Shown: positions 1 to 64,000 of the stretch, piece by piece
Layout of the letters: every line of letters starts with the position of its first letter
Position numbering within the stretch: position 1 is the stretch's first letter
Assembly: GCA_006384855.1 (NCBI GenBank)
Contig: VCJN01002289.1
Span: 1 to 64,000, forward strand
Reading direction: 5' to 3'
Source: Tetraselmis striata
Taxonomy: Eukaryota; Chlorophyta; Chlorodendrophyceae; Chlorodendrales; Chlorodendraceae
Length of the DNA: 64,000 bases
The notes under the pieces: generated by a model
Told to the model about the DNA's origin: nothing
Seen by the model: only the letters and a program-made list of their open reading frames with translations
Databases searched by the model: none
Program-made: the position numbers and the translations under genes

Positions 1-170
1 ATCCGCTGTGCCAATTCCTGCTGACAATTCGGCTCCCCCATATCCGAGGCGGCGCTGGCACTGGCCGAGCCGACCACGACGGCAACATCCCGTGCTGCCC
101 ACCATGGCGATATAGTCTGAGCAGCAGGGGCCATCGCCATCCAACAGCGCCACCCCCCAATGTACATTCT
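1..170. other. Gene-free left edge
   Basis: No open frame, RNA gene or recognisable repeat is visible in this short GC-rich stretch before the SINE. Confidence 0.4.
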
Positions 171-432
171 GTATCCGCTCGGTCAAGCGGTGGTCTCTAG
201 TACACCAGGTCCCGGGTTCGAATCCTGGTTCTCGCCCTACTGAGGGCAATATATATCGACCCGGCGTGTCCCGGTCTACCTGGTTTATGCAGTAGCCCTT
301 CGGGGTTCAAATGGGGCAATAATCTGAAGGCTATGCCAGGCCTACGGCTGCACTTGGCGCAAGAGGTCAAGTGTTGGGGCGGCTTTCACCGATGACCCAT
401 GGCGGAACGAAACTTACTTCTACTTTTAAGAA
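171..432 (+). mobile_element. tRNA-derived SINE, copy 1
   Basis: The head resembles a tRNA: a short stem-loop (CCGCTCGG...AGCGG) and a perfect B box GGTTCGAATCC at 215-225, typical of an internal RNA polymerase III promoter. A conserved body follows, with a second GGTTCAAAT-like motif, a TTGGCGCAAGAGGTCAAGTG block and a tail of CTTACTTCTACTTTT. Two further copies (47657-47906 plus strand, 6983-7245 minus strand) share the same order of blocks. It is called a SINE because it is short, non-coding, dispersed and tRNA-headed; a partner LINE is not visible. The perfect B box suggests this is the least decayed copy. Confidence 0.8.
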
Positions 433-994
433 CGCCTCCCAATGCACCAGCGCATCATCGTTTTCTGACCCCCTGCCTAGTTTTTCGTGGAACAAGGCAC
501 ACACATTGGGGTTGCATAGTACCTACAGGAACATTATTAAGTATACCGTACAAACACAAACGGTCCGCGGATAAATAAGGTTTCCCCTCTCGCGAAAACT
601 ACATGAAAATAGAAATAAGCCAGCATACCGCACAAATATTCCGACGCTAAGATGCACAACAATTCAAATATTGTTTGGCCCCAGCACACACGGTATCTAA
701 TTGCACGGCATAGTTCCACTGCTATGGTTTTGTCGATACGGGTGCCGACGCACTATTTATAGGAAGAACGAAAGAGTTTCACGGAAATTGGGGTGTCGGC
801 AAATCGTTCTGAGCTATGTGACGATTCCGTGACTATTTCGTCTGATATCGAGCCAGAAAGGGCATGGAACGCTGTTAGAAAATGCGTTCTTCAAAGCGCG
901 GCGGCACCACCATACTTTTAGGGCTGCAGACTGGATTCGGTGTAAGTGACCTGCACTGACAGTCTGAGTGGGCTCTGCGCCATCGTATTTTTTG
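433..994. other. Intergenic, no gene seen
   Basis: Mixed-composition DNA between the SINE and the 3' end of the disulfide isomerase gene. Short open frames show no coding character. No further repeat was recognised. Confidence 0.4.
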
Positions 995-999
995 TTACA
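995..999 (-). terminator. Candidate TGTAA polyadenylation signal of the PDI gene
   Basis: TGTAA on the minus strand, about 220 nt downstream of the isomerase stop codon. TGTAA is the usual green-algal polyadenylation signal. A five-base match is weak by itself; similar placements after other genes here make it more credible. Confidence 0.3.
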
Positions 1000-1221
1000 G
1001 CGTCCGCACCCTCTCGCACGGACACCGCCCAGCCGCCGGTCCTTACAACCGTTCTGGCGCTACATCTCCAATGGCGGTGGGGCAGCCGTGGGCAACGGCG
1101 GGACGCAGCGAGCGCGCACTGGCAGGGCGGTAGCCCTCACAGCGGCACGGGCCAGCCGGTGTCCCGCCGCTAGGAGTGCCCGTTCCTACGACGCCTGCTC
1201 GCCGACGGCAGCGGCATCTCC

Positions 1222-4200
1222 TCACAGCTCCTCACGGGCGGCCTTCTTGTTGGACTTGCCCTTCTTGCTCTTCTTGCCTTTCTTGGAGGCCGCCGCCGAC
1301 TTGGCCTGGGCCGCCGCCGCCGCCGCGTCCTTGGCCGCCGCCTCCGCCTCGCGCCGCACCGCCTCGTCCGCCTCCCTCAGCCGCTGCTCGTTGGTGACGG
1401 CGCCCTCCTCCACTTCCTCGCCCATAATGTCCGACAGGTCAAACTCCTCCTCCACCTCCTCCTCGTCCGCCGCCACTGCCGCGTCGCCGCCCTCCGAAAT
1501 CTCGGGGAGTTCCTGCAGACACGCCACGACCGCGTCAGGCTCCACGCAGGCACACCGAGGCGGGTCCCACGCGGCAGCGGCACAGTCCGCCTCGCCCCCG
1601 CCATGTCCTCCTGAAAAGAACGTCGTTCCGGGGCTCGGCGAAAGTAATCGTGAGCTACATCGTTTCCGCTTGATCAAGCTGACCCAAGCCAAAAAGTGAT
1701 TAGGTCGAAACGTTCAGAAACAATTAGTCGAAAAGTTGAGTTATAGTCGGAAACTAACTAAAAGGGAGTGGCCCTAATTGAAATGCACTGAAAGGGGGCA
1801 CGCAAGCATCCCACCTGAATCCAAGTTCAGCTTGTTAAGGACGCAACGTGAACTACCGCCACCAGACACACCGGTTGCAAAGAGGGAACCAAGGGACGCG
1901 TACCGTCTAAGAGACGAAGTTCACCGAACTCTACCGAAATCGGCGCCGCGTATTTAAAATCGCACTTGGCCATCCTGTGCGCGCTCCGCGTCGTTATTGA
2001 GCCCAGCGCGACTTTTAGAAGTCGGCGGCATTGGGTGACGCGGACGGCGGTGCACACATGGACCGCTGTACGTTGTTGCAGTGGGGGCTGCAGCGACATC
2101 GACCTGCCTCCGGGACCGCACGATGCTTCTCACTCACCCGATGACCGGCTTCCAGATCGACACGCAAGCGGGCAAAACCCAGCAACCGAGCTGTCTTAGC
2201 TTGTCTAGTCACCGGACTCGTGAAACGACGAAACCCATTCGCATACTGTGCCGGTAACCGCGATCTTGAGATGGGAAATCGGTCTCCTGCATTCGGGCCT
2301 TGCACCAGTACGCCCGTGGCTGGCTTTGCAGCGATACAGCCGCACAGACGGGTGCCGGACCGGTCATACAAACATCACTGTGAATAAGACGCGGCCCTGT
2401 CTGCCAGAGGCCAAAGGAAGACAAAACTGCCGCGGAACCAAGGGGTGCCGGCGCGCCTATATGAAACCTTACTCTGAGCCACAAATTGGGCTTTCTGTGC
2501 AACCTATATGAAGAATAACATTCCCTATATCACAGGTTCGTCTAGATTTGACGTCTGGCAGGTAGGGCAGGGCGGGGCAGGTTCTCATCGCGGTGTTGTT
2601 ATTACCGCGCCGGCACCCACCGTGGTGCTCCGAAACCACTGCTATTTATACGACACACCTAAGAACCCATATTATAAATAAGCCTCTAATTGGGATTGCA
2701 TGCCACCTACAGGAACATTAATTATAGGTCCGCAATAGTTTCGCAATGGCAATCTACAAATACATAAGTAGCAGCAGTGATTTCGGAGCAGTATACATAC
2801 GCGTGCCAACGCGCGGCAACATAAAAACTACACCGCGAATAAGACACTGCCCTGCCCTGTCTGCCAAAGGTCAATTCTATACCATATAACCTACAGGAAA
2901 TATTATTAACCCAATTTGAGACTTAGAAAAAGGGTTCTCATAGGTGCGTCTGCAATCAGTAATGCCAGTGGCTTTCTTTTTTCATAGGTAGCAACAGTGG
3001 TTTCAGAGCATCAGTACGGGTGCCGACGCGCAATAATATTAGAACTACACCCTGACTACACAGCCAATAATAGACTGCCCTACCCTGCGCTTCCTGCCGG
3101 AGTTCAATGCTAGACAAAACTACACAAAATGTTCATCTTATAGGTTGCACGCAAATCCCAATCTGGAGCTTATGATAGGGCCTCTCATGGGCGCGTCGGC
3201 ACCCGTGGTATAGCGCCTGTCGGAGGTTCGCAATTGGGATGGGGGAGGGGGGGGGGGGGGGGCAAACCCGCACCTGCAGGGGCACCGTCTTGACCTTGCC
3301 GCTGAGCACGCCGTCCACCAGCGCGCCGATCGCTGACTCGCCGAACGAGCCGCGCAGCAGCGCGTAGCGCCGGTGGTGAGCCGACAGGATGAGCACGGTG
3401 GGCAGGTCGGTGCTGCGCGCGCCAAAGGCGGCCGCGAACTGGTGCTGCGCGGCGCCATCCACCCACACAAAGCGGACGGGGCTCTCCGCGTGCTTGCCGG
3501 CAACCTGGTGGGGAGAGCACCCAGGGGTGGCGAGTCACCACCCGGGCTGCGGATATGGAGTGCGGCGCTGCAGCGCATGGCATAAGAGACTAGAGATTAG
3601 TGGTTGCATGGACAGATGGATGGATGGATGGGGAAGCGCGCGAGACGGCCACCAGGGGGGGGGGGGGGGGGGCACCTTTGCCACAATGGCCTTCTTCTTC
3701 TCAAGCGCCTCCGCCTGCACCACAACGCGCAGCGCGAGGTGAAGCCGGTGTGGGGGGGGGGGGGGGGGGGGGGGGCAACAGACTCAGACCGCTTCATACC
3801 CGAGAGCAATACCTCCTCCACAACGGACTGATTGTTCGACAGGCATGTGTTGGTCTACGCATGTCTATGGGTGCCGACCCACCTGTAAATAAGAGCCCAT
3901 AATAGTAATGTGTTTAGTCTAAATTTGGGCTGGCACGCAAGCCCTCGTAACATTTCCCATATTTCCACGATGGCTCTGTCCATCTTTGACCTCTCATACT
4001 TCACACATCTCAGTGTTTTTATCACCCTGTCGGCATTAGGATTCAAGATATACAGGTGCCACCGTGGGAATAGGGTCACTGCGAATGAGAACCTGCCCTG
4101 CCTGCCAAAGGTCAAATGTAGACAGCGCTATAGTGGAAATATAGGTAGCGAGTGTTCTTTTACGTGGCATGCAAGCCCAATCTGTAACAAAGGCTCTTAT

Positions 4201-7200
4201 AGGTACGTCGGCACCAGTATATGAGTATATAAATACATACATTTATATGTATATATGTTTATATTCATATGTATATTCACATTTACTTATATTCACATTT
4301 ACTTATATTCATATTTATACCTTTACACTAATGGTTATATAACAATACATGTATGTGCTATACATACATATGTATATATACATATATGTTTACTATACAA
4401 TTGAAAACAAAACACATGGAGAGAGAGAGAGAGAGGGAGGGAGGGAGGGAGAGCGAAGGAAGGGGGGCTCACGTTGCTTCCGTCCAGCAGTGCGATGGCG
4501 CAGAGGCCGCCCGCCTCCACGCAGCGCGCCTCAAAGTCCTGCTGGCTGGCGATGGGCTCCAGTGCGCCGGGCGGTGCGGCGCCGGGCTCGGCGGGTTTGA
4601 TTTGGATCTCGCTCAGAAACTTGTACACGTTGGGGTACTTGAGGGGCGGCGGGATGGGGATCACGCCCAGCTGCCCGTCTTGCTGCGGCGCCAGCAGGTA
4701 CATGGCCGGAAACTTGGCGGTGCCTGGGAAGCTTGCCAGCGACTACGAGCAGGGGCAGGGGGGTGGTGGTGGTGGTGGTGTGTGTGTTGGGGGGGGGGGG
4801 GGGGGGGTAAGCGTCAATGCCAATTAGTGGCAGCCAGAGGCCGGGAAAGGGGGGGTGGGGGGGCACATGGCAGCGGGGACACAGCAGCCTCACCTCCTTG
4901 TCGTCCTTGTGAATCTCGGCGAAGCCAAAATCCTTGTGGAAGTTCATCGCCAGCGCGCGGAACATCGCCGGCGTCTGCTCCTTGGCCGTCATGAGCAGCA
5001 TCTGGCGGGGGCAGGGCAGGACGCAGTGCCACTTGTGAGTCCAAACGGTTGCGCAGCTCGCCAGCGTGTGTGCCTACCCAGCGGGCGGCAGGCGCACGCA
5101 CGCCCCGCTGCGCGCACCTTGGGCCGTTCGAGGTCGGCGCCCAGGTATTGCTGCAGGATCTGCGCGTTGAGGCGCAGGACCAGGTTGGGGAAGGACTCGT
5201 GGACAAAGCTCTGCCGGAGTGGGGGGGTGGGGGGGGGGGGGGGGGGGGTCAGTCACTAATAGTGAAACCAGTGCTCGTGAGGGAGTGGTCGGCAGTAAAG
5301 CTCAACACCAAGCCGCACGGCGGGGTGACGCCTAGCATGGCCAGTACTAGGGTGATTATGCTAGCTAGATTACGATATCTAGATTCTACTCTTGATTATG
5401 CTGGGTGCTGTTGATTTGGCACCTAGGTACTATTGATTAGGCTAGGTGGATTATGTATGAGCATTGCTGTGTGATTATGCTAATACCAATCAGACCGTAC
5501 ATATACGTCCCATAGACCGTGTAACCCACTGTACCATGAGGTAATTTCCGAATAAATCCTGTAGCTAGTACCAGTTTTTACAATACCTGTTTGCACTATC
5601 CGTTTTCGATGCCCGCTACAATCCCGTTTCGACTCGTCGCTCCTGGTACCGTGCCTGACCGCAGTAGCACGCCGTGTGCTGCGTGATGATAATAACGAAT
5701 TGCAATAGTTTACGCAATCTTATCGGTCTGTCGGTCCGAATTCCTGTAACCCTTGTCTAATCTGAAAAACCTATGTGTAGTTCTTCTTAATAATATATGG
5801 GCAGTACACAATAAGAGAATGTAATCAGTGCTATCCGAAATCGTTTCACAACACGACTAAGATGTACCTGTCTGTTTTCTAGTTGTCAACACGTTATCTA
5901 TTCTTGTCTGTTCTTTTCTCGTCTTCTCTAATTGCCCGACCTGTATGGTGCACCTATGACAACCCTCGTTACAAGCCTCTTATCCGGCTTGCATCCCACT
6001 GGTAAAAAGAACATTTGCTATTGTTCATCCGATTTACACTTTCGGCTATGTTTGACCTCTGGCAGGACTTTTATTCGCCGTGTTCTCCTTACCGCACCGG
6101 CACCCGCCGTACTGCTCCGAAACCACTGCTACCTAAAAATAGACAGCCACTGACACATACGGGTGCCGACGCACCGATGAGAACCTTCATTATATGCCTC
6201 TAATCTGGCTGGCATGCCACCTATAAGAAAACATTCGCTACAGTTCTGCTGTATTCGCAATGCCACATTTGGGCTCTGGCAAACGGGGCATGTTCTCATT
6301 CGCATTGGTGTTATTACCACCGCGGCGGCACTTGTAGCCAGGTGGAAGGGCCCCCCACCTGCAGCTCCTGCTTGTCGGCCAGGTCGCCGGTGAACACTTC
6401 CGGGTCCTCCTCCTCCTTGTCCTCCCCGTAGGGCCACAGGGCCAGCTTGGGCGTGCACGGCGCCTCCCGCAGCGCCTGGATCAGCGTGCCATCGTCCGCG
6501 GCCAGCCCCTCCATGCCCTCCACCCCGCTCCCGAGCACAATGTAGTACATCGGCAGCATCCCTGGCGGCACAGCGACAGGGGCGGCCGGCACGAGGGAGA
6601 TGAGGCAGTGGGCAAATGCGGGCACACACTGAGACTGCCCCACGGGTCCCGTAACCAGTGACAGCACTGACGGTGCCAGTGGATGCCACGGCCCATACTC
6701 CGCATGCAGAATCAGATATCAGGACAGCGTGGGTGTCACAATACTGCGAATCAGAGCCTGCCCAGCCTGCCAGAAGACAAACGTGGACAAACTACAGCGA
6801 AACTACAGCGGACGCTCCTGTGGGTTGCATGCGAGCCGGATATGAGGCATATAATGAGGGTTCTTATAGGTGCGTCGGCTCTTAGTATTGAAACCAAACC
6901 CGTATCTTAGTATTGAAACCAAACTTGTACTAATAGCCGCGACAAAGTGCTCACACTACTGCTCACACTAGTACTGCCGCAAGGACGGTAAAAGTAAAGT
7001 AAAGTTCGCCATGGGTCATCGGCCGAAGCCGCCCCAACACTTTACCCCTTGCGCCATCTGCAGCCGCAGGTGTGGCATAGCCCTTAAACACCATTATCTC
7101 ATTCGAACCCAAAGGGCTAATGCACCAACCAGTTAAGCCCAGAACACGGCCGGGTCGATATTTCCCTGAGTGGAAGAGCCGAGAATCAAACCCGGGGCCT

Positions 7201-7493
7201 CTCATACAAGAGACCTCCGCTCTGCCGAGCGGAGGGTGCCCTATGTCTAAAAGCTTCTACAGGCAGAAACCGGTACAGGCTGCCGAGAGGCGTTCACTTG
7301 TCGGGAATGGATCAGTAAGGAAACTCTTACCGACACCAAAACATTCGGTGCGGACACGGTAATTGCATGTTTTAAGATAGAAAGGAAATCATGTGCTGGG
7401 AGGTCGGCCTCGTCTCCTGATGAAATGTACCCAGGTGCTGCATGTGTGACCGGCATCCGTGAACTCCTCCCTTCTCATCAGCAGGCTGCTAGT

Positions 7494-7540
<47 letters not shown>

Positions 7541-8138
7541 TACAACCAAAATGACAAGACGTTCCGCTCCTGGAGGGACTCCAGTTATACAATGGGCGAT
7601 GTCATGCCGCCAACCCGGTGGCCCATAGTGACAGGAGCAGGAGCCGCACCGCTGAACTCCCGGAGCGCCGCCTTCAGTGTGCCCATCGCGCCGCCGCACT
7701 CCTCCTCCGCCTGGCCGAGAAACGCCACCAGCACCTGCGCGCTCCTCCTCCGCCAGCGTGGCCGACAGCTGCGCTGCCTCAAGCGCGCGCAGTCCCGGCA
7801 GCTCGTACGCCTGCGCGCCCCTCTTGCCGCCCCCCGGCGCCGCGGCCGCCTCCTCCGCTGGCGCGGGCGCCGCGTACTGCTCCAGAAACTCTGCAATCAG
7901 CGCGGCCTGCCGACCGCCGACCAAACAGACTCCGTCAGCCGCGGAGCACAACAACCCAGAAAGAAAGGAAGGGACGGGCCGCTGCAAGCCGCACAGCACC
8001 GCCTTTTGTCCCACCAGTAAGATAATCCTGGCAGCAGGAGTGATGATAATGTGACGATCACATGTCGCAGAAGAGGGCTGTGCAGATTGCCCAGTGGAGG
8101 CGCAATGCCCTTGAACCACCTACAGCCCCATGTGAGGC

Positions 8139-8170
<32 letters not shown>

Positions 8171-10024
8171 CAGACATATATGCCAGGAGCGGGAACGGAT
8201 GAAGACATGACAGTTGAAATCATGTCGCAATTCAAATACTCTACAATAAAGATGCAGTAGATGTATTAAGAAATACACCATTTCGGGTGCAGACGCGCCT
8301 ATAAGAGCCCTTACACTATTATCAGCCTCAAATCCGGCTTGCATGCAACCTACAGGAACATCCGCTATAGTTTTGTCTAGAATTGACCCCTGGCAGCCAG
8401 GGCGGGTTCCCTTCGCAGTAGCCTTTTTAAAACCGCGTCGGCGCCCGTCCATTCTTGCATCGAGGCGCAGCACACGCAGTGCTTTGGTGCTATGCATATT
8501 ACTACAGGTGCTCGCGGTCACTGTGCATGGTCAACATCGGTGGGTTCTGTGTGTACGGGCTGTATTGGTCATACGGAGCAAGTGTGGAGGAGGAGGGGTG
8601 ATGGTTGGGGGGGGGGGGGGGGGGGGGGGGGGTCGCGCACCTTGAGCTCGCCGGGATAGACGTGCACAGCGCCATCGGCGAGCGTGACGCTCAACTGCGG
8701 GAAGCTGCCCACCTCTAGGCCCGGCAACCCCTCCGCGGCGTCGCTGTGCACCTCGCCAAAGTGCAGCCTGCCCCGGAAGCGCAGCGCCAGCGACTTGTAC
8801 AGAGGCGTGGTGGACGTGGACGTGGTGGCGAGCAGCACGGCCGGCAGCGCCTGCGCGCAGCCGCACCCGCCCAGAACATGCAAGCGTCAGTCTCACCCCC
8901 TTCCCCCGGTTGTGATCTGCCCCTCATCCACGCATTGACACCCCCCCACCTAGGGCGGGTGAGACTCCGCGGGCTGTGGCGCACCTCTGTGGTCTTGCCT
9001 CGAAACGTCTCCCAGTCCTGCTCACTCGCGATGGTGTCCAGGTGGGATGGCAGCGCAGCCTTGAGCGCCTTGGCAATGCCGGACGCGGAGCGCGCACCTG
9101 TGGCGTGGGGCAGCGGGTATCAGCGCCCCCCCCCCCCCCCTCCCCTTTTCCCCTCTCCTTCTGCAACGCTGTGGAGCTCTGCACTCAAGAAGTGTGCAAG
9201 ATGCCTACAAGGATAGTGCCATAGGTTGGGCGGGTGGGCACTCACCGGTGTACTCCTGCGGTAGCTTGGTAACCTCGGCCGTGTAGGGGTTGCGGGTGCG
9301 CTCGCCTGGGAAGAGCTTGAGGGTCGGGAAGCTCTGCACGCCAAACTTGCTGCACAGCTTGGGCTCCGCGTCGCAGTCCACCGCCCCGACAACCACGATG
9401 TCCTGCACACCCACACAAGCCTCAGCCCCCCCCCCCCCCCCCCCCCCCCTCCTTTCCTAAGGGTCCGCCCCTGACGCCAGCCATCCCCTCATACATGCCA
9501 GCACCCCAATGGCGCGACGATCCAGCCGCGTCATGTCACCCAGCGTTGTGCCCCCCTTCCCGGGGCTCCCCTTTCTCGCAGCTGGCATCCGGAGCCAGCG
9601 CCGGCGCACCTTGAGGCTCTTGGCCACCTTGTTGTAGTCGGGCGCCAGCTTCTGGCAGTGCCCGCACCAGGGCGCGTAGAACTCCACCTGCGGGCGCGGC
9701 AAAGCCGAAGGTTGGCCGAGAGCGAGAGCGGCAGGGTGGAGCGATATGGGGGGTTGCGGGGGGGGGGGGGGGGGGTGCGACAGCGGCGGCGACGGTGGTG
9801 GCAATGGTCAATGGAAGAGAGACGGAGGGGGTGGGGGGGGGCACCATGGCCACCGCGTCGGCTCGCATCACCGCCTCCTCAAAGTTGTCGCTGGTCAGCG
9901 CGAGCACATCGCTGCCCTCGTCGTAAAACGCGGACGTGAGCTGCAGCGCGCACGCTAGCAGCACCAGGCCTGCTACAGGAAGCCTGTGGACGCAGCCATA
10001 GCCTCGGCGCGGAGGCACTCCCAT
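1222..10024 (-). CDS. ER protein disulfide isomerase, PDIA6/P5-like, 13 exons
   Basis: Exons in transcript order: 10024-9845, 9687-9610, 9402-9246, 9097-8985, 8850-8641, 7906-7650, 6561-6359, 5210-5118, 5001-4894, 4723-4473, 3714-3676, 3492-3274, 1512-1222; about 730 residues. It begins with a signal peptide ([12 protein letters not shown]), then a thioredoxin domain with active site WCGHC (about residues 66-70) and the SFPTLKLF strand. Later thioredoxin-like folds lack a CxxC. The tail is acidic (EEEFDLSDI, as in P5 proteins), then Lys/Ala-rich, ending REEL, a KDEL-type ER retrieval signal. The predicted role is oxidation and isomerisation of disulfides in the ER lumen. Family members usually have about 440 residues and two CGHC sites, so one site in a longer protein is odd. 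Most junctions agree in phase; exon 6 needs a one-base shift near 7740 and the exon 9/10 junction is off by one base. Confidence 0.85.
2447..2660 (-). repeat. Dispersed GTGCCGACGC repeat, reverse monomer in PDI intron 12
   Basis: Read on the minus strand, it carries the family blocks: a GTGGTTTCGGAGCA-like box, GGGTGCCGGCGC, the CTGCC..CTGCC..CAG block, a TCTAGACGAA-like block and the CAAGCCCAATTTG-like block. The same blocks form the tandem array at 29.8-31.8 kb. Confidence 0.7.
2735..3222 (+). repeat. Dispersed GTGCCGACGC repeat, two consecutive monomers in PDI intron 12
   Basis: Two tandem diverged units, each with the TAGCAGCAGTGATTTCGGAG-type box followed by a GGGTGCCGACGC-like motif, the CTGCCCTGCC block and GGTTGCACGCAAATCCCAAT. 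The second ends in GCGTCGGCACCCGTGG, the inverted partner motif. Confidence 0.7.
3247..3774. repeat. Cluster of three poly-G runs in and beside PDI exons 11-12
   Basis: Runs of about 16-23 G lie at 3251-3262 (extended by GGGGGA upstream), 3655-3672 and 3752-3774. On the sense strand of the isomerase gene these are poly-C: two begin within about 12 nt of a 5' splice site and the third lies in the intron just before exon 11. Confidence 0.8.
3843..4226 (+). repeat. Dispersed GTGCCGACGC repeat monomer in PDI intron 10
   Basis: Starts at GGGTGCCGACCC, runs through the CTGCCCTGCCTGCCAAAGGTCAA block, ATAGTG.AAAT and GCATGCAAGCCCAATC, and ends at GGTACGTCGGCACC. Block order matches the 29.8-31.8 kb array. 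Confidence 0.7.
4202..4447. repeat. AT-rich and GA microsatellite block
   Basis: Interspersed ATATGT/TATACA repeats with short ACATTTACTTATATTC direct repeats (4275-4310), followed by a GAGA/GGAG tract at 4419-4450. It lies within isomerase intron 10, just downstream of exon 10 on the sense strand. Confidence 0.75.
5955..6335 (-). repeat. Dispersed GTGCCGACGC repeat in PDI intron 7
   Basis: Minus-strand copy: GCTCCGAAACCACTGCTAC (complement of the GTAGCAGTGGTTTCGGAGC box), then ACGGGTGCCGACGCACC and GGCTGGCATGCCACCTAT. The arrangement is the reverse of the array orientation. Confidence 0.7.
6740..6885 (+). repeat. Dispersed GTGCCGACGC repeat, partial, in PDI intron 6
   Basis: Contains the GAGCCTGCCCAGCCTGCCAG block, the CGAAACTACAGCG block, GGGTTGCATGCGAGCC and a final GGTGCGTCGGCTC. 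The GTTTCGGAGC box is missing, so this is a truncated unit. Confidence 0.6.
6983..7245 (-). mobile_element. tRNA-derived SINE, minus-strand copy in PDI intron 6
   Basis: The reverse complement reads CCTCCGCTCGGCAGAGCGG, GGGTTTGATTCTCGG (degenerate B box), TGCATTAGCCCTTTGGG and GGCGCAAGGGGTAAAGTG, ending in TTACTTTTACC. These blocks are colinear with the SINE copies at 171 and 47657. It lies in the same orientation as the host gene. Confidence 0.8.
7495..7538. repeat. (CA)n microsatellite
   Basis: About 20 uninterrupted CA dinucleotides in isomerase intron 6, roughly 110 nt beyond the exon 6 donor on the sense strand. Confidence 0.95.
8139..8166. repeat. (CT)n microsatellite
   Basis: About 13 CT units in isomerase intron 5. 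Confidence 0.95.
8281..8445 (-). repeat. Dispersed GTGCCGACGC repeat in PDI intron 5
   Basis: Carries CGGGTGCAGACGCGCC at its left end, GGCTTGCATGCAACCTA and GTCTAGAATTGACC..CTGGCAG in the middle, and GCGTCGGCGCCCG at its right end. The family blocks are in reverse orientation and the GTTTCGGAGC box is absent. Confidence 0.65.
8607..8632. repeat. 26-base poly-G run beside a PDI splice site
   Basis: Uninterrupted G on the plus strand. On the gene's sense strand it is poly-C starting 8 nt after the exon 5 donor (GTGCGCGA, then C). Confidence 0.95.
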
Positions 10025-10815
10025 CTTCGGCAGGCGCGACAACGGGGCGGCAGTGAGGGGCGAGTCCGTCGTCGTGAATCCGTGGTGGGAGCAAACCCAG
10101 CGCGGCGAAGATGCCGGAGAAGGGAGGGCGGGGACCTGTCGCGTGCAGTTGAAGCAGCGCGTCACCGCGGGTCAGATTCGCCACCCGATGTACAGAACTC
10201 AAGCGAGCAGCAATGACCGGGAAGTGAGCGCCGGCTGGGTTGGCTTCACTGGGTGTGGAATGTGTGGGCCGACTGGAGCGCGGCACGTCAGGGGAAGCTT
10301 CTTATTCGATCTATCGCGATGCTTCAGCTCGCGCGCCCATGCTCGAGCAGTACCCGTAGTCGCTAACGACGACGACGACGACCAGTTTGCCGCCAGCAGT
10401 TCCGATCCAAAATTGCTCGCGCTGACACGCTGTCCTCATATCCCCATTCGCGTTATGCACCCAGGTACAACACGAGTCGTTTCTGATATCGGCGGGTGTT
10501 CATCTCGCGGTACGGCGAACGCGGAAACGGCTACGAGTACTACTGTAGTATCTTCGTAGTACAGTACTACAGTATCTGGAGATACTGTAATTCGGTACAG
10601 AGCACGAATGGCCGGCTGCCGCCGGTCGATACGGAATGCTGCGGATGGAGCGGCCGCGGCGCCCGCGCCGGCCGCGACTTCGGCGCACGGCGCGGCGGGG
10701 ACTCAAACACAAGCAGGGTTTGGCGCGGCTCTCAAGGGGCAGCATACACAGTATTGGTACCACCCACCCACCCTCGTGCGCTTGCTCACCGTCGGCGGAA
10801 AGGACAGTGCCCAAC
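10025..10815. promoter_or_regulatory. Shared upstream region between divergent PDI and NAT genes
   Basis: The isomerase (minus) and the N-acetyltransferase (plus) start head to head, 791 bp apart. The stretch contains a (GAC)n run at 10367-10383 and a cluster of palindromes at 10535-10590, including the perfect hairpin CAGTATC-TGGA-GATACTG (10570-10587) and interleaved TACTGTAGTA/TAGTACAGTACTA arms. No TATA box stands out. A bidirectional promoter is inferred from the geometry only. Confidence 0.4.
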
Positions 10816-12288
10816 ATGGAAAGCGCCAAGGCAGTAGGCCTGCTGAAACGGATAGGCCTTGATTCGCAGGTGCTTGTTTTTATGCGCGGCGGTGACGCGG
10901 CCTGCCAGCTTGAGTGGCTGGGACGGCTGCAGGCCGCTTTTCTGCGGTCGGTGCCTTTCGAGAATCAGGACATACACGATGGCCGGCCGCTGGACATCGC
11001 ACTGGGCGCCACATACGCCAAAGTGGTCGACCGCCATCGCGGTGGCCTGTGCTTCGAACTCAACTCGCTGTTTGCCGACCTGCTGCTGGCGCTCGGCCTC
11101 AAGGACGTGATTACGCCCGCCTGCACCATGTGCGCGCCTGTTCCTCCCGCGCAAGCGCAATAACAATACCAATACCTTATGGCCTACGGGGTTGCAGCCA
11201 GTCCATTATTCTGAATGCGGGCTTGATGCGGGTGGACGACGCCGGCCGTATCCGCTCCCATTGCCAAAATGGCTTTGGAAAACATCCGATATTTATTCCG
11301 CTTCAAATACATTATTCACATTCGTTTTTCAGGTATTCGTTGCGGCTCGGAGGTTTTGCATTTTTAATCCTCGCAGACAATAATCCTTACTTCGTATGCA
11401 CCTGGCTTTTTTGAGATATACCTCAGAATTTCAGGATTAATATAGGGTTATTTTTGAAGTACCTTGCAATATCCCTGCACAGTTCGCAAATGATTGATTG
11501 ATTAATTGGCTGAGTCTGAATTGATGCTGCGCGCCAGTAGCGACCAACCTTAGCAGTTGGCACGCAATTGGCAATCAAACATTGCGACCATGTACAAGTA
11601 CGCACTTGATGACTAGGCAGCCACTCAGCTGTCGTGGCTGTGGTTGACCAGGTGGGTGGGCGGAGAGCCAGGAACTCCATCAGGTGACCACATGGCCGTC
11701 GTTGCCACTGTAGGCGGGCGGCGCTACCTGGTTGATGTAGGCAACGGCATTGATATAGGCGACCCGGTGCCGCTCGACGGTGATGATTGGACATATGCAG
11801 AGGGGGCACGCTACTTTGTCGCCCCCGCGCCCTGTGAGGGTGAAGATTACGATGCCAGCGAGACAGAAGCCACGGAGGCTATGGGCGACGGCCTACTTGC
11901 GCTTTGGATCGAGCGACCTGGCGAGCCTCCCTTTGTTAGGTACAGCTTCCGGCCAGAGCACGCGCCGCGCGAGTCCTTTGCGGCCGCGGTGACACACTGT
12001 GAAAGCAGCCCAGACAGCGTGTTTGTGCGGCAACCGTTGGCGACGCTCCGCACGGCGCATGGCCGCGTCTCCCTGTCAGAACATCATCTGACCACCACCT
12101 TCGACGGCGAGAAGCGCAAGCAAAAGCTCGAGGGGCCCGCGCACCGGGAGAAGCTGTTGCGCGACGCCTTCGGCTTCAGGCCACAGGCGCGCTTCACGGG
12201 CACTGTGCGCGCCGCGGCGCGGGCAGCAGCAGGCATGGCTAGCGGGTCGAGCGTGCGAATGTGTGCGCGGCACATGGCACCCTTTTGA
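10816..12288 (+). CDS. Arylamine N-acetyltransferase family protein
   Basis: Two exons, 10816-11129 and 11652-12288, join in phase (donor ATGTGCGC, acceptor GACCAG) to give 316 residues. The enzyme family transfers acetyl from acetyl-CoA to arylamines or hydrazines through a Cys-His-Asp triad. All three elements are visible: HRGGLCFELN (catalytic Cys, near residue 79), GDHMAVVA (His) and YLVDVGNG (Asp). The N-terminal part also fits the family (FLRSVPFENQDIH). Length is slightly above the usual 270-300 because of a C-terminal Ala/Arg-rich extension. No signal or transit peptide is obvious, so it is probably cytosolic. The ATG at 10816 is chosen because family similarity starts soon after it; the frame stays open upstream. 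The 522 bp intron is AT-rich. The physiological substrate cannot be read from the sequence. Confidence 0.85.
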
Positions 12289-12659
12289 GTGTGTGTTTGG
12301 CTGACGGGGCCCACAAGCAATGATGAGACATCCTCGTTTGTCCTCCGCCACACTCAGCGAAGGAGTGGTGCCAGGTGCAGCCCCTCAGAAGATGGAGTCC
12401 ATGCATTGCGACGCCTGCTTACCAAACCATACTGTCATCAGGTGGTTTGAACCGTCTATTTAACATCACAGTTTCTGGAGTCTTTGGTGGCTATCCTGCG
12501 AGCATATTGCATGCCATCTACTGGGAACGCTTCAGATCGCAACTTCCTGACAGCAGGTTTTGGCAACAATCAAGGAGCGGCCGACTCGGCCGCTGACTGC
12601 CCATGTCGAGTATGCACCACCCACCACGCCGTCGCATGACAATGGCCACATGCATTTAC
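12289..12659. other. Intergenic, no gene seen
   Basis: The region between the convergent 3' ends of the N-acetyltransferase and the coiled-coil gene. No open frame with coding character was found. Confidence 0.4.
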
Positions 12660-12664
12660 TTACA
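12660..12664 (-). terminator. Candidate TGTAA polyadenylation signal of the coiled-coil gene
   Basis: TGTAA on the minus strand, about 97 nt downstream of the proposed stop at 12761-12763. The spacing is typical for a green-algal 3' UTR. Confidence 0.35.
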
Positions 12665-12760
12665 GTATGCACAATGCATGCAGGATCATGCCCGTGATGG
12701 GGCGGCTGATTCCGTCTTCCTTGTATCACGCGGTCCCAGTAAGTCATCTGCTCCCTAATT

Positions 12761-14701
12761 TTACGCATCCCAACTCCAGGGGTAGCTCTTCTTTTCCATG
12801 GCTGGTGCTCGGGGCGCGGGTGGCGCGGCACTGGCCTCGGGGGCCCAGCTGTACGGTGCCTGGCTTGGGCCGGCAGTTGCTCCCGAACCAGTGTGTGTCC
12901 GGGGGCGGTGCTCTGGCGGCACCCAGCGCTCTGACGCAGCCCCGTAATTCCACCACGAGTCCTGTCCTCGCAACAGCAATGCATGGCGAAGCACGCGTCA
13001 GAGTATAATACTCTGTCTTTGATTATACTTGCAGTCTCGTGAACCAGAAATATGCTCCAGTTCACTCAAGAACACTGTATTTCAGACACTGTAAGTCCCA
13101 CTTTCTAGCAGCAGCTTCCGCCTTTGCAACCCAGCACGCTCTCGCCCCCATCATGCCCGTACCATCATGCGGCCAAGAAAAAATCCGCGCACCTCATTCT
13201 GTGTGGCCTGCTTGATGCGCTCCTTCTCCGCGATCTCTTCTTGGCGAGCCTGCTCACGTCTGCATCGAGCCCCAAGCCAGCGCCATAAGCAAAGCTGTAC
13301 ATCAGGCCAAGGGCTTCGCTTTGTGCTCTGACCTCACACTCAATAAGTTCAGAGTACCGGCCAGCAAAATTATGTAATTCTATGCTTACAGCCCAACGTG
13401 GTCCCCACTACCAGGTTGATTGCGTTGTCTGCGGCGCTGTCTTGCCAAGCACTCTAGCCTATGCGAGTCCGCAGAGAACACAAGGTTCACCGGGGATAGC
13501 CTGCCCGCCAGCACGGACCATGCCCGAGTTGGCAGACCTTGGCAATGTGCCTGGATCGGACAGCGCATGCAGCGTAATACTCACCTGAGGTACACCAGGC
13601 GCTGATTCTCCTCCATGGCTTCACGTGCCATGCGGCGCCGGATGTCCACCTGCATAGCGCAGGACGGAAACAGGTGAGCATGCGTCGCCACATCCCTGGG
13701 AAGGCACACAGGCTGCATGCACTCACCCTCCCCTGAGCCCCCCTTCCTCGCCACCACATAAGCCGGCGACTTACGATATTCTGCTGCATGGTGTCCTCTG
13801 TATTGTGCGCCCAGGGGTGGTCCGCTGTCACTTGCTCTGGCATGTACGACTCCGCCCGTTCATGCAACTCCGTGGCTCTGCATACCAACAACGCACAGCA
13901 CGCTCAACACCGCCTGCTCCCACTGCTGTACTTGCTGTGCCCACCACAAAGAGGGGTTCCCGCAGTGGTCTCACCTGCGGCAGTGGATCTCCTGGAGCTG
14001 TTGCTCCATAGTCTCGCGTACGGAAGCCCTGCGGTTCAGTTGCACTGTTAGTCAGAGCTGGTCTATTTGTGCTACCTATATGACGCCGCAGCGCTTGTCC
14101 ATCATCCAGGGCAGGCAGCGGGGAAGGAGCACGCACTGGTCCTTTGTCTTGGAGTCTTTATCTGGGTAGATGCTGCGCCGAATCCGGTCCTCCGTGTCTG
14201 CGTACCTCTCACTCTTCCCTCGCCAGTAATCCTGTCAGCGCGAAAGGTGGTCGTTCAGAGGGGGACGACAGCGCGGATTGCGGGACGGGGCCTTCCAGCG
14301 TGGCGGCTGTTTGCGTAGCTGTGCGCCCTGAACCCCCCCCCCCCCCCCCCCCCCACACACACACACCCCGCCCCCCCCCCCCCCCCCCCCTCTACTTGCT
14401 CTGCGCGGGGCGTCCTGCACGACTCGCCGCCGACAGGAGCTCCCAGGCGGGCGGGCCGCACCTCCTGCCGTGCGTGCTCGATGTCCGCCGCCTCGACATT
14501 GTTCTTCGTCGCGGGCTTGAGGGGGCGGTTCAGAATGCTGGTGCGATGGTTGACAATCATTGTGGCGGCCGGAGCGTCGAGGCGCTGCTCGGTGAGGGGG
14601 GGTCTTGGCGAGCGGTCGCGGCGATTGTGGTGGTTGACGGGTCCGAGAGTAAAAGACCGCCCTGTATGTATGGTGGCACTTCGAAGCGCGACGGCAGACA
14701 C
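12761..14701 (-). CDS. Hypothetical multi-exon coiled-coil protein
   Basis: Minus-strand exons identified: about 14701-14403 (RSFTLGPVNHH, NHRTSILNRPLKPATK), from 14231 (DYWRGKSERYADTEDRIRR), around 14030-13975 (ASVRETMEQQLQEIHCR), ending 13775 (HPWAHNTEDTMQQNI), 13649-13585 (VDIRRRMAREAMEENQRLVY), 13259-13193 (REQARQEEIAEKERIKQATQ) and 12961-12761 (DSWWNYGAASERW, ending SYPWSWDA). The last three junctions agree in phase, with GTGAGT/GTGCGC donors and CAG acceptors. The middle exons are highly charged and helical. I do not recognise the family; charged helical proteins of this kind are common in the axoneme, but that is only a guess. The start lies upstream of 14701 and is unresolved, as are two middle junctions. 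Confidence 0.55.
14331..14390. repeat. Two adjacent poly-C runs
   Basis: Runs of C at about 14332-14354 and 14372-14390, separated by ACACACACACACCCCG, in an intron of the coiled-coil gene (poly-G on the sense strand). Confidence 0.9.
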
Positions 14702-15021
14702 AGCACGTCCGGAGCCGGTGAAAGCAGTCGCAGCTGAAACCCGCCTGCAAATACTCTGGACGCTTGTGGCGTGTGGCGCGGTTCGCTGGCCGTGGCAGTA
14801 GTGCGCGGTACGCGGACCACGAGCAGCTGACCCGAACGGCCTCGAGCACTTTTAAGGTGAACCAGGAAACGCGCGGACGCCGGCGATGCCCAGGCCAGTA
14901 TCTCGCGGAGGTGTCAGCATAGCAGCACCGGCCGGAATCTGTGGGCGCAGCGCCGCGGGCGGGGTACAGTACGTTGCGGTACAGTACGGTACTCCGGTAG
15001 TAGTCGCTAAAAGAAATATAT
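14702..15021. other. Upstream flank of the coiled-coil gene and left flank of the retroelement
   Basis: Probably holds the 5' end of the coiled-coil gene. Just before the element there are GGTACAGTACG-type repeats (14965-14995) and GTAGTAGTCGCTAA. Confidence 0.3.
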
Positions 15022-15199
15022 ATGGTCAGATGTAGTCATCTAGAGGTTTACAGTACATTAGCTATGTTGTACTGCGCACGACCCCCGAGGTCGGCGCACG
15101 GACTAAGGCCTGCCGGCCCGCACCAGCACTATGACCTGAGGGATCCACCCTCGGGCACAGGCACTCTCTGCTTTGCGCTCGCCTCAACCGGCTCGCGCA
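15022..15199 (+). repeat. Element repeat A1
   Basis: 178 bp starting ATGGTCAGATGTAGTCATC and ending CAACCGGCTCGCGCA. No difference from A2 was seen by eye. It contains CGACCCCCGAGGTCGGCGC, a short self-complementary segment. Confidence 0.92.
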
Positions 15200-15243
15200 A
15201 GCAGTCTCGACTCTAGCAGTCGAGCAGAGTGTCAGCTTACTCT

Positions 15244-16284
15244 ATGCCGACTCGGACCCGAGCCTCAGCCTCCCGAGACGCTACACCTTCCCCACCCCGC
15301 GGCAGCAGGATGCCCCCTCGCCCTGTACCGGAAGACGCCTTAGCGGACGACGCCCCGGGCGGCGCCACGGCGGCATCTGTCGCGGAATTGGAGAAACGCC
15401 TGACGGCCCAAGCGGAAGCCCTGGAGAAGCGGCTGGCCGGGCAGTTTGAGGCTGCTACGGCTGCCTTGCTCGCTCGACTCGCCCCCCCCACTAACCCGCT
15501 TCCTCCCGAAGGTACCCAACCAGCCAACCCCGCGGGCACGCCTGCGCCCGAGGGTGGTGAGCAAGGAGCGCGAGAGCCCCTTCCTGCTGAGCTAGACGCA
15601 CCCGACAACGAGCTCGAGTACGTCGACTTTGCCTACTACGGCCGAGTCATCCCCCCCGGTCTGGAGCGCCCCCCGCGCGACGTCGACGAGCCCCGCTTGT
15701 GGACCCTGACCGACGACACCGCCCGCGCCCTCGCGGATAAGCGGAGTCAGGCAGCGTACGACGAATACCTGCACCTAGGCTGCTATGCCTTCTTCAGTAG
15801 CTGCGCCAACGAGGCGATGCGCGGCGCTCTGGGGTCGCTTTCGACCGAGTCTGCTACGCCGGCAAGCAAGGCTGCGGCCCTTGCCGAGCTCCGCGCCTGC
15901 TACCGCACCCACTTGGCGACGGAGGAGGCCACCCGTTCCCGGTTGGGCTACCTCCAGCTCGCCAAGAATGGACCTACGGCTACAGAAGCGGACCGTGTTT
16001 TCGCCGAGCTCGCCCACGCAAAGTTCTGCACCCCACGGCGCATCGCCGTGTCCGGGCAACTCGACCAACTCCGCCGAGCGTTCGACGACAAGACCCTCGA
16101 GATCAGCCTTTCCGCAGCGGGCAAGGCCCGTGCCGCGGCCGCGTTCGCCAAGGCTACCCCCGACAAGCCCGCCCCCACGGAGTCCGCCGAGAGGCGCAAG
16201 CAACGCGAGCAAGCCGCTGCGGCACGGAAGGCCGCAGCGACAGCCGCAGCGTCCGACAAGGCCAAGGCGAAGGTCACCAAGTGA
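15244..16284 (+). CDS. Retroelement ORF1, Gag-like
   Basis: 346 residues from the first ATG. The N-terminus is Pro/Arg/Ser-rich, a short heptad-like helix follows (AELEKRLTAQAEALEKRLAG), and the C-terminus is rich in Lys/Ala (QRREQAAAARKAAA type). No zinc knuckle is present. Its place as first ORF, just after repeat A1, is that of Gag in DIRS-type elements; assignment rests on position and composition, not on recognisable family motifs. The stop lies 46 nt before the presumed start of the reverse transcriptase ORF. Confidence 0.65.
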   Translation: MPTRTRASASRDATPSPPRGSRMPPRPVPEDALADDAPGGATAASVAELEKRLTAQAEALEKRLAGQFEAATAALLARLAPPTNPLPPEGTQPANPAGTPAPEGGEQGAREPLPAELDAPDNELEYVDFAYYGRVIPPGLERPPRDVDEPRLWTLTDDTARALADKRSQAAYDEYLHLGCYAFFSSCANEAMRGALGSLSTESATPASKAAALAELRACYRTHLATEEATRSRLGYLQLAKNGPTATEADRVFAELAHAKFCTPRRIAVSGQLDQLRRAFDDKTLEISLSAAGKARAAAAFAKATPDKPAPTESAERRKQREQAAAARKAAATAAASDKAKAKVTK

Positions 16285-16330
16285 CGGTGTGGCCCGCCGC
16301 GCCGACTCCTGTACGCCTACCTCCCTCTAC

Positions 16331-18088
16331 ATGCGACACCGCGTGCGGAGAAGATGGCGCGACTGGGAAAGCATCGGCGCGAGCGGGCAAGTCTTGAGTT
16401 GGATCCGCCAAGGGGTCCGGATACGCTTCAAGAACGGGCGACGCCCTCGCCCCTACAACCACGGCGTCTCTATGCGCGACGCCACTCAGGCACAACTGGA
16501 TTTCATGGCTACGGAACTGCCCCGCTTCGAGGCGATTGGCGCGTGGGAGCGAGGACACTGCAACAAGTGGGTATCCAGAATGTTTCTAGTCCCCAAGCCC
16601 GGCACCAACAAATGGCGCCTCATCATCGACCTACGGGAGCTCAACAAGTGGTGCAAGACTTTCACGATGTCCTACGAAACGCTCAAGCACCTGCGGCACC
16701 TGGCGCGCGCGGGAGATTGGTTCGTGTCGATGGACCTGGCCGATGGCTACTACGCCCTTGGGATTCGGGAGGAGGACCGCGACTTCTTTACCGTGAACTA
16801 CCGAGGGGAGCTGTGGCGACTCGCGTGCCTACCGATGGGTTGGACATGCTCGTCGTACTGCTTCTGCAAATTGACGGCGGCCTTTACGGACTACCTGCGG
16901 ACGCCCCTGAAGCGGCGCGACCCAGCGTTGCCTCCCACGGCCCCGTCCAAGCCTACTCGCCGTTTCCTGCGCAACACTCGCTGGCGGGGCGAGCGGCTCC
17001 TACCATATATGGACGACTTCCTTTTCCTCGCGGACTCCCGCGAGGCAGCCCTGGAGCTACGCGTCCGGCTAAGCACCTTGCTGGATCGCCTGGGCCTACT
17101 GCGCAACCCCAACAAGGGAGTCTGGGAGCCCACCCAGGTCGGCCCTCACCTGGGCATGATCATCGACCTGAAGCGCGGCGAGTTTCGCGCCCCCGAAGAG
17201 AAGCTCATCGCTCTAGCCAAGGCCGCCCGTTCGCTCCTTGGCCGCGCAGCCTCCAACAAGCGCTGGCTCCCAGCTCGGCAGCTGGCGTCCTTTGCGGGCA
17301 AGGCGCAGTTCCTGTACTTGGCAGTTACGCCGGCCCGTTTCTTTTTGCGGGAGCTGCACTGCGTCCTCGCCACCCGGCAGGGCTGGGGCGGGCGCGTCAG
17401 GATGACAAACCAGCTGCGCCGCGACCTAGAGTGGTGGACCCAGGTACCTGCGCAGCACAACGGTCGCTCTATGTACAAGCCTGTGGAGACCGCGTATCTG
17501 CACGCGGACTCTAGCTCGTACGGATGGGGAGCTGTGCTAAACAACAACAGCGCTTACCAGGCGCGCGGCTTCTGGTACGAGGACGACCGCTCGCGTCACA
17601 TCACGTGGAAGGAGCTTCGCGCGGTACGTCACGCGGTCGAATCGTTCCTGCCGCAGCTCCGAGGACGGCGCGTCTTACTGCACGAGGACAACACGGCCGT
17701 AGTGGCAGCGCTGACCAACCTTACCTCTCGGTCGCCCGTCATGATGGAGGAGCTCCGCAAGCTGTGGCACCTCCTGGATATCCACGACATCTCCATCAGG
17801 CCCCGGTACATCCAGTCTGCAGCCAACGTTTGGGCGGACCGACTCAGCAGGGAGCTGGACGACTCCGACTGGCAGCTCAATCCGCGGATATTCGCGTACC
17901 TGCAGCGCTTGTGGGGTCCGCACACCGTCGACAGATTTGCGTCGATGGAAAATACGCAACTTCCACGGTACAATTCCCGCTGGCGCGACCCGCATTGCGA
18001 AGCGGTGGATTCTCTCCATTTGCCGGACGAGTTCTGGCGCAGGGAGCACAATTACTGCAATCCTCCGTGGGGTTTGTTGGACGATTAG
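16331..18088 (+). CDS. Retroelement ORF2, reverse transcriptase-RNase H
   Basis: Start taken at the ATG after ORF1; the frame is open further upstream. Reverse transcriptase blocks are in order: SRMFLVPKPGTNKWRLIIDL, FVSMDLADGYYAL, LPMGWTCSSY and the catalytic YMDDFLFLAD. RNase H follows: LHADSSSYGWGAVL, WKELRAVRHAV, LHEDNTAVVAAL and ANVWADRLSR. The C-terminal segment HTVDRFAS..NTQLPRYNSRW..NPPW is the extra domain seen in DIRS-type polyproteins. That domain is cut by a TAG at 18086-18088, yet the same frame continues for 79 codons (APHWPGRRWYQLL, PPTRDLFFPG) to a stop at 18326-18328. Confidence 0.88.
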   Translation: MRHRVRRRWRDWESIGASGQVLSWIRQGVRIRFKNGRRPRPYNHGVSMRDATQAQLDFMATELPRFEAIGAWERGHCNKWVSRMFLVPKPGTNKWRLIIDLRELNKWCKTFTMSYETLKHLRHLARAGDWFVSMDLADGYYALGIREEDRDFFTVNYRGELWRLACLPMGWTCSSYCFCKLTAAFTDYLRTPLKRRDPALPPTAPSKPTRRFLRNTRWRGERLLPYMDDFLFLADSREAALELRVRLSTLLDRLGLLRNPNKGVWEPTQVGPHLGMIIDLKRGEFRAPEEKLIALAKAARSLLGRAASNKRWLPARQLASFAGKAQFLYLAVTPARFFLRELHCVLATRQGWGGRVRMTNQLRRDLEWWTQVPAQHNGRSMYKPVETAYLHADSSSYGWGAVLNNNSAYQARGFWYEDDRSRHITWKELRAVRHAVESFLPQLRGRRVLLHEDNTAVVAALTNLTSRSPVMMEELRKLWHLLDIHDISIRPRYIQSAANVWADRLSRELDDSDWQLNPRIFAYLQRLWGPHTVDRFASMENTQLPRYNSRWRDPHCEAVDSLHLPDEFWRREHNYCNPPWGLLDD

Positions 18089-18328
18089 GCGGACAAACTG
18101 CGACAGTCGGGCGCGGCCGCCACGGTCATCGCACCGCACTGGCCAGGACGGCGTTGGTACCAGCTGCTGCAAGACCTCGCCACCGAGACGATTGTCTACC
18201 CGCCTACCCGCGACCTCTTCTTTCCTGGGCGGCGGGGAACGCGCGCGGGGGTCGGACTGCCCGGCTGGAGCGTCGTGGCCTTTCGGCTGCCACGCCGGCA
18301 TGGCTGCACCTCCGCCGTGGGTCGCTAG
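18089..18328 (+). pseudogene. Continuation of ORF2 beyond an in-frame TAG
   Basis: 79 sense codons in the same frame as ORF2, with the conserved APHWPGRRWYQLL segment of the DIRS-type C-terminal domain, ending 8 nt before the recombinase ATG. The upstream TAG is probably a disabling mutation; programmed readthrough is the alternative. Confidence 0.7.
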
Positions 18329-18336
18329 GCCGGGCT

Positions 18337-19641
18337 ATGGCCGTACAGCCGTCGCTGCAGTACGGTGTGCAGTACGGTGTGCAGTACGGTGTGCAGTACG
18401 GTGTGCAATACCCGGGCCGCCTGTCCCACACTCGACGCGCGCGCTACCGGCTTGCGGCGCGCGCCGGCTCTGAGGCGCCCTGGTCGGCATCAATGGCGGC
18501 CGAGCTCCGGTCTTTGTTGGGGACCGACGACGTTGGTCAAGCGGCGCTCGGGTTGCTTGCGGGTTCGCTGGCGGCCGGCACCTACCGCAACTACGACAGC
18601 GGCATGCGCTCTTTCGCTACTTTCTGCGAGCAGGAGGGCTTACGCCCGCTGCAGGCTACTACCAGCACAATCGTCCGCTACACTGCCTGGCTAGGCATGC
18701 AAGGTACCGTCGGCGCGGATTCCCTTCAACAGTACTACTCGTCCATCAACAAGTACTTCCGCGACCATCAGCGCCAGCCTATCGCCCTCGGCGAAATGGT
18801 AGCCGACGCGCGCCGCGGCCTGGCTATCCAGCAAGAGCGTCTTGCGGCGGAAGACGTCCGCGTCGCCCTGCCTGCGCCCGTTGCGGCTGACATCCTAAAC
18901 ACCGCGATTGGATTTCGGCAGACATTGGTGTGGGAACCCGCTAGTATTGCGGACATCCGCGCTTTCAGAGCCGCGCTCGCGACGATTACGGCGTACGTCT
19001 TCCTGTGCCGCGCGGAGTCCGGCATTAGCTGCGAGACCGGTGATTTAGTGGTCGACCGGCCGTCCGGAAGCATTCTACTGTACGTCCGCAAACAGAAAGG
19101 CGACCAGCGTACGAGGGTTTCCGCTAAGCCCCTGATAAATCTGCCCATCGCCGCCGTTCCGGACTTCGCTGACCTGCTGGACTGGTACACCGTCAATCGC
19201 GACGCCTACTGCCGCCGTTTCTACGGCGCCAGCCCGCCGCCCAAGTTCTGGAGCATCTCCCCGCTGGAGTCTTCCGCCACTTGGTCGGTTTCAGCCACTC
19301 TTACCGAGTGGTTGCGGGAAGCCTGCCTGGCGGCAGGCGCCCGACCTCCCACCGGTTTCAAGTGGACATCGCACAGTTTACGCAAGGGTGCCGCTTCCGC
19401 AGCAAGCTGCGTCGGCGTCCCCTTGCCGGCCATCAAACACATGGGCGACTGGTCGAAGAACAGCGAGGTGGTCACCGGGAAGTACATCGACCCGACCATG
19501 CGCCCGACTCCTGCGGCATGGAGGTTCTTCGGTTGGCTCGTCCCCGTCCGGCCGCCGGCCTCAGCTTCCTGTGCTAGCCTTTGGCTTTCGTCTCTGGCAA
19601 ACAGTGCCTCCTTGGGTAAATGGTCAGATGTAGTCATCTAG
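18337..19641 (+). CDS. Retroelement ORF3, tyrosine recombinase
   Basis: 434 residues. The N-terminal part holds a tandem QYGV repeat and a SAM-like core-binding domain (LLAGSLAAGTYRNYDSGMRS, FCEQEGLRP). The catalytic domain shows the family residues: Arg in AYVFLCRAESG, His and Arg in SHSLRKGAAS, and Tyr in VTGKYIDP. It is predicted to integrate the circular cDNA by strand exchange. The ORF runs into repeat A2 before its stop. Nothing seen would inactivate it. A short relative is present at 43543-43641. Confidence 0.9.
   Translation: MAVQPSLQYGVQYGVQYGVQYGVQYPGRLSHTRRARYRLAARAGSEAPWSASMAAELRSLLGTDDVGQAALGLLAGSLAAGTYRNYDSGMRSFATFCEQEGLRPLQATTSTIVRYTAWLGMQGTVGADSLQQYYSSINKYFRDHQRQPIALGEMVADARRGLAIQQERLAAEDVRVALPAPVAADILNTAIGFRQTLVWEPASIADIRAFRAALATITAYVFLCRAESGISCETGDLVVDRPSGSILLYVRKQKGDQRTRVSAKPLINLPIAAVPDFADLLDWYTVNRDAYCRRFYGASPPPKFWSISPLESSATWSVSATLTEWLREACLAAGARPPTGFKWTSHSLRKGAASAASCVGVPLPAIKHMGDWSKNSEVVTGKYIDPTMRPTPAAWRFFGWLVPVRPPASASCASLWLSSLANSASLGKWSDVVI
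18356..18408 (+). repeat. 12-bp minisatellite within the recombinase ORF
   Basis: Four to five copies of TGCAGTACGGTG, encoding (QYGV)n near the N-terminus of the recombinase. The unit preserves the reading frame. Confidence 0.95.
19595..19623 (+). repeat. Element repeat B1
   Basis: 29 bp from TGGCAAACAGTGCC to GGGTAAATGG, identical to B2 at 19894-19922 and overlapping the first bases of A2. Confidence 0.9.
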
Positions 19642-19797
19642 AGGTTTACAGTACATTAGCTATGTTGTACTGCGCACGACCCCCGAGGTCGGCGCACGGA
19701 CTAAGGCCTGCCGGCCCGCACCAGCACTATGACCTGAGGGATCCACCCTCGGGCACAGGCACTCTCTGCTTTGCGCTCGCCTCAACCGGCTCGCGCA
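19620..19797 (+). repeat. Element repeat A2
   Basis: Second copy of the 178 bp A repeat. The A2-B2 segment lets the element rebuild a full circle from a linear transcript. Confidence 0.92.
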
Positions 19798-19893
19798 CCC
19801 ACCCACCCTCAGCCATCTTTTTGCGCTAGGAGACACCCAGGCCAAGCCTGTGGTTCTTGTCTTAGCCTCCGATGTAAGCGAGCTGACATTCTT

Positions 19894-19922
19894 TGGCAAA
19901 CAGTGCCTCCTTGGGTAAATGG
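19894..19922 (+). repeat. Element repeat B2, right end
   Basis: Second copy of the 29 bp B repeat, separated from A2 by 96 bp of non-repeated DNA. Confidence 0.88.
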
Positions 19923-20254
19923 CCAGCGAGATAGAAACCAGCATGTTTGCGTAATCGACGTGACGAAACTCACAGTACGTCGTCTAGGTATCGGGATAAT
20001 AAATAATATTAACGACAGCAAGCATTTTACAGCTAGCCGCGCGCCCGCCGTAAGTATTATTAAAATAATAGATGTTAACTACGAGTGCAGATTGTACAGG
20101 TACCGATATTGTACCCGTACAGGTTGATTGAAAATATATAATAATACCCCGCCGGGCGACACTACATCCTCGATGACATCATTGTGGTCTGCTGCTGCGT
20201 GTGTGTGCTTATCTCGTCCCTCTCTCCGCCAGCATCACCGCCCCTCTGTCGCCC
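19923..20254. other. AT-rich flank upstream of the macrodomain gene
   Basis: Holds TAATAATATTAA-like sequence and TGTACAGGTACC..TACCGATATTGTACCCGTACAGG, a weak inverted arrangement (20093-20124). No gene was seen. Confidence 0.4.
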
Positions 20255-22041
20255 ATGCTCGCGACCCTGCTGACAACGCTGTTCCTGTCGTCCCTCCTGC
20301 TCCTGCTCATACGAGCCGCGGTCACCACCGCGCCGGAACGGAAAGCCGCCACCTGTGCCGCTACGATGGCCGCCGGCCCTCTGGCCTTCCGGCTCACCCC
20401 CTCGTGCGTGCTCAAGCTAGCGCGCGGGGATCTCACGCAGTGGGCGGGCGGCAACGGCGCCATCGTCAATGCAGGTGCGACTCCAACAGCTCAAGTGCCC
20501 CCCCCCCCCCCCCCCCCGTTCTTCCGAACTTTGACAGTTTCTCACAGACACACACAGATACTAACGTCATTCTCTAATATCCCATGTGCTTGTTCATTGG
20601 CGGACGCTCTGGTGACTTCGCCTGGGCTCCACAGCCAACCGGCGCATGCTTGGAGGCGGTGGCGTGGACGGAGGTAAGAACCCGCCCGTTTCTGTACGCC
20701 AGCCCCCCCCCCCCCCCCCCCCCCCGGTGACCTCGCAGCCCCTCATGATGTGCCAGTCTGGAGCAGGCCCCGATGCAGACCACGCCAAGATTGCCACCTG
20801 AGCGCTTAAACCCGCCGCCTACCTCCTCCCGCCAGCCATCCACCGGCGCGCTGGGCCGCAGCTGCTCGCGATGTGCCGGGCGGTGCCGGAGGTGGAGCCA
20901 GGCGTGCGCTGCCCCACCGGCGAGGCCCGCATCACCAGGTGCGGAGGCGCAGGGTAAACAGTTGACTGTAAACTGTCTCGCGATTTTTATTAAAAATATA
21001 TTAATGAAAAGCACGTTTTTACATACTACAATCTTATTGTGGCTTGAGCTCATCCTAGTGGGTGGCAAACGGGGTGGAAGCCTGGTGACTGACCGCCACG
21101 CCACGCCACGCCACGCCACGCCCTGCTTCCTTGCCCCAGTGGCGAGACCGGGCTGCCGGTGCAGCACGTCATCCACACGGTTGGCCCCGTCTATGAAGAC
21201 GCGGAGGTGTCGGCCCCGCTGCTGGAGTCCGCTTACCGGTGCGCCTCTGCCCGTCCAGCATGCGTCACCGCACTCGGTGCTGCCAGTAGCCATCCGCCTC
21301 CCCCTCCGCAATCGGCTGCCGGCCACCGCAATCAGCGGGCTACCTCTGACGGATTTCCTGTCCTGCTGGGCGGATGGCAGGAACTCCTTGTCGCTGGCCA
21401 ACGAGGCCAAGCTCCAGACAATTGCGTTCCCGGCCATCAGGTGCCCACTGCCCTCCCCGTGCCCTTCCCTTCTTGACGCTGTGTCACCTGCTCTGCCGGC
21501 ATGGCCGTGCTCTGTCTGCCGCTGGACGCCACATGGAGCCGCAGGCACCTGGGCTGTGCAACAAATGTCCTTGTGCGTACTCATATGGCGAGGGGCCGGG
21601 CAGGAGAGGTGGGGGTGGGGGGGGGGGGGGTAATGATCACTGATAGCCCCCCCCCCCCCCCCCCCCGGGCCTGTTGCTCTCCTGCGCTTTCCTGGACGGT
21701 GCAGCTGTGGCGTGTATAAATATCCCTACGATGAGGCCGCCAAGGTGAGCCCCCCAACCCACAGCATGGGGAAGGGAGTGACGCGCCCAGCGTGGCAGGT
21801 GGTTGTATGGGAAAGCGGGTGGGGAGTGCCGCCTGGTGCCGGTGCCAGCACTTGTAGATGACTCTGGGGAGGCGAGGGAGCGCCCCGCTGACCGCAGCCC
21901 TGCTGCGGCCGCCAGATCGCAGTCACCTGCAGTCGCGACCACTGCGGCGCCCTGGAGGAGATTCACTTTGTGCTGTTTGAGCAGCCGGCGTGGGATGCGT
22001 GGACGGCGGCGGCGGCGGAGCTGGGGCTGGAGGAGGTGTGA
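20255..22041 (+). CDS. Macrodomain protein, possible ADP-ribose hydrolase
   Basis: Seven exons: 20255-20474, 20635-20673, 20836-20938, 21140-21238, 21381-21440, 21705-21744, 21916-22041. All six junctions agree in phase, giving 228 residues. Macrodomain motifs are in order: LARGDLTQW, AIVNAANRRMLGGGGVDGAI (adenine and distal ribose binding, with the catalytic-loop Asn and Gly run of the MacroD type), HVIHTVGPVY, and the second loop FPAISCGVYKYPYDEAAK. MacroD-type enzymes remove ADP-ribose from acidic residues or hydrolyse O-acetyl-ADP-ribose. Upstream of the domain is a hydrophobic stretch (LATLLTTLFLSSLLLLL, residues 2-18), a possible signal anchor or targeting peptide. An internal ATG at 20366 would give a cytosolic form. 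Introns 1, 2 and 5 contain poly-C or poly-G runs. Confidence 0.88.
20499..20725. repeat. Poly-C runs in macrodomain introns 1 and 2
   Basis: C runs at about 20499-20518 and 20703-20726, on either side of the 39-nt exon 2. Confidence 0.9.
21092..21123. repeat. (CCACG)n microsatellite
   Basis: About six copies of CCACG in intron 3 of the macrodomain gene, shortly before the exon 4 acceptor. Confidence 0.9.
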
Positions 22042-22381
22042 GGCGGCCTGGTGCGCATGCCCTGGCGCAGGGGGGGCGATACAGCCAAGAGAGGAAGCAG
22101 CACCATGTGGCCTGTGCCATCCGGGCTGTCATCGCCCCACATTTCTGCAGCGCGAGTAGCACCGAGCAGCCAGGTGCCCGTTGTATGTGAATGAGGCTTA
22201 CCGATCCGTGACAACACAGAACACCAGTGCCTGTGCAGTATTCGCCGGTTTTGTGGTCCATGAAACTGCATGCCGTCCCGCCTGGAGCCCTCGACAGCCC
22301 CTGCTGCACCATTGTAGCATTCCACCACTGAGGCCAATCAGAATTTATGTCCTGTTGTAGGACCCAAATTAGGCTCAAATT

Positions 22382-22414
<33 letters not shown>

Positions 22415-23312
22415 ATATGATAGCCGGGCCAAAATGTTGTAGCTAGTACATTAGCAGTACTTCCCGGACGTACCCGTCGCACCGCGTGCAGCAGCGTCTG
22501 CGGCAACTATATGGCAGGGGCGCATGCTGCTGCACTGTCACTGCTCTACCGCCATTTCACAAACCCTAGCTAACGCCGGCAAGCGAATGGCGGATATGCG
22601 TGGAAATCTCCGCGCTGTCAGGGTGGGCGTGCCCTGGGTCAGCTGGCTGGTGGGCGGCAGGCACAAGCTATATCGACTAGATGATTGGCTGCGGGGCCAC
22701 ACGTGTTACGAAGCGTTGCTGGAATGCGTGGCGAAAGAGGCATAGACCCGCAAGTTTGGTTTGAGCTGGTAGACTCGGTGACGGTGGTCGTGGTTGAGCA
22801 CGGGGACTACCAGATAAGGTCTGGGCGGAAGAGGCGGCGGCCTAGTAGCGAACCGCATGTAGCAGGAGTGCTCTGCTATAGTGCTGCTTGCTCATACTTG
22901 GTTTTCATGCCCACCCTCATGCACAAGTCCCTGCTGCTGCACAATATACATGGCGCAATTGTGCCTCCCTCCCCCCACCCCCTGATAGTGCTGAGAACAG
23001 TACTTTTCGCAGAACATCGGTCAGCAAAAAACTTGGGGGGGGGGGGGGGGGGGGGGTTTCTAAACCGGGCCATAAATTAATTCTCACTGGCCTAATGAAT
23101 ACAAATAGCACCGATATAATCTCACACCCACTGTGCTATGCGTCCCGGGATCATGGTGCTTGTTAGCATGGCAGACTTGCGGTGGAGCCCCGGGCCAGAG
23201 ATTTCAGCCATCGGCAATTTAAGTCGCTCTACAGGAACGGATGACAGAATCATTGGATGTGCTACTGCCTTGCAAGCTGTTGACCGCTCTGCGCGACACT
23301 GCTCTCGGCCCA
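22042..23312. other. Intergenic with two long poly-G runs
   Basis: Between the macrodomain gene and the hydrolase. Contains 30 consecutive G at 22384-22413 and 22 at 23035-23056. Open frames at 22524-22745 and 22685-23080 lack recognisable domains, and the second is formed partly by the poly-G run. Confidence 0.5.
22384..22413. repeat. 30-base poly-G run, longest in the window
   Basis: Thirty uninterrupted G residues. Such a run can form G-quadruplexes and is prone to length errors in sequencing. Confidence 0.95.
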
Positions 23313-24329
23313 TCAACCCAGTTGCCTCTCCATGAATGACGCAATGGCGTCAAAGTAGGCCACCGCAGTGCTGTAGAAGGGAAAATGGTCGGCCTCCTCT
23401 ATCACCGCCACCTCGACGCCGTCGCAGGCTTGCACGCACGGCATCCTGGCCTCCTCGGGCGACTCTGTTGGGTCTGCACCGGCAACCACCAGCAGGCACG
23501 ACGGCGGGGGTCTCCCATCCCGGGCTGCCAAGCCCTCAGGCAGCCTGTTGATGGCGGACCACCCGCGCATGCTACCCGTCACCTCACTTTCGCTCTCCCC
23601 CACTAGCGTGCGGTACACCAGCGAGCCGATAGAGCCGTTTCCCAGTGCCTCCTCTTCGTCCCGCGCTATGAACTCGCGCAGGTCGCTCGGGAGGCCGGCG
23701 CGGTGCACCTGATGCCGCTGTGCATACGCCGTCTCGTCCAGCGGGCTGTTGCTCACCACCGCCCCGTGAAGCAACCCCACCGCCTCCACGCCCCCGCTCA
23801 TCAGCAGCTCCAGGACCACCTGGCCCCCAAAGCTGTGGCCCAGAACGAACAGGGGGGGGCTTCTATTGCCCCAGTCTCGCTCCTCTGCGGCTGCCCAAGT
23901 GAGCACATCCGCCAGCTCCTCCACGTACGCAGACAGGGAGTACGCCGCCGCGCTGTCCGGCTTGTCACTCTCGCCACACCCAAGCTGATCGTACCCCAGC
24001 AGTATGACGCCACCCGGGAACGTGCGGCGCAGGCGGTGCGCCAGGCTTGCGGTGGCGCCCTGATGGGGAGAGGCGAATGCGGCGAGCACCTGCTTGTGGC
24101 TCTCCTCCAGCCCGGGCCCACCGTGCACCAGCACAAGCACACAGCAGCGGCCTGCGTCACGCAACGGTGACGGGCTCAGCTGCGCTCCTTGCCCCTGACC
24201 TAGCTGGTCTTCCCCCCCTCTTTCCTCCTCACCGAAGACATGCGCCTGCTGCAAGTGTATGGAGTGCCCAGTGCGCAGCGTCAGCCGGTGCGTAGCGGTA
24301 GACGGCTCACTGCCGGGGGACACCGTCAT
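23313..24329 (-). CDS. Proline iminopeptidase-like alpha/beta hydrolase (peptidase S33)
   Basis: A single-exon gene of 338 residues with an ATG at 24329. Alpha/beta-hydrolase landmarks: oxyanion-hole LVHGGPG, LLGYDQLGCGESDKPD, the nucleophile elbow VLGHSFGG, the acid in VVAGADPTES, and the catalytic His in EEADHFPFY. HGGPG together with DQxGxGxSxxP is characteristic of the proline iminopeptidase family, which removes N-terminal proline from peptides. A cap domain lies between the nucleophile and the acid. An Arg/Ser/Thr-containing leader of about 60 residues includes an acidic low-complexity stretch. No clear transit peptide was seen. Esterase or amidase activity on other substrates is possible in this superfamily. 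Confidence 0.88.
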   Translation of the reverse strand: MTVSPGSEPSTATHRLTLRTGHSIHLQQAHVFGEEERGGEDQLGQGQGAQLSPSPLRDAGRCCVLVLVHGGPGLEESHKQVLAAFASPHQGATASLAHRLRRTFPGGVILLGYDQLGCGESDKPDSAAAYSLSAYVEELADVLTWAAAEERDWGNRSPPLFVLGHSFGGQVVLELLMSGGVEAVGLLHGAVVSNSPLDETAYAQRHQVHRAGLPSDLREFIARDEEEALGNGSIGSLVYRTLVGESESEVTGSMRGWSAINRLPEGLAARDGRPPPSCLLVVAGADPTESPEEARMPCVQACDGVEVAVIEEADHFPFYSTAVAYFDAIASFMERQLG

Positions 24330-25464
24330 TCTCGCACTACCAACTTTCAGTTAGTTATTGGCAGCTTTCGCTGGTGGCCTCCACAGGATTCCTTGCGCTT
24401 GCAATAGGACGCCGTGACAGTGCTGCCGCCAGGGCGCGTTCCGGGGGGGGGGGGGGGGGGGTCAGAGTCAGTTATGCTCCGAAACCACTGCTACAAACTC
24501 GGAGTCTAGCAGCAGCAGGCAGTGCTCGACTCTTGAATCGTACAAGATAGCAAAGGAGATGAATATAGAGGGGGTGAAATACGGGGGTGGTGTCCGGCGG
24601 GGATGGCACGTTAATTAAGGGTTGGGCTGTCGCGGTGGAGTCACATTCCCAACGCGCGCATGGGTATATCGGCTGTTCCGATATGCGCCCCCGTCGCTGG
24701 TGTCCCCGCCCGACTGCCCGGGCCCCAGCGCTAGCGCTCGCTAGCTCGATGCTGCGCTACCACTTAGAAGGTTACTGTTGTGATGAATACACAGTGCACC
24801 AGGGTAAGAGGGCTTGACTTACTCGTCCTCAACCGCCTTCGTCGCTCCTCATCTCGAGACGTCAAGTGGGTGCATGTGTGATGTGCTGGCGCTGCGGTCA
24901 CCTTCTCTGTCAGCATAGTACCACATGGTACAAGTGTACGAGGATTGGCTTCTCCGCAGTACTTAACTGCTGCTGATGAACCCGCGATTTGTGTGCACTG
25001 CGGAGGCGCTGAGGCTGGCGTGGCAGAGCACCGTAAGGATAACGATATAGCAAAATATTCACCGCGACAAGGTAAATCAGAAACGCGCATGGCCGAAGGA
25101 GATAGCCGCCGGCAAGGCGGGCGAGGGATGCTCAGCTTGTCACGGCAGAGGTCACGGCAGCGGGAATGCTGCGCGGGACACCGGCCCGTCAGCATCGGTG
25201 GACACGACACAGCGTCGGCTCCAGGCTGCGGCGCCAGAATCTCCCCCCCCCCCCCCCTCCCCCGCGCGCGCGTCGCCCAACAGCAGCCGTAGTCGTATCT
25301 GTGCGCACACTCCATCCCAGACCAGCGACGCGTGTCGTCGGCGCTACTGGTGCAGCTGTCGGTAAAGAGGGGCGCGGGTGGGCGTTGTGACGGGCGGGCG
25401 TCGACTCGACGGGGCGGCCGCCGGCCTTCCGTCCACCTGCCCGAGAGCCACCAGACGGGGTGCC
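24330..25464. other. Divergent upstream region between hydrolase and 2OG-Ctr gene
   Basis: Contains a poly-G run (24442-24460), a fragment of the dispersed repeat (GCTCCGAAACCACTGCTAC at 24477-24495), and a poly-C run (25242-25255) before the 2OG-Ctr gene. Open frames here give only low-complexity, frame-shadow proteins. Confidence 0.45.
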
Positions 25465-28400
25465 ATGGCGCCGCAGCGACAGTGGCGCGTCGCGCTGCTC
25501 GTGTTTGCGTTGGCGATGGGGATCGAGTGGCGCGGGGCGGCGGCGGAGGCACGCGAGCTGGCATTGGCAACCGTGACGCTCGGCGAGCTGCAGGTGCGGC
25601 ATGGCGACCCCCAAGGGGGGGGGGGGGGGGGGGGGGGGTCGGTAGCCCCGAGCCAGCCTGCTCAGCCGCATCGTGCCGAACCAACCACTGCCCGTTTGCC
25701 CGTTTGCCGAGGATCGCGATGCGAACAGACAATATGCCGTTGTCGTCAGCGGTGAAGTTGGCACTCACTCGCTCTTGCTGGTACGCCTTCTGGCTGCTAC
25801 AGGCACCCACGCCCTCCACGACCCGCACGGTGGCGAGCGCTGTGGCGCAGGTGGGCGCCTTCGCCGTCACGTTGCCCGGCGATGGCGGCGACGCCGTGGC
25901 GTCCGCGCTGCGCAGCTACGCCGGCTGCTCCGGCGGCGGCCACGCCGGCGCGGCCGAGCTGAAGCAGAGCGTCCTGGACGATGGCGCGGCGCGCACCTCG
26001 CTGGCGCTGGCGCCCGCGGACGACGTGCCGCCCGCGCTGGCGAGATCGTGCCCGGGCTTCGCGGCCGCTAGCCCGGCGCTGCGCCACCTGGTGGCCGCCA
26101 CCGGCGAGGCCTTTGCTGCCGTGCTGGACGGCCTCGCTTTTGGCCAGCGTGGAGATGCCCCCAGGCCGATGGGGCCCCCAGAAGACGATGCGCTCACGCC
26201 TGTGCCGGATGGGTTTGCTGCCGCCGTGGCGCATGGGCAGAGCCTGGAGCACTTCCACGCGTACCGGCGCCCTGGTGGTGAGCCTGCCAGCGGCAGCGAC
26301 GGCGCTGCCCCCGCCAACGCCACGCTGGGCATGCACGTGGACCTGGGCCTCTTCCTCGTGATGGCGCCCGCGGCGCTGCTGGCGGCGGACAGCCTGGCAC
26401 CCGCGGCCGCCCCCGCCGCGGCAGGCCTCCTGCTGGCAATGCCGGGCGGAGAGGTGGTGCGGCCGGCGGCCCCCGCGGGCGCGCTGGTGGTGATGATGGG
26501 CAGCGGTGCGCGGCGCTGGGTGGGCGGTCTGCCGGCGGGGCTGGTGCTGGCGGCGCCCCCGCACGAGGTGGTCGTCCCGGCCGGCGGCGGCCTCGTGCGC
26601 TCCTGGTACGGGCGCATGTTCCTGCCGGAGGCGCGCGCCCGCCTGGACGGCGGCAACCTCACGTACGGGGCGTACCGCGCCCAGACGGCCGCCGCGTTCG
26701 CGGCCGGCACGCCGGGGGAGGCGTCGCCCGCGGGCTGCGGCCCGGGGGAGGCGCTCGGCGACGAGAAGACCTGCGCGCACGGGGAGATCTACTGCTGGAT
26801 GACGTGCATGTCCACCGCCAAGCTGGACTGCGGCGCGGAGGAGCCGGTGTGCAGCGACACGGCGGGGCGGCGGTGGCCGGAGGAGTTTGAGGGGCCGGGC
26901 GGGCGGCCGCTGCACTGCTTTGACTGCCAGGCGTCGTGCCCCGCGGCGCCGCGCCCGCCGCCGGAGGCCCTCTCCATCTGCAACGCCAACCTCAGCGCGA
27001 CCGTCATGTGGATGCAGGGCTTCCAGGCGATGGAGGTGGGCGCGGGGCAGCCCTGCATCTCGCTGCTCTTCGAGTGGGCGGTGCTGGACAGCCGGGCCGC
27101 CTTTGCCGCCGGTGCGGCCGCCACCTTTGTAGGCGGCGTGGGCGTGGAGTACATTGTCTACGCGCGCCGCCGCATGCTGGCGCACTGGCACCCGCCCACC
27201 ACGCCCGCCACGCGCGCGCGCTTCTACGCCGTCACCGTCGCCGTGTACGCGCTGCAGGTGGTGCTCGGCTACCTCCTCATGCTAGTGGCCATGACGTACC
27301 AGGTGCGCCCCCCTTCTCCGCCAGCCACCGCTGTGGGCACTGATTAGACAATGAAGCGGTGTAGATGGGCTGCCCAAGCGGGCACAGCGGTAGTCGGGAT
27401 TTGAGGAATGGGTTTGAGTCCGCCGCGACGTTTATGGTGACCAGCCTTCTCACGGTTGGCGAAGACGGGGATGTTGTCGGCGTCGACTGCCACGCCCTTT
27501 CAGCGGCAGGAGACGCTCGCCTTGTTGCGGGAGTGAAACAGTGACGCCAAACACACGGCGAGGCAGTCGCGCAGGGTGCAAATCACTTCCCGCGCTAATC
27601 CTAACAGACATTTTGCGATCCGAATACGGTACAGATAATCATCGTATCCCGGAGAGTCATACGCCCCCTGGAGTAGGGGGCTCGCGTTCCCGTACAGCAG
27701 GCTTTGCAGACCCTGCAAAGGCATACGGCACACTGATTCACACATTTGGCGCCGATTCCACACCGCGCTTGCACCTGTTTTATCATATCGGCGCCGCCAG
27801 CCGTGCCGTTGTACTCCGTGTCACACCCAAGCGCTGCCTGCAGCATGTCTCATGGTAGCTACCCTCACGTTCCTAAGCCACTCTGTCACTGATCCTGCCA
27901 TCGTACGTAGCGCACGCATGCGCCCGTGCCTGCACCCAAAAGGCCCAAAAGGAGTACATCAGTCGCAGAGTCCCAGTAAGAGTGCCTATGGGCTGTGTTG
28001 TGCTGCCACTCTTGCCATCTGCCTCGGTGAGGCCAGCAGCCCTGTATTTGTGTACTCCCAACCGAGTGGGGTCGCACCGCAACAAAGGAAGGTGGGGACA
28101 GACAAGCCCCCGGATGCTGCTTCGTGGTGTGCACCAGGGGAGGTCATGCACAACACCAGAGGAGTGTGCACACGACGAAGCAGCATCCGGGGGCAGCGCT
28201 ACCCGGGATGGCTGCGCTGGGTACTGCACGCGGAGGTGCCATACGGGCGTGCGATGTCGATGCAGCTCCTCGAGGCATATTTATACTAGCACCGGAGATA
28301 GCACCGTATTTGTGGTGTACCGCGCCTGCTAAGTAAACGACGAGGGAAAGGAAACCTCAACGACTGGTAGTAAATAGACGTTTCCTTCTGCCTTGGCAGA

Positions 28401-29005
28401 CTACAGACGGCACCGTTGGGGTATGAGTACATGTATGTATCAGTATTGGCTAGTGACACATCCAGGTAGGTCATGCATGGTCGCCGCATTTCTAATTCAA
28501 ATACATAACGTCTTTTATGTGTACGATGTATATACATAAGAAATAATTATATATATAAATATATAACTACAATTTCTTGGTGTATTGATTAATACATTGA
28601 ATGACATGGTATAGTATATTAGTACGTTGTGAACCCCCTCCCACCTCCCATCCCCTCCCCCCCTTCTCTGCATCAGTAGATGAGGCTGATGTGGCGCCCT
28701 TCATTGTCGCTTGATGGTGCCAGGTGGAGCTCTTTGTTGCCGTCGTGGCAGGACTCACCGCCGGGCACGCCATCTTCAACGCCAAGGGCCCCGTGCTGGA
28801 CAGCTCGGACGCGTGCTGCATGGGCCTGGACCCCTGGTCCCCGCGGCCGGACGACCCGCCAGACGCGCTGCAGCGCCGGCTGTCCGTGCCGGAGGACGAC
28901 CTTGCCCAGCTTGCCGACCCGCTGCTGGCCAACGGCGGCGGCGGCGGGGGCGGCGGCGAGGCTGCCGACACTGCCCACACCGGCAGCGCCGCCCGGTGCT
29001 GCTGA
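25465..29005 (+). CDS. Apparent fusion: secreted 2OG-Fe(II) dioxygenase-like domain plus Ctr copper transporter
   Basis: Exons 25465-25593, 25803-27302 and 28724-29005 join in phase 0 (636 residues). A signal peptide (VALLVFALAMGIEWRGAAA) is followed by a region with isopenicillin-N-synthase-like features: GMHVDLGLFLVM (H221, D223), then GALVVMMGSGARRW and PPHEVVV (H297), matching the HxD...H iron triad. Next is a Cys-rich stretch (YCWMTCMST, HCFDCQASCP) and MWMQGFQAM, a Met motif as placed before TM1 in Ctr proteins. TM1 (FEWAVLDSRAAFAAGAAATF), TM2 with the MxxxM copper motif (YLLMLVAMTYQ) and TM3 with GxxxG (VVAGLTAGHAIF) follow; the tail is Gly/acidic and ends RCC. It is predicted to import Cu(I) at a membrane, with the oxygenase-like domain outside. 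Whether that domain is catalytic is unknown. Confidence 0.8.
25613..25638. repeat. Poly-G run in intron 1 of the 2OG-Ctr gene
   Basis: About 25 consecutive G starting some 22 nt after the exon 1 donor. Confidence 0.95.
28107..28193. repeat. Imperfect inverted repeat in intron 2 of the 2OG-Ctr gene
   Basis: Arms at 28107-28135 and 28165-28193 pair at about 27 of 29 positions (CCCCCGGATGCTGCTTCG with CGAAGCAGCATCCGGGGG), with a loop of about 29 nt. This may be a small foldback element or an RNA hairpin inside the 1.4 kb intron between TM2 and TM3. Confidence 0.85.
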
Positions 29006-29244
29006 AACCAGCCAAGGGGGGGAGGCCCCGCCCGCCTATGGCAGCGCCCCGCGCGAGCTCTGGGCCGTCTGAAGAGCGCGTCGTGGCGGCAACGCGCGGC
29101 CGTAGCGGTGTGGGATTTAGTCACTTGTTATCATTAGATCTGTGCTTCACATGGACAAAGGCCGGCTCTGGGGCGGCACCACGCGCCGCTGCTGTACCCA
29201 CCTCACTGTCACTGCTTGTCTTTGTTACTTTTCTTGGTGTGTGT

Positions 29245-29265
29245 GGGGGGGGGGGGGGGGGGGGG
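29245..29265. repeat. Poly-G run in the 3' flank of the 2OG-Ctr gene
   Basis: 21 G residues followed by AGGGGG, preceded by a TTTTCTTGGTGTGTGT stretch. Confidence 0.95.
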
Positions 29266-29509
29266 AGGGGGTACCGCACCCGGCGTAGAGCTATTGTTGT
29301 GCCCATGCTGCTGCCTCCTGCGCATGCATCATTTGTTCTTTCGTCCTCGGGGCAGAGCTGGCATCGGTTAAACCTTGGCAGTGAAACCTGTGGGTGTGCA
29401 TCACACGCGCCGGCACTGCTACTATCGTCTGCCAGCCGCCCTTTGCGCCACCTTGTGACAAGTACCATAGATACTGCTAAGGGCAGTTGCTTGCTGCCAG
29501 TCACCGGGC

Positions 29510-29514
29510 TGTAA
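29510..29514 (+). terminator. Candidate TGTAA polyadenylation signal of the 2OG-Ctr gene
   Basis: TGTAA about 505 nt after the stop codon, in CGGGCTGTAATTAAAT. No closer plus-strand TGTAA was noticed. Confidence 0.35.
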
Positions 29515-29816
29515 TTAAATACGGGTGACGTAAATACGGGTGATGGCGCTCTTTGAAGAAGTTCGATATAAGAGACTAAGATGTAAGAGACTTAGATGTA
29601 TTTAAGACCAACAACCTGCCTTTTGCCACCCAAAACCAGACGTGGAATGTATGATAATCATTATTTATCACAAATAACACATACAAGGGGTTAAAGTGCC
29701 ACTAGGCACCCCCAGAACTTATTACTACCCGCAAGCATGATATCGTTAGTGACGGTTAGTAATAATACCGGTGCTGCTGACGCGCGGTAATAATAATAAG
29801 AATACTATCTACCAAT
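29515..29816. other. AT-rich flank of the tandem array
   Basis: Holds ATACGGGTGA direct repeats (29519-29545), paired TAAGAGACTAAGATGTA (29570-29600) and TAATAATA runs. No gene was seen. Confidence 0.4.
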
Positions 29817-31775
29817 AAGACGAACCTGCCCTACATGCGCTAGCAGAGGCCAGCAGTACACAGAGGCTTACCCGATGAACAATCGCGACAAAGTATGTGA
29901 TTATTGTAACAGGTTGTATGCAAGCGAAATTTGTTGTGGCTTAACTAATGATATGGGTGCGTATAGGCGGTGCGCGCCGTGGCTTCCGGCGTATAGGTAT
30001 CATCAGTGGTTTCGGAGCAGTACGACGGGGTGCCAACCCGGTAATAGTACAAGATCAACACAAAGGCAAATACGAGCCTGCCATACCTGCCTTCATGAGA
30101 GGTCGGATCTAGATAGAATAACTACTTCCTATAGCGAATGTTGGTCTTATACTACCGGTCATTGCATGCAAGGTAGCCAATAATCTGACGCACACAAATT
30201 TTTAGGGTTTTAGGGTTGTAGGGTTTCTTGTAGGTGCGTCAGCACCCGTAGTGTCGGTGGCCATATGTATGCATAACAGGTAGCAGCAGTGGTTTCGGAG
30301 CAGCAGTACTGGTGCCGACGTGATAATCGGCGGGTAATATAAGACCACAGCAAACAAAAACCTGCCGCCCTGCCCTGCCCTGCCCTGCCTGCATGGTTCA
30401 ATTATTCTCCAAAAAAACTATATTGCGAATGTTCTCATTATATACAGGTTGCATGCGAAGCCCAATTTTCGGCTCAGGATAAATACTATATTACATGTGC
30501 CTCAGCATTCGTAAATGTCAATGGCTATCTATTATGCATAGGTAGCAGCAGTGGTTTCGGAGCAGTAGGACGGGTGCCGACACGGTAATCGACGGCTAAT
30601 GTAAGAACATAGAGAACAAGAACCTGCCTTGCCCTGCCTGCCAGCATGGGTCAATTATTCTAGACGGAACTATATAGCGGATGTTCTCATTAATATATAG
30701 ATTGCACGCGATGCTCAGATCGGGGCTCAGAATAAAGGTCATTATATGTGCCTCGGCATTCTTAAATGTCAATGACTATCCATATGCATAGGTAGCAGCA
30801 GTGGTTTTGGAGCAGTAGTACGGGTGCCGACACGGTTATCGATGGGTAATGTAAGAACACAGAGAACAAGAACCTGCCCTGCCATGCCCTGCCTGCATGG
30901 GTAAATTATTCTCCAAACGAAACTATATAGCGAATGTTCTCATTAATATATAGGTTGCACGCGAAGCCCAATTTTGAGCTCAGAATAGAGGTTATTATTT
31001 GTTTCTTAGCATTCGTAAAACGCAATGGCTATCTTTATTATGCATAGGTAGCAGCAGTGGTTTCGGAGCAGTAGTGCGGGTGACGACGCGCGTCGTACAT
31101 ACATACGGGTGCCAATGCGATACTAATGTAAGCACAAAAACAAGAGCACATCATTCAGCACAAGAACACTTAAAATAAACACATCGAATACGAACCTGGC
31201 TTGGCCTGGCCTGCCGGCAGCGGTCAATTTTAGACGAAACTATACAGCGAACGAATGTTCTTCATATAGGTTGCATGGAAGCCCGATTTGAGGCTCAGTA
31301 GAATATGGGCTCCATCTTATTACGGGTGCGACGAGACTCGTATATTTGTCAGTGGCTATCTACAATAAACATAGATAGCAGCAGTGGTTTCGGAGCAGTT
31401 GTATGGGTGCCGACGTGGCAATAGAAGAACACAGCAAATAAGAACCTTGCTGAGTGCTCTGCCCTGCCGTGCCCTGCCAGAGGTCAGCTCTGGACGATGA
31501 AAGTATAGCGAATGCTCTTCTTTCTTATTTACAGGTTGCGTGCAAGCCCAACTTGAGAATCCCTGCCCAACTTGAGAGCCCAACTTGAGAATCCCTGAAT
31601 AAGGATTCAGGGATTCTTATGGGCGGTGCGTCGGCACCCGTATGGGTATAGCGTCTATCGGTTGTTATTGGTGCGTCGGCACCGCGCGTACATGTCAGTG
31701 GCTACATACATAGGTAGCATCAGTGGTTTCGGAGCACTATGGGTGCCGATGACGCGAAAATACATCTTTCCACAA
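29817..31775 (+). repeat. Tandem array of the GTGCCGACGC repeat
   Basis: Seven diverged monomers in one orientation. The GTAGCAGCAGTGGTTTCGGA box recurs at about 29996, 30279, 30541, 30791, 31046, 31373 and 31713, giving periods of about 283, 262, 250, 255, 327 and 340 bp. Each monomer contains, in order, GCATGCAAGCCCAATTT, GTGCGTCGGCACCCGTA, AATGGCTATC, the box above, ACGGGTGCCGACGC, CGAATAAGAACCTGCC with CCTGCCCTGCC, and ACGAAACTATAGCGAATGTT. GCGTCGGCACCCGT and ACGGGTGCCGACGC are inverse complements, so each unit can fold. No open reading frame is conserved between monomers. Confidence 0.9.
30198..30228 (+). repeat. Short interstitial telomere-like repeat
   Basis: TTTTTAGGGTTTTAGGG followed by TTGTAGGGTTT, two to three TTTTAGGG-like units. 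TTTTAGGG is the Chlamydomonas-type telomere repeat. It sits inside the tandem array. Confidence 0.6.
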
Positions 31776-33154
31776 AAGTTCGGGTTCGGGGCGTCCAATC
31801 AACATGCATAAGAGTGGCTGCATCGAGGCTGTTAGTAGTACACGCGTGCGTGCATGTTGTTATGGTAGTACCGCCGGGAAGAAATGCTGTGATGGCGCGC
31901 TAGGCCCGATGTTGCCGCGTGGTAGCCGTTCCCATCAGCATTTACACCTAGGCAAAAGCAGAGCGAGTGTCGCTACTAGCGCTTCCTCACAACCACACGT
32001 TACACCATCCATGCGCATGTATAGTTATGGGACAAAACTGACCCCTTCTAATACCACACCAGCACTCTTGGTATGACAACTATCCACCATGCGTGTAGGG
32101 CATTAAAACCAGCTTAATCAGGGTATGGGAGAAGCCCTACGTACGGATTCCGCTACCTTACAAGCAGAACCCCGGAAAAATGTTGTTGTGATCGTCGGAA
32201 GCGCGCGCGTATGAGAAGTTCTCGCGGCCTCCTCCTCGTAGAGCGGAGCTTTCCTATATCAGTGCATGTTTACATACCCATCGGACATCACCGCGAGGCG
32301 AGTGGCAGTGGAATGGCGTGCAGCGCAATGCATTGATGCTATAGTGGAAATGTTGATATAAATAGGGGCCGAAGGCGGGCGTGGCCCCCGTGCGCATCAC
32401 TCAAGGGGGGCATATGCCAAATACGAGTGGTCCGTGTGCAAGCGCTCCCAGCACACTGTCACGCCACCGGGTCTTGGGTATTGAGACGCACGTGCCGTCG
32501 GTAAAGTTTCACACGCATGATGTGGCCACATGTTACGTTGAATGTCTCGTTTCGAGGTATAATTTTCACGTTTGTAGCCCGAAACGTGCCTTACCGTGCT
32601 TGGACGCCCGCAAAAGGATGCTTGTGTATGGGTTACCCGTCGCGAAGAATTCAAGGAGATTCATCTCGGAATTTTGCTGTGATGAGCAATCCCTGCAACG
32701 CTACGAATATCCGCGTGTCTTGTTAGGGTGCTCGACGAGGGCGACACTGCACTTGCGATGGTAACAGCTCACACCGAGCAGAGGCTTGCGCTTACATGGC
32801 CGCACCGCGCCCGACAACGTCCTAGCCCCTTTGCTAACATGTTTCCTCAACCATACAAGGCCAATCCCACCATGCCATCCATAGTCCATGCATGCGCGGT
32901 GGCACGTGTCAGTGGTGGACTAGCTCTAGTGTTGTTAGGGTACTTGATACGCACCATGTGGCGCCATGACTACTCGTCGTGTGACGCAGTTGTTAGGGTG
33001 ATAGGATTTGGTAACCCCTATGATGATGAATGCTGATTGTAGATGTGCATTATTCTAGGGTTTCAGGTCCTGAGCCATATATTCATTTGCCCATCTATGC
33101 GGAAACTCAGATTTTGGGGAGAAAGGGTCCTGGGACTTATGCGGAGGGGTGTAT
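31776..33154. other. Gene-poor stretch, no supported gene
   Basis: The longest open frame (32381-32764) has no recognisable domain and no splice or codon signature like the host genes. No repeat copy was recognised. Confidence 0.4.
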
Positions 33155-33330
33155 AAGAACTACACAGCGAATGTTAAGAACCTGCCCTGCCCTGGCCTGC
33201 CTGCCAGAGGTCAGTTCTAGATGAAGCTACAGCGAATGTTCTTGTTACAGGTTGCATGCAAATGCAATTAATGCAAGATTTGTTGTATACTAAGGGTTCT
33301 TGCAGGTGCGTCGGCACGCGTATACACAGG
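33155..33330 (+). repeat. Dispersed GTGCCGACGC repeat, isolated partial monomer
   Basis: Holds GCGAATGTTAAGAACCTGCC, the CCTGCCTGCCAGAGGTCA block, ACAGCGAATGTTCTTG, GGTTGCATGCAAATG and GGTGCGTCGGCACGCGTA, in the same orientation as the array. Confidence 0.75.
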
Positions 33331-34374
33331 CAGCCATGCATAACATCACAATATGGGTTTGTGAAGGTGCATGACTGCTGGCCCAATGGTGACACACCGC
33401 TGAGCATTAGCATTGTGTCGTCAATGGTGGGGCAAGGAGTAGCAACACTCTACGCGTCGGTTGCATGCTGTGCCATGCTGTGCACATCCCAGTCAGGGTA
33501 CGCTACGGGCGGCTTTGTGTGACTGTGATGGACGATGGGGCGGTACATGCAGTCCGTGCAGTGGGTGACATTGTTTCCTGCTGCGCTCCCTGGACGAGAC
33601 GTCGCTGACAGTATGATACTGTTGCTTTACAACGGCGCCCATGCAGCCACTACTATTGTACTACCACCTCGGCATTGCCAATAACGTTGGTCCACAGAAT
33701 AGCTGTGTCCACTGCTGCGCCGCCGGCGACAGCGAACATCTCCACCGTGGCCCCGCACGCCGCTGGCGAAAACAGGGCGCTCACACAGACTTCCGCCACC
33801 TGCACGAAGATATTTGGTAAGGCTGCGAAAGCATATTTAGCTCTGAGCTATCGGTGGCGGGGATCGTGTGAGCGGTGAAATGGGCATGTGAGACGTCAAG
33901 CCCATTGTAACCAAGCTTTGGGTTCGCTATACCTCATATACCTTATATACGATATACTTTGGGTTCGATACACTACGGTTTGGGAACCCCCCCTTATGAA
34001 GGGCAGGGCAATAAAACATGTATTTATCTGGAGCTCTATCAGAACAAAACAGGAAAGTATCACGAAATCTTCAATATAACTCGATGGTGCGAAAGTGCGA
34101 AACCTTTCATCATATTTGCAACCTGCGAACCTATTTGAATGTTTCCGGGCATAACATTTGGCGATCGCAATTTAGATAGTTCGCTGCTCGGGAATGCCTC
34201 TGGTGCGAAGACGCTGTGACCAGCAAGGGCGAAAACCGCCGGCGGGGTGGATGCCGCACACTTGCCTGTGACCGCGTGACTGCGCAGAGGCTACCGCCGC
34301 GGGAGCTGCCGGCGGCCAATGGCGATGAGCAGCGCGCAGCATCCTGCTCGCTCCGCCGCTGATCGGTGGGGTTG
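33331..34374. other. Stretch with no certain gene
   Basis: May hold the missing C-terminal exon of the Rossmann protein on the minus strand. GC-rich patches at 33705-33805 and 34200-34370 have coding-like composition, but no exon could be defined. TATACCTTATATACGATATA-like AT repeats lie at 33930-33960. Confidence 0.3.
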
Positions 34375-37230
34375 ACGGCCAGTCCGGAAGTGGACGTGAT
34401 GGTGTCTTCCGGGGCTAAGCGCAGCGCCCCCTGCGGGACTGCCATGCGGAATGCCAATAGCAGCACGTCAATACCCCACGTGAGAAAGTGTCGGGAGGAC
34501 TATCTCACATCCGCGAGTTTCAAACTATTTTATGACTTCTGCGTTATCGCCCGTTTTTGATGTCATTTTTGCACGTCGCTGGCGTTTTTGGCTGTGATCA
34601 GGTTATTTGGTACCACATCGGGATGGATCGGAGACGACGGCTCCTCACATGTTTCTTCTAAAGAAGGTGCCCGTGGTCAAATGCACCTACTTAGGTAGTA
34701 CGCGGCTTGAGAAGTGCCAAATGATCACATGTCACATGTGACCTATTGCGGCTGCGTCAAACTGTTGGCCAAACCCAGATACATATTTTTGGAGCGGTTG
34801 ATGTCGTCCGTGACTCAGCGTGGGGGCAGTCGGGCCCTCTTGGGGTATTTACCATGCGCAGATGGGGTCGTAATTGTGAGGCGAATGAAACAGTTGCAAG
34901 CCCAGAGGACATATTGTAGGCGCTTTAATACCTGGTTGAGAATTTCAGTGGAGCGGGGCCACACGTGACCCCGCTTCAGCTTCAATAGACGTCATTGCGG
35001 CTGCGTACCTGCGGCGAACACGCCCGGCCGGACGATTGGTGGACGATGGCGCCAGCGGAGATGACAGCAGATGGTTCTCGCTGGCGCGTTTAGCTTCCAG
35101 CACACCTCCCAGCATGTTGAGCGCCCTGCGCGCAACCCACCACGCACCCATGTACTGCACCTTGTCAGCGCACCCACGCAGGCGGGTCATTGACTATGGA
35201 CATCTTCCGCGATAAGGAAACGGATTCGCTATCATCGTACTCGCTGGTTTTGGCGGGGCGGGTATACTCGGCGTAGGTAAACAGTCATCATGAAGATAGT
35301 GTTGGACTTAGTGCGTGCGCTATTGGGCTAAGGGTGCCGACGCAATTACAGGACCCCTCATCGTAAGCCTACGAGGCACTATAAGAACAAAAAGATTAAG
35401 AATGCGCTATGTCCCACTTATTGGTCCAATTTCAGAGCGCATAACGTTATCATTACGAGAATTAAGAACATTATTGGCTAGCACACCATTTTTGAGAGCC
35501 AAAAACTTGGGGGTATATGGTCATGTCGGCACCCATGAGCTTGCGCCTGCATGCAACCTACCAAAACAGTTGCTATGGATAGTTCCGCCGGCGATAGTTT
35601 CGTCTACATTCGACCTAGCTAGCAGGGCAGATTCTTGTTCGTATTATTTCTCCTAATATTTTAATCCCGCGTCCGCCAATGCACACGCGGTGCTCATAGC
35701 TGTAGGCAGGTCCCGCTACTACAGGAGCACCGGACCACTACAGATAGATTATTCGGGTTGCTCGTACACGGCGAATCAACCACGGGCCTTTACTAAGAGA
35801 AACGTTTATATATGAACAACGGTAATCAGAGGCACAATTACTCATTCGGAATTTCCTTGGGTGTACTTAGATTGACGCTAGTAATGTGAACAGGGAGAAT
35901 GCGGTCAGTGCACCTGTAGCTGGGGTCGTCCTGGGAGGCGTTGGTGAGCAGGGACGACACCAGCACGAACCGGGACACCCCCGCTTGCACTGCCGCGTCT
36001 ACGAGCTTGCAGATCTGCGCGGGCAGAATCACAGGTGTTTGGATCTCTCGTTGTGGATCCAAGCTTCGAAGAATCAATTTCACCGGGCGCCTGACACTGC
36101 AGGACCCCCTGCCCTCCATTTGCAGTTCATGCTTCATATACAACTTCGAAGCTTCCGGAGTGCCTCGCACGGACAATTTTGGACTTGGCCTTCAGAGGGC
36201 TGCACGCTATGCGTTGAATTCGTATGCGGGTTCGTGCAGCCGGGCCGCTAGACAGCTGGCATCTGTAGTTGAAAAGCTGGCAGGAATAGAGTTGTGACAA
36301 AATATCAAATCTCACAACTCTATTCCTTGGAGTTGGCTTGGTGATGATTAGAGGTTGATGAATCGGATAAGATTGTGTGAGCAGACCTGGGAGAGTCAAA
36401 ATGAGGAGAATTCTTCAATCGCCTCAGTGCCCTGAGAATCCGCCTTTGTGCGACCTATTGTCCATTGATTACGCGTAATTTGATCAGGCGTAATATCTTG
36501 ATAGAACGCGCGTACCACTGGCTGACTCAGTGACTGGCTGACTGTCAATCACAGATATCAATCACATGTGTTGGCAGGGCCCATGACCGCCCCCCTTGCG
36601 CTGCAGCCATGCCCATGGCTGGGCAAAACATCAGCAAGTGCACGGCTCACATGGCTGCCCAGACGGTAAGGCCACGCACCCCAAAGTTGTCGATCTCCTG
36701 CGCCAGCCTCCTGTCGTCCTGGGGGATGTAGGTGGGACGGAACCCGACGCAGCAGACCACCGCATCGGCGCCGTGAAGGGCCGCAACAAGCTCGTCCATG
36801 CTCCTGAACAGTTGCAGAAGCAAAGAACCGCGTTTTACTCCTCTACTCTGCAGTCGTGGCATCTGCAGCTTCATGTAATCTACGCGTGTGTTTGGGTGGG
36901 TGGGTGGTACATCTACTGTTGGAGACTTCGACGCCAGACAGAGCATACGGAAAAGGCAACATACGAGAAGACTGTAAAACGGTAAATAAAACAGGGCAAA
37001 ATGTGTGCTTTGATACCTGGGCATTACCCGGTCACGTCAAGCTTTATTGGAGTAACGCCTGGCTGGTTTTGGTTCTTCGCTGTTGGGGTGTTCCGCACAC
37101 CGGCCCGCACACCCACGCCGCGGTCCACAAGTTGCCGCACCACCTCTTGCCCCGTGCGGCCATCGGCCCCTGCCACGACCACAGTGCGAGGCGAGCTGCT
37201 GCAGGCGCGTATTCCCATGATCGGTTCCAT
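34375..37230 (-). CDS. NmrA-like NAD(P)-binding Rossmann protein, At2g34460 type
   Basis: Minus-strand exons: 37230-37028, 36803-36680, 36014-35914, 35125-35009 and from 34430 downward; the 3' end is unresolved. The protein opens with a dinucleotide-binding fold (VVVAGADGRTGQEVV, then VGVRAGVRN, LDVTG). It continues ADAVVCCVGFRP, EIDNFG, ICKLVDAAVQAGVSRFVLVS, ALNMLGGVLEAKRASENHL, IVRPGVFAAG and GALRLAPEDTI. The same blocks occur in this order in the plastid protein At2g34460 of plants and algae, an atypical short-chain dehydrogenase with unproven substrate. All exon junctions agree in phase, but exon 4 contains a one-base frame shift between ENHLL and IVRPG. An upstream open stretch (37489-37250, with FLRAFSVAPLLVPVPASSAAS) may encode a transit peptide through another exon. 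Introns hold a repeat monomer. Confidence 0.75.
35325..35660 (-). repeat. Dispersed GTGCCGACGC repeat in an intron of the Rossmann gene
   Basis: GGGTGCCGACGCAATTA at the left, CATGTCGGCACCCATGAGC in the middle, then CTGCATGCAACCTACC and AGTTTCGTCTACATTCGACC. The orientation is mostly reverse to the array, with two units or one rearranged unit. Confidence 0.65.
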
Positions 37231-38866
37231 ATGCGTTGGCGATTCCCGCCTCGCCCGGGACTAAAGTCGAAGCAGCGGACGACGCTGGCACCGGCACAAG
37301 CAATGGCGCCACGCTGAATGCGCGGAGAAATTGCGCAAGCGCCTCCTTCCGAGTGATGGGCCGACTGCAACAGGCAGCGGCCTCTCTGTCCTTAATCTGT
37401 GGCCTATGCTTGGCAACCATAGTGTGGCCGCCAGAGCCTGAGCACCACAACACCATCAGGCCCATCACGACCGCGCAATCCATCCACACTCAGAAAGGAT
37501 TACTGTCGGGCAGTATCGCGAGACAGGCGCCACCAATTCAGCCGCCGGCATGCAGGGTCGGACGTGTCCATAATAGCACTGTCGGCCCCGTTGCGTTTGG
37601 ATTTGGCCTCGAGCGCCTCGGCCCCGTCAAGCCGAGCTCTGGCACTACCTTACTGGTAAAACCACGGCATTTATTGTTCAAAACAAAACGCCAACTCCGC
37701 ACAGCATTGAGTGCGGATATGTTGGTTTTCGCTGGGGGGGATTTGGGGCTGGGCTGACGTTACCTGATGCCCCCAAGATCAGACTCGAACTGCCATGGTG
37801 CTCGGTAATTGGTATCAGGGGCGACGAGTGTTGGTCGCCTGAGACCGCCAGCCGGATTGGCATGGTTATCTGGAATCGCCCACCGAATGTGTAGTCAGTT
37901 CAACCGGCGTGTTCGCGCCGGCGTCTACTTGCCTACCTATGCGTGTAACCAGTGGTAAACTATCCCGCAGCAGCAGCGCTCAGTAGAGTGAATAGTTGTG
38001 GTTTGAGGGACCACGACGAAATCTCCTCCCGCGGCCTGTTCATGTCGTAAAAGGCAGTCGCTGCAATTGTGTCGGGGTCAGCAGCTTTGTCTATGAACTT
38101 TTTGGTTACAGGGAGAGCGTCCGGAGAATGCACGCAAAGTACTGGGGGAGGAAAAAGCCTACATTTAAGCAGAACCCTCAGAGCAGCTTTGTCCGTCGTG
38201 GTTTTCCATGGCAAGGGATGGACGATCATGGGGTCGTAACCAAAAAGTACCAATCATGGGGTCGTGCAAATGAATGCTGGTACCGTGCCACTGTCCCTGC
38301 ACTGTCGTACTAGTACCGGTCCTACCGGCATAAATACAAATCATTCCGCTCGGATAATATGGATTGTGTTTCACACTGCGAAGGGTATTGGATTACATCA
38401 GTCTCATTTGGCTTCTATCCTTTAAGAAGCATGTATGTATGACCCCAATATCTGGGCAATACCCGTGACAGATCAGCGCGCCGCGCGCATTTGATGACGT
38501 CAGCACTTGCCCTCCCCAGCTGCGCGTATCAACAGATGCGCAAAGAATCTTTAGAAGGCCTAATTAGGACTTATCTGCCGCCACTCAGGCATCTCGCGTT
38601 TACGAGGCAAATCGCCATCCCCTTGCACCGTTGGGCCGTTCGCCAGCCGGGCAGCCGGTCGCGGGGTGGAGCAGCAATTCCACTGATGCGTTGATGCAGG
38701 TTGCTGTCATGCTGACACCCATCGACAGCCTTGACGCATTGCGAGCGAGTTTGGCGCTTCACACAAACGCTTCCTCCTCCTCCTTCGCCCAGCCTCGGCG
38801 GCTTTAGCCCTGCCTCGCTGTCCAGGTTTCTCCGCCGCGCGGCGAAACATCTGCTGCTCGACCAGA
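37231..38866. other. Divergent region between Rossmann and GGPP synthase genes
   Basis: Probably contains a 5' exon of the Rossmann gene (37250-37489, minus). From 37500 to 38700 there is mixed DNA with no supported gene; a minus-strand frame at 37960-38253 has no recognisable domain. CACTGATGCG/CAACGCAT-type sequence lies close to the GGPP synthase start, with no clear promoter motif. Confidence 0.35.
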
Positions 38867-41020
<2,154 letters not shown>

Positions 41021-41039
41021 GAGCTGGAATAACGCCCAG

Positions 41040-41061
41040 CCCCCCCCCCCCCCCCCCCCCC
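41040..41061. repeat. Poly-C run in the GGPP synthase 3' UTR
   Basis: 22 consecutive C beginning 20 nt after the stop codon and ending before the candidate TGTAA. Confidence 0.95.
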
Positions 41062-41073
41062 GCCCCTCCCGGA

Positions 41074-41078
41074 TGTAA
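41074..41078 (+). terminator. Candidate TGTAA polyadenylation signal of GGPP synthase
   Basis: TGTAA 54 nt after the stop codon, just behind the poly-C run. If used, the run is transcribed and retained in the mRNA. Confidence 0.4.
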
Positions 41079-43542
41079 GTAAGGTATCTCTGTCCCAAGA
41101 TGCACAATACTACTGGATGTTGAAAGATAGCCAGCAGCGTGGCACAATACCAAAACTTGCGTATGGTCCAAATTACACAACAATACGTATCATACTGAGT
41201 TTTATACATGCTTCGCCCAGATGAACCGGACTCTGTTATACACTGAACATTGCAGTCCCACGGTAGCCGCTTGGCCATCGATTGTCCACCGTGCCGATGC
41301 TCAGCGAGCAGACGACGCCATCGGCGGATGACCACAACCTTTGAGGTGCAAAATGGCGTCTCGGCGACAATAATCATTCCGGGCCGGCGCCGCCTCGCCC
41401 GCTGCGCGTTTGAATTTAGAGAACGCAGGAGATGTGCCCGCCTCAGACAAGCCCCAGTTGATGATTGGTGGTAACGTCAAAGGCTGTGTAGTTGGCATGG
41501 CCGGTGGCTCCATGCGCAGCCCCCTGATCAAATTAAAAAGACAGCCCTGATTATTTCAATCTTTCGCTCGTGCACCGAAGCCCTGGATATGGCGACTACT
41601 GTTTGTTTGGCAGATAGATTGGGCCTGTATATTAAAAACAACTGAAGCAGAGAAAGGGGAAACCCAGAGCTCAACACTCGGCGATGTCAATACTGAATGC
41701 GAGGCCATTCTATCCATGTACGCGACTTCAGGAACCGGCTATGTACTGTACAATTAAATATACAGTCGTGCGGCCAAAATAATGAATTGTTCTGCACCTT
41801 TGTGTTGTAATGTTCGTGCTATAATGTGAATATTTCTTTCTTTATATGTTAGTTTTTCCTCTTCTCCGGGGGGCGTGGGTTGGGGGGGGGGGGGGGGGGA
41901 GAAGGGGGGTGAAAACGTCACTTATCCGTACAGACTGTAGATTCAATTGCGTTTGTGTTTGCACATTAATTGCTACTAAATCTTCCTTAAATACTCATAA
42001 TGTTCATCGCGCGTCAAATTGACGAATACTCGCAATACTTCATCCCCCCCCCCCCCCCCCCCCCCCGAAGTGCACCGAGCCTATTTCTTCGTTTTAACAG
42101 TTTTTCCCTCTTTGCAGGGGGGGGGGGAGGGGGGGGGGGGGGGGGTCATAAACGTTATGTATCAGCAGACCGTTCGGTTTTGGTCGGTATGCTGCGCATC
42201 AGCGGCGACCATCTGACCTAAATAGTTATAACAACAAGAGTATGCCCAGAGCCCGACCGCGTGGCGCTGGAACAGCAGAGGCTCCGACGAAAACAAGAAG
42301 ACGAAAAAGCTTCCTCTCTACTCCCCACATCAATCACGCACCACACGCAAGGCGGAGAGGGCCCATTCTGACTGCGGAACCTTTATACCCACCGTTCTCC
42401 CGTGAACTACGCCAAGCCAACACCCCAATTGGGTAGGTAAACCCTAAACCCCACCGCCCTCTAAGAAAACAAGGAAATTGAGATTGGCGACAACGTGACA
42501 GTGTGCTGCTCTCCTCCGTTCAGGCCGGGTTGTTGTTAGGTGTCTCTGGTTGGCTGTTACTGTTGGTACTGTTAGGGTGGTACTGTTAGGTTGTTAGAGT
42601 GTCTCTAACAAGGCACTCTGGGAAACACTTGATGTGGTATTACAGCTCAAGCCACCGGCCATTCTCGTTCGTTTCCAAGCCCCACCCCCTTCCTGCCGCC
42701 TTGGGCTGCCCGCCAATCCCGCTTAGCAATGGCACCGCGGCGTGTCTCCGTCCCCGCGCGCCGCCATCCTAGAGCTCAAGGCGGCCACTGGTGTTTTCGG
42801 CCACTCAAGCGCAACTTCGGCCCGCTCCTCCGGCGCGCCCTCTCATGAGTACATCGGTAACATTGGCGCTGCGGTTTCTCGAAATTGCACCTAGAATGAG
42901 GCCAGCAGTAGTAGCCGTTTCCGTGTCATTTGGCTCACCGACCCTGCTGAGTGAGCTGCGCCGCTTGGGCGTTTAGTCATTCAGATGACAACCACGCATC
43001 AGGGTGTTGTAACACCCCCAGCGTGCCGCACGCGAGGGGAGGCAATCTAGGATTCTTCTCATGACGGCCACTGGATTCCGGTACTTGTTGAAAGGGCCCC
43101 CTTTGTGGAGTAACTGCAGCCGTGCCGACGCAGGCGCGTGGATGAAGTTGGCAAAATAACGGTCCGAGTCTTTGGAATCGGGCTTGATGAAACCGGCGGG
43201 TGCCGAATCGCCGAGCTTGTCGCGCCAGCAGAACCGGATGTGCTCTCCTTGGTGGATGCACCCGCGAGCGGGCTTCCGACAAGGATGCTGCCAGCCCCCA
43301 TCCCCACCGGGTCGGGTCCAGTGCTGGGTACATCACTGGGATTGTCGCCTCCACACGATCCAAGCCCGGAAGCACGCGGTTCACCGGGGGCCGGGGGCTT
43401 AGAGTTGGGGGTGGATGTAACCCACCACCGGCAGGCAGCAGAGATGCGAGTGCGCATCTGCCCGTTGCGACAAAAAGTTTGTAGTGGTGCCTCGTCCTGG
43501 TGGATGCGGCCGTGCTGAGCCCGTGATGCTGGGCGACTCCTG
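41079..43542. other. Gene-poor stretch with poly-G/C runs
   Basis: Poly-G or poly-C runs lie at 41882-41899, 42044-42066 and 42117-42145 (the last broken by one A). ACTGTTAGG-type short repeats lie at 42535-42620 and an AAACCCTAAACCCC telomere-like stretch at 42438-42451. A GC-rich block at 42960-43540 may be decayed retroelement sequence upstream of the recombinase fragment. No host gene could be defined. Confidence 0.4.
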
Positions 43543-43641
43543 AGCTCGCACAGACTCCGCAAGGGTGCGGCCTCTGCCGCGAACGCCGTCGGTGTCCCGC
43601 TGTCCCACATCCGCCACAACGGCGGGTGGGCACGCAACTGA
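43543..43641 (+). pseudogene. Fragment of a second DIRS-type tyrosine recombinase
   Basis: A short frame reads SSHRLRKGAASAANAVGV, then PLSHIRHNGGWARN. This matches the His-x-x-Arg block of the intact recombinase at 19.4 kb (HSLRKGAASAASCVGVPL..IKHMGDW) but is clearly diverged. A stop codon precedes it and another ends it; the Arg and Tyr blocks are absent. It is a relic of a different element of the same order. Confidence 0.75.
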
Positions 43642-45143
43642 CACCGTTCATCTATGGGATTGCAGACGTGTTCCGGCGAGTAGCTTTTCACAGGGCACGC
43701 AGGGTGTGCACCGCAGGCTCGCGGCCGTAGCTGCATGTAGGAGTATGCCATTGCTTGGTGGTATAGACAAGGCGCTACCACTTTGGGAGGGGGTGTATAG
43801 GCCACCTCAAGAATGGGATTGGGTTACAGCGTGCGGCCATGCTGTCCTACTACTGCCGCCCGAATGCCCGGAGTGGCTTGTGATCCTCAGGCTAGTTTGC
43901 CATTGCAACTTTTTGCGCCCCCCCCCCCCCCCCCCCCACAAAAAAAAAAAAAAAACCACCCCAACCGAGCGAAAAGCCTGGCTTCGACGCCGCTCTGAGT
44001 ATCGCTGTCCAGTGAGGCATTCGAGGAGGATGGGCATTGCTACAGCCTGGCATCGAGTGGCAGATGCGGCGGGCAGACTGGCGGGAATAAGCGGCATCCC
44101 TGCGCGATCATATGCAAGGAGCTTGCCCGGCCTGGCGGTGCCGACACCGAGGGTAAGAGAGGGGTGGAACGCGCCTAACCAGCGAACGGGTTGTAGACGG
44201 GGTTGCTCAGGGGCATGATCCGGTCCCCCAAGGTGCGCTCCTGGCCAACGCCCAGCCCCATAATGAATGTAAGGGGAGAAACGGGCAGCGACCGGGCGGC
44301 CGCGATTGCCCCCCCCCCCCCCCCCCCCGCCCCCGGCGTTGCGAAAGGGGCCCACAGTCCGGAAGCACGGATCGGTGTCTGCCTGACCTGTGCACGGAGA
44401 AGCGCCAGCAGGTGGGCCATCCGTATGGCTAACCTTGTCCCCCCACAACCCCTCTCTTTCCCGCCACGACCATCTGCCAGCAGCAAGGGGGACCACAGCA
44501 ACTTAGGGTAGCTCCACCACGGCAAAACAGCCATGCCTATGCCCTATCCTGCGCTCATTGGGACATAGCTGCGCATAGCTCCTGGGTGGCCGTTGTTCTT
44601 TCGCCCCCGGTGCAGGACGGGGCCCAGGGTGACAGGGTTGCCAGGTGCCCATTTAGGTTGGGGCAGAGGAAAGGGGAGGGAGGGGTCACTGGCGCCTGCG
44701 CCGTTTGCTCTCGCAACCACGAGGCTTCTGGACAGAGCACTCTCACCAGCGGCATTCCGGCTGCGCGGAGGTGCGGGGAACTGGTGCGCGGGAGGGCCGC
44801 CCTGGGGCGCACGCAGGAGTCGGGCAGCTTGGGAGGGGTGCGAAACCCTAGAGGTGGATGTTACAGTTCACAGCGGCTCCCGCACGAGCAGCGACTTTGA
44901 GAGAGCCGCATCAGGAGTGGCGGGCGAAGGAGGGAGGGGGATGTCTGCGAGGGGAGAGAGGTGCACATACGTCAGGGATCGGGCTTCGGGGAGCCGGTTA
45001 CCCGCCTGGCACCGGCGGCCAGTTCGAGCCGCCGGAGCGGGGTGGAAGGGCGGAGCACGGCAGGTGTCATGGCCTTAGGGTTTCTGGGGTGCAGGCCAGC
45101 GGACGCCATACCTGGAGTCGAGCGAAAGGTCGCCGCTGGGCAT
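43642..45143. other. Stretch without a certain gene
   Basis: Contains a poly-C run followed by poly-A (43918-43955) and poly-C at 44310-44328. On the minus strand a possible terminal exon ends ERTLGDRIMPLSNPVYNPFAG with a stop at 44175-44177, behind a CAG acceptor; its gene could not be traced. A minus-strand TGTAA near 44861-44865 could serve the next gene. Confidence 0.3.
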
Positions 45144-45374
45144 CTAGGGGTCGTATCCATTGCGGATGGGGTTCATCTTAACGGGGCCCGCGCCGCTGTC
45201 GCTGCGGTCCCAGCTTGTCCAGTTGGCCTTGGTGGCGGCAGCCCACGCGGGGTCCGTCACTGTGCTAGGGTACGGCCCGCCGAAGGCCTTGTCCATCCCA
45301 AAGTACATGACGGCAGCGATGGCAGCCGCGCCTGCGAGAGGAGGCAAGATCTTGCTGGGACCGATGAGTGTCAT
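45144..45374 (-). CDS. Small one-pass membrane protein, possibly mitochondrial
   Basis: 76 residues from an ATG at 45374 to a stop at 45144. It has a hydrophobic segment (PPLAGAAAIAAVMYFGM, residues 11-27) and a soluble C-terminal half with PAWAAATKANW and PVKMNPIRNGYDP. Short proteins with one N-terminal membrane span and an xAxNPI-type tail occur among accessory subunits of plant and algal respiratory complexes; I cannot name the subunit. GC content and codon use are like the other host genes. The frame is open upstream to 45635, so a longer product is possible, but the upstream part is low-complexity. Confidence 0.5.
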   Translation of the reverse strand: MTLIGPSKILPPLAGAAAIAAVMYFGMDKAFGGPYPSTVTDPAWAAATKANWTSWDRSDSGAGPVKMNPIRNGYDP

Positions 45375-47656
45375 GGTGCAGTAGCTGGCGATGCTGCCCC
45401 TGGGGCGGGCGGAGGGAGCAGGTGTTGCGGTGGGGCTTGGGGTGACGGTGTCTGAAGCTCGCAGGTTGGAAGACGCCGGTTGGCTGTCGTGCGTGAATCC
45501 CTCAGCAGCCCTCAGGCCGCGCGATCCGAGACTCCTGCTTGCGCGCGTGCTCGCGCGCATGTCATCCTCAGGATTCGCGCGCGCACAAAGTCGTACCGCG
45601 GTGTGCTGAATTACAAAATTACCATTAATCCTCATCCACCGCGCTAACCCACGTCCTATCGTAACTAACCTGAGCCATTACCGGTATTTTTTGTTTATTC
45701 GGGGTTTTGATTAATAGTAATTTACTATTAATTACCGTTTATACCGGTATTTTACTAGTAAGAAATTAGCCCGAGCGCGTGGCGCGCACCGGGCCCCGCT
45801 GCGAGCCAGACACGCGCGATGCGACAGTGTTATTTTGAGTACCGGCACCAGTAAAGAGTGCAGTAAACTGCGCACTGCCGTCTTCCCGCCCAGCAGAGCT
45901 AGGCGCCACGTCCCGGGCAGGCGAGGAGGCGAATGTTTGTGCCACTAGCATGCGTCGTGGCGGGCGAACCGGCTTAGTAGCACTTCGTCGGTACTCAGCC
46001 AATTGGCACAGCCGGTGCCATGCGCGGCATGTGCACTGTTGTGGTGGAGTAATCGCGCCAAGCAATGCCTTCGGAGGGAGATTGCTCTCCGCATCTCGTC
46101 ATGCTTGCCCGCCGCATGCCCTGTGGAGCGCACGAATATCGTCCACATGCGTGTGGCCACCAAGATCCGCGCTTCTCTCAAACATGAGAATGTGGTGCTG
46201 AAGTTGTAGTATTGCTATGCGAATTTGTGCTTGCTGCTTGCTGGACAGATGTGATGTACATGGTTGAGGATGCGCTGATTGATGTAGAGGCTAACGACCT
46301 GCTAGCATAGCAGGGTCAAGCAACACCCCAAGAACCCCCTTGCACTCCCTGCTGATGATTATTCTTGACTGATGTACGCATGTAGCGAGTAGATATGGGG
46401 TGCAACATGCACTGTAACAAGCCCTCTGGCTGCCATCGCCGATGTGTTAGCGAGTCAAAATTGCCAAAACATGAGCTCCTGCCAGCAATATATTACTTTA
46501 CATTTCTCTAAACACAGGGGGTAATTTTTTATTTGGGAGTTTTAATTAATAGAAATTTACTATAAATTTTAAGAAAATTAAAAATACCATAAATTTCTAG
46601 GCCTAGGTACCGATATAATCGTAACCAAATCGCGATCCTTACTAATTTGGTAACCCGTACATAAAAAATATCGTGGCCGTAGGATCCTTGATGACGTCAA
46701 CACTCGTTAATCGTACGATCCGGATCCCATAGTGATTTGGGAAACTAAATCACTATTATTTCGTCATCGCGAGTGTTCGGATTGGTGGTCAAATCACGAG
46801 GCTCCAATAATTCGGACCGCAGCGAGTGGCCAATTCACTCGCGTTTCCTATTTGGTGGCGTAACGGTCGGTACGTCCGAGACTGGATGGACGGCGCACAT
46901 GCGCCCATTGTTATTCATCGCACGGCTCGCGGCTGTCTTGTGTAACGAACTCGCCGCCGCCCACGGGTGGCCCACCTGCGGCCCGCGCCCCACCCGTGGC
47001 ACACCCACCACCCGGCCGCCATTACCCGTCTACTGCGTGTTCGGCCGCCTGCGTCGAGGCGCCCGCCCCAACCCGAAAGTCACTCAACGTTTCTCGCCTA
47101 GGGGATATGGCTAGCGTACAGAAAGACGGCCATCTCTTCGATATCCTCCGGACCGATGACGACGAGGTACCTATGGCGGGCGGCGAGCAGTCGGACGCGC
47201 CCGCCATGCATGTGTGCGCCAATCTGAGCGGCGCCATGGTGGTAGGCGGGTGCCATATGTAGGCGGCGCAATGCGATACCGTCAGTGAGTACGGACACAA
47301 TGCGCACGGGCGGGGGCTCCGAGCCGCTACCCACAGCCTATGGCGCGGCGGGGAGGAGCGGCTACCGTTACATGCGCGGATGGCGTCAGCAATTGAAATC
47401 GCAAGATATGCAAACACGTACATACGGTCGCTATTTGGTCAGGATAGGATGCATTCCTGCGTGCTATTCACGTACGGGCGAAAGCAGGTTCCAAATCAGT
47501 GATTTGGTAAGGATAGGACGGCGGTTAAGGGTCAACGCTAAAAAGATCGACGCTACCTGAGGGTCATTTCATCCCAGCGACCACCGGCGATTTTAGCTAC
47601 GCGTCGCCTACTTTTACTGCGATATCGTGATGCCACGTAGCAGCCGTACATCCGTT
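45375..47656. other. Gene-poor stretch with AT-rich inverted repeats
   Basis: Two related AT-rich segments are present: 45680-45760 (CGGGGTTTTGATTAATAG, TAATTTACTATTAATTACC) and 46515-46590 (TTGGGAGTTTTAATTAATAG, AATTTACTATAAATTTTAAG). GATTTGG-type repeats lie at 46640-46770. Short open frames show no domains. Confidence 0.4.
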
Positions 47657-47906
47657 GTCCGCTCGGTTGAGCGGTCGTCTCGTACGTGAGTGGTCCCGGT
47701 ATCGATTCCCGGCTGATGTATTTTCGACAATGTCGTCCCGACGAGTCATGGGTTTACCTGGTTGATGCATTAGCCATTCGGGGTTCGAATGAGGCAATAA
47801 TGGTCTACATGCTATGCCATACCTACGATTGCAGTTGGCGCAAGAGGTCAAGTGCTAGGGCGGCTTCGGCCGATGTCCCGGGGCGAACTTGACTTTTACT
47901 TTTATC
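47657..47906 (+). mobile_element. tRNA-derived SINE, copy 2
   Basis: CCGCTCGGTTGAGCGGTCGT head, degenerate B box GGTATCGATTCCCGG, GTTTACCTGGTTGATGCATT, a second GGGGTTCGAATGAGGCAATA block and the GGCGCAAGAGGTCAAGTG block, ending ACTTTTACTTTTATC. Same order as copy 1. Confidence 0.82.
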
Positions 47907-49804
47907 AACCCTTTTCACCGATTTTTGGCTACACGTAGCTAGGTTTTTTTCTGCGTTTCATACCGCGTAGCCGCCATGCGCTAGCGAGTACTACCCACCT
48001 CCACTACTACCACCCGGCGGCGGCGGCGCGTAGTCGCTACAATCTCCACTTCCCGCTCGGTGTTCATGCCCGTGTTCGCCACAATGCGCGTGCCCCGCCC
48101 ACTCCGCCCCCACCATGAAGTGGCCGTCTGCAGATTTGCGCTCTAACGCAGGGTCAGCGGCGGTGAAGGGCCGCATCCGGCTGCCCGGGCTTAGCCTCAG
48201 GCGGGAGTCCATATCCGGAACATCGCTCGCGACGTCGGCGGGGGCCGACGTCCCCCCGCCGGCTGGAGCGTCAGGGGTGCGCCGCTCCCGTGCAGCGGCA
48301 CGCTGCGCACGGGGCGTAGGCATGGCGGCATGAGCGGTGGTAGTGCGGTCCAACGGTGTGGGTGGAAGCGGATCAGCATGTGTTGTTTGAAATACTAGGG
48401 CGGAGCGGGATCCGCTCTGAAAAACCGGCGACGCGTAGCCGATTTTTGGTTCATTGGGGGCGTCGCCGATTTTGATTACTACTTTTAAGCGCTGCGACGT
48501 GGTACTCTACGGTACGATATCGCTGGAAATCGCTGGTATGAAATGGCCCTAAAAGCGGCGGCCCGCATCCCGCACCATGCGGGATGGATGTCGAGTGATG
48601 CGTGCCCCGTTTAGAGTCCAGGCGGCAACGCGGGCAACAACGTGTGCGGGGGTGATCCCCGGACGCGATGTGCAGCTTCGGCAACGGCGGGATTGCGGAC
48701 GAATTTGCGCCTTTTGATGAGGTAGCGAGCACGCTCTGCTCGAGACGCGGCCAATAATGAGCTTACTAGCCCCCCGAGTACACCGTTGCACTGGTACTAT
48801 ATATATACATGGGCTAGCGCTGAAAAAGGCGGTCGGAAACTCACCTGAAAAGGCACTAGGAAACTCCTAGTGCGCGGCGACTGCGAGGTGGAAGCAACTT
48901 CAGAAGAGGGTTCGGAATGAGCACGAGCACACGCATCAAACTTGGCCGTATCCACACATGCAGAGAGAATGCCGCCAAGGTACCATGCACGGAAGCATAG
49001 ACCCGCTGCATCAACCCCCGCCGTGTGCGCGACAGCATGTGCTGATGGCAGAAATAAAGAGGCGGGCTGGTAACAAAGTTCCGAAGAACATGTACGGAAT
49101 GAAAACGAAGGAATCACGAATTCATGTGTCCATTCCGGGTGTCACAAATTTTCTGTAAAGGAAGAACCGCCAGCGAAGTTGCGCACGGTAACAACGCGAA
49201 AATGTAGACCGACGTCAAAGGCGATTTTCCCAGGTGGCCGCGGTCCTCAACCACAAAAGGGTAGTACCGACGGACACCCAGCACCGGCGCGGAAGACGCC
49301 CGGTCCGCCGCCAACTTGCTCTGCTCCGCCTCGGTCCCCGCAATCCTCAGGGTGTACTAGCGGGGTCGTTGCCCCAAGTGGGGGTCACGGAGGACAAGCA
49401 CGCGAATCGATCATGTCGTATTGGTGCTGGTACAGTCACTTACTAGTCAGTCATCCTACAATATCAATTACGAGGTGAGTCCGCATGTATGTCTGTCGTC
49501 TGTCTGTTTGTCGCCAAGTTTCGAAACGGTTTCTCATAGATTATTAGATAAATCAACAATGTATATCCGTTATAGATTCCGTCATAATTCCATTAATTCC
49601 GCGCAGGCCAAAATAACCGTCGCACTTACTTGCTGACGAGCGACAACAGTACATGTACCGGTACGGGTACTCGCCGGCCGCCGGTCGGGTCGATTGTCGC
49701 CGTTCGTCATGTCTACGGGGCAGGCATGGCGCGAAGCGCCGAGCCCGCCGCTTGGACTGGACCCGGACGCCAAACGATGTCGTTCGTCCGTTGCCGGACG
49801 CCGG
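47907..49804. other. Gene-poor stretch
   Basis: Open frames at 47991-48353 (minus) and 48958-49158 (plus) have no recognisable domains. CCCGCATCCCGCACCATGCGGGATGG (48560-48585) is palindromic. No gene is supported. Confidence 0.35.
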
Positions 49805-50018
49805 ACGACCGTCGCCCGTCCGCCTTGCCGCCCGTCCGTCGACGGACGCCGGGCCCGTTGATAATACAAGCACCCGTTGCATGAGTGTGGAATCCAGAGA
49901 GCCGCAAGGATCGATCGTAGTAGTCGCTACATTATACGGCCTTGGGTCCGCCGACCCGGCGACCCGGGGCCCGGCGTCCGTCGACGGACGGGCATCGAGG
50001 CGGACGTGTTAGGGCTAC
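49805..50018. repeat. Perfect inverted repeat, GC-rich foldback
   Basis: Perfect 27-nt arms at 49830-49856 and 49967-49993, each containing CGTCCGTCGACGGACG, itself a palindrome. Similarity continues outward (CGTCCGCCT against AGGCGGACG), giving arms of about 45 nt around a loop of about 110 nt. This resembles a small foldback or MITE-like element. Confidence 0.85.
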
Positions 50019-50062
50019 ACCTAACCCTACACCAAATCCTGCACCTAACCCTGCACTTTACC
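50012..50062. repeat. CCTAACCC-like short repeats
   Basis: TTAGGGCTACACCTAACCC, then TACACC and GCACCTAACCCTGCAC: a few degenerate CCTAACCC units, perhaps telomere-derived, at the left flank of the Ty3 element. Confidence 0.4.
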
Positions 50063-50471
50063 CACATAACCACTTATCTCATATTATTATCATTTCCTAT
50101 ATCATATCATTACCTGCCGTACTCATGTAACTCGTACTGTAACATGTACGCATATCATTTATCATGATCAATCCCAATCACCGATGCTACTACTAACCGT
50201 CCCCGATGCTGCTATTGACATTCCCCGATGCTATATTTCCGCAATGCCCAAGGCTGACCGCTGAACTACTCTGCCGCTGCTCTGCCTTCGTGCTGCTGGC
50301 TGCCGCTAAATTGCTGAACCAGCTGATGATTCTGTAACATTTTCGATATTGTTTCCTCACAATCTTTGCCTTCTTGCCTCTAACTGCATCAGGGCATTAC
50401 TGTACCTCGCATTGGTTTCGCGAGTCCTGGTCCCCCCCCCCCCCCCCCCCCCCGCGCGTGCTTCTCAGCTT

Positions 50472-51187
50472 ATGCCCGTATCAACCCGCAGCCAAGCTAC
50501 CGCTCTTCCTGCTCAACCTTCTACCATGACTCAACCTATGGATATCGACCCGGTCTCTCGTGCTGTCCAAGCTGAGCTCTCCAAGTTCGCTATTCGCGCC
50601 CCTGCCAACGACATCCCTGCCGATCGACGCATCTCTGACCGTCGTGACCCGTCTGCTCTCAACCGCTTCCTTTCTACCATCGCCGAAAATGTCCACGGCC
50701 TCTACTGGACCCTTGCTCTGGAGCAATGGCTGCTCCGCCAGTTCGACTCCGACAACGAGGCTGCAGCGATGGTCGCCCGCGAGGAGCTGACAACCCTGGA
50801 CACCCTTCGTCGCCACCTCGAAGCTGTCGACGCTGAGTTCGCCGCTATGGCTGCTGTTCCCAAGCGCCGTGCCAACGGTAATCCTGGTTCTAACCCGCCA
50901 CATATATTCGCCCCGGTGCTGGCCCTTTTCCTTCTGCCGTTCTGCCAGGACCGCCCTCTATTCCTCCGCCTAACACCTTTCATGCCTCTGGCTCAGGCAC
51001 TAGGCCGATTCCCGGCTTGGCCGGATATAGCCGTTATACTGGAATCTGCTCTAGCTGTGGTAAAGTAGGCCATTCTGTTATGGTCTGCCCCGAGACTAGC
51101 CTCGCTGACAAAAAAGCTTGGCAAGCTAAACTGGCTGCCACCAAAACCTCTAAGGGTCTTAAGGCCATGAAACTGAATGACCAATGA
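50472..51187 (+). pseudogene. Ty3/Gypsy gag with zinc knuckle, frameshifted
   Basis: Starts MPVSTRSQATALPAQP and runs through a helical capsid-like region (LEQWLLRQFDSDNEAAAMV) to about residue 160. The C-terminal zinc knuckle CSSCGKVGHSVMVC (51047-51088, CX2CX4HX4C) is in another frame and leads to a stop near 51187, so at least one frameshift lies between them. A poly-C run (50432-50453) precedes the start. Confidence 0.75.
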
Positions 51188-51289
51188 CGCGTTGGGGCGG
51201 AGTATGCCGTCAGACGTTCGAATTGTAATTCAATCGAATTTGTCCCAGCTCCGCCGTGTTATCCCCCGACCTCTGAGGCCCGATCTCCA

Positions 51290-54200
51290 ATGGCACTGCA
51301 TCCGGACGAGAATAGCCCAGCTACCGCCGCCCTAGTGGCTGATGCGCACGCTGAGGCCTCCTCGGTATTGCCCACCGAGTCGTACGAACCAGTGGCGCTC
51401 ACCAACGAGGAGGTTCGTAGGTCCCTGTCTACCGCTGACTTTGCCATCCCTGCGGATAATCCAATCGAGGGCCTGTCTCGTACTGAGAAACGTTCTGCTA
51501 TTCGCCGGTTCCGTCAACGCCAGTACGCTAAACAACGACAGGCTAAAAAGAATATTGACCGACCAACTGCCTGCCCACCTGACTCTATTCGTTTTGATAA
51601 AACTGAAATGTCTCGACTAAACTCTGAATATGGTCCTATAACTCCGGACGCTAGTGCCTCTGCGTTTGACGATGTTTGCCCTGAGTACTGCTCTAAGGAT
51701 AAACCCTTTACCTCCACTTCAGCAATTGGTCATGCTGTACTAATACATCCACCGTACGACGAATCAGTATTGCCAATCCTCGAACATTTTGAGTCTCAAC
51801 GCCAGGAATCACCTTATGACACCCGTGCTATAATCATTTTGCCCCGCTGGTCTTCTGACTTAGGGAAATCTTAGACCCCTATACTGAAAAAGTACAAATG
51901 ACTCCATTCCTACCCCGCGGGTACCTACATGTTCCACATTGCCACATATGCCACTGAGGACTTGCCTATGCCACCCACACAGTGGATAGTTGACATATAC
52001 CTCGCAGATAGCACTGTCGAGGAACGTGAGGCTGCTGTCATGGTCACGGAGGACTACAAAGCCCTCAGCTACGAATCTCAAGGTAAGACATACATCCCGC
52101 GTGCCCGGGTCAAGTCGCACCAACCCCGCTTTGAAACAGAAAAAAGCCTTTGTAACGTCTATGAACGACAACGATCTGCTATTACTCAAACCGACCCTGA
52201 TTGAACACCCTGCTCTACCGCCCGCTACTATGATGCTCGATAGCGGCGCTACCCTTTGCTTTATTGATGAACAGTATGTCCGCCTAAACAAAGTACCCAC
52301 TCAACCTCTAAACAATAAAATACGGATCGTCATGGCTGATGGCCGCCTGTCTCTCGCGGCTAAACCATGCACCCTCAAGTTGAATAGCGACTATAAACGG
52401 TTATACGGCTACAGTTGAATTTCTCGTTACTACATTACAGAACTCGTTCAACTGTGTACTGGGCATGTCCTTCCTAAAATCGCACAACCCCAATATTGAT
52501 TGGTCAACTGGTAAATTAACTTTTCCCGATGGCAGTGAAATAATCTGTCCTAACGTCGATATCGTTTACGCTAATCCTATGGCTCGTGAGATAAAGCGAA
52601 AAGATCCGAATACTGTCTTTTTCTGCGCAATCCTAAAAGAATATGACGCTACTGAAACAACTACCGCGGACCAAATTGACTCCGCAGTGACTACTGACCA
52701 AACCACAGAATACACTAAAAACGTACATGCTATACTGCTTGAGCACCGCTCCATTTGCCAACCCCTTGACTCCCTACCGCAATCACGCCATGGCCTCGAC
52801 CTTGAAATACCGCTAACCGAAAATGCCTCTGTTCCGGCCGGAAAAGTCTACCGACTTTCACCCGCTGAATTAGAGGAATTAAAGAGACAGCTTAACATCT
52901 TCTTAGAGAAGAGCTTTATCCGTGAGTCTTTCTCTCCCTTTGCCGCTCATGTCATATTCGCTCGAAAGGCAAACGGCGGCCTCCGCATGTGCATCGACTA
53001 CCGTCAGCTTAACAAATACACCAAACGAATCGAGTTTCATGTACCGAACGCGGACATGCTACTCGATATGATGTTTGGTGCTGCAGTTAACTCTGCTCTC
53101 GACCTTGCTCTCGGATACCACCAACTTCGCATCAAAGACTCTGACGTACAAGAAACTTCGTTTAAATGCCAGTTTGGTCAGTTCGAGTTTCTAGTAATGC
53201 CCTTTCATTGGCCTCACAAACGCCCCCTCTGCCTTCCAACGCTGGATGAACCATGTTCTACAGCCTCACAAAAACACCTTTATCCTCGTTTACCTTGACG
53301 ACGTTTTAATTTTCAGCAACTCTCTCGACGAACACCTCAACCATCTTGACATCAGACTCGGCTTACTAGCGCAGAATGATATACGACTACGGTTACCTAA
53401 GTGCTTTTTCGGTAAACATGAGCTCGAATACTTATTAGGGCAAATGGTCAGCAAAGTTGGCCTACGTCCCTTGATAATAAAGTCTCCGCCGTTAAGAACT
53501 GGTCCCCGCCGCGGTCTGTTCAGCAGGTCCAGCAGTTCCTGGGCTTTTGCAATTTCTACCGCCGATACATACACAAATACTCTCACTTACCTGCACCCCT
53601 TTACGACATTACTCGCAAAAAGAAAAAAATCGAGTGGGGCGTACGTCAACACACTACTTTTAATGCACTGAAACACGCGCTCTGTTCTGCCCCTGTAGTA
53701 AGGTAAATTAATTTCCCCTAGTACTAATGAGTCCTAAGACCGGTCCTGACGCGGAATTCGTCATGTCCACGGATGCCAGTAAATACGCTTTAGGCGCCGT
53801 TCTTTTACAAAAAGACGATTCCAACAAATTACGCCCGTGCGCATACTTTGCCAAAATACTACAACCTGCTCACACAAATTATCCTACATATGACCAAGAA
53901 CTATTGGGGGTTGTCTGCACGCTTAAAAAATGGCGCTGCTATGTCGAAGGTGCTGCTAGCATTACAGTTATTACTGATCATGCCACCTTACGTCATTTAC
54001 CAACTCAAGATGCCCTCGGCCGCCGCCACGCCCTCTGGCTCTCTGACATTTCACCTTATCTTGCCATCTCAACCCGCACTCAAAAACCTATTCTGTCAAT
54101 ACTTTACCGCAAAGGTAGTCGAAATGAAGCTGGCCCTATCCCGCCGACCTAATCTTAAACATGATGTCCTCACCGCTGAGAAAAGATTACTTGACTCCGA

Positions 54201-54745
54201 ACTAGAAGATATGCATGATTTTCTCTCGTCTATGTGTCACCTGCAAGTTGAGCCCTCACTGCTTAACCGCATTCGCCACGGCTATAGTATTGATGCAAAT
54301 TATTCAAACCCCCGAATACTAACCACCCACACCTTGACCTCTTACATACTATACATGATATTCATGCCCTTATGACCGAACAGCTGAAATTAGCCGACGA
54401 ATACCAAGAAGCATATGCAAACAACCGTACCCGACTAGAAGAATTTTTTGAGGGTGATAAGGTATGGTTGTCCACTGAACACCTCCTATTACGAAATCAA
54501 CCAACTAAAATTCCATCAACGTTTTATTGGCCCTTATCCCATTGTTCGTAAAATTTCACCTCAAGCTTACCACATACGTTTACCCCCCACAATGGAATGC
54601 CTCCATGTGTTTCACATTTCCCGCCTTCGTCGCTCTCACTCCCCTGATGTTCCACCTGACACTGTCCCTGGTCGAACTGCTCTACCAATAGATGAATTTA
54701 TCATAGACCAAATCCTCGACCACCGTATCGAATATAATAACGATA
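51290..54745 (+). pseudogene. Ty3/Gypsy pol, multiply broken
   Basis: An open stretch (51290-51874) contains IHPPYDESVLPILEHF. The protease motif LDSGATLCFID is near 52235. Reverse transcriptase begins about 52780 (GGLRMCIDYRQLNKYT, ALDLALGYHQLRI) and shifts frame near 53200 before YLDDVLIFSNS (53295). RNase H (STDASKYALGAVL, YDQELLGVV, ITDHATLRHL) occupies about 53760-54010. Most of integrase is absent. The segment ends with FIGPYPIVRKISPQAYHIRL, FHISRLRRSH and EFIIDQILDHRI, the start of a chromodomain-like tail. At least four frame breaks make it non-functional. Confidence 0.85.
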
Positions 54746-54845
54746 TCAGTACTGCAGCCTGCAGTACTGCAGCCTGCAGCATGCTGATTGCAGCCTGCAC
54801 TACTGCAGCCTGCCTGCAGCCTGCAGTACTGCAACATGCAGTACT
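54745..54845. repeat. CTGCAG-rich minisatellite
   Basis: Irregular repeats of GCAGTACTGCAGCCT, about six units, exactly where the pol tail loses similarity. The unit is nearly palindromic. Confidence 0.9.
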
Positions 54846-54918
54846 GGAAAGTGGACTGCAGCCCAACCCTGGTGCATATATACATCGACTCAAAATGCAT
54901 GCGATGTTGGCACACTAA

Positions 54919-56395
54919 GCAATGTTGTCGGTGGGCAAGGGGATTTTTGTTAACGCAGAGGCATGCTGATCAAGCATGGCGGGAAGCGCGGTCCCGCCCA
55001 TGTCGCCTACTCGCCCAGTGAGTGGGATCAGGTGAGAGCTTGGTTGCGTGCTATGACGAGACTTGCTTTGCTGACGATTAACAACTTTACGGCATACATT
55101 CGAATGCCTCGTCTACGTGTATTCGTGCGCTGATCGACCGACCGTGCCGCCCGCCCGCCCCGCCCACCCCGCCCACCCGGCTGCTGATGTTTGGCTTGCC
55201 CAACCGGTCAGCCGGTGGGCGCGCGGCCTCACCAAGTCGCCGGGCCAGCTCGCCCATCCCCGCGCAAGCGCGCAAACTATGCCCCCCTACTATCGGACTT
55301 TTCTAAAAAAAGCATGACCATGCGTGTTCGACATGGTATTCGCACCGGGCTAACGCAATGTGACCGCAAAGGGTTTGTGGGAAGCCGCGCCCCCACCCCC
55401 CACATCTAACTTGCGTGTAGCCCTGTGCGAGCACACGTGTTTCGACAGTGTGTCGATTTCCTAAAATACGGCAAACAGAAAGTGGTTGCTCTCGGCCATG
55501 CTGTCGCGGCCGCTGATGAGGCACTACGCGCGCGCTGCCATGCGCGCGCCGCAATCTAGGTCGGCTTTCAAAGATTCCGTGAAATGCCGACACATAATGT
55601 ATGTGTGGCTACATCGACAAGAGCATGGCCGACTTGCTACTGGTGAGCCGCCCCCCCCCCCCCCCCCCCCCCCCCTACGCCGCCCCCTTTGCATACTCAG
55701 TCACATTATATGGGCCAGAGGGGCCATAGTTTTTTGTCGTGGCGCCAACTTGCGGCACTGCGAATGAGAAACATGGAGTGTGGATAATTTCCTGCCCCGC
55801 TCGACAGATGAGCGATGGACCTGACACCGAGTGGGTGGCTGTCCGAAAGAACACGCATAGCATTAGGTACTTCTCACGACCCGCTTCAACATGTAAGCCC
55901 TAGCGTGTTGCTGTGAGACTTGAATTTGCCCGAAAGTGTATTTGTCTTTCCATATTATTCGTGTAGGAGGGGGGCGGCGGGCTGAGCAGGGCTTTTGGTC
56001 ATTTTGTGTGTTTGCCGCCCATAGTTTTGTTTTGTAGGCAATAACATTCACCCGGTGATTCTGCAAAGCGTTTGTGCATTGTGCAGTGTGGAATGGAGAT
56101 TCAGTTTCATTGGTTTGTTGACAAATCAATTTCATTCTATCTCAATCTGCACAAAATAACAATCGTGATTTCACGCACACATACATCAAATACCGGGTAG
56201 TTTATACAACACCTGAGAGCGCATCATAGCACGTTCGCGTGTTTTTTAGGCAAAATGACGAAGAGTAAATTAACCTATTTAGCACCGCGGATTTCTTTTT
56301 GCACAGTAGGGTTTGGTTATACCCTAGTTTCCGGGGCTACTATCAGTACTGAAGACTCACGGGCGGTGTAGCTTGGATTTGTAGACCTAGGGTGC
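54919..56395. other. Gene-free stretch
   Basis: CCCGCCCGCC/CCACCCCG-rich segment at 55145-55185 and a 25-base poly-C run at 55651-55675. The remaining frames lack coding features. The right half is AT-rich. Confidence 0.4.
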
Positions 56396-56644
56396 ATGGC
56401 GGCATTCATCAGCGTGCACACCAGCCGCGACGCATATCCAATGCTGGTTTTGGAGCATTTTGTACAAATGGGACAAAGTGGAGGCAAGTCAATATTACTT
56501 ATGATGATTAAAACCATCGCCTCGACACAAGACGTTGCTAATAGTTTACTTGTTGAGCATCCCCAACTCATCAAGCAAGTCCATCTCCGTGGCTGCGTTA
56601 AGCATGACGACTCCGCCGGGTTTGCGTTGCGCGTGGGTGGTTGA
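56396..56644 (+). CDS. Short hypothetical ORF
   Basis: 82 residues beginning MAAFISVHTSRDAYPMLVL. Composition resembles a soluble protein (QMGQSGGKSILLMMIKTIAS; HPQLIKQVHLRGCV), without low-complexity bias. No family was recognised and no flanking exons were found; it may be a chance frame or a relic of a mobile element. Confidence 0.25.
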   Translation: MAAFISVHTSRDAYPMLVLEHFVQMGQSGGKSILLMMIKTIASTQDVANSLLVEHPQLIKQVHLRGCVKHDDSAGFALRVGG

Positions 56645-56860
56645 CATGACGTGGACGCAATTGTTTCGTGGCTGGCTGATTTGCCACCCAGCCAGTTTGC
56701 GCGTATGTCTTTACGTGTTTACCGCTTTTACCGCTTTTACCGTACCACTTCTTTCTGACCATGGTGCCGTCCTCGTTGAACACCTCGCAACTTCCCGACG
56801 CGTCGTGGATGGCCTTTGCGTACGATAGAAGGACGGCTTCAGCAAGCTTCCAAGGAAGTG

Positions 56861-57094
56861 TCAGGCCCTTCTTCCACCTGTGTCAACTGGCTTCTTTCCT
56901 CCTTTCGTCTGCGCGTACAACCATAGGGGCATGAAAGGTTTGCCCTTGGCATCGGCATGGAAAGGCTCGTAAACGGCCACGGTCAACGTGTTTTCGGTAT
57001 ACTCTCGCGCGACTTCACAAGCCATGCTGTGACGAATTTCGACTCCATCCCAATCACTAATGGTTTCAGGCGGACACCTATATATCCCCCTCAT
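56861..57094 (-). CDS. Hypothetical ORF, possible exon
   Basis: 77 residues: MACEVAREYTENTLTVAVY, PFHADAKGKPFMPLWLYAQT. It has the look of coding sequence but no recognised domain. Further frames on the same strand at 56598-56783 (FNEDGTMVRKKWYGKSGK) and 57182-57898 may belong to the same gene or element. Confidence 0.3.
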   Translation of the reverse strand: MRGIYRCPPETISDWDGVEIRHSMACEVAREYTENTLTVAVYEPFHADAKGKPFMPLWLYAQTKGGKKPVDTGGRRA

Positions 57095-57181
57095 GCACCT
57101 AACAATGACTAAGACCGCGAGCTATGTCAGTCCCGAGCGAGACGCCATACCATTTTTGTCCCAGCAAGGACAAAATAACAA

Positions 57182-57898
57182 TCAACGTAGTACACCAAGT
57201 TGTTTTGTCCCGTAAAGGACAAAAATGACAAACAATGGGACTCGCATCGGAGATGTCGATGACAACGAGGTTCGTGCCCTTCGCATCTCTGGGCAATGTG
57301 TGGTCATGAAGCCTCTTCTTGGCGCCGGCGTGATGAACTTCCTGGAAGACGCCGTCATCTTGAAGCACTTGAACCCGAACCTCGGCTTCAACGCGAGCGG
57401 CTCGGCATTCTTGAGGTCGGCGTTGGTAGCCATCGTGTGACGTGCCTCAGCGGGCGCGGTCTGCTCGTGCTCGCGCAAGAAGTCGTCAACTTCCTCTTTC
57501 CGCTGCGGCCAGAACCCGGAGAAAGCTGCCGAGGGAGGAGTCTGCATCTCATCCAAGTCGTCAAGCATGTTCTCCCTGCTCTCGCGCTCGACTGGGGACA
57601 AGTGCCACTGGACCGTCAGGTCCGTGATGTATGACCTGACCTTCTTGAAGTCATCCAAGTACCTCCGGACCTTCAGCGCGTCGGGCTCCTTCTTGTCGCA
57701 GGGAGCGTACAAAAGGGCCCGGCCCGCACGAATCTCGGGCGTCCTAGTTGGCGCGCTCTTCAAGTTAGGTCTGCACGGGTTCGGAAAGCGGTGTGGCAGT
57801 GTGGCCGGTCGATCCATAGTCCCGCCGCCACCGGCCGCATGCTCTTGCCATGCCGTCACCACGAGCCACCCGCGGCCAGCCCGTCCGCCGCAAAGCAT
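57182..57898 (-). CDS. Hypothetical protein
   Basis: 238 residues from an ATG at 57898. The middle is charged and helical (VRRYLDDFKKVRSYITDL, RESRENMLDDLDEMQ, FWPQRKEEVDDFLREHEQ); the C-terminal part is basic. There is no recognised family, signal peptide or membrane segment. The plus-strand frames opposite look like shadows. It could be a domesticated or decayed mobile-element protein. Confidence 0.4.
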   Translation of the reverse strand: MLCGGRAGRGWLVVTAWQEHAAGGGGTMDRPATLPHRFPNPCRPNLKSAPTRTPEIRAGRALLYAPCDKKEPDALKVRRYLDDFKKVRSYITDLTVQWHLSPVERESRENMLDDLDEMQTPPSAAFSGFWPQRKEEVDDFLREHEQTAPAEARHTMATNADLKNAEPLALKPRFGFKCFKMTASSRKFITPAPRRGFMTTHCPEMRRARTSLSSTSPMRVPLFVIFVLYGTKQLGVLR

Positions 57899-58645
57899 GC
57901 AGACACGGCCAATTCCGTGCCCTTAGGAGAGGACATGGAGGAGGGAGACGAGGTGTTGTAGGGCGTACAAGCGCCGCGCGACGTGGACGTTGGTAGCGCA
58001 AATCCGGCGCGACAACACCTCACATGCGGCGCGCACGGCTGTCCCGCCCGCCACCTCACACCCCACAACCAACACCGCCGCTCTTATTATGGCCACTAAC
58101 CACACCAACCCAACCCACATTATCTGCTACCATTACTCGTAGTCCCTCTAGACGCGACACCGCCCGAGCCGGTGAACAAGATGACACCGAGCCCCTCCTT
58201 CCACTTCGCACGTAGCTGCGCAAAGTGCGACGAAAAGCCACCGCTGCTTCGATTTCAGGAGCTTTGTGCAACCCTGACGAACATCCAGTCGTAGGAGCAG
58301 AGGGAGCGTCTCAACACGAGCTACTATTGTCGTCGTACGTTGACAATTGACGATATTAACTACGACGGCGACTAGCCGAGTGCTGTACGAGGCGGGGGCG
58401 GGGAAAAACGAGGCGGCGCAGGCCGTGAAACTCGTGCTGTGCTCAGCTCTCCAGCAGCGTTGCTTTTATTCGCAGCAATAAGATCGCTCCGCCTGTCGCG
58501 CCATTCTTAACAAGCGACTACTCAACGCTGCCGCTGTTCGCGTCACAGGCAGTCGCAACGACAGGCGAGTATAACGCGCCAATCTCGAATTAGCAACCAG
58601 ACTGCAGCGCTGCTCGACGGGAACCCGACGACGACGGTGGCGACG
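57899..58645. other. Upstream region of the ankyrin gene
   Basis: Mixed DNA with TTGTCGTCGTACG/TTGACAATTGACGATATT-type sequence at 58325-58355. No promoter motif can be singled out and no gene was seen. Confidence 0.35.
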
Positions 58646-60514
58646 ATGCTGTCGTTCTCACAGCTGCCGGACCAGGCGCTGGAGGAAATCGCGCTCCGAT
58701 TGTCGCCCCGGTCTCGGCGCACAGCTGCGAGCGCGTGCAAGGGCCTGCGGCGTGGAACGTGCCTGGTGAGCAGCGCACGCGCCCATGCTACGAGTTCTCT
58801 GGGATGCTCGTGGGGGCGGGAGACGTGCGCCTGCGCGGCCGCGCTCGGCGACCTGGAGACTCTGCGACGGGTGCGCTCCCTCGGCTGCCAGCTGGAGTGC
58901 TGTACCTGGCGCGCGGCCGCCGGCAACGGCCACCTCCACGTCCTGCAGTGGCTGAAGGACACGGGCTGCCCAGGACTGGACCACTCGGCATGCACAGCTG
59001 CGGCTCGAGGCGGCCACCTCGCTGCGCTTCAGTGGCTCGTCGAAGTCTGCCGGTGCGAGATGTCGTACCCGGTTTGCTCGGCGGCCGCTGCCGGCGGCCA
59101 CTTGACCCTGCTGGAGTGGGCGCTTCGCCACGGCTGTCCTTGCGACCGCAGGGCTGCTGTGATAAACACTATCGTCGACGAAGATTCGTCCATGAGCGTC
59201 ACATGCACGATGCGCGCGCTGTTGATGTGGGCGGTAGGCGACGAGGGCATTTCGCTGGCGGGCAGCGCCTGCAGCGAGCTAGTTGCGTGCGGAGAGCAGG
59301 ACCTGCTGCGGAGCCTGCTGGACAGGAGCCTGCTTGTCAGGTCTGACTCCGGCATCGTCTCCGACAGCGCGGTCATTCATGCTGCCGAGCATGGTCATGT
59401 GGAGGTGTTGACCATCATCAGAGAGGCCGGCCGATCCTGCTCCCGGATACACACTCTGAGGCTCAGGTGGCAATTTGCTCAAGCTGCAGGGAATCGTGGG
59501 CAGATCCGAGTACTGGAGTGGCTACGCAATGAGGAAGGATTTGACATTAAAACCATGTTACCTTCGGGCAAGATTGCCCACGCAGCAGCGGAGCGTGGGG
59601 ATTTCCATGTCCTGCAATGGCTCACAACGAACAACTTGCTCCTGTTCCGCGAGGCTACATGGAGTCAAGCACTTGGATATCAACCTGCGCTTTACTCCAC
59701 AACTGCAGCCGCTAGGAGTAAACGGCTTGATGTTCTGGCTTGGGTGCACTCCAACGGCTGCCCACTGGGTCGTTCGACCTACATTGCTGCCGCTGGCTCA
59801 GGAAGCCCCCTGGTCATGGACTGGGTGGTACAACATTTGCAAGAGGAGACCAGAGATTCAGCGACTTGGGAGGCTGCATCTGAAGCTGCAGCTGGAGGCC
59901 ACCTGGATCTCCTTCGGTTGGTGCTCGACCTTCATGATAGTGTCCCGGCGCATTTGCAGGCTGAGCCCACAGAGGACTGGATGAGCAAGCTGTACACCAG
60001 CGCTGCAAAGCACGGCCATGTGGCTGTGCTGGAGTGGCTGAGCGAAGAATTTGGCGTGACCTTTGACGACTGGTCCGACAAGGGCAGTGAGCTCTGCTGC
60101 TCAGCCGCAGCAAGCGGCCACGTGGCTGTGCTTCAATGGGCCAGCCAGCACGGCTGCGCTGCCTGTTTGGAGGAGGACGTCTGCAAGGCAGCCGCGTTGC
60201 ATGGTCGTAACAACGCACTACAATGGCTGGTGGACGCAGAGCAGCACGGCGGGAAGCGTGCTGCTCTGACTAGCCGGGTGAGCTTGGCGGCGACTCAGGG
60301 TGGCCACCTGGAGGTGCTGCAGCTGCTGCGAAGGCATGGGTGCGAGTGGACTGACGCGACACCGTATAAAGCCGCCAAGCAGGGAAACCTGGAACTCCTG
60401 CAGTGTGTAGTGTCTGAGGGCTGCGAGTGGCGGCCACTCGAGGCAAAGGCGGCGGCATTGTCGGAGGGCTGGGCTGATGTTGTGGGTTGGATCAATAAGT
60501 ACCTTCATGTGTAA
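58646..60514 (+). CDS. F-box-like ankyrin-repeat protein
   Basis: A single uninterrupted frame of 622 residues from the ATG at 58646; a GTG three codons upstream is less likely. The N-terminus MLSFSQLPDQALEEIALRLS fits an F-box, the part that binds Skp1 in SCF ubiquitin ligases. About 15 repeats of the long algal/protist ankyrin type follow, with the signature AAAxGHLxVLQWLxxxGCP: GNGHLHVLQWLKDTGCP, ARGGHLAALQWLVEV, AAGGHLTLLEWALRHGCP, AERGDFHVLQWL, GSGSPLVMDWV, AASGHVAVLQWASQHGC, TQGGHLEVLQLLRRHGC, KQGNLELLQCVV. No catalytic domain is present. It is predicted to be a protein-binding adaptor, possibly for ubiquitination. Lack of introns contrasts with its neighbours, and these families are often expanded in algal genomes. 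Confidence 0.88.
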   Translation: MLSFSQLPDQALEEIALRLSPRSRRTAASACKGLRRGTCLVSSARAHATSSLGCSWGRETCACAAALGDLETLRRVRSLGCQLECCTWRAAAGNGHLHVLQWLKDTGCPGLDHSACTAAARGGHLAALQWLVEVCRCEMSYPVCSAAAAGGHLTLLEWALRHGCPCDRRAAVINTIVDEDSSMSVTCTMRALLMWAVGDEGISLAGSACSELVACGEQDLLRSLLDRSLLVRSDSGIVSDSAVIHAAEHGHVEVLTIIREAGRSCSRIHTLRLRWQFAQAAGNRGQIRVLEWLRNEEGFDIKTMLPSGKIAHAAAERGDFHVLQWLTTNNLLLFREATWSQALGYQPALYSTTAAARSKRLDVLAWVHSNGCPLGRSTYIAAAGSGSPLVMDWVVQHLQEETRDSATWEAASEAAAGGHLDLLRLVLDLHDSVPAHLQAEPTEDWMSKLYTSAAKHGHVAVLEWLSEEFGVTFDDWSDKGSELCCSAAASGHVAVLQWASQHGCAACLEEDVCKAAALHGRNNALQWLVDAEQHGGKRAALTSRVSLAATQGGHLEVLQLLRRHGCEWTDATPYKAAKQGNLELLQCVVSEGCEWRPLEAKAAALSEGWADVVGWINKYLHV

Positions 60515-62005
60515 GTGACATGAGCATGCAGTGCCTGATATTCCTCAGTGATCCGCGGCAGTATACCATCGCTATTGTTCAGATTGCATGCGCACGTTGA
60601 TGTTGTACTGCTCGCAGATGCTGCTTAGAGGCGTCGTATTTTGGGGCTTCCAGAGGCGTTCGACATAACGGCAAGTTTGGTGATGGCGCAGCCACAAGCC
60701 ACACAGGTTTTTATATGCTGATGCTACGCAGGGAGGCAAGGAATCAGTCAAACAATTGACTACAGGATTAGTAATTTATGAATTTTAAAAGTACTAGTAG
60801 GTGGGGGGCAGCCGATGCTACTGCTGGCTTTTTGCCATACTGACACCAGCATGCTGACCGGGACTGACACGGCAGCCCCACCAGTTAGCTCAGCGTGTGG
60901 TCATTCCTGACAGCTCTGAGCTCTCTCGCCCACCCGCCCTTAGTGGGTGCAGCATCAGCATTTCCAACCACTGCTGCTGTTCAAGCAGCAGGCAAGACCT
61001 TTCCCTATGTATGTCGGTAGTTGGTTGTATCCCAGGTTTGCAACACTATGTCTCGTGCTGACGTAGTACTTCCAGCCTTCCACGTAGACCCTAAGTTGCG
61101 ACAAACTGGGAATGAATCCTGCCCGCCCAACCTCATCGTACAACTCCCTTGCTTGCTTTCGCCTTTGCATTTGTACCTCGGTCCCCTGTCTGCTTGCGAT
61201 TTTAACAAGTCATGCATGCGTTGATGGGGCAAGTACCAAGCACCGTCGTCCGTGAGTGTTTTCAGTAGATTTGCGCTTGCTGGGACAGCAACACAAGAAA
61301 CCCTGGTCACCTAGTGTGTGGCCTGTTATAACATACCTACATGAAAACACTACACGGGCCCTGCACGGACGCCGTCTTTTGGAATCCCCCTTAATTGTAG
61401 TAAAATCTTCATGTGTAGGTTTCCCTAGCAACGTGCCTAGATCGCCCAGACTCAGCAATATTTATGACAATGACATTACATACAACAGTTCGCAATACTT
61501 TCACAAACGCAACAACTTTGGCGAATACACGTACCGCTATGTTCGATCAATATTTCACAGGCTTTTTGCAAATTGGGGTACTTTTGGGGTGGCAATTTGC
61601 AAAATTGGGGTACTTTTCCATAATGCATGTATGACCGGGATTTTCCGTCCTTGCGCGAAATATCTGCATTCGGCAACTAAACACGAGGATGTCCGACCAT
61701 ATCCAAGATCTGGGTCACATTCTGCACAATGTGATAAACAACCGCAAATGGTTCAAATTCGCAGTTCAAATTCATATCGTACATCACACTACGTGACTAC
61801 TACTACGGGTCCACTCCTCAAGCGATGCTGTCTCTGGCTGTAGTCCGCAGCCGGCGCCATCGCGCCGGCGTATGTGGCTGCTTGGTCTCAGCGCGGTTTT
61901 AGCCTTTCCGCACGTCTGCGTGTCGTGACCGCGTGGCACAGTTCTCGTTCGCCAGTCAAACCTGCGATCTAGCATATTCTAGCAAGTAGCGAGGGGGTGT
62001 CGAGC
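60515..62005. other. Intergenic with fragments
   Basis: A direct repeat of TTTGCAAATTGGGGTACTTT/ATTTGCAAAATTGGGGTACT lies at 61565-61618. Minus-strand frames at 60955-61310 (KQARELYDEVGRAGF, SQLRVYVEGWKYY) look protein-like and may be a relic of a transposase, but no domain was identified. Confidence 0.35.
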
Positions 62006-63720
62006 ATGTGGGACCTCGACGACGAGGGGTTCAACCCCACTCAAACGCAGCGAGTATACGCAGCGCCAGGAAGCCCACGCCGGGACGATTGCCAACAGCG
62101 GCACCAAGCCCATGCCGTCGCACACGGTCAAAGTGCGGAGGGCGACGACGACCAGGAGAACATACCCAAGATCTTTCGCACAGACACTACCTTCGATAGC
62201 CCACAAGGCGCGGATGCAGCCCTGATGGAATATCAACAATCCGTTGGCAAGCAAATGAAACAAGTGCGAGCGGTGAAGGGCAGCAAGCTGGTGAAGTGGC
62301 GATGCGCGACTGCGCTTAAAGTCGCCGACAAGAAGCAAGTAGTGCTGGACGGACCGGGAGTGTGCCCTGAATACGTAAATCGCTACAAGCGCGAGAAGCC
62401 CGGGTCGACCACATGGCGCGTGTCATCCAGTTCATGGGCACATATGAACTGTGTTGGGCACACTACTGCCACGGCCGCCCAGATCGCCAGCCTCGTCACT
62501 ACCAGAAATGCGCTAGGGGCTTCCAAGAAACAAGGCCAAGCGCTCCCTATGCAACAACTTATTGGGTCCAACAATCACCTGGCTGTAAGCACTCACAAGA
62601 TCTACCGCGCCCGTAAGCAGCCCACACAGCAGGATACCCGTTAATTTGTGGTAAGCTTTAAGAAGCTGCCTGCCTGGGTGGAGGAGTACATGCGACTCGA
62701 CCCTGGATCATTGGCCAAGCTGATACCTTACAAAGATAAGGACGGTAATGAGCGGTTCCACTCAGTATTTTTGTGCCACACTACCCCAGTGGCAGTCGCT
62801 ACACACTGTTGCGTCAAGATCGCCGGGTTGGACGGCGCGTCATCTAAGCACGGCAACATGAGCCACCAGGTGCTGGTTGTGGAGGGGCGTAATGGTGCGC
62901 ATGAGAATGTGCTGCTGGCTACAGCCTTGGTGCCGATCGAAATGAAGATAACTACGTGTGGCTGCTGGAGTGCTGTGTTGCCGGGGGGGGGGGGGGGGGG
63001 GGGGGTTAGAGCCATTCCTTATGTCGCCTGACCTGGTGACGTTCACTGACCATGACAAAAGGTCTTGTTCCAGCCACGCGCAAGATGCTCCCTCAGGCCT
63101 ACCAGATGCATGACACCAGGCACATCATCGGTAACATGGCAACCAACAAGGACATCCCAGGCACACAATTCGGTGGCCCCAAGCACAGCCTTGTGTGGGC
63201 TGCCCAGGGCAAGCTCACTCGCTCAGGCCATGACGCAGCTTGCAGCCAAGCACCCCAAAGCTGCTGAGTACCTGCGCAAGATCTCACCCGCCGTGTGGAC
63301 TGCATATGCAGCCCTTGAGAACGGCAAGGCAACCCATGGCTGGCGGACCTCTCCAACTTTGTCGGGTCAGAGAATTCACGCATAGCAGAAATCCGCGCGC
63401 TGTCCCCACTGGCCTTCTGCGATGCAGTGACAATGTTTTGGCAGGATGAGGTTCGCCAGGGGCTTAATCAGGCCCCGCGTGGGAGGAGGGGCGCATCCTG
63501 ACCCAACCAGAGGAAAAGAGGTCCTCGGACATTGCAGCTAGTGTACCTGAGTACCGTGTCTATCCGTTTGGGGGTGGCAGCAAGGAGGCGTATGTGCAGG
63601 GCACAACGTCTGCGCACAACAAGCGCAGGCTGGTGAATTTGGACGACGTGACGTGTTCATGCGGACATCCAATTACATTCAAGGGACTATGTGTTAACAT
63701 GGCGGCAGCTGCCAAAGAGG
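62006..63720 (+). pseudogene. Mutator-like (MULE) transposase relic
   Basis: The first open stretch (62006-62644) holds KLVKWRCATALKVADKK and TTWRVSSSSWAHMNCVGH, a MULE-type DNA-binding region. A TAA at 62642-62644 interrupts the frame, which continues with KKLPAWVEEYMRLDPGSL, RFHSVFLCH, LDGASSKHGNMSHQVLVVEG and ENVLLATALVPIE, the catalytic core's first part. A 23-base poly-G run (62983-63005) breaks the frame again before SPDLVTFTDHDKGLVPATRK (second Asp) and QAYQMHDTRHIIGNM. Near 63640-63710 a SWIM-like zinc finger (VTCSCGHPITFKGLC) closes the protein. At least three breaks show it is inactive. Terminal inverted repeats were not identified. Confidence 0.8.
62983..63005. repeat. Poly-G run inside the MULE relic
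   Basis: 23 uninterrupted G residues between two blocks of the transposase catalytic core, at a point where related proteins have no glycine run. It therefore arose or expanded after the coding sequence was in place. Confidence 0.95.
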
Positions 63721-64000
63721 TGCAGAGCTCACCTTTCTCCTTTCCTGCAGTCGCCTCTGCCGCTTAGGTTGTTGCTGTTGCTGCACCCTACTGCAAGCGT
63801 ATCCTTGTTGCTGCCGTATCGCCCTTACTGCGACATAAACATGATAGCAATTGGGTGCTGCTTATTTGCCATTGCTAATTGCGTTTGGCCACTGCAACAG
63901 CGCAAGCCAGCGACCCTAACTTTGGGCTATACGGACGCACTCAGGCGGGGTTACTTACGACGGCGGAGAAAGCAGTGCTGGTTCAACACCATGTTCGACG
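63721..64000. other. Right edge, no gene seen
   Basis: TTGCTGTTGCTG-type repeats (63770-63785) and otherwise plain sequence. It may hold the 3' end of the MULE. Confidence 0.35.

Follow-up and report, generated by a model that had tools for sequence, protein, structure and literature searches.

Chlamydomonas CTR1 and CTR2 are reportedly (Page et al. 2009) Ctr proteins with a Cys-Met motif, CxxMxxMxxC-x5/6-C, and Chlamydomonas CTR3 is a CTR-related protein without transmembrane domains. The Ctr/COPT family is recognised by the signature MxxxM-x12-GxxxG, as given in two accounts (PMC9502191, PMC3103425). The full length of human CTR1 is 190 residues, whereas Chlamydomonas CTR2 has more than 800, with different metal-binding sequences, according to a review (PMC3025362), and PMC3103425 states that a yeast ctr1 ctr3 strain is complemented by Chlamydomonas CTR1 and CTR2. 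The freeing and reduction of copper at the cell surface ahead of Ctr import is described as unsettled in PMC9502191.

We examined a gene of the green alga Tetraselmis striata located on the forward strand of a 64,000-nucleotide stretch of DNA (the window), which we refer to as gene A, and which encodes an N-terminal domain of about 300 residues (the N-domain), a Cys/Met-rich linker and a Ctr module. Exon 1 (25465-25593) contains the start codon, a signal-peptide-like stretch recognised by eye that is weakly hydrophobic and lies under our hydropathy cut, and LALATVTLGELQ, where the oxygenase-like domain begins; the N-domain is putatively secreted. Intron 1 (25594-25802, 209 bp) and intron 2 (27303-28723, 1421 bp) are both GT-AG introns in phase 0. 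Exon 2 (25803-27302) consists of 500 codons open from the N-domain to TM2, with the remainder of the 2OG-oxygenase-like domain (25803-26714, residues 44-347; a DIOX_N-like half followed by a core with H193/H195, H221-x-D223, H297 and R309), the Cys/Met-rich linker domain (26715-26987, residues 348-438; C367...YCWMTCM...C386...C393...C415FDC418...C422), and the start of the Ctr module (26988-27302) with an M445-W-M447 motif, TM1, a loop, and TM2 carrying M536xxxM540. Exon 3 (28724-29005) encodes TM3 with G553xxxG557 and a tail with CC at 574-575 and 635-636, and ends with the stop codon (29003-29005) to give a product of 636 amino acids. The GC3 values of the three exons are 0.88-0.92, whereas the two remaining frames of exon 2 give 0.75 and 0.60. 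The exon coordinates and splice phases proposed in the first-pass annotation are correct, and the Cys/Met-rich linker it described is present.

The fusion of the N-domain to the Ctr module is independent of splicing, because a single open exon encodes the N-domain and linker together with TM1 and TM2. Intron 2 splits the MxxxM-x12-GxxxG signature and has no counterpart in a paralogue, gene B (contig C1693), which is 48% identical to gene A and has the same architecture; gene B reads MTYQ-VELF without an intron and thus provides independent confirmation of the 27302/28724 junction. An artefact of splicing or of the gene model was considered and rejected, since the fusion lies within one exon and recurs in gene B, and the earlier proposal of a fusion is upheld.

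The Ctr assignment is supported by Pfam PF04145, for which the joined protein of gene A scores 44.9 bits and that of gene B 62.1 against a curated cut-off of 25.3. The spacing of M536LVAM-x12-G553LTAG (residues 536-557) matches the Ctr signature exactly, as does that of the equivalent motif at residues 539-560 of gene B, so that the MxxxM and GxxxG motifs noted earlier are borne out. When hydropathy was scanned by Kyte-Doolittle over 19 residues with a cut of 1.6, the TM2/TM3 region passes; TM1 of gene A falls below it, whereas the aligned TM1 of gene B is above, and an N-domain stretch that contains H221 (220-242) also exceeds it. We conclude that the gene A product is in all probability a Ctr-type importer, and copper import is predicted for the whole protein. 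It shares with the short Ctr/COPT proteins (human CTR1, yeast Ctr1, plant COPT) the signature, the MxM before TM1 and the C-terminal Cys residues, but has about 440 residues ahead of TM1 rather than a short Met/His-rich tail. A short N-terminus had been taken as the norm for Ctr proteins in the first-pass annotation, but this is not supported for green algae, in which large Cys-rich forms are known; Chlamydomonas CTR2, at more than 800 residues, is one large algal Ctr protein (PMC3025362).

Four copies of the N-domain are present in this genome, two with Ctr (genes A and B) and two without (genes C and D), and all four are accompanied by a C-x4-8-[YH]CWMxCM motif. A first exon was found for A, B and C, and it ends at the same point in each. 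Gene C (contig C1373) encodes the ectodomain and the Cys/Met domain, has an additional His-rich HAGHDHVDGEHD stretch, and ends in a GPI-like hydrophobic tail. A one-base frame change is present in each of genes C and D; in gene C it lies inside exon 4, so this copy may be a pseudogene or result from faulty assembly. Gene D is far diverged from the other three although the scaffold is kept. Its product has an additional, putatively extracellular domain at the C-terminus, whose resemblance to DOMON is only visual. This C-terminal domain has no Pfam match, is absent among the PF03351 matches of the genome, and has no relevant PDB match; a DOMON identity is unsupported, the HMM score being 18.6 compared with a maximum of 20.2 among 100 shuffled sequences. 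Separately, a DOMON match was seen in one of 249 bacterial genomes. Scans of viral contigs returned no relatives of the N-domain or of the fusion.

The gene A product resembles Chlamydomonas CTR1 and CTR2 in being a green-algal Ctr protein with a large extracellular region. It differs in motif: the Cys-Met motif of the Chlamydomonas type occurs in none of genes A-D, in which the CWMxCM-containing motif is found instead. Gene C, with its ectodomain and Cys/Met domain, is similar to CTR3 in having no Ctr module, but differs in its GPI-like tail and its frame change.

The first-pass annotation related the N-domain to 2OG-Fe(II) oxygenases. Conventional searches do not recover this relationship: Pfam places no family on the N-domain of A and B or on those parts of C and D that were scanned, and PF03171 and PF14226 give no hit to these sequences at E values up to 10. 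No oxygenase was returned by PDB sequence searches whose queries were exon 2, the profiles of two and of four genes, and a fragment of gene D. By contrast, a profile of the four N-domain copies compared with a 2OG-Fe(II) oxygenase profile scores 72.8 over 258 columns, covering residues 34-342 (P 1.8e-9, for a single comparison). When the columns were permuted with composition kept, 199 of 200 scores were 23.0 or lower, and the single outlier (133.8) spans four columns and is an artefact. The reversed profile scores 16.9, masking of the triad and Arg still leaves 52.7 (P 1.6e-6), and the two halves of the domain match separately at 28.0 and 46.3, compared with permuted maxima of 20.6 and 19.7 (100 permutations each). 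With single sequences the comparison gives P 4e-4 for gene A and a non-significant 0.085 for gene D, and an earlier, thinner oxygenase profile of 8 sequences gave only P 0.017 (probability 2.7). AlphaFold2 prediction of exon 2 from a single sequence has a mean pLDDT of 38.1, and prediction from an 11-sequence domain alignment that took in seven bacterial and three viral-contig oxygenases has 34.8; neither confirms a double-stranded beta-helix. The gene D fragment matched FtrA-P19 in the PDB (E 0.0037), a match that we discounted, as it does not recur with the four-gene profile. Homology of the N-domain to 2OG-Fe(II) oxygenases is thus supported by profile comparison, and ancestry in the oxygenase fold is very likely.

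Judged from its sequence, the ectodomain is best read as a diverged member of the plant and bacterial 2-oxoglutarate dioxygenase fold (PF14226 DIOX_N plus PF03171 2OG-FeII_Oxy). Both halves are matched by profile, and the HxD...H and distal Arg positions correspond, with H221, D223 and H297 aligned to the metal triad and conserved together with R309 in all four genes. The motifs described earlier (H221-V-D223, G269-ALVVMMG, R281-W282 and H297) are all present. Forty-eight of the 329 columns of the four-gene profile are invariant, including four His residues (H193, H195, H221 and H297). We considered whether H193/H195 correspond to NxY, a motif of plant 2ODDs, but dropped this mapping because two alignments disagree on the register. 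The domain departs from the plant and bacterial enzymes in lying under Pfam detection, in the extra invariant LEHFH ahead of the HxD, in its fusion to Cys/Met and Ctr, and in RxW in place of RxS in all four genes. The Ser of RxS contacts 2OG in 2OG-Fe(II) oxygenases, and its loss disfavours a 2OG oxygenase of the usual kind. Ethylene-forming enzyme, anthocyanidin synthase and isopenicillin N synthase are among the PDB relatives of the oxygenase copy (L006) that this genome encodes.

The oxygenase match could instead have arisen by chance or from composition, in an Ala/Gly-rich sequence of unrelated fold. This would suit the silent Pfam and PDB searches, the FtrA-P19 match, the mean pLDDT values and the unconvincing thinner profile, but the permuted, reversed, masked and split comparisons, and the failure of P19 to appear among the four-gene profile hits, make it very improbable. 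The domain could also be an active oxygenase or oxidoreductase that would bind Fe(II) (or Cu) at the triad. It would then either release copper by oxidising an extracellular ligand of it, or generate Cu(I) from Cu(II) beside the importer. The triad and distal Arg persist in all four otherwise diverged sequences, and the Cys/Met domain is always paired with the N-domain; Cu(I) is required by Ctr, and the way in which copper is reduced at the cell surface is still uncertain (PMC9502191). Against this, the 2OG contact is altered in every copy and no FRE-type cupric-reductase family was found in the Pfam scan of joined proteins A and B. The position is also probably extracellular, where the supply of 2OG, ascorbate and Fe(II) is doubtful. 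We consider an active enzyme, and a catalytic role of the ectodomain generally, to be doubtful.

Enzyme-fold domains can lose catalysis, and the N-domain might instead be a pseudo-enzyme without bound metal, acting as a structural spacer or as a ligand-binding receptor (e.g. for a copper chelate). The RxW substitution and the strong divergence of gene D with its scaffold retained are consistent with this, but a spacer has no need of the H-x-D, H and R that all four genes keep, and we regard it as unlikely. A capturing, non-catalytic role of the ectodomain has about an even chance, and we lean slightly towards the overall reading of a copper-capture ectodomain, built on an oxygenase fold and a Cys/Met domain, on a Ctr-type Cu(I) importer. 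In this copper-capture arrangement the protein would be an assimilatory importer of the green alga, whose His/Asp site (H221, D223, H297), perhaps assisted by H193 and H195, would catch copper, or a complex containing it, on the surface of the cell. Cu(I) would be taken up by the Cys/Met domain, which probably binds copper and would take it over and pass it to M445-W-M447 and then to the Ctr pore at MxxxM, and the cytosolic CC tail would deliver copper to a chaperone. We infer copper as the metal, capture over catalysis, and this order of transfer.

The copper regulator CRR1 recognises a GTAC core, and a cluster of four such cores is located upstream of gene A (24918-24962), with GGTACAAGTGTAC at 24927 (-538 from the ATG); this is a candidate CRR1/SBP-type copper-response element by inferred function. 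A start was found for A, B and C, and a rare motif with a pair of GTAC cores, GGTACAAN{1,2}GTAC, precedes the modelled start by 538, 459 and 310 bp, respectively. The definition was made only after the motif had been seen, and it has 328 copies in the 224 Mb genome, where the reversed control is commoner (496). A more far-reaching proposal, which we regard as speculative and rather unlikely, is that a redox- or oxygen-active metalloenzyme is tied covalently to a copper channel, so that copper liberation or reduction and import would occur in one polypeptide, and that partners with GPI-like anchors use the oxygenase-fold and Cys/Met module again (in one case with the domain that is DOMON-like by eye only). 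Together these would form a system for copper foraging at the surface, controlled by a single copper-responsive promoter element.

Chlamydomonas already provides examples of large Cys-rich CTRs in algae, and what appears to be new is the assignment of an oxygenase fold. Such an ectodomain would put the 2OG-oxygenase fold to an unusual use outside the cell, and could explain the nature of the large ectodomains that algal CTR proteins carry. An importer whose extracellular part holds a metal site derived from oxygenases would offer a single protein in which the freeing and reduction of copper at the surface could be tested.

Gene A, the candidate copper importer at 25465-29005 of the window, lies in a genome of 224 Mb in 2903 contigs. 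The exon boundaries given by the first-pass annotation (25465-25593, 25803-27302 and 28724-29005) yield a clean 1911-base frame encoding 636 amino acids plus stop, and its splice phases hold, with two GT-AG introns both in phase 0. Exon 2 on its own is open through the N-terminal domain (N-domain), the Cys/Met linker, TM1 and TM2, so that no splice is needed to create the fusion. Its GC3 is 0.92 in frame, and its two remaining frames give 0.75 and 0.60. A genome search for Ctr (PF04145) gave three exon matches representing two genes, gene A and a paralogue on contig C1693 (gene B), counted by exon-by-exon detection, which Ctr genes split over small exons could escape. Gene B, modelled by eye from locus L004 with four exons, 637 amino acids and one GC donor, is 48% identical to gene A in an alignment running from the start across the N-domain, Cys/Met domain and Ctr module, and its final exon reads MTYQVELF uninterrupted, confirming the 27302/28724 junction of gene A. 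The joined gene A protein scores 44.9 bits against the Pfam Ctr model (cut-off 25.3) and gene B 62.1. The Ctr motifs recognised earlier are present in both proteins as an exact MxxxM-x12-GxxxG, described as the motif of all CTR proteins (PMC9502191), and gene A also has M445-W-M447 upstream of TM1 and CC pairs in its tail.

Pfam searches at E up to 10 gave no N-domain match in genes A and B or in the scanned pieces of two further genes, C and D, and PDB sequence searches with exon 2, a gene D fragment and the two-gene and four-gene profiles gave no oxygenase match. In a profile-profile comparison, the query was built from the four N-domain copies (genes A-D) and the template from 28 2OG dioxygenase sequences (26 distinct), comprising 27 bacterial loci and the genome's own copy (L006); the bacterial loci were those of 47 tried that passed an HxD...H...RxS filter, with L080 and L081 outside the 47. 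The score was 72.8 (probability 96.3, P 1.8e-9 for a single comparison) over 258 columns, residues 34-342, and the HxD...H pattern proposed in the first-pass annotation (H221/D223, H297), together with R309, aligns on its dioxygenase counterparts. Among 200 column permutations 199 scored no higher than 23.0, and the single outlier, 133.8 over four aligned columns, we take as a numerical artefact; the reversed profile scored 16.9. With the triad and Arg masked the score was 52.7 (P 1.6e-6), and the N- and C-terminal halves alone gave 28.0 and 46.3, where the best of 100 permutations for each half reached 20.6 and 19.7. Taken singly, the sequences gave P values of 4e-4 (A), 1e-6 (B) and 2e-4 (C); gene D alone was not significant against the dioxygenase profile (P 0.085), and a smaller template profile of eight sequences reached P 0.017 only. 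At the level of sequence, we regard homology of the N-domain to 2OG dioxygenases as established, and the domain very likely has the oxygenase fold.

The protein search of the genome gave eight matches, seven (all E < 1e-6) in four genes and the eighth at E 1.1. Gene C (L020, C1373:33000-42900; exons at about 1647-4629) lacks Ctr; it combines the domain and a Cys/Met domain with a signal-like start, a His-rich stretch and a GPI-like hydrophobic tail. Gene D (L021, C2256:78000-87900; 3284-5505) has the domain, a Cys/Met domain, an extra domain of ~190 residues and a hydrophobic tail. Both exon models were made by eye, that of gene D beginning without its first exon, and both contain one-base frame changes (near L020:3630 and L021:4030), possibly reflecting assembly error or decay. 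A DOMON identity for the extra domain, suggested by eye, found no support in profile tests. A gene D fragment (L021:4044-4412) matches FtrA-P19 in PDB at E 0.0037, a match absent from the PDB search with the four-gene family profile. In a Kyte-Doolittle scan with a cut of 1.6, TM1 and the signal-like start of gene A fell under the cut and residues 220-242, within its N-domain, over it; TM1 of gene B was over and its signal-like start under, and the start of gene C was over. Given this mixed outcome, with the signal-like starts of A and B under the cut, we only infer that the ectodomain is secreted.

The metal-site residues H221, D223 and H297 are kept in all four genes, as are H193, H195 and R309; invariant columns number 48 of 329, and the chance that four named columns are all invariant is about 5e-4 if columns are treated as independent. 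H193, H195, H221 and H297 are the domain's four invariant His, and the Ser position of RxS, the 2OG-binding motif, is Trp in every copy. Conservation of the metal site alongside a change in the co-substrate pocket is easier to reconcile with metal capture, or with an unusual enzyme, than with a standard 2OG oxygenase. That the ectodomain is catalytic, oxidising a ligand or reducing cupric copper, we consider a minority possibility. On the metal-capture reading, the ectodomain would catch copper, the Cys/Met domain would then take Cu(I), and an inward relay may run from MxM through the MxxxM pore to the CC tail. The Cys/Met domains of all four genes carry C-x4-8-[YH]CWMxCM. The Cys-Met motif of Chlamydomonas CTR proteins, CxxMxxMxxC-x5/6-C, occurs in none of the four. 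Page et al. 2009 name the Cys-Met motif in their title, along with the plasma membrane.

Less than 1 kb upstream of each of genes A, B and C, four GTAC are clustered in 60 bases. Clusters of this kind were counted in 59 of 630 overlapping 1-kb stretches across the window, a figure that includes the one of gene A, and background loci showed them in 8 of 172 stretches. The Chlamydomonas copper regulator CRR1 is an SBP protein recognising a GTAC core, and the SBP domain family is reported from the green plant lineage only (PMC6600651); the genome has 76 SBP domain matches, some genes having more than one. The pattern GGTACAACGTACC has 10 copies in 224 Mb (reversed control 16), two of which lie upstream of gene B (-459) and gene C (-310), and the looser GGTACAAN{1,2}GTAC has 328 (reversed control 496), one of which falls within the 64 kb window, upstream of gene A (-538). 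Because the pattern was defined after being seen and is not enriched across the genome relative to the reversed control, only its position, relative to the starts of genes A, B and C, is suggestive. Two other GGTACAACGTACC copies (C1575:20934 and C2358:26814) are each about 1.8 kb away from a match to the SBP domain (C1575:18939 and C2358:28602); they may belong to the regulators' own promoters, or the contigs may be duplicates.

Intron 2 of gene A contains an inverted repeat at 28106-28194 (29-nt arms, 28106-28134 and 28166-28194, 97% complementary), perhaps a small mobile element. Nine copies of GGTAGCAGCAGTGGTTTCGGAGCAG (up to 3 mismatches; none expected by chance) occur at 29996-31737 and at 2767 and 2987, seven of them downstream of gene A at spacings of about 250-340 bases. 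By eye, the adjoining minus-strand frame at 23313-24350 resembles an alpha/beta hydrolase of proline-iminopeptidase type, frames at 15217-19641 a DIRS-type element (reverse transcriptase, RNase H, tyrosine recombinase), and 52384-53298 a Gypsy-type polyprotein fragment; a 667-codon frame at 58511-60514 has, also by eye, ankyrin-like repeats.

In Chlamydomonas, CTR3 is not known to have transmembrane domains. CTR1 and CTR2 complement yeast ctr1 ctr3 (PMC3103425) and CTR2 exceeds 800 amino acids (PMC3025362); large Chlamydomonas CTRs are already established. Among the literature matches listed, which lie largely outside subscription papers, there is no description of a Ctr protein that carries a domain of 2OG-oxygenase type. 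The Tetraselmis genome demonstrates the architecture, the homology, the conserved site and the reuse across genes. Since large CTRs are known and no prior description was found in those matches, we file gene A with the algal CTRs, as a variant of that kind rather than a new kind of transporter, in which the identity of the ectodomain appears to be the new part.
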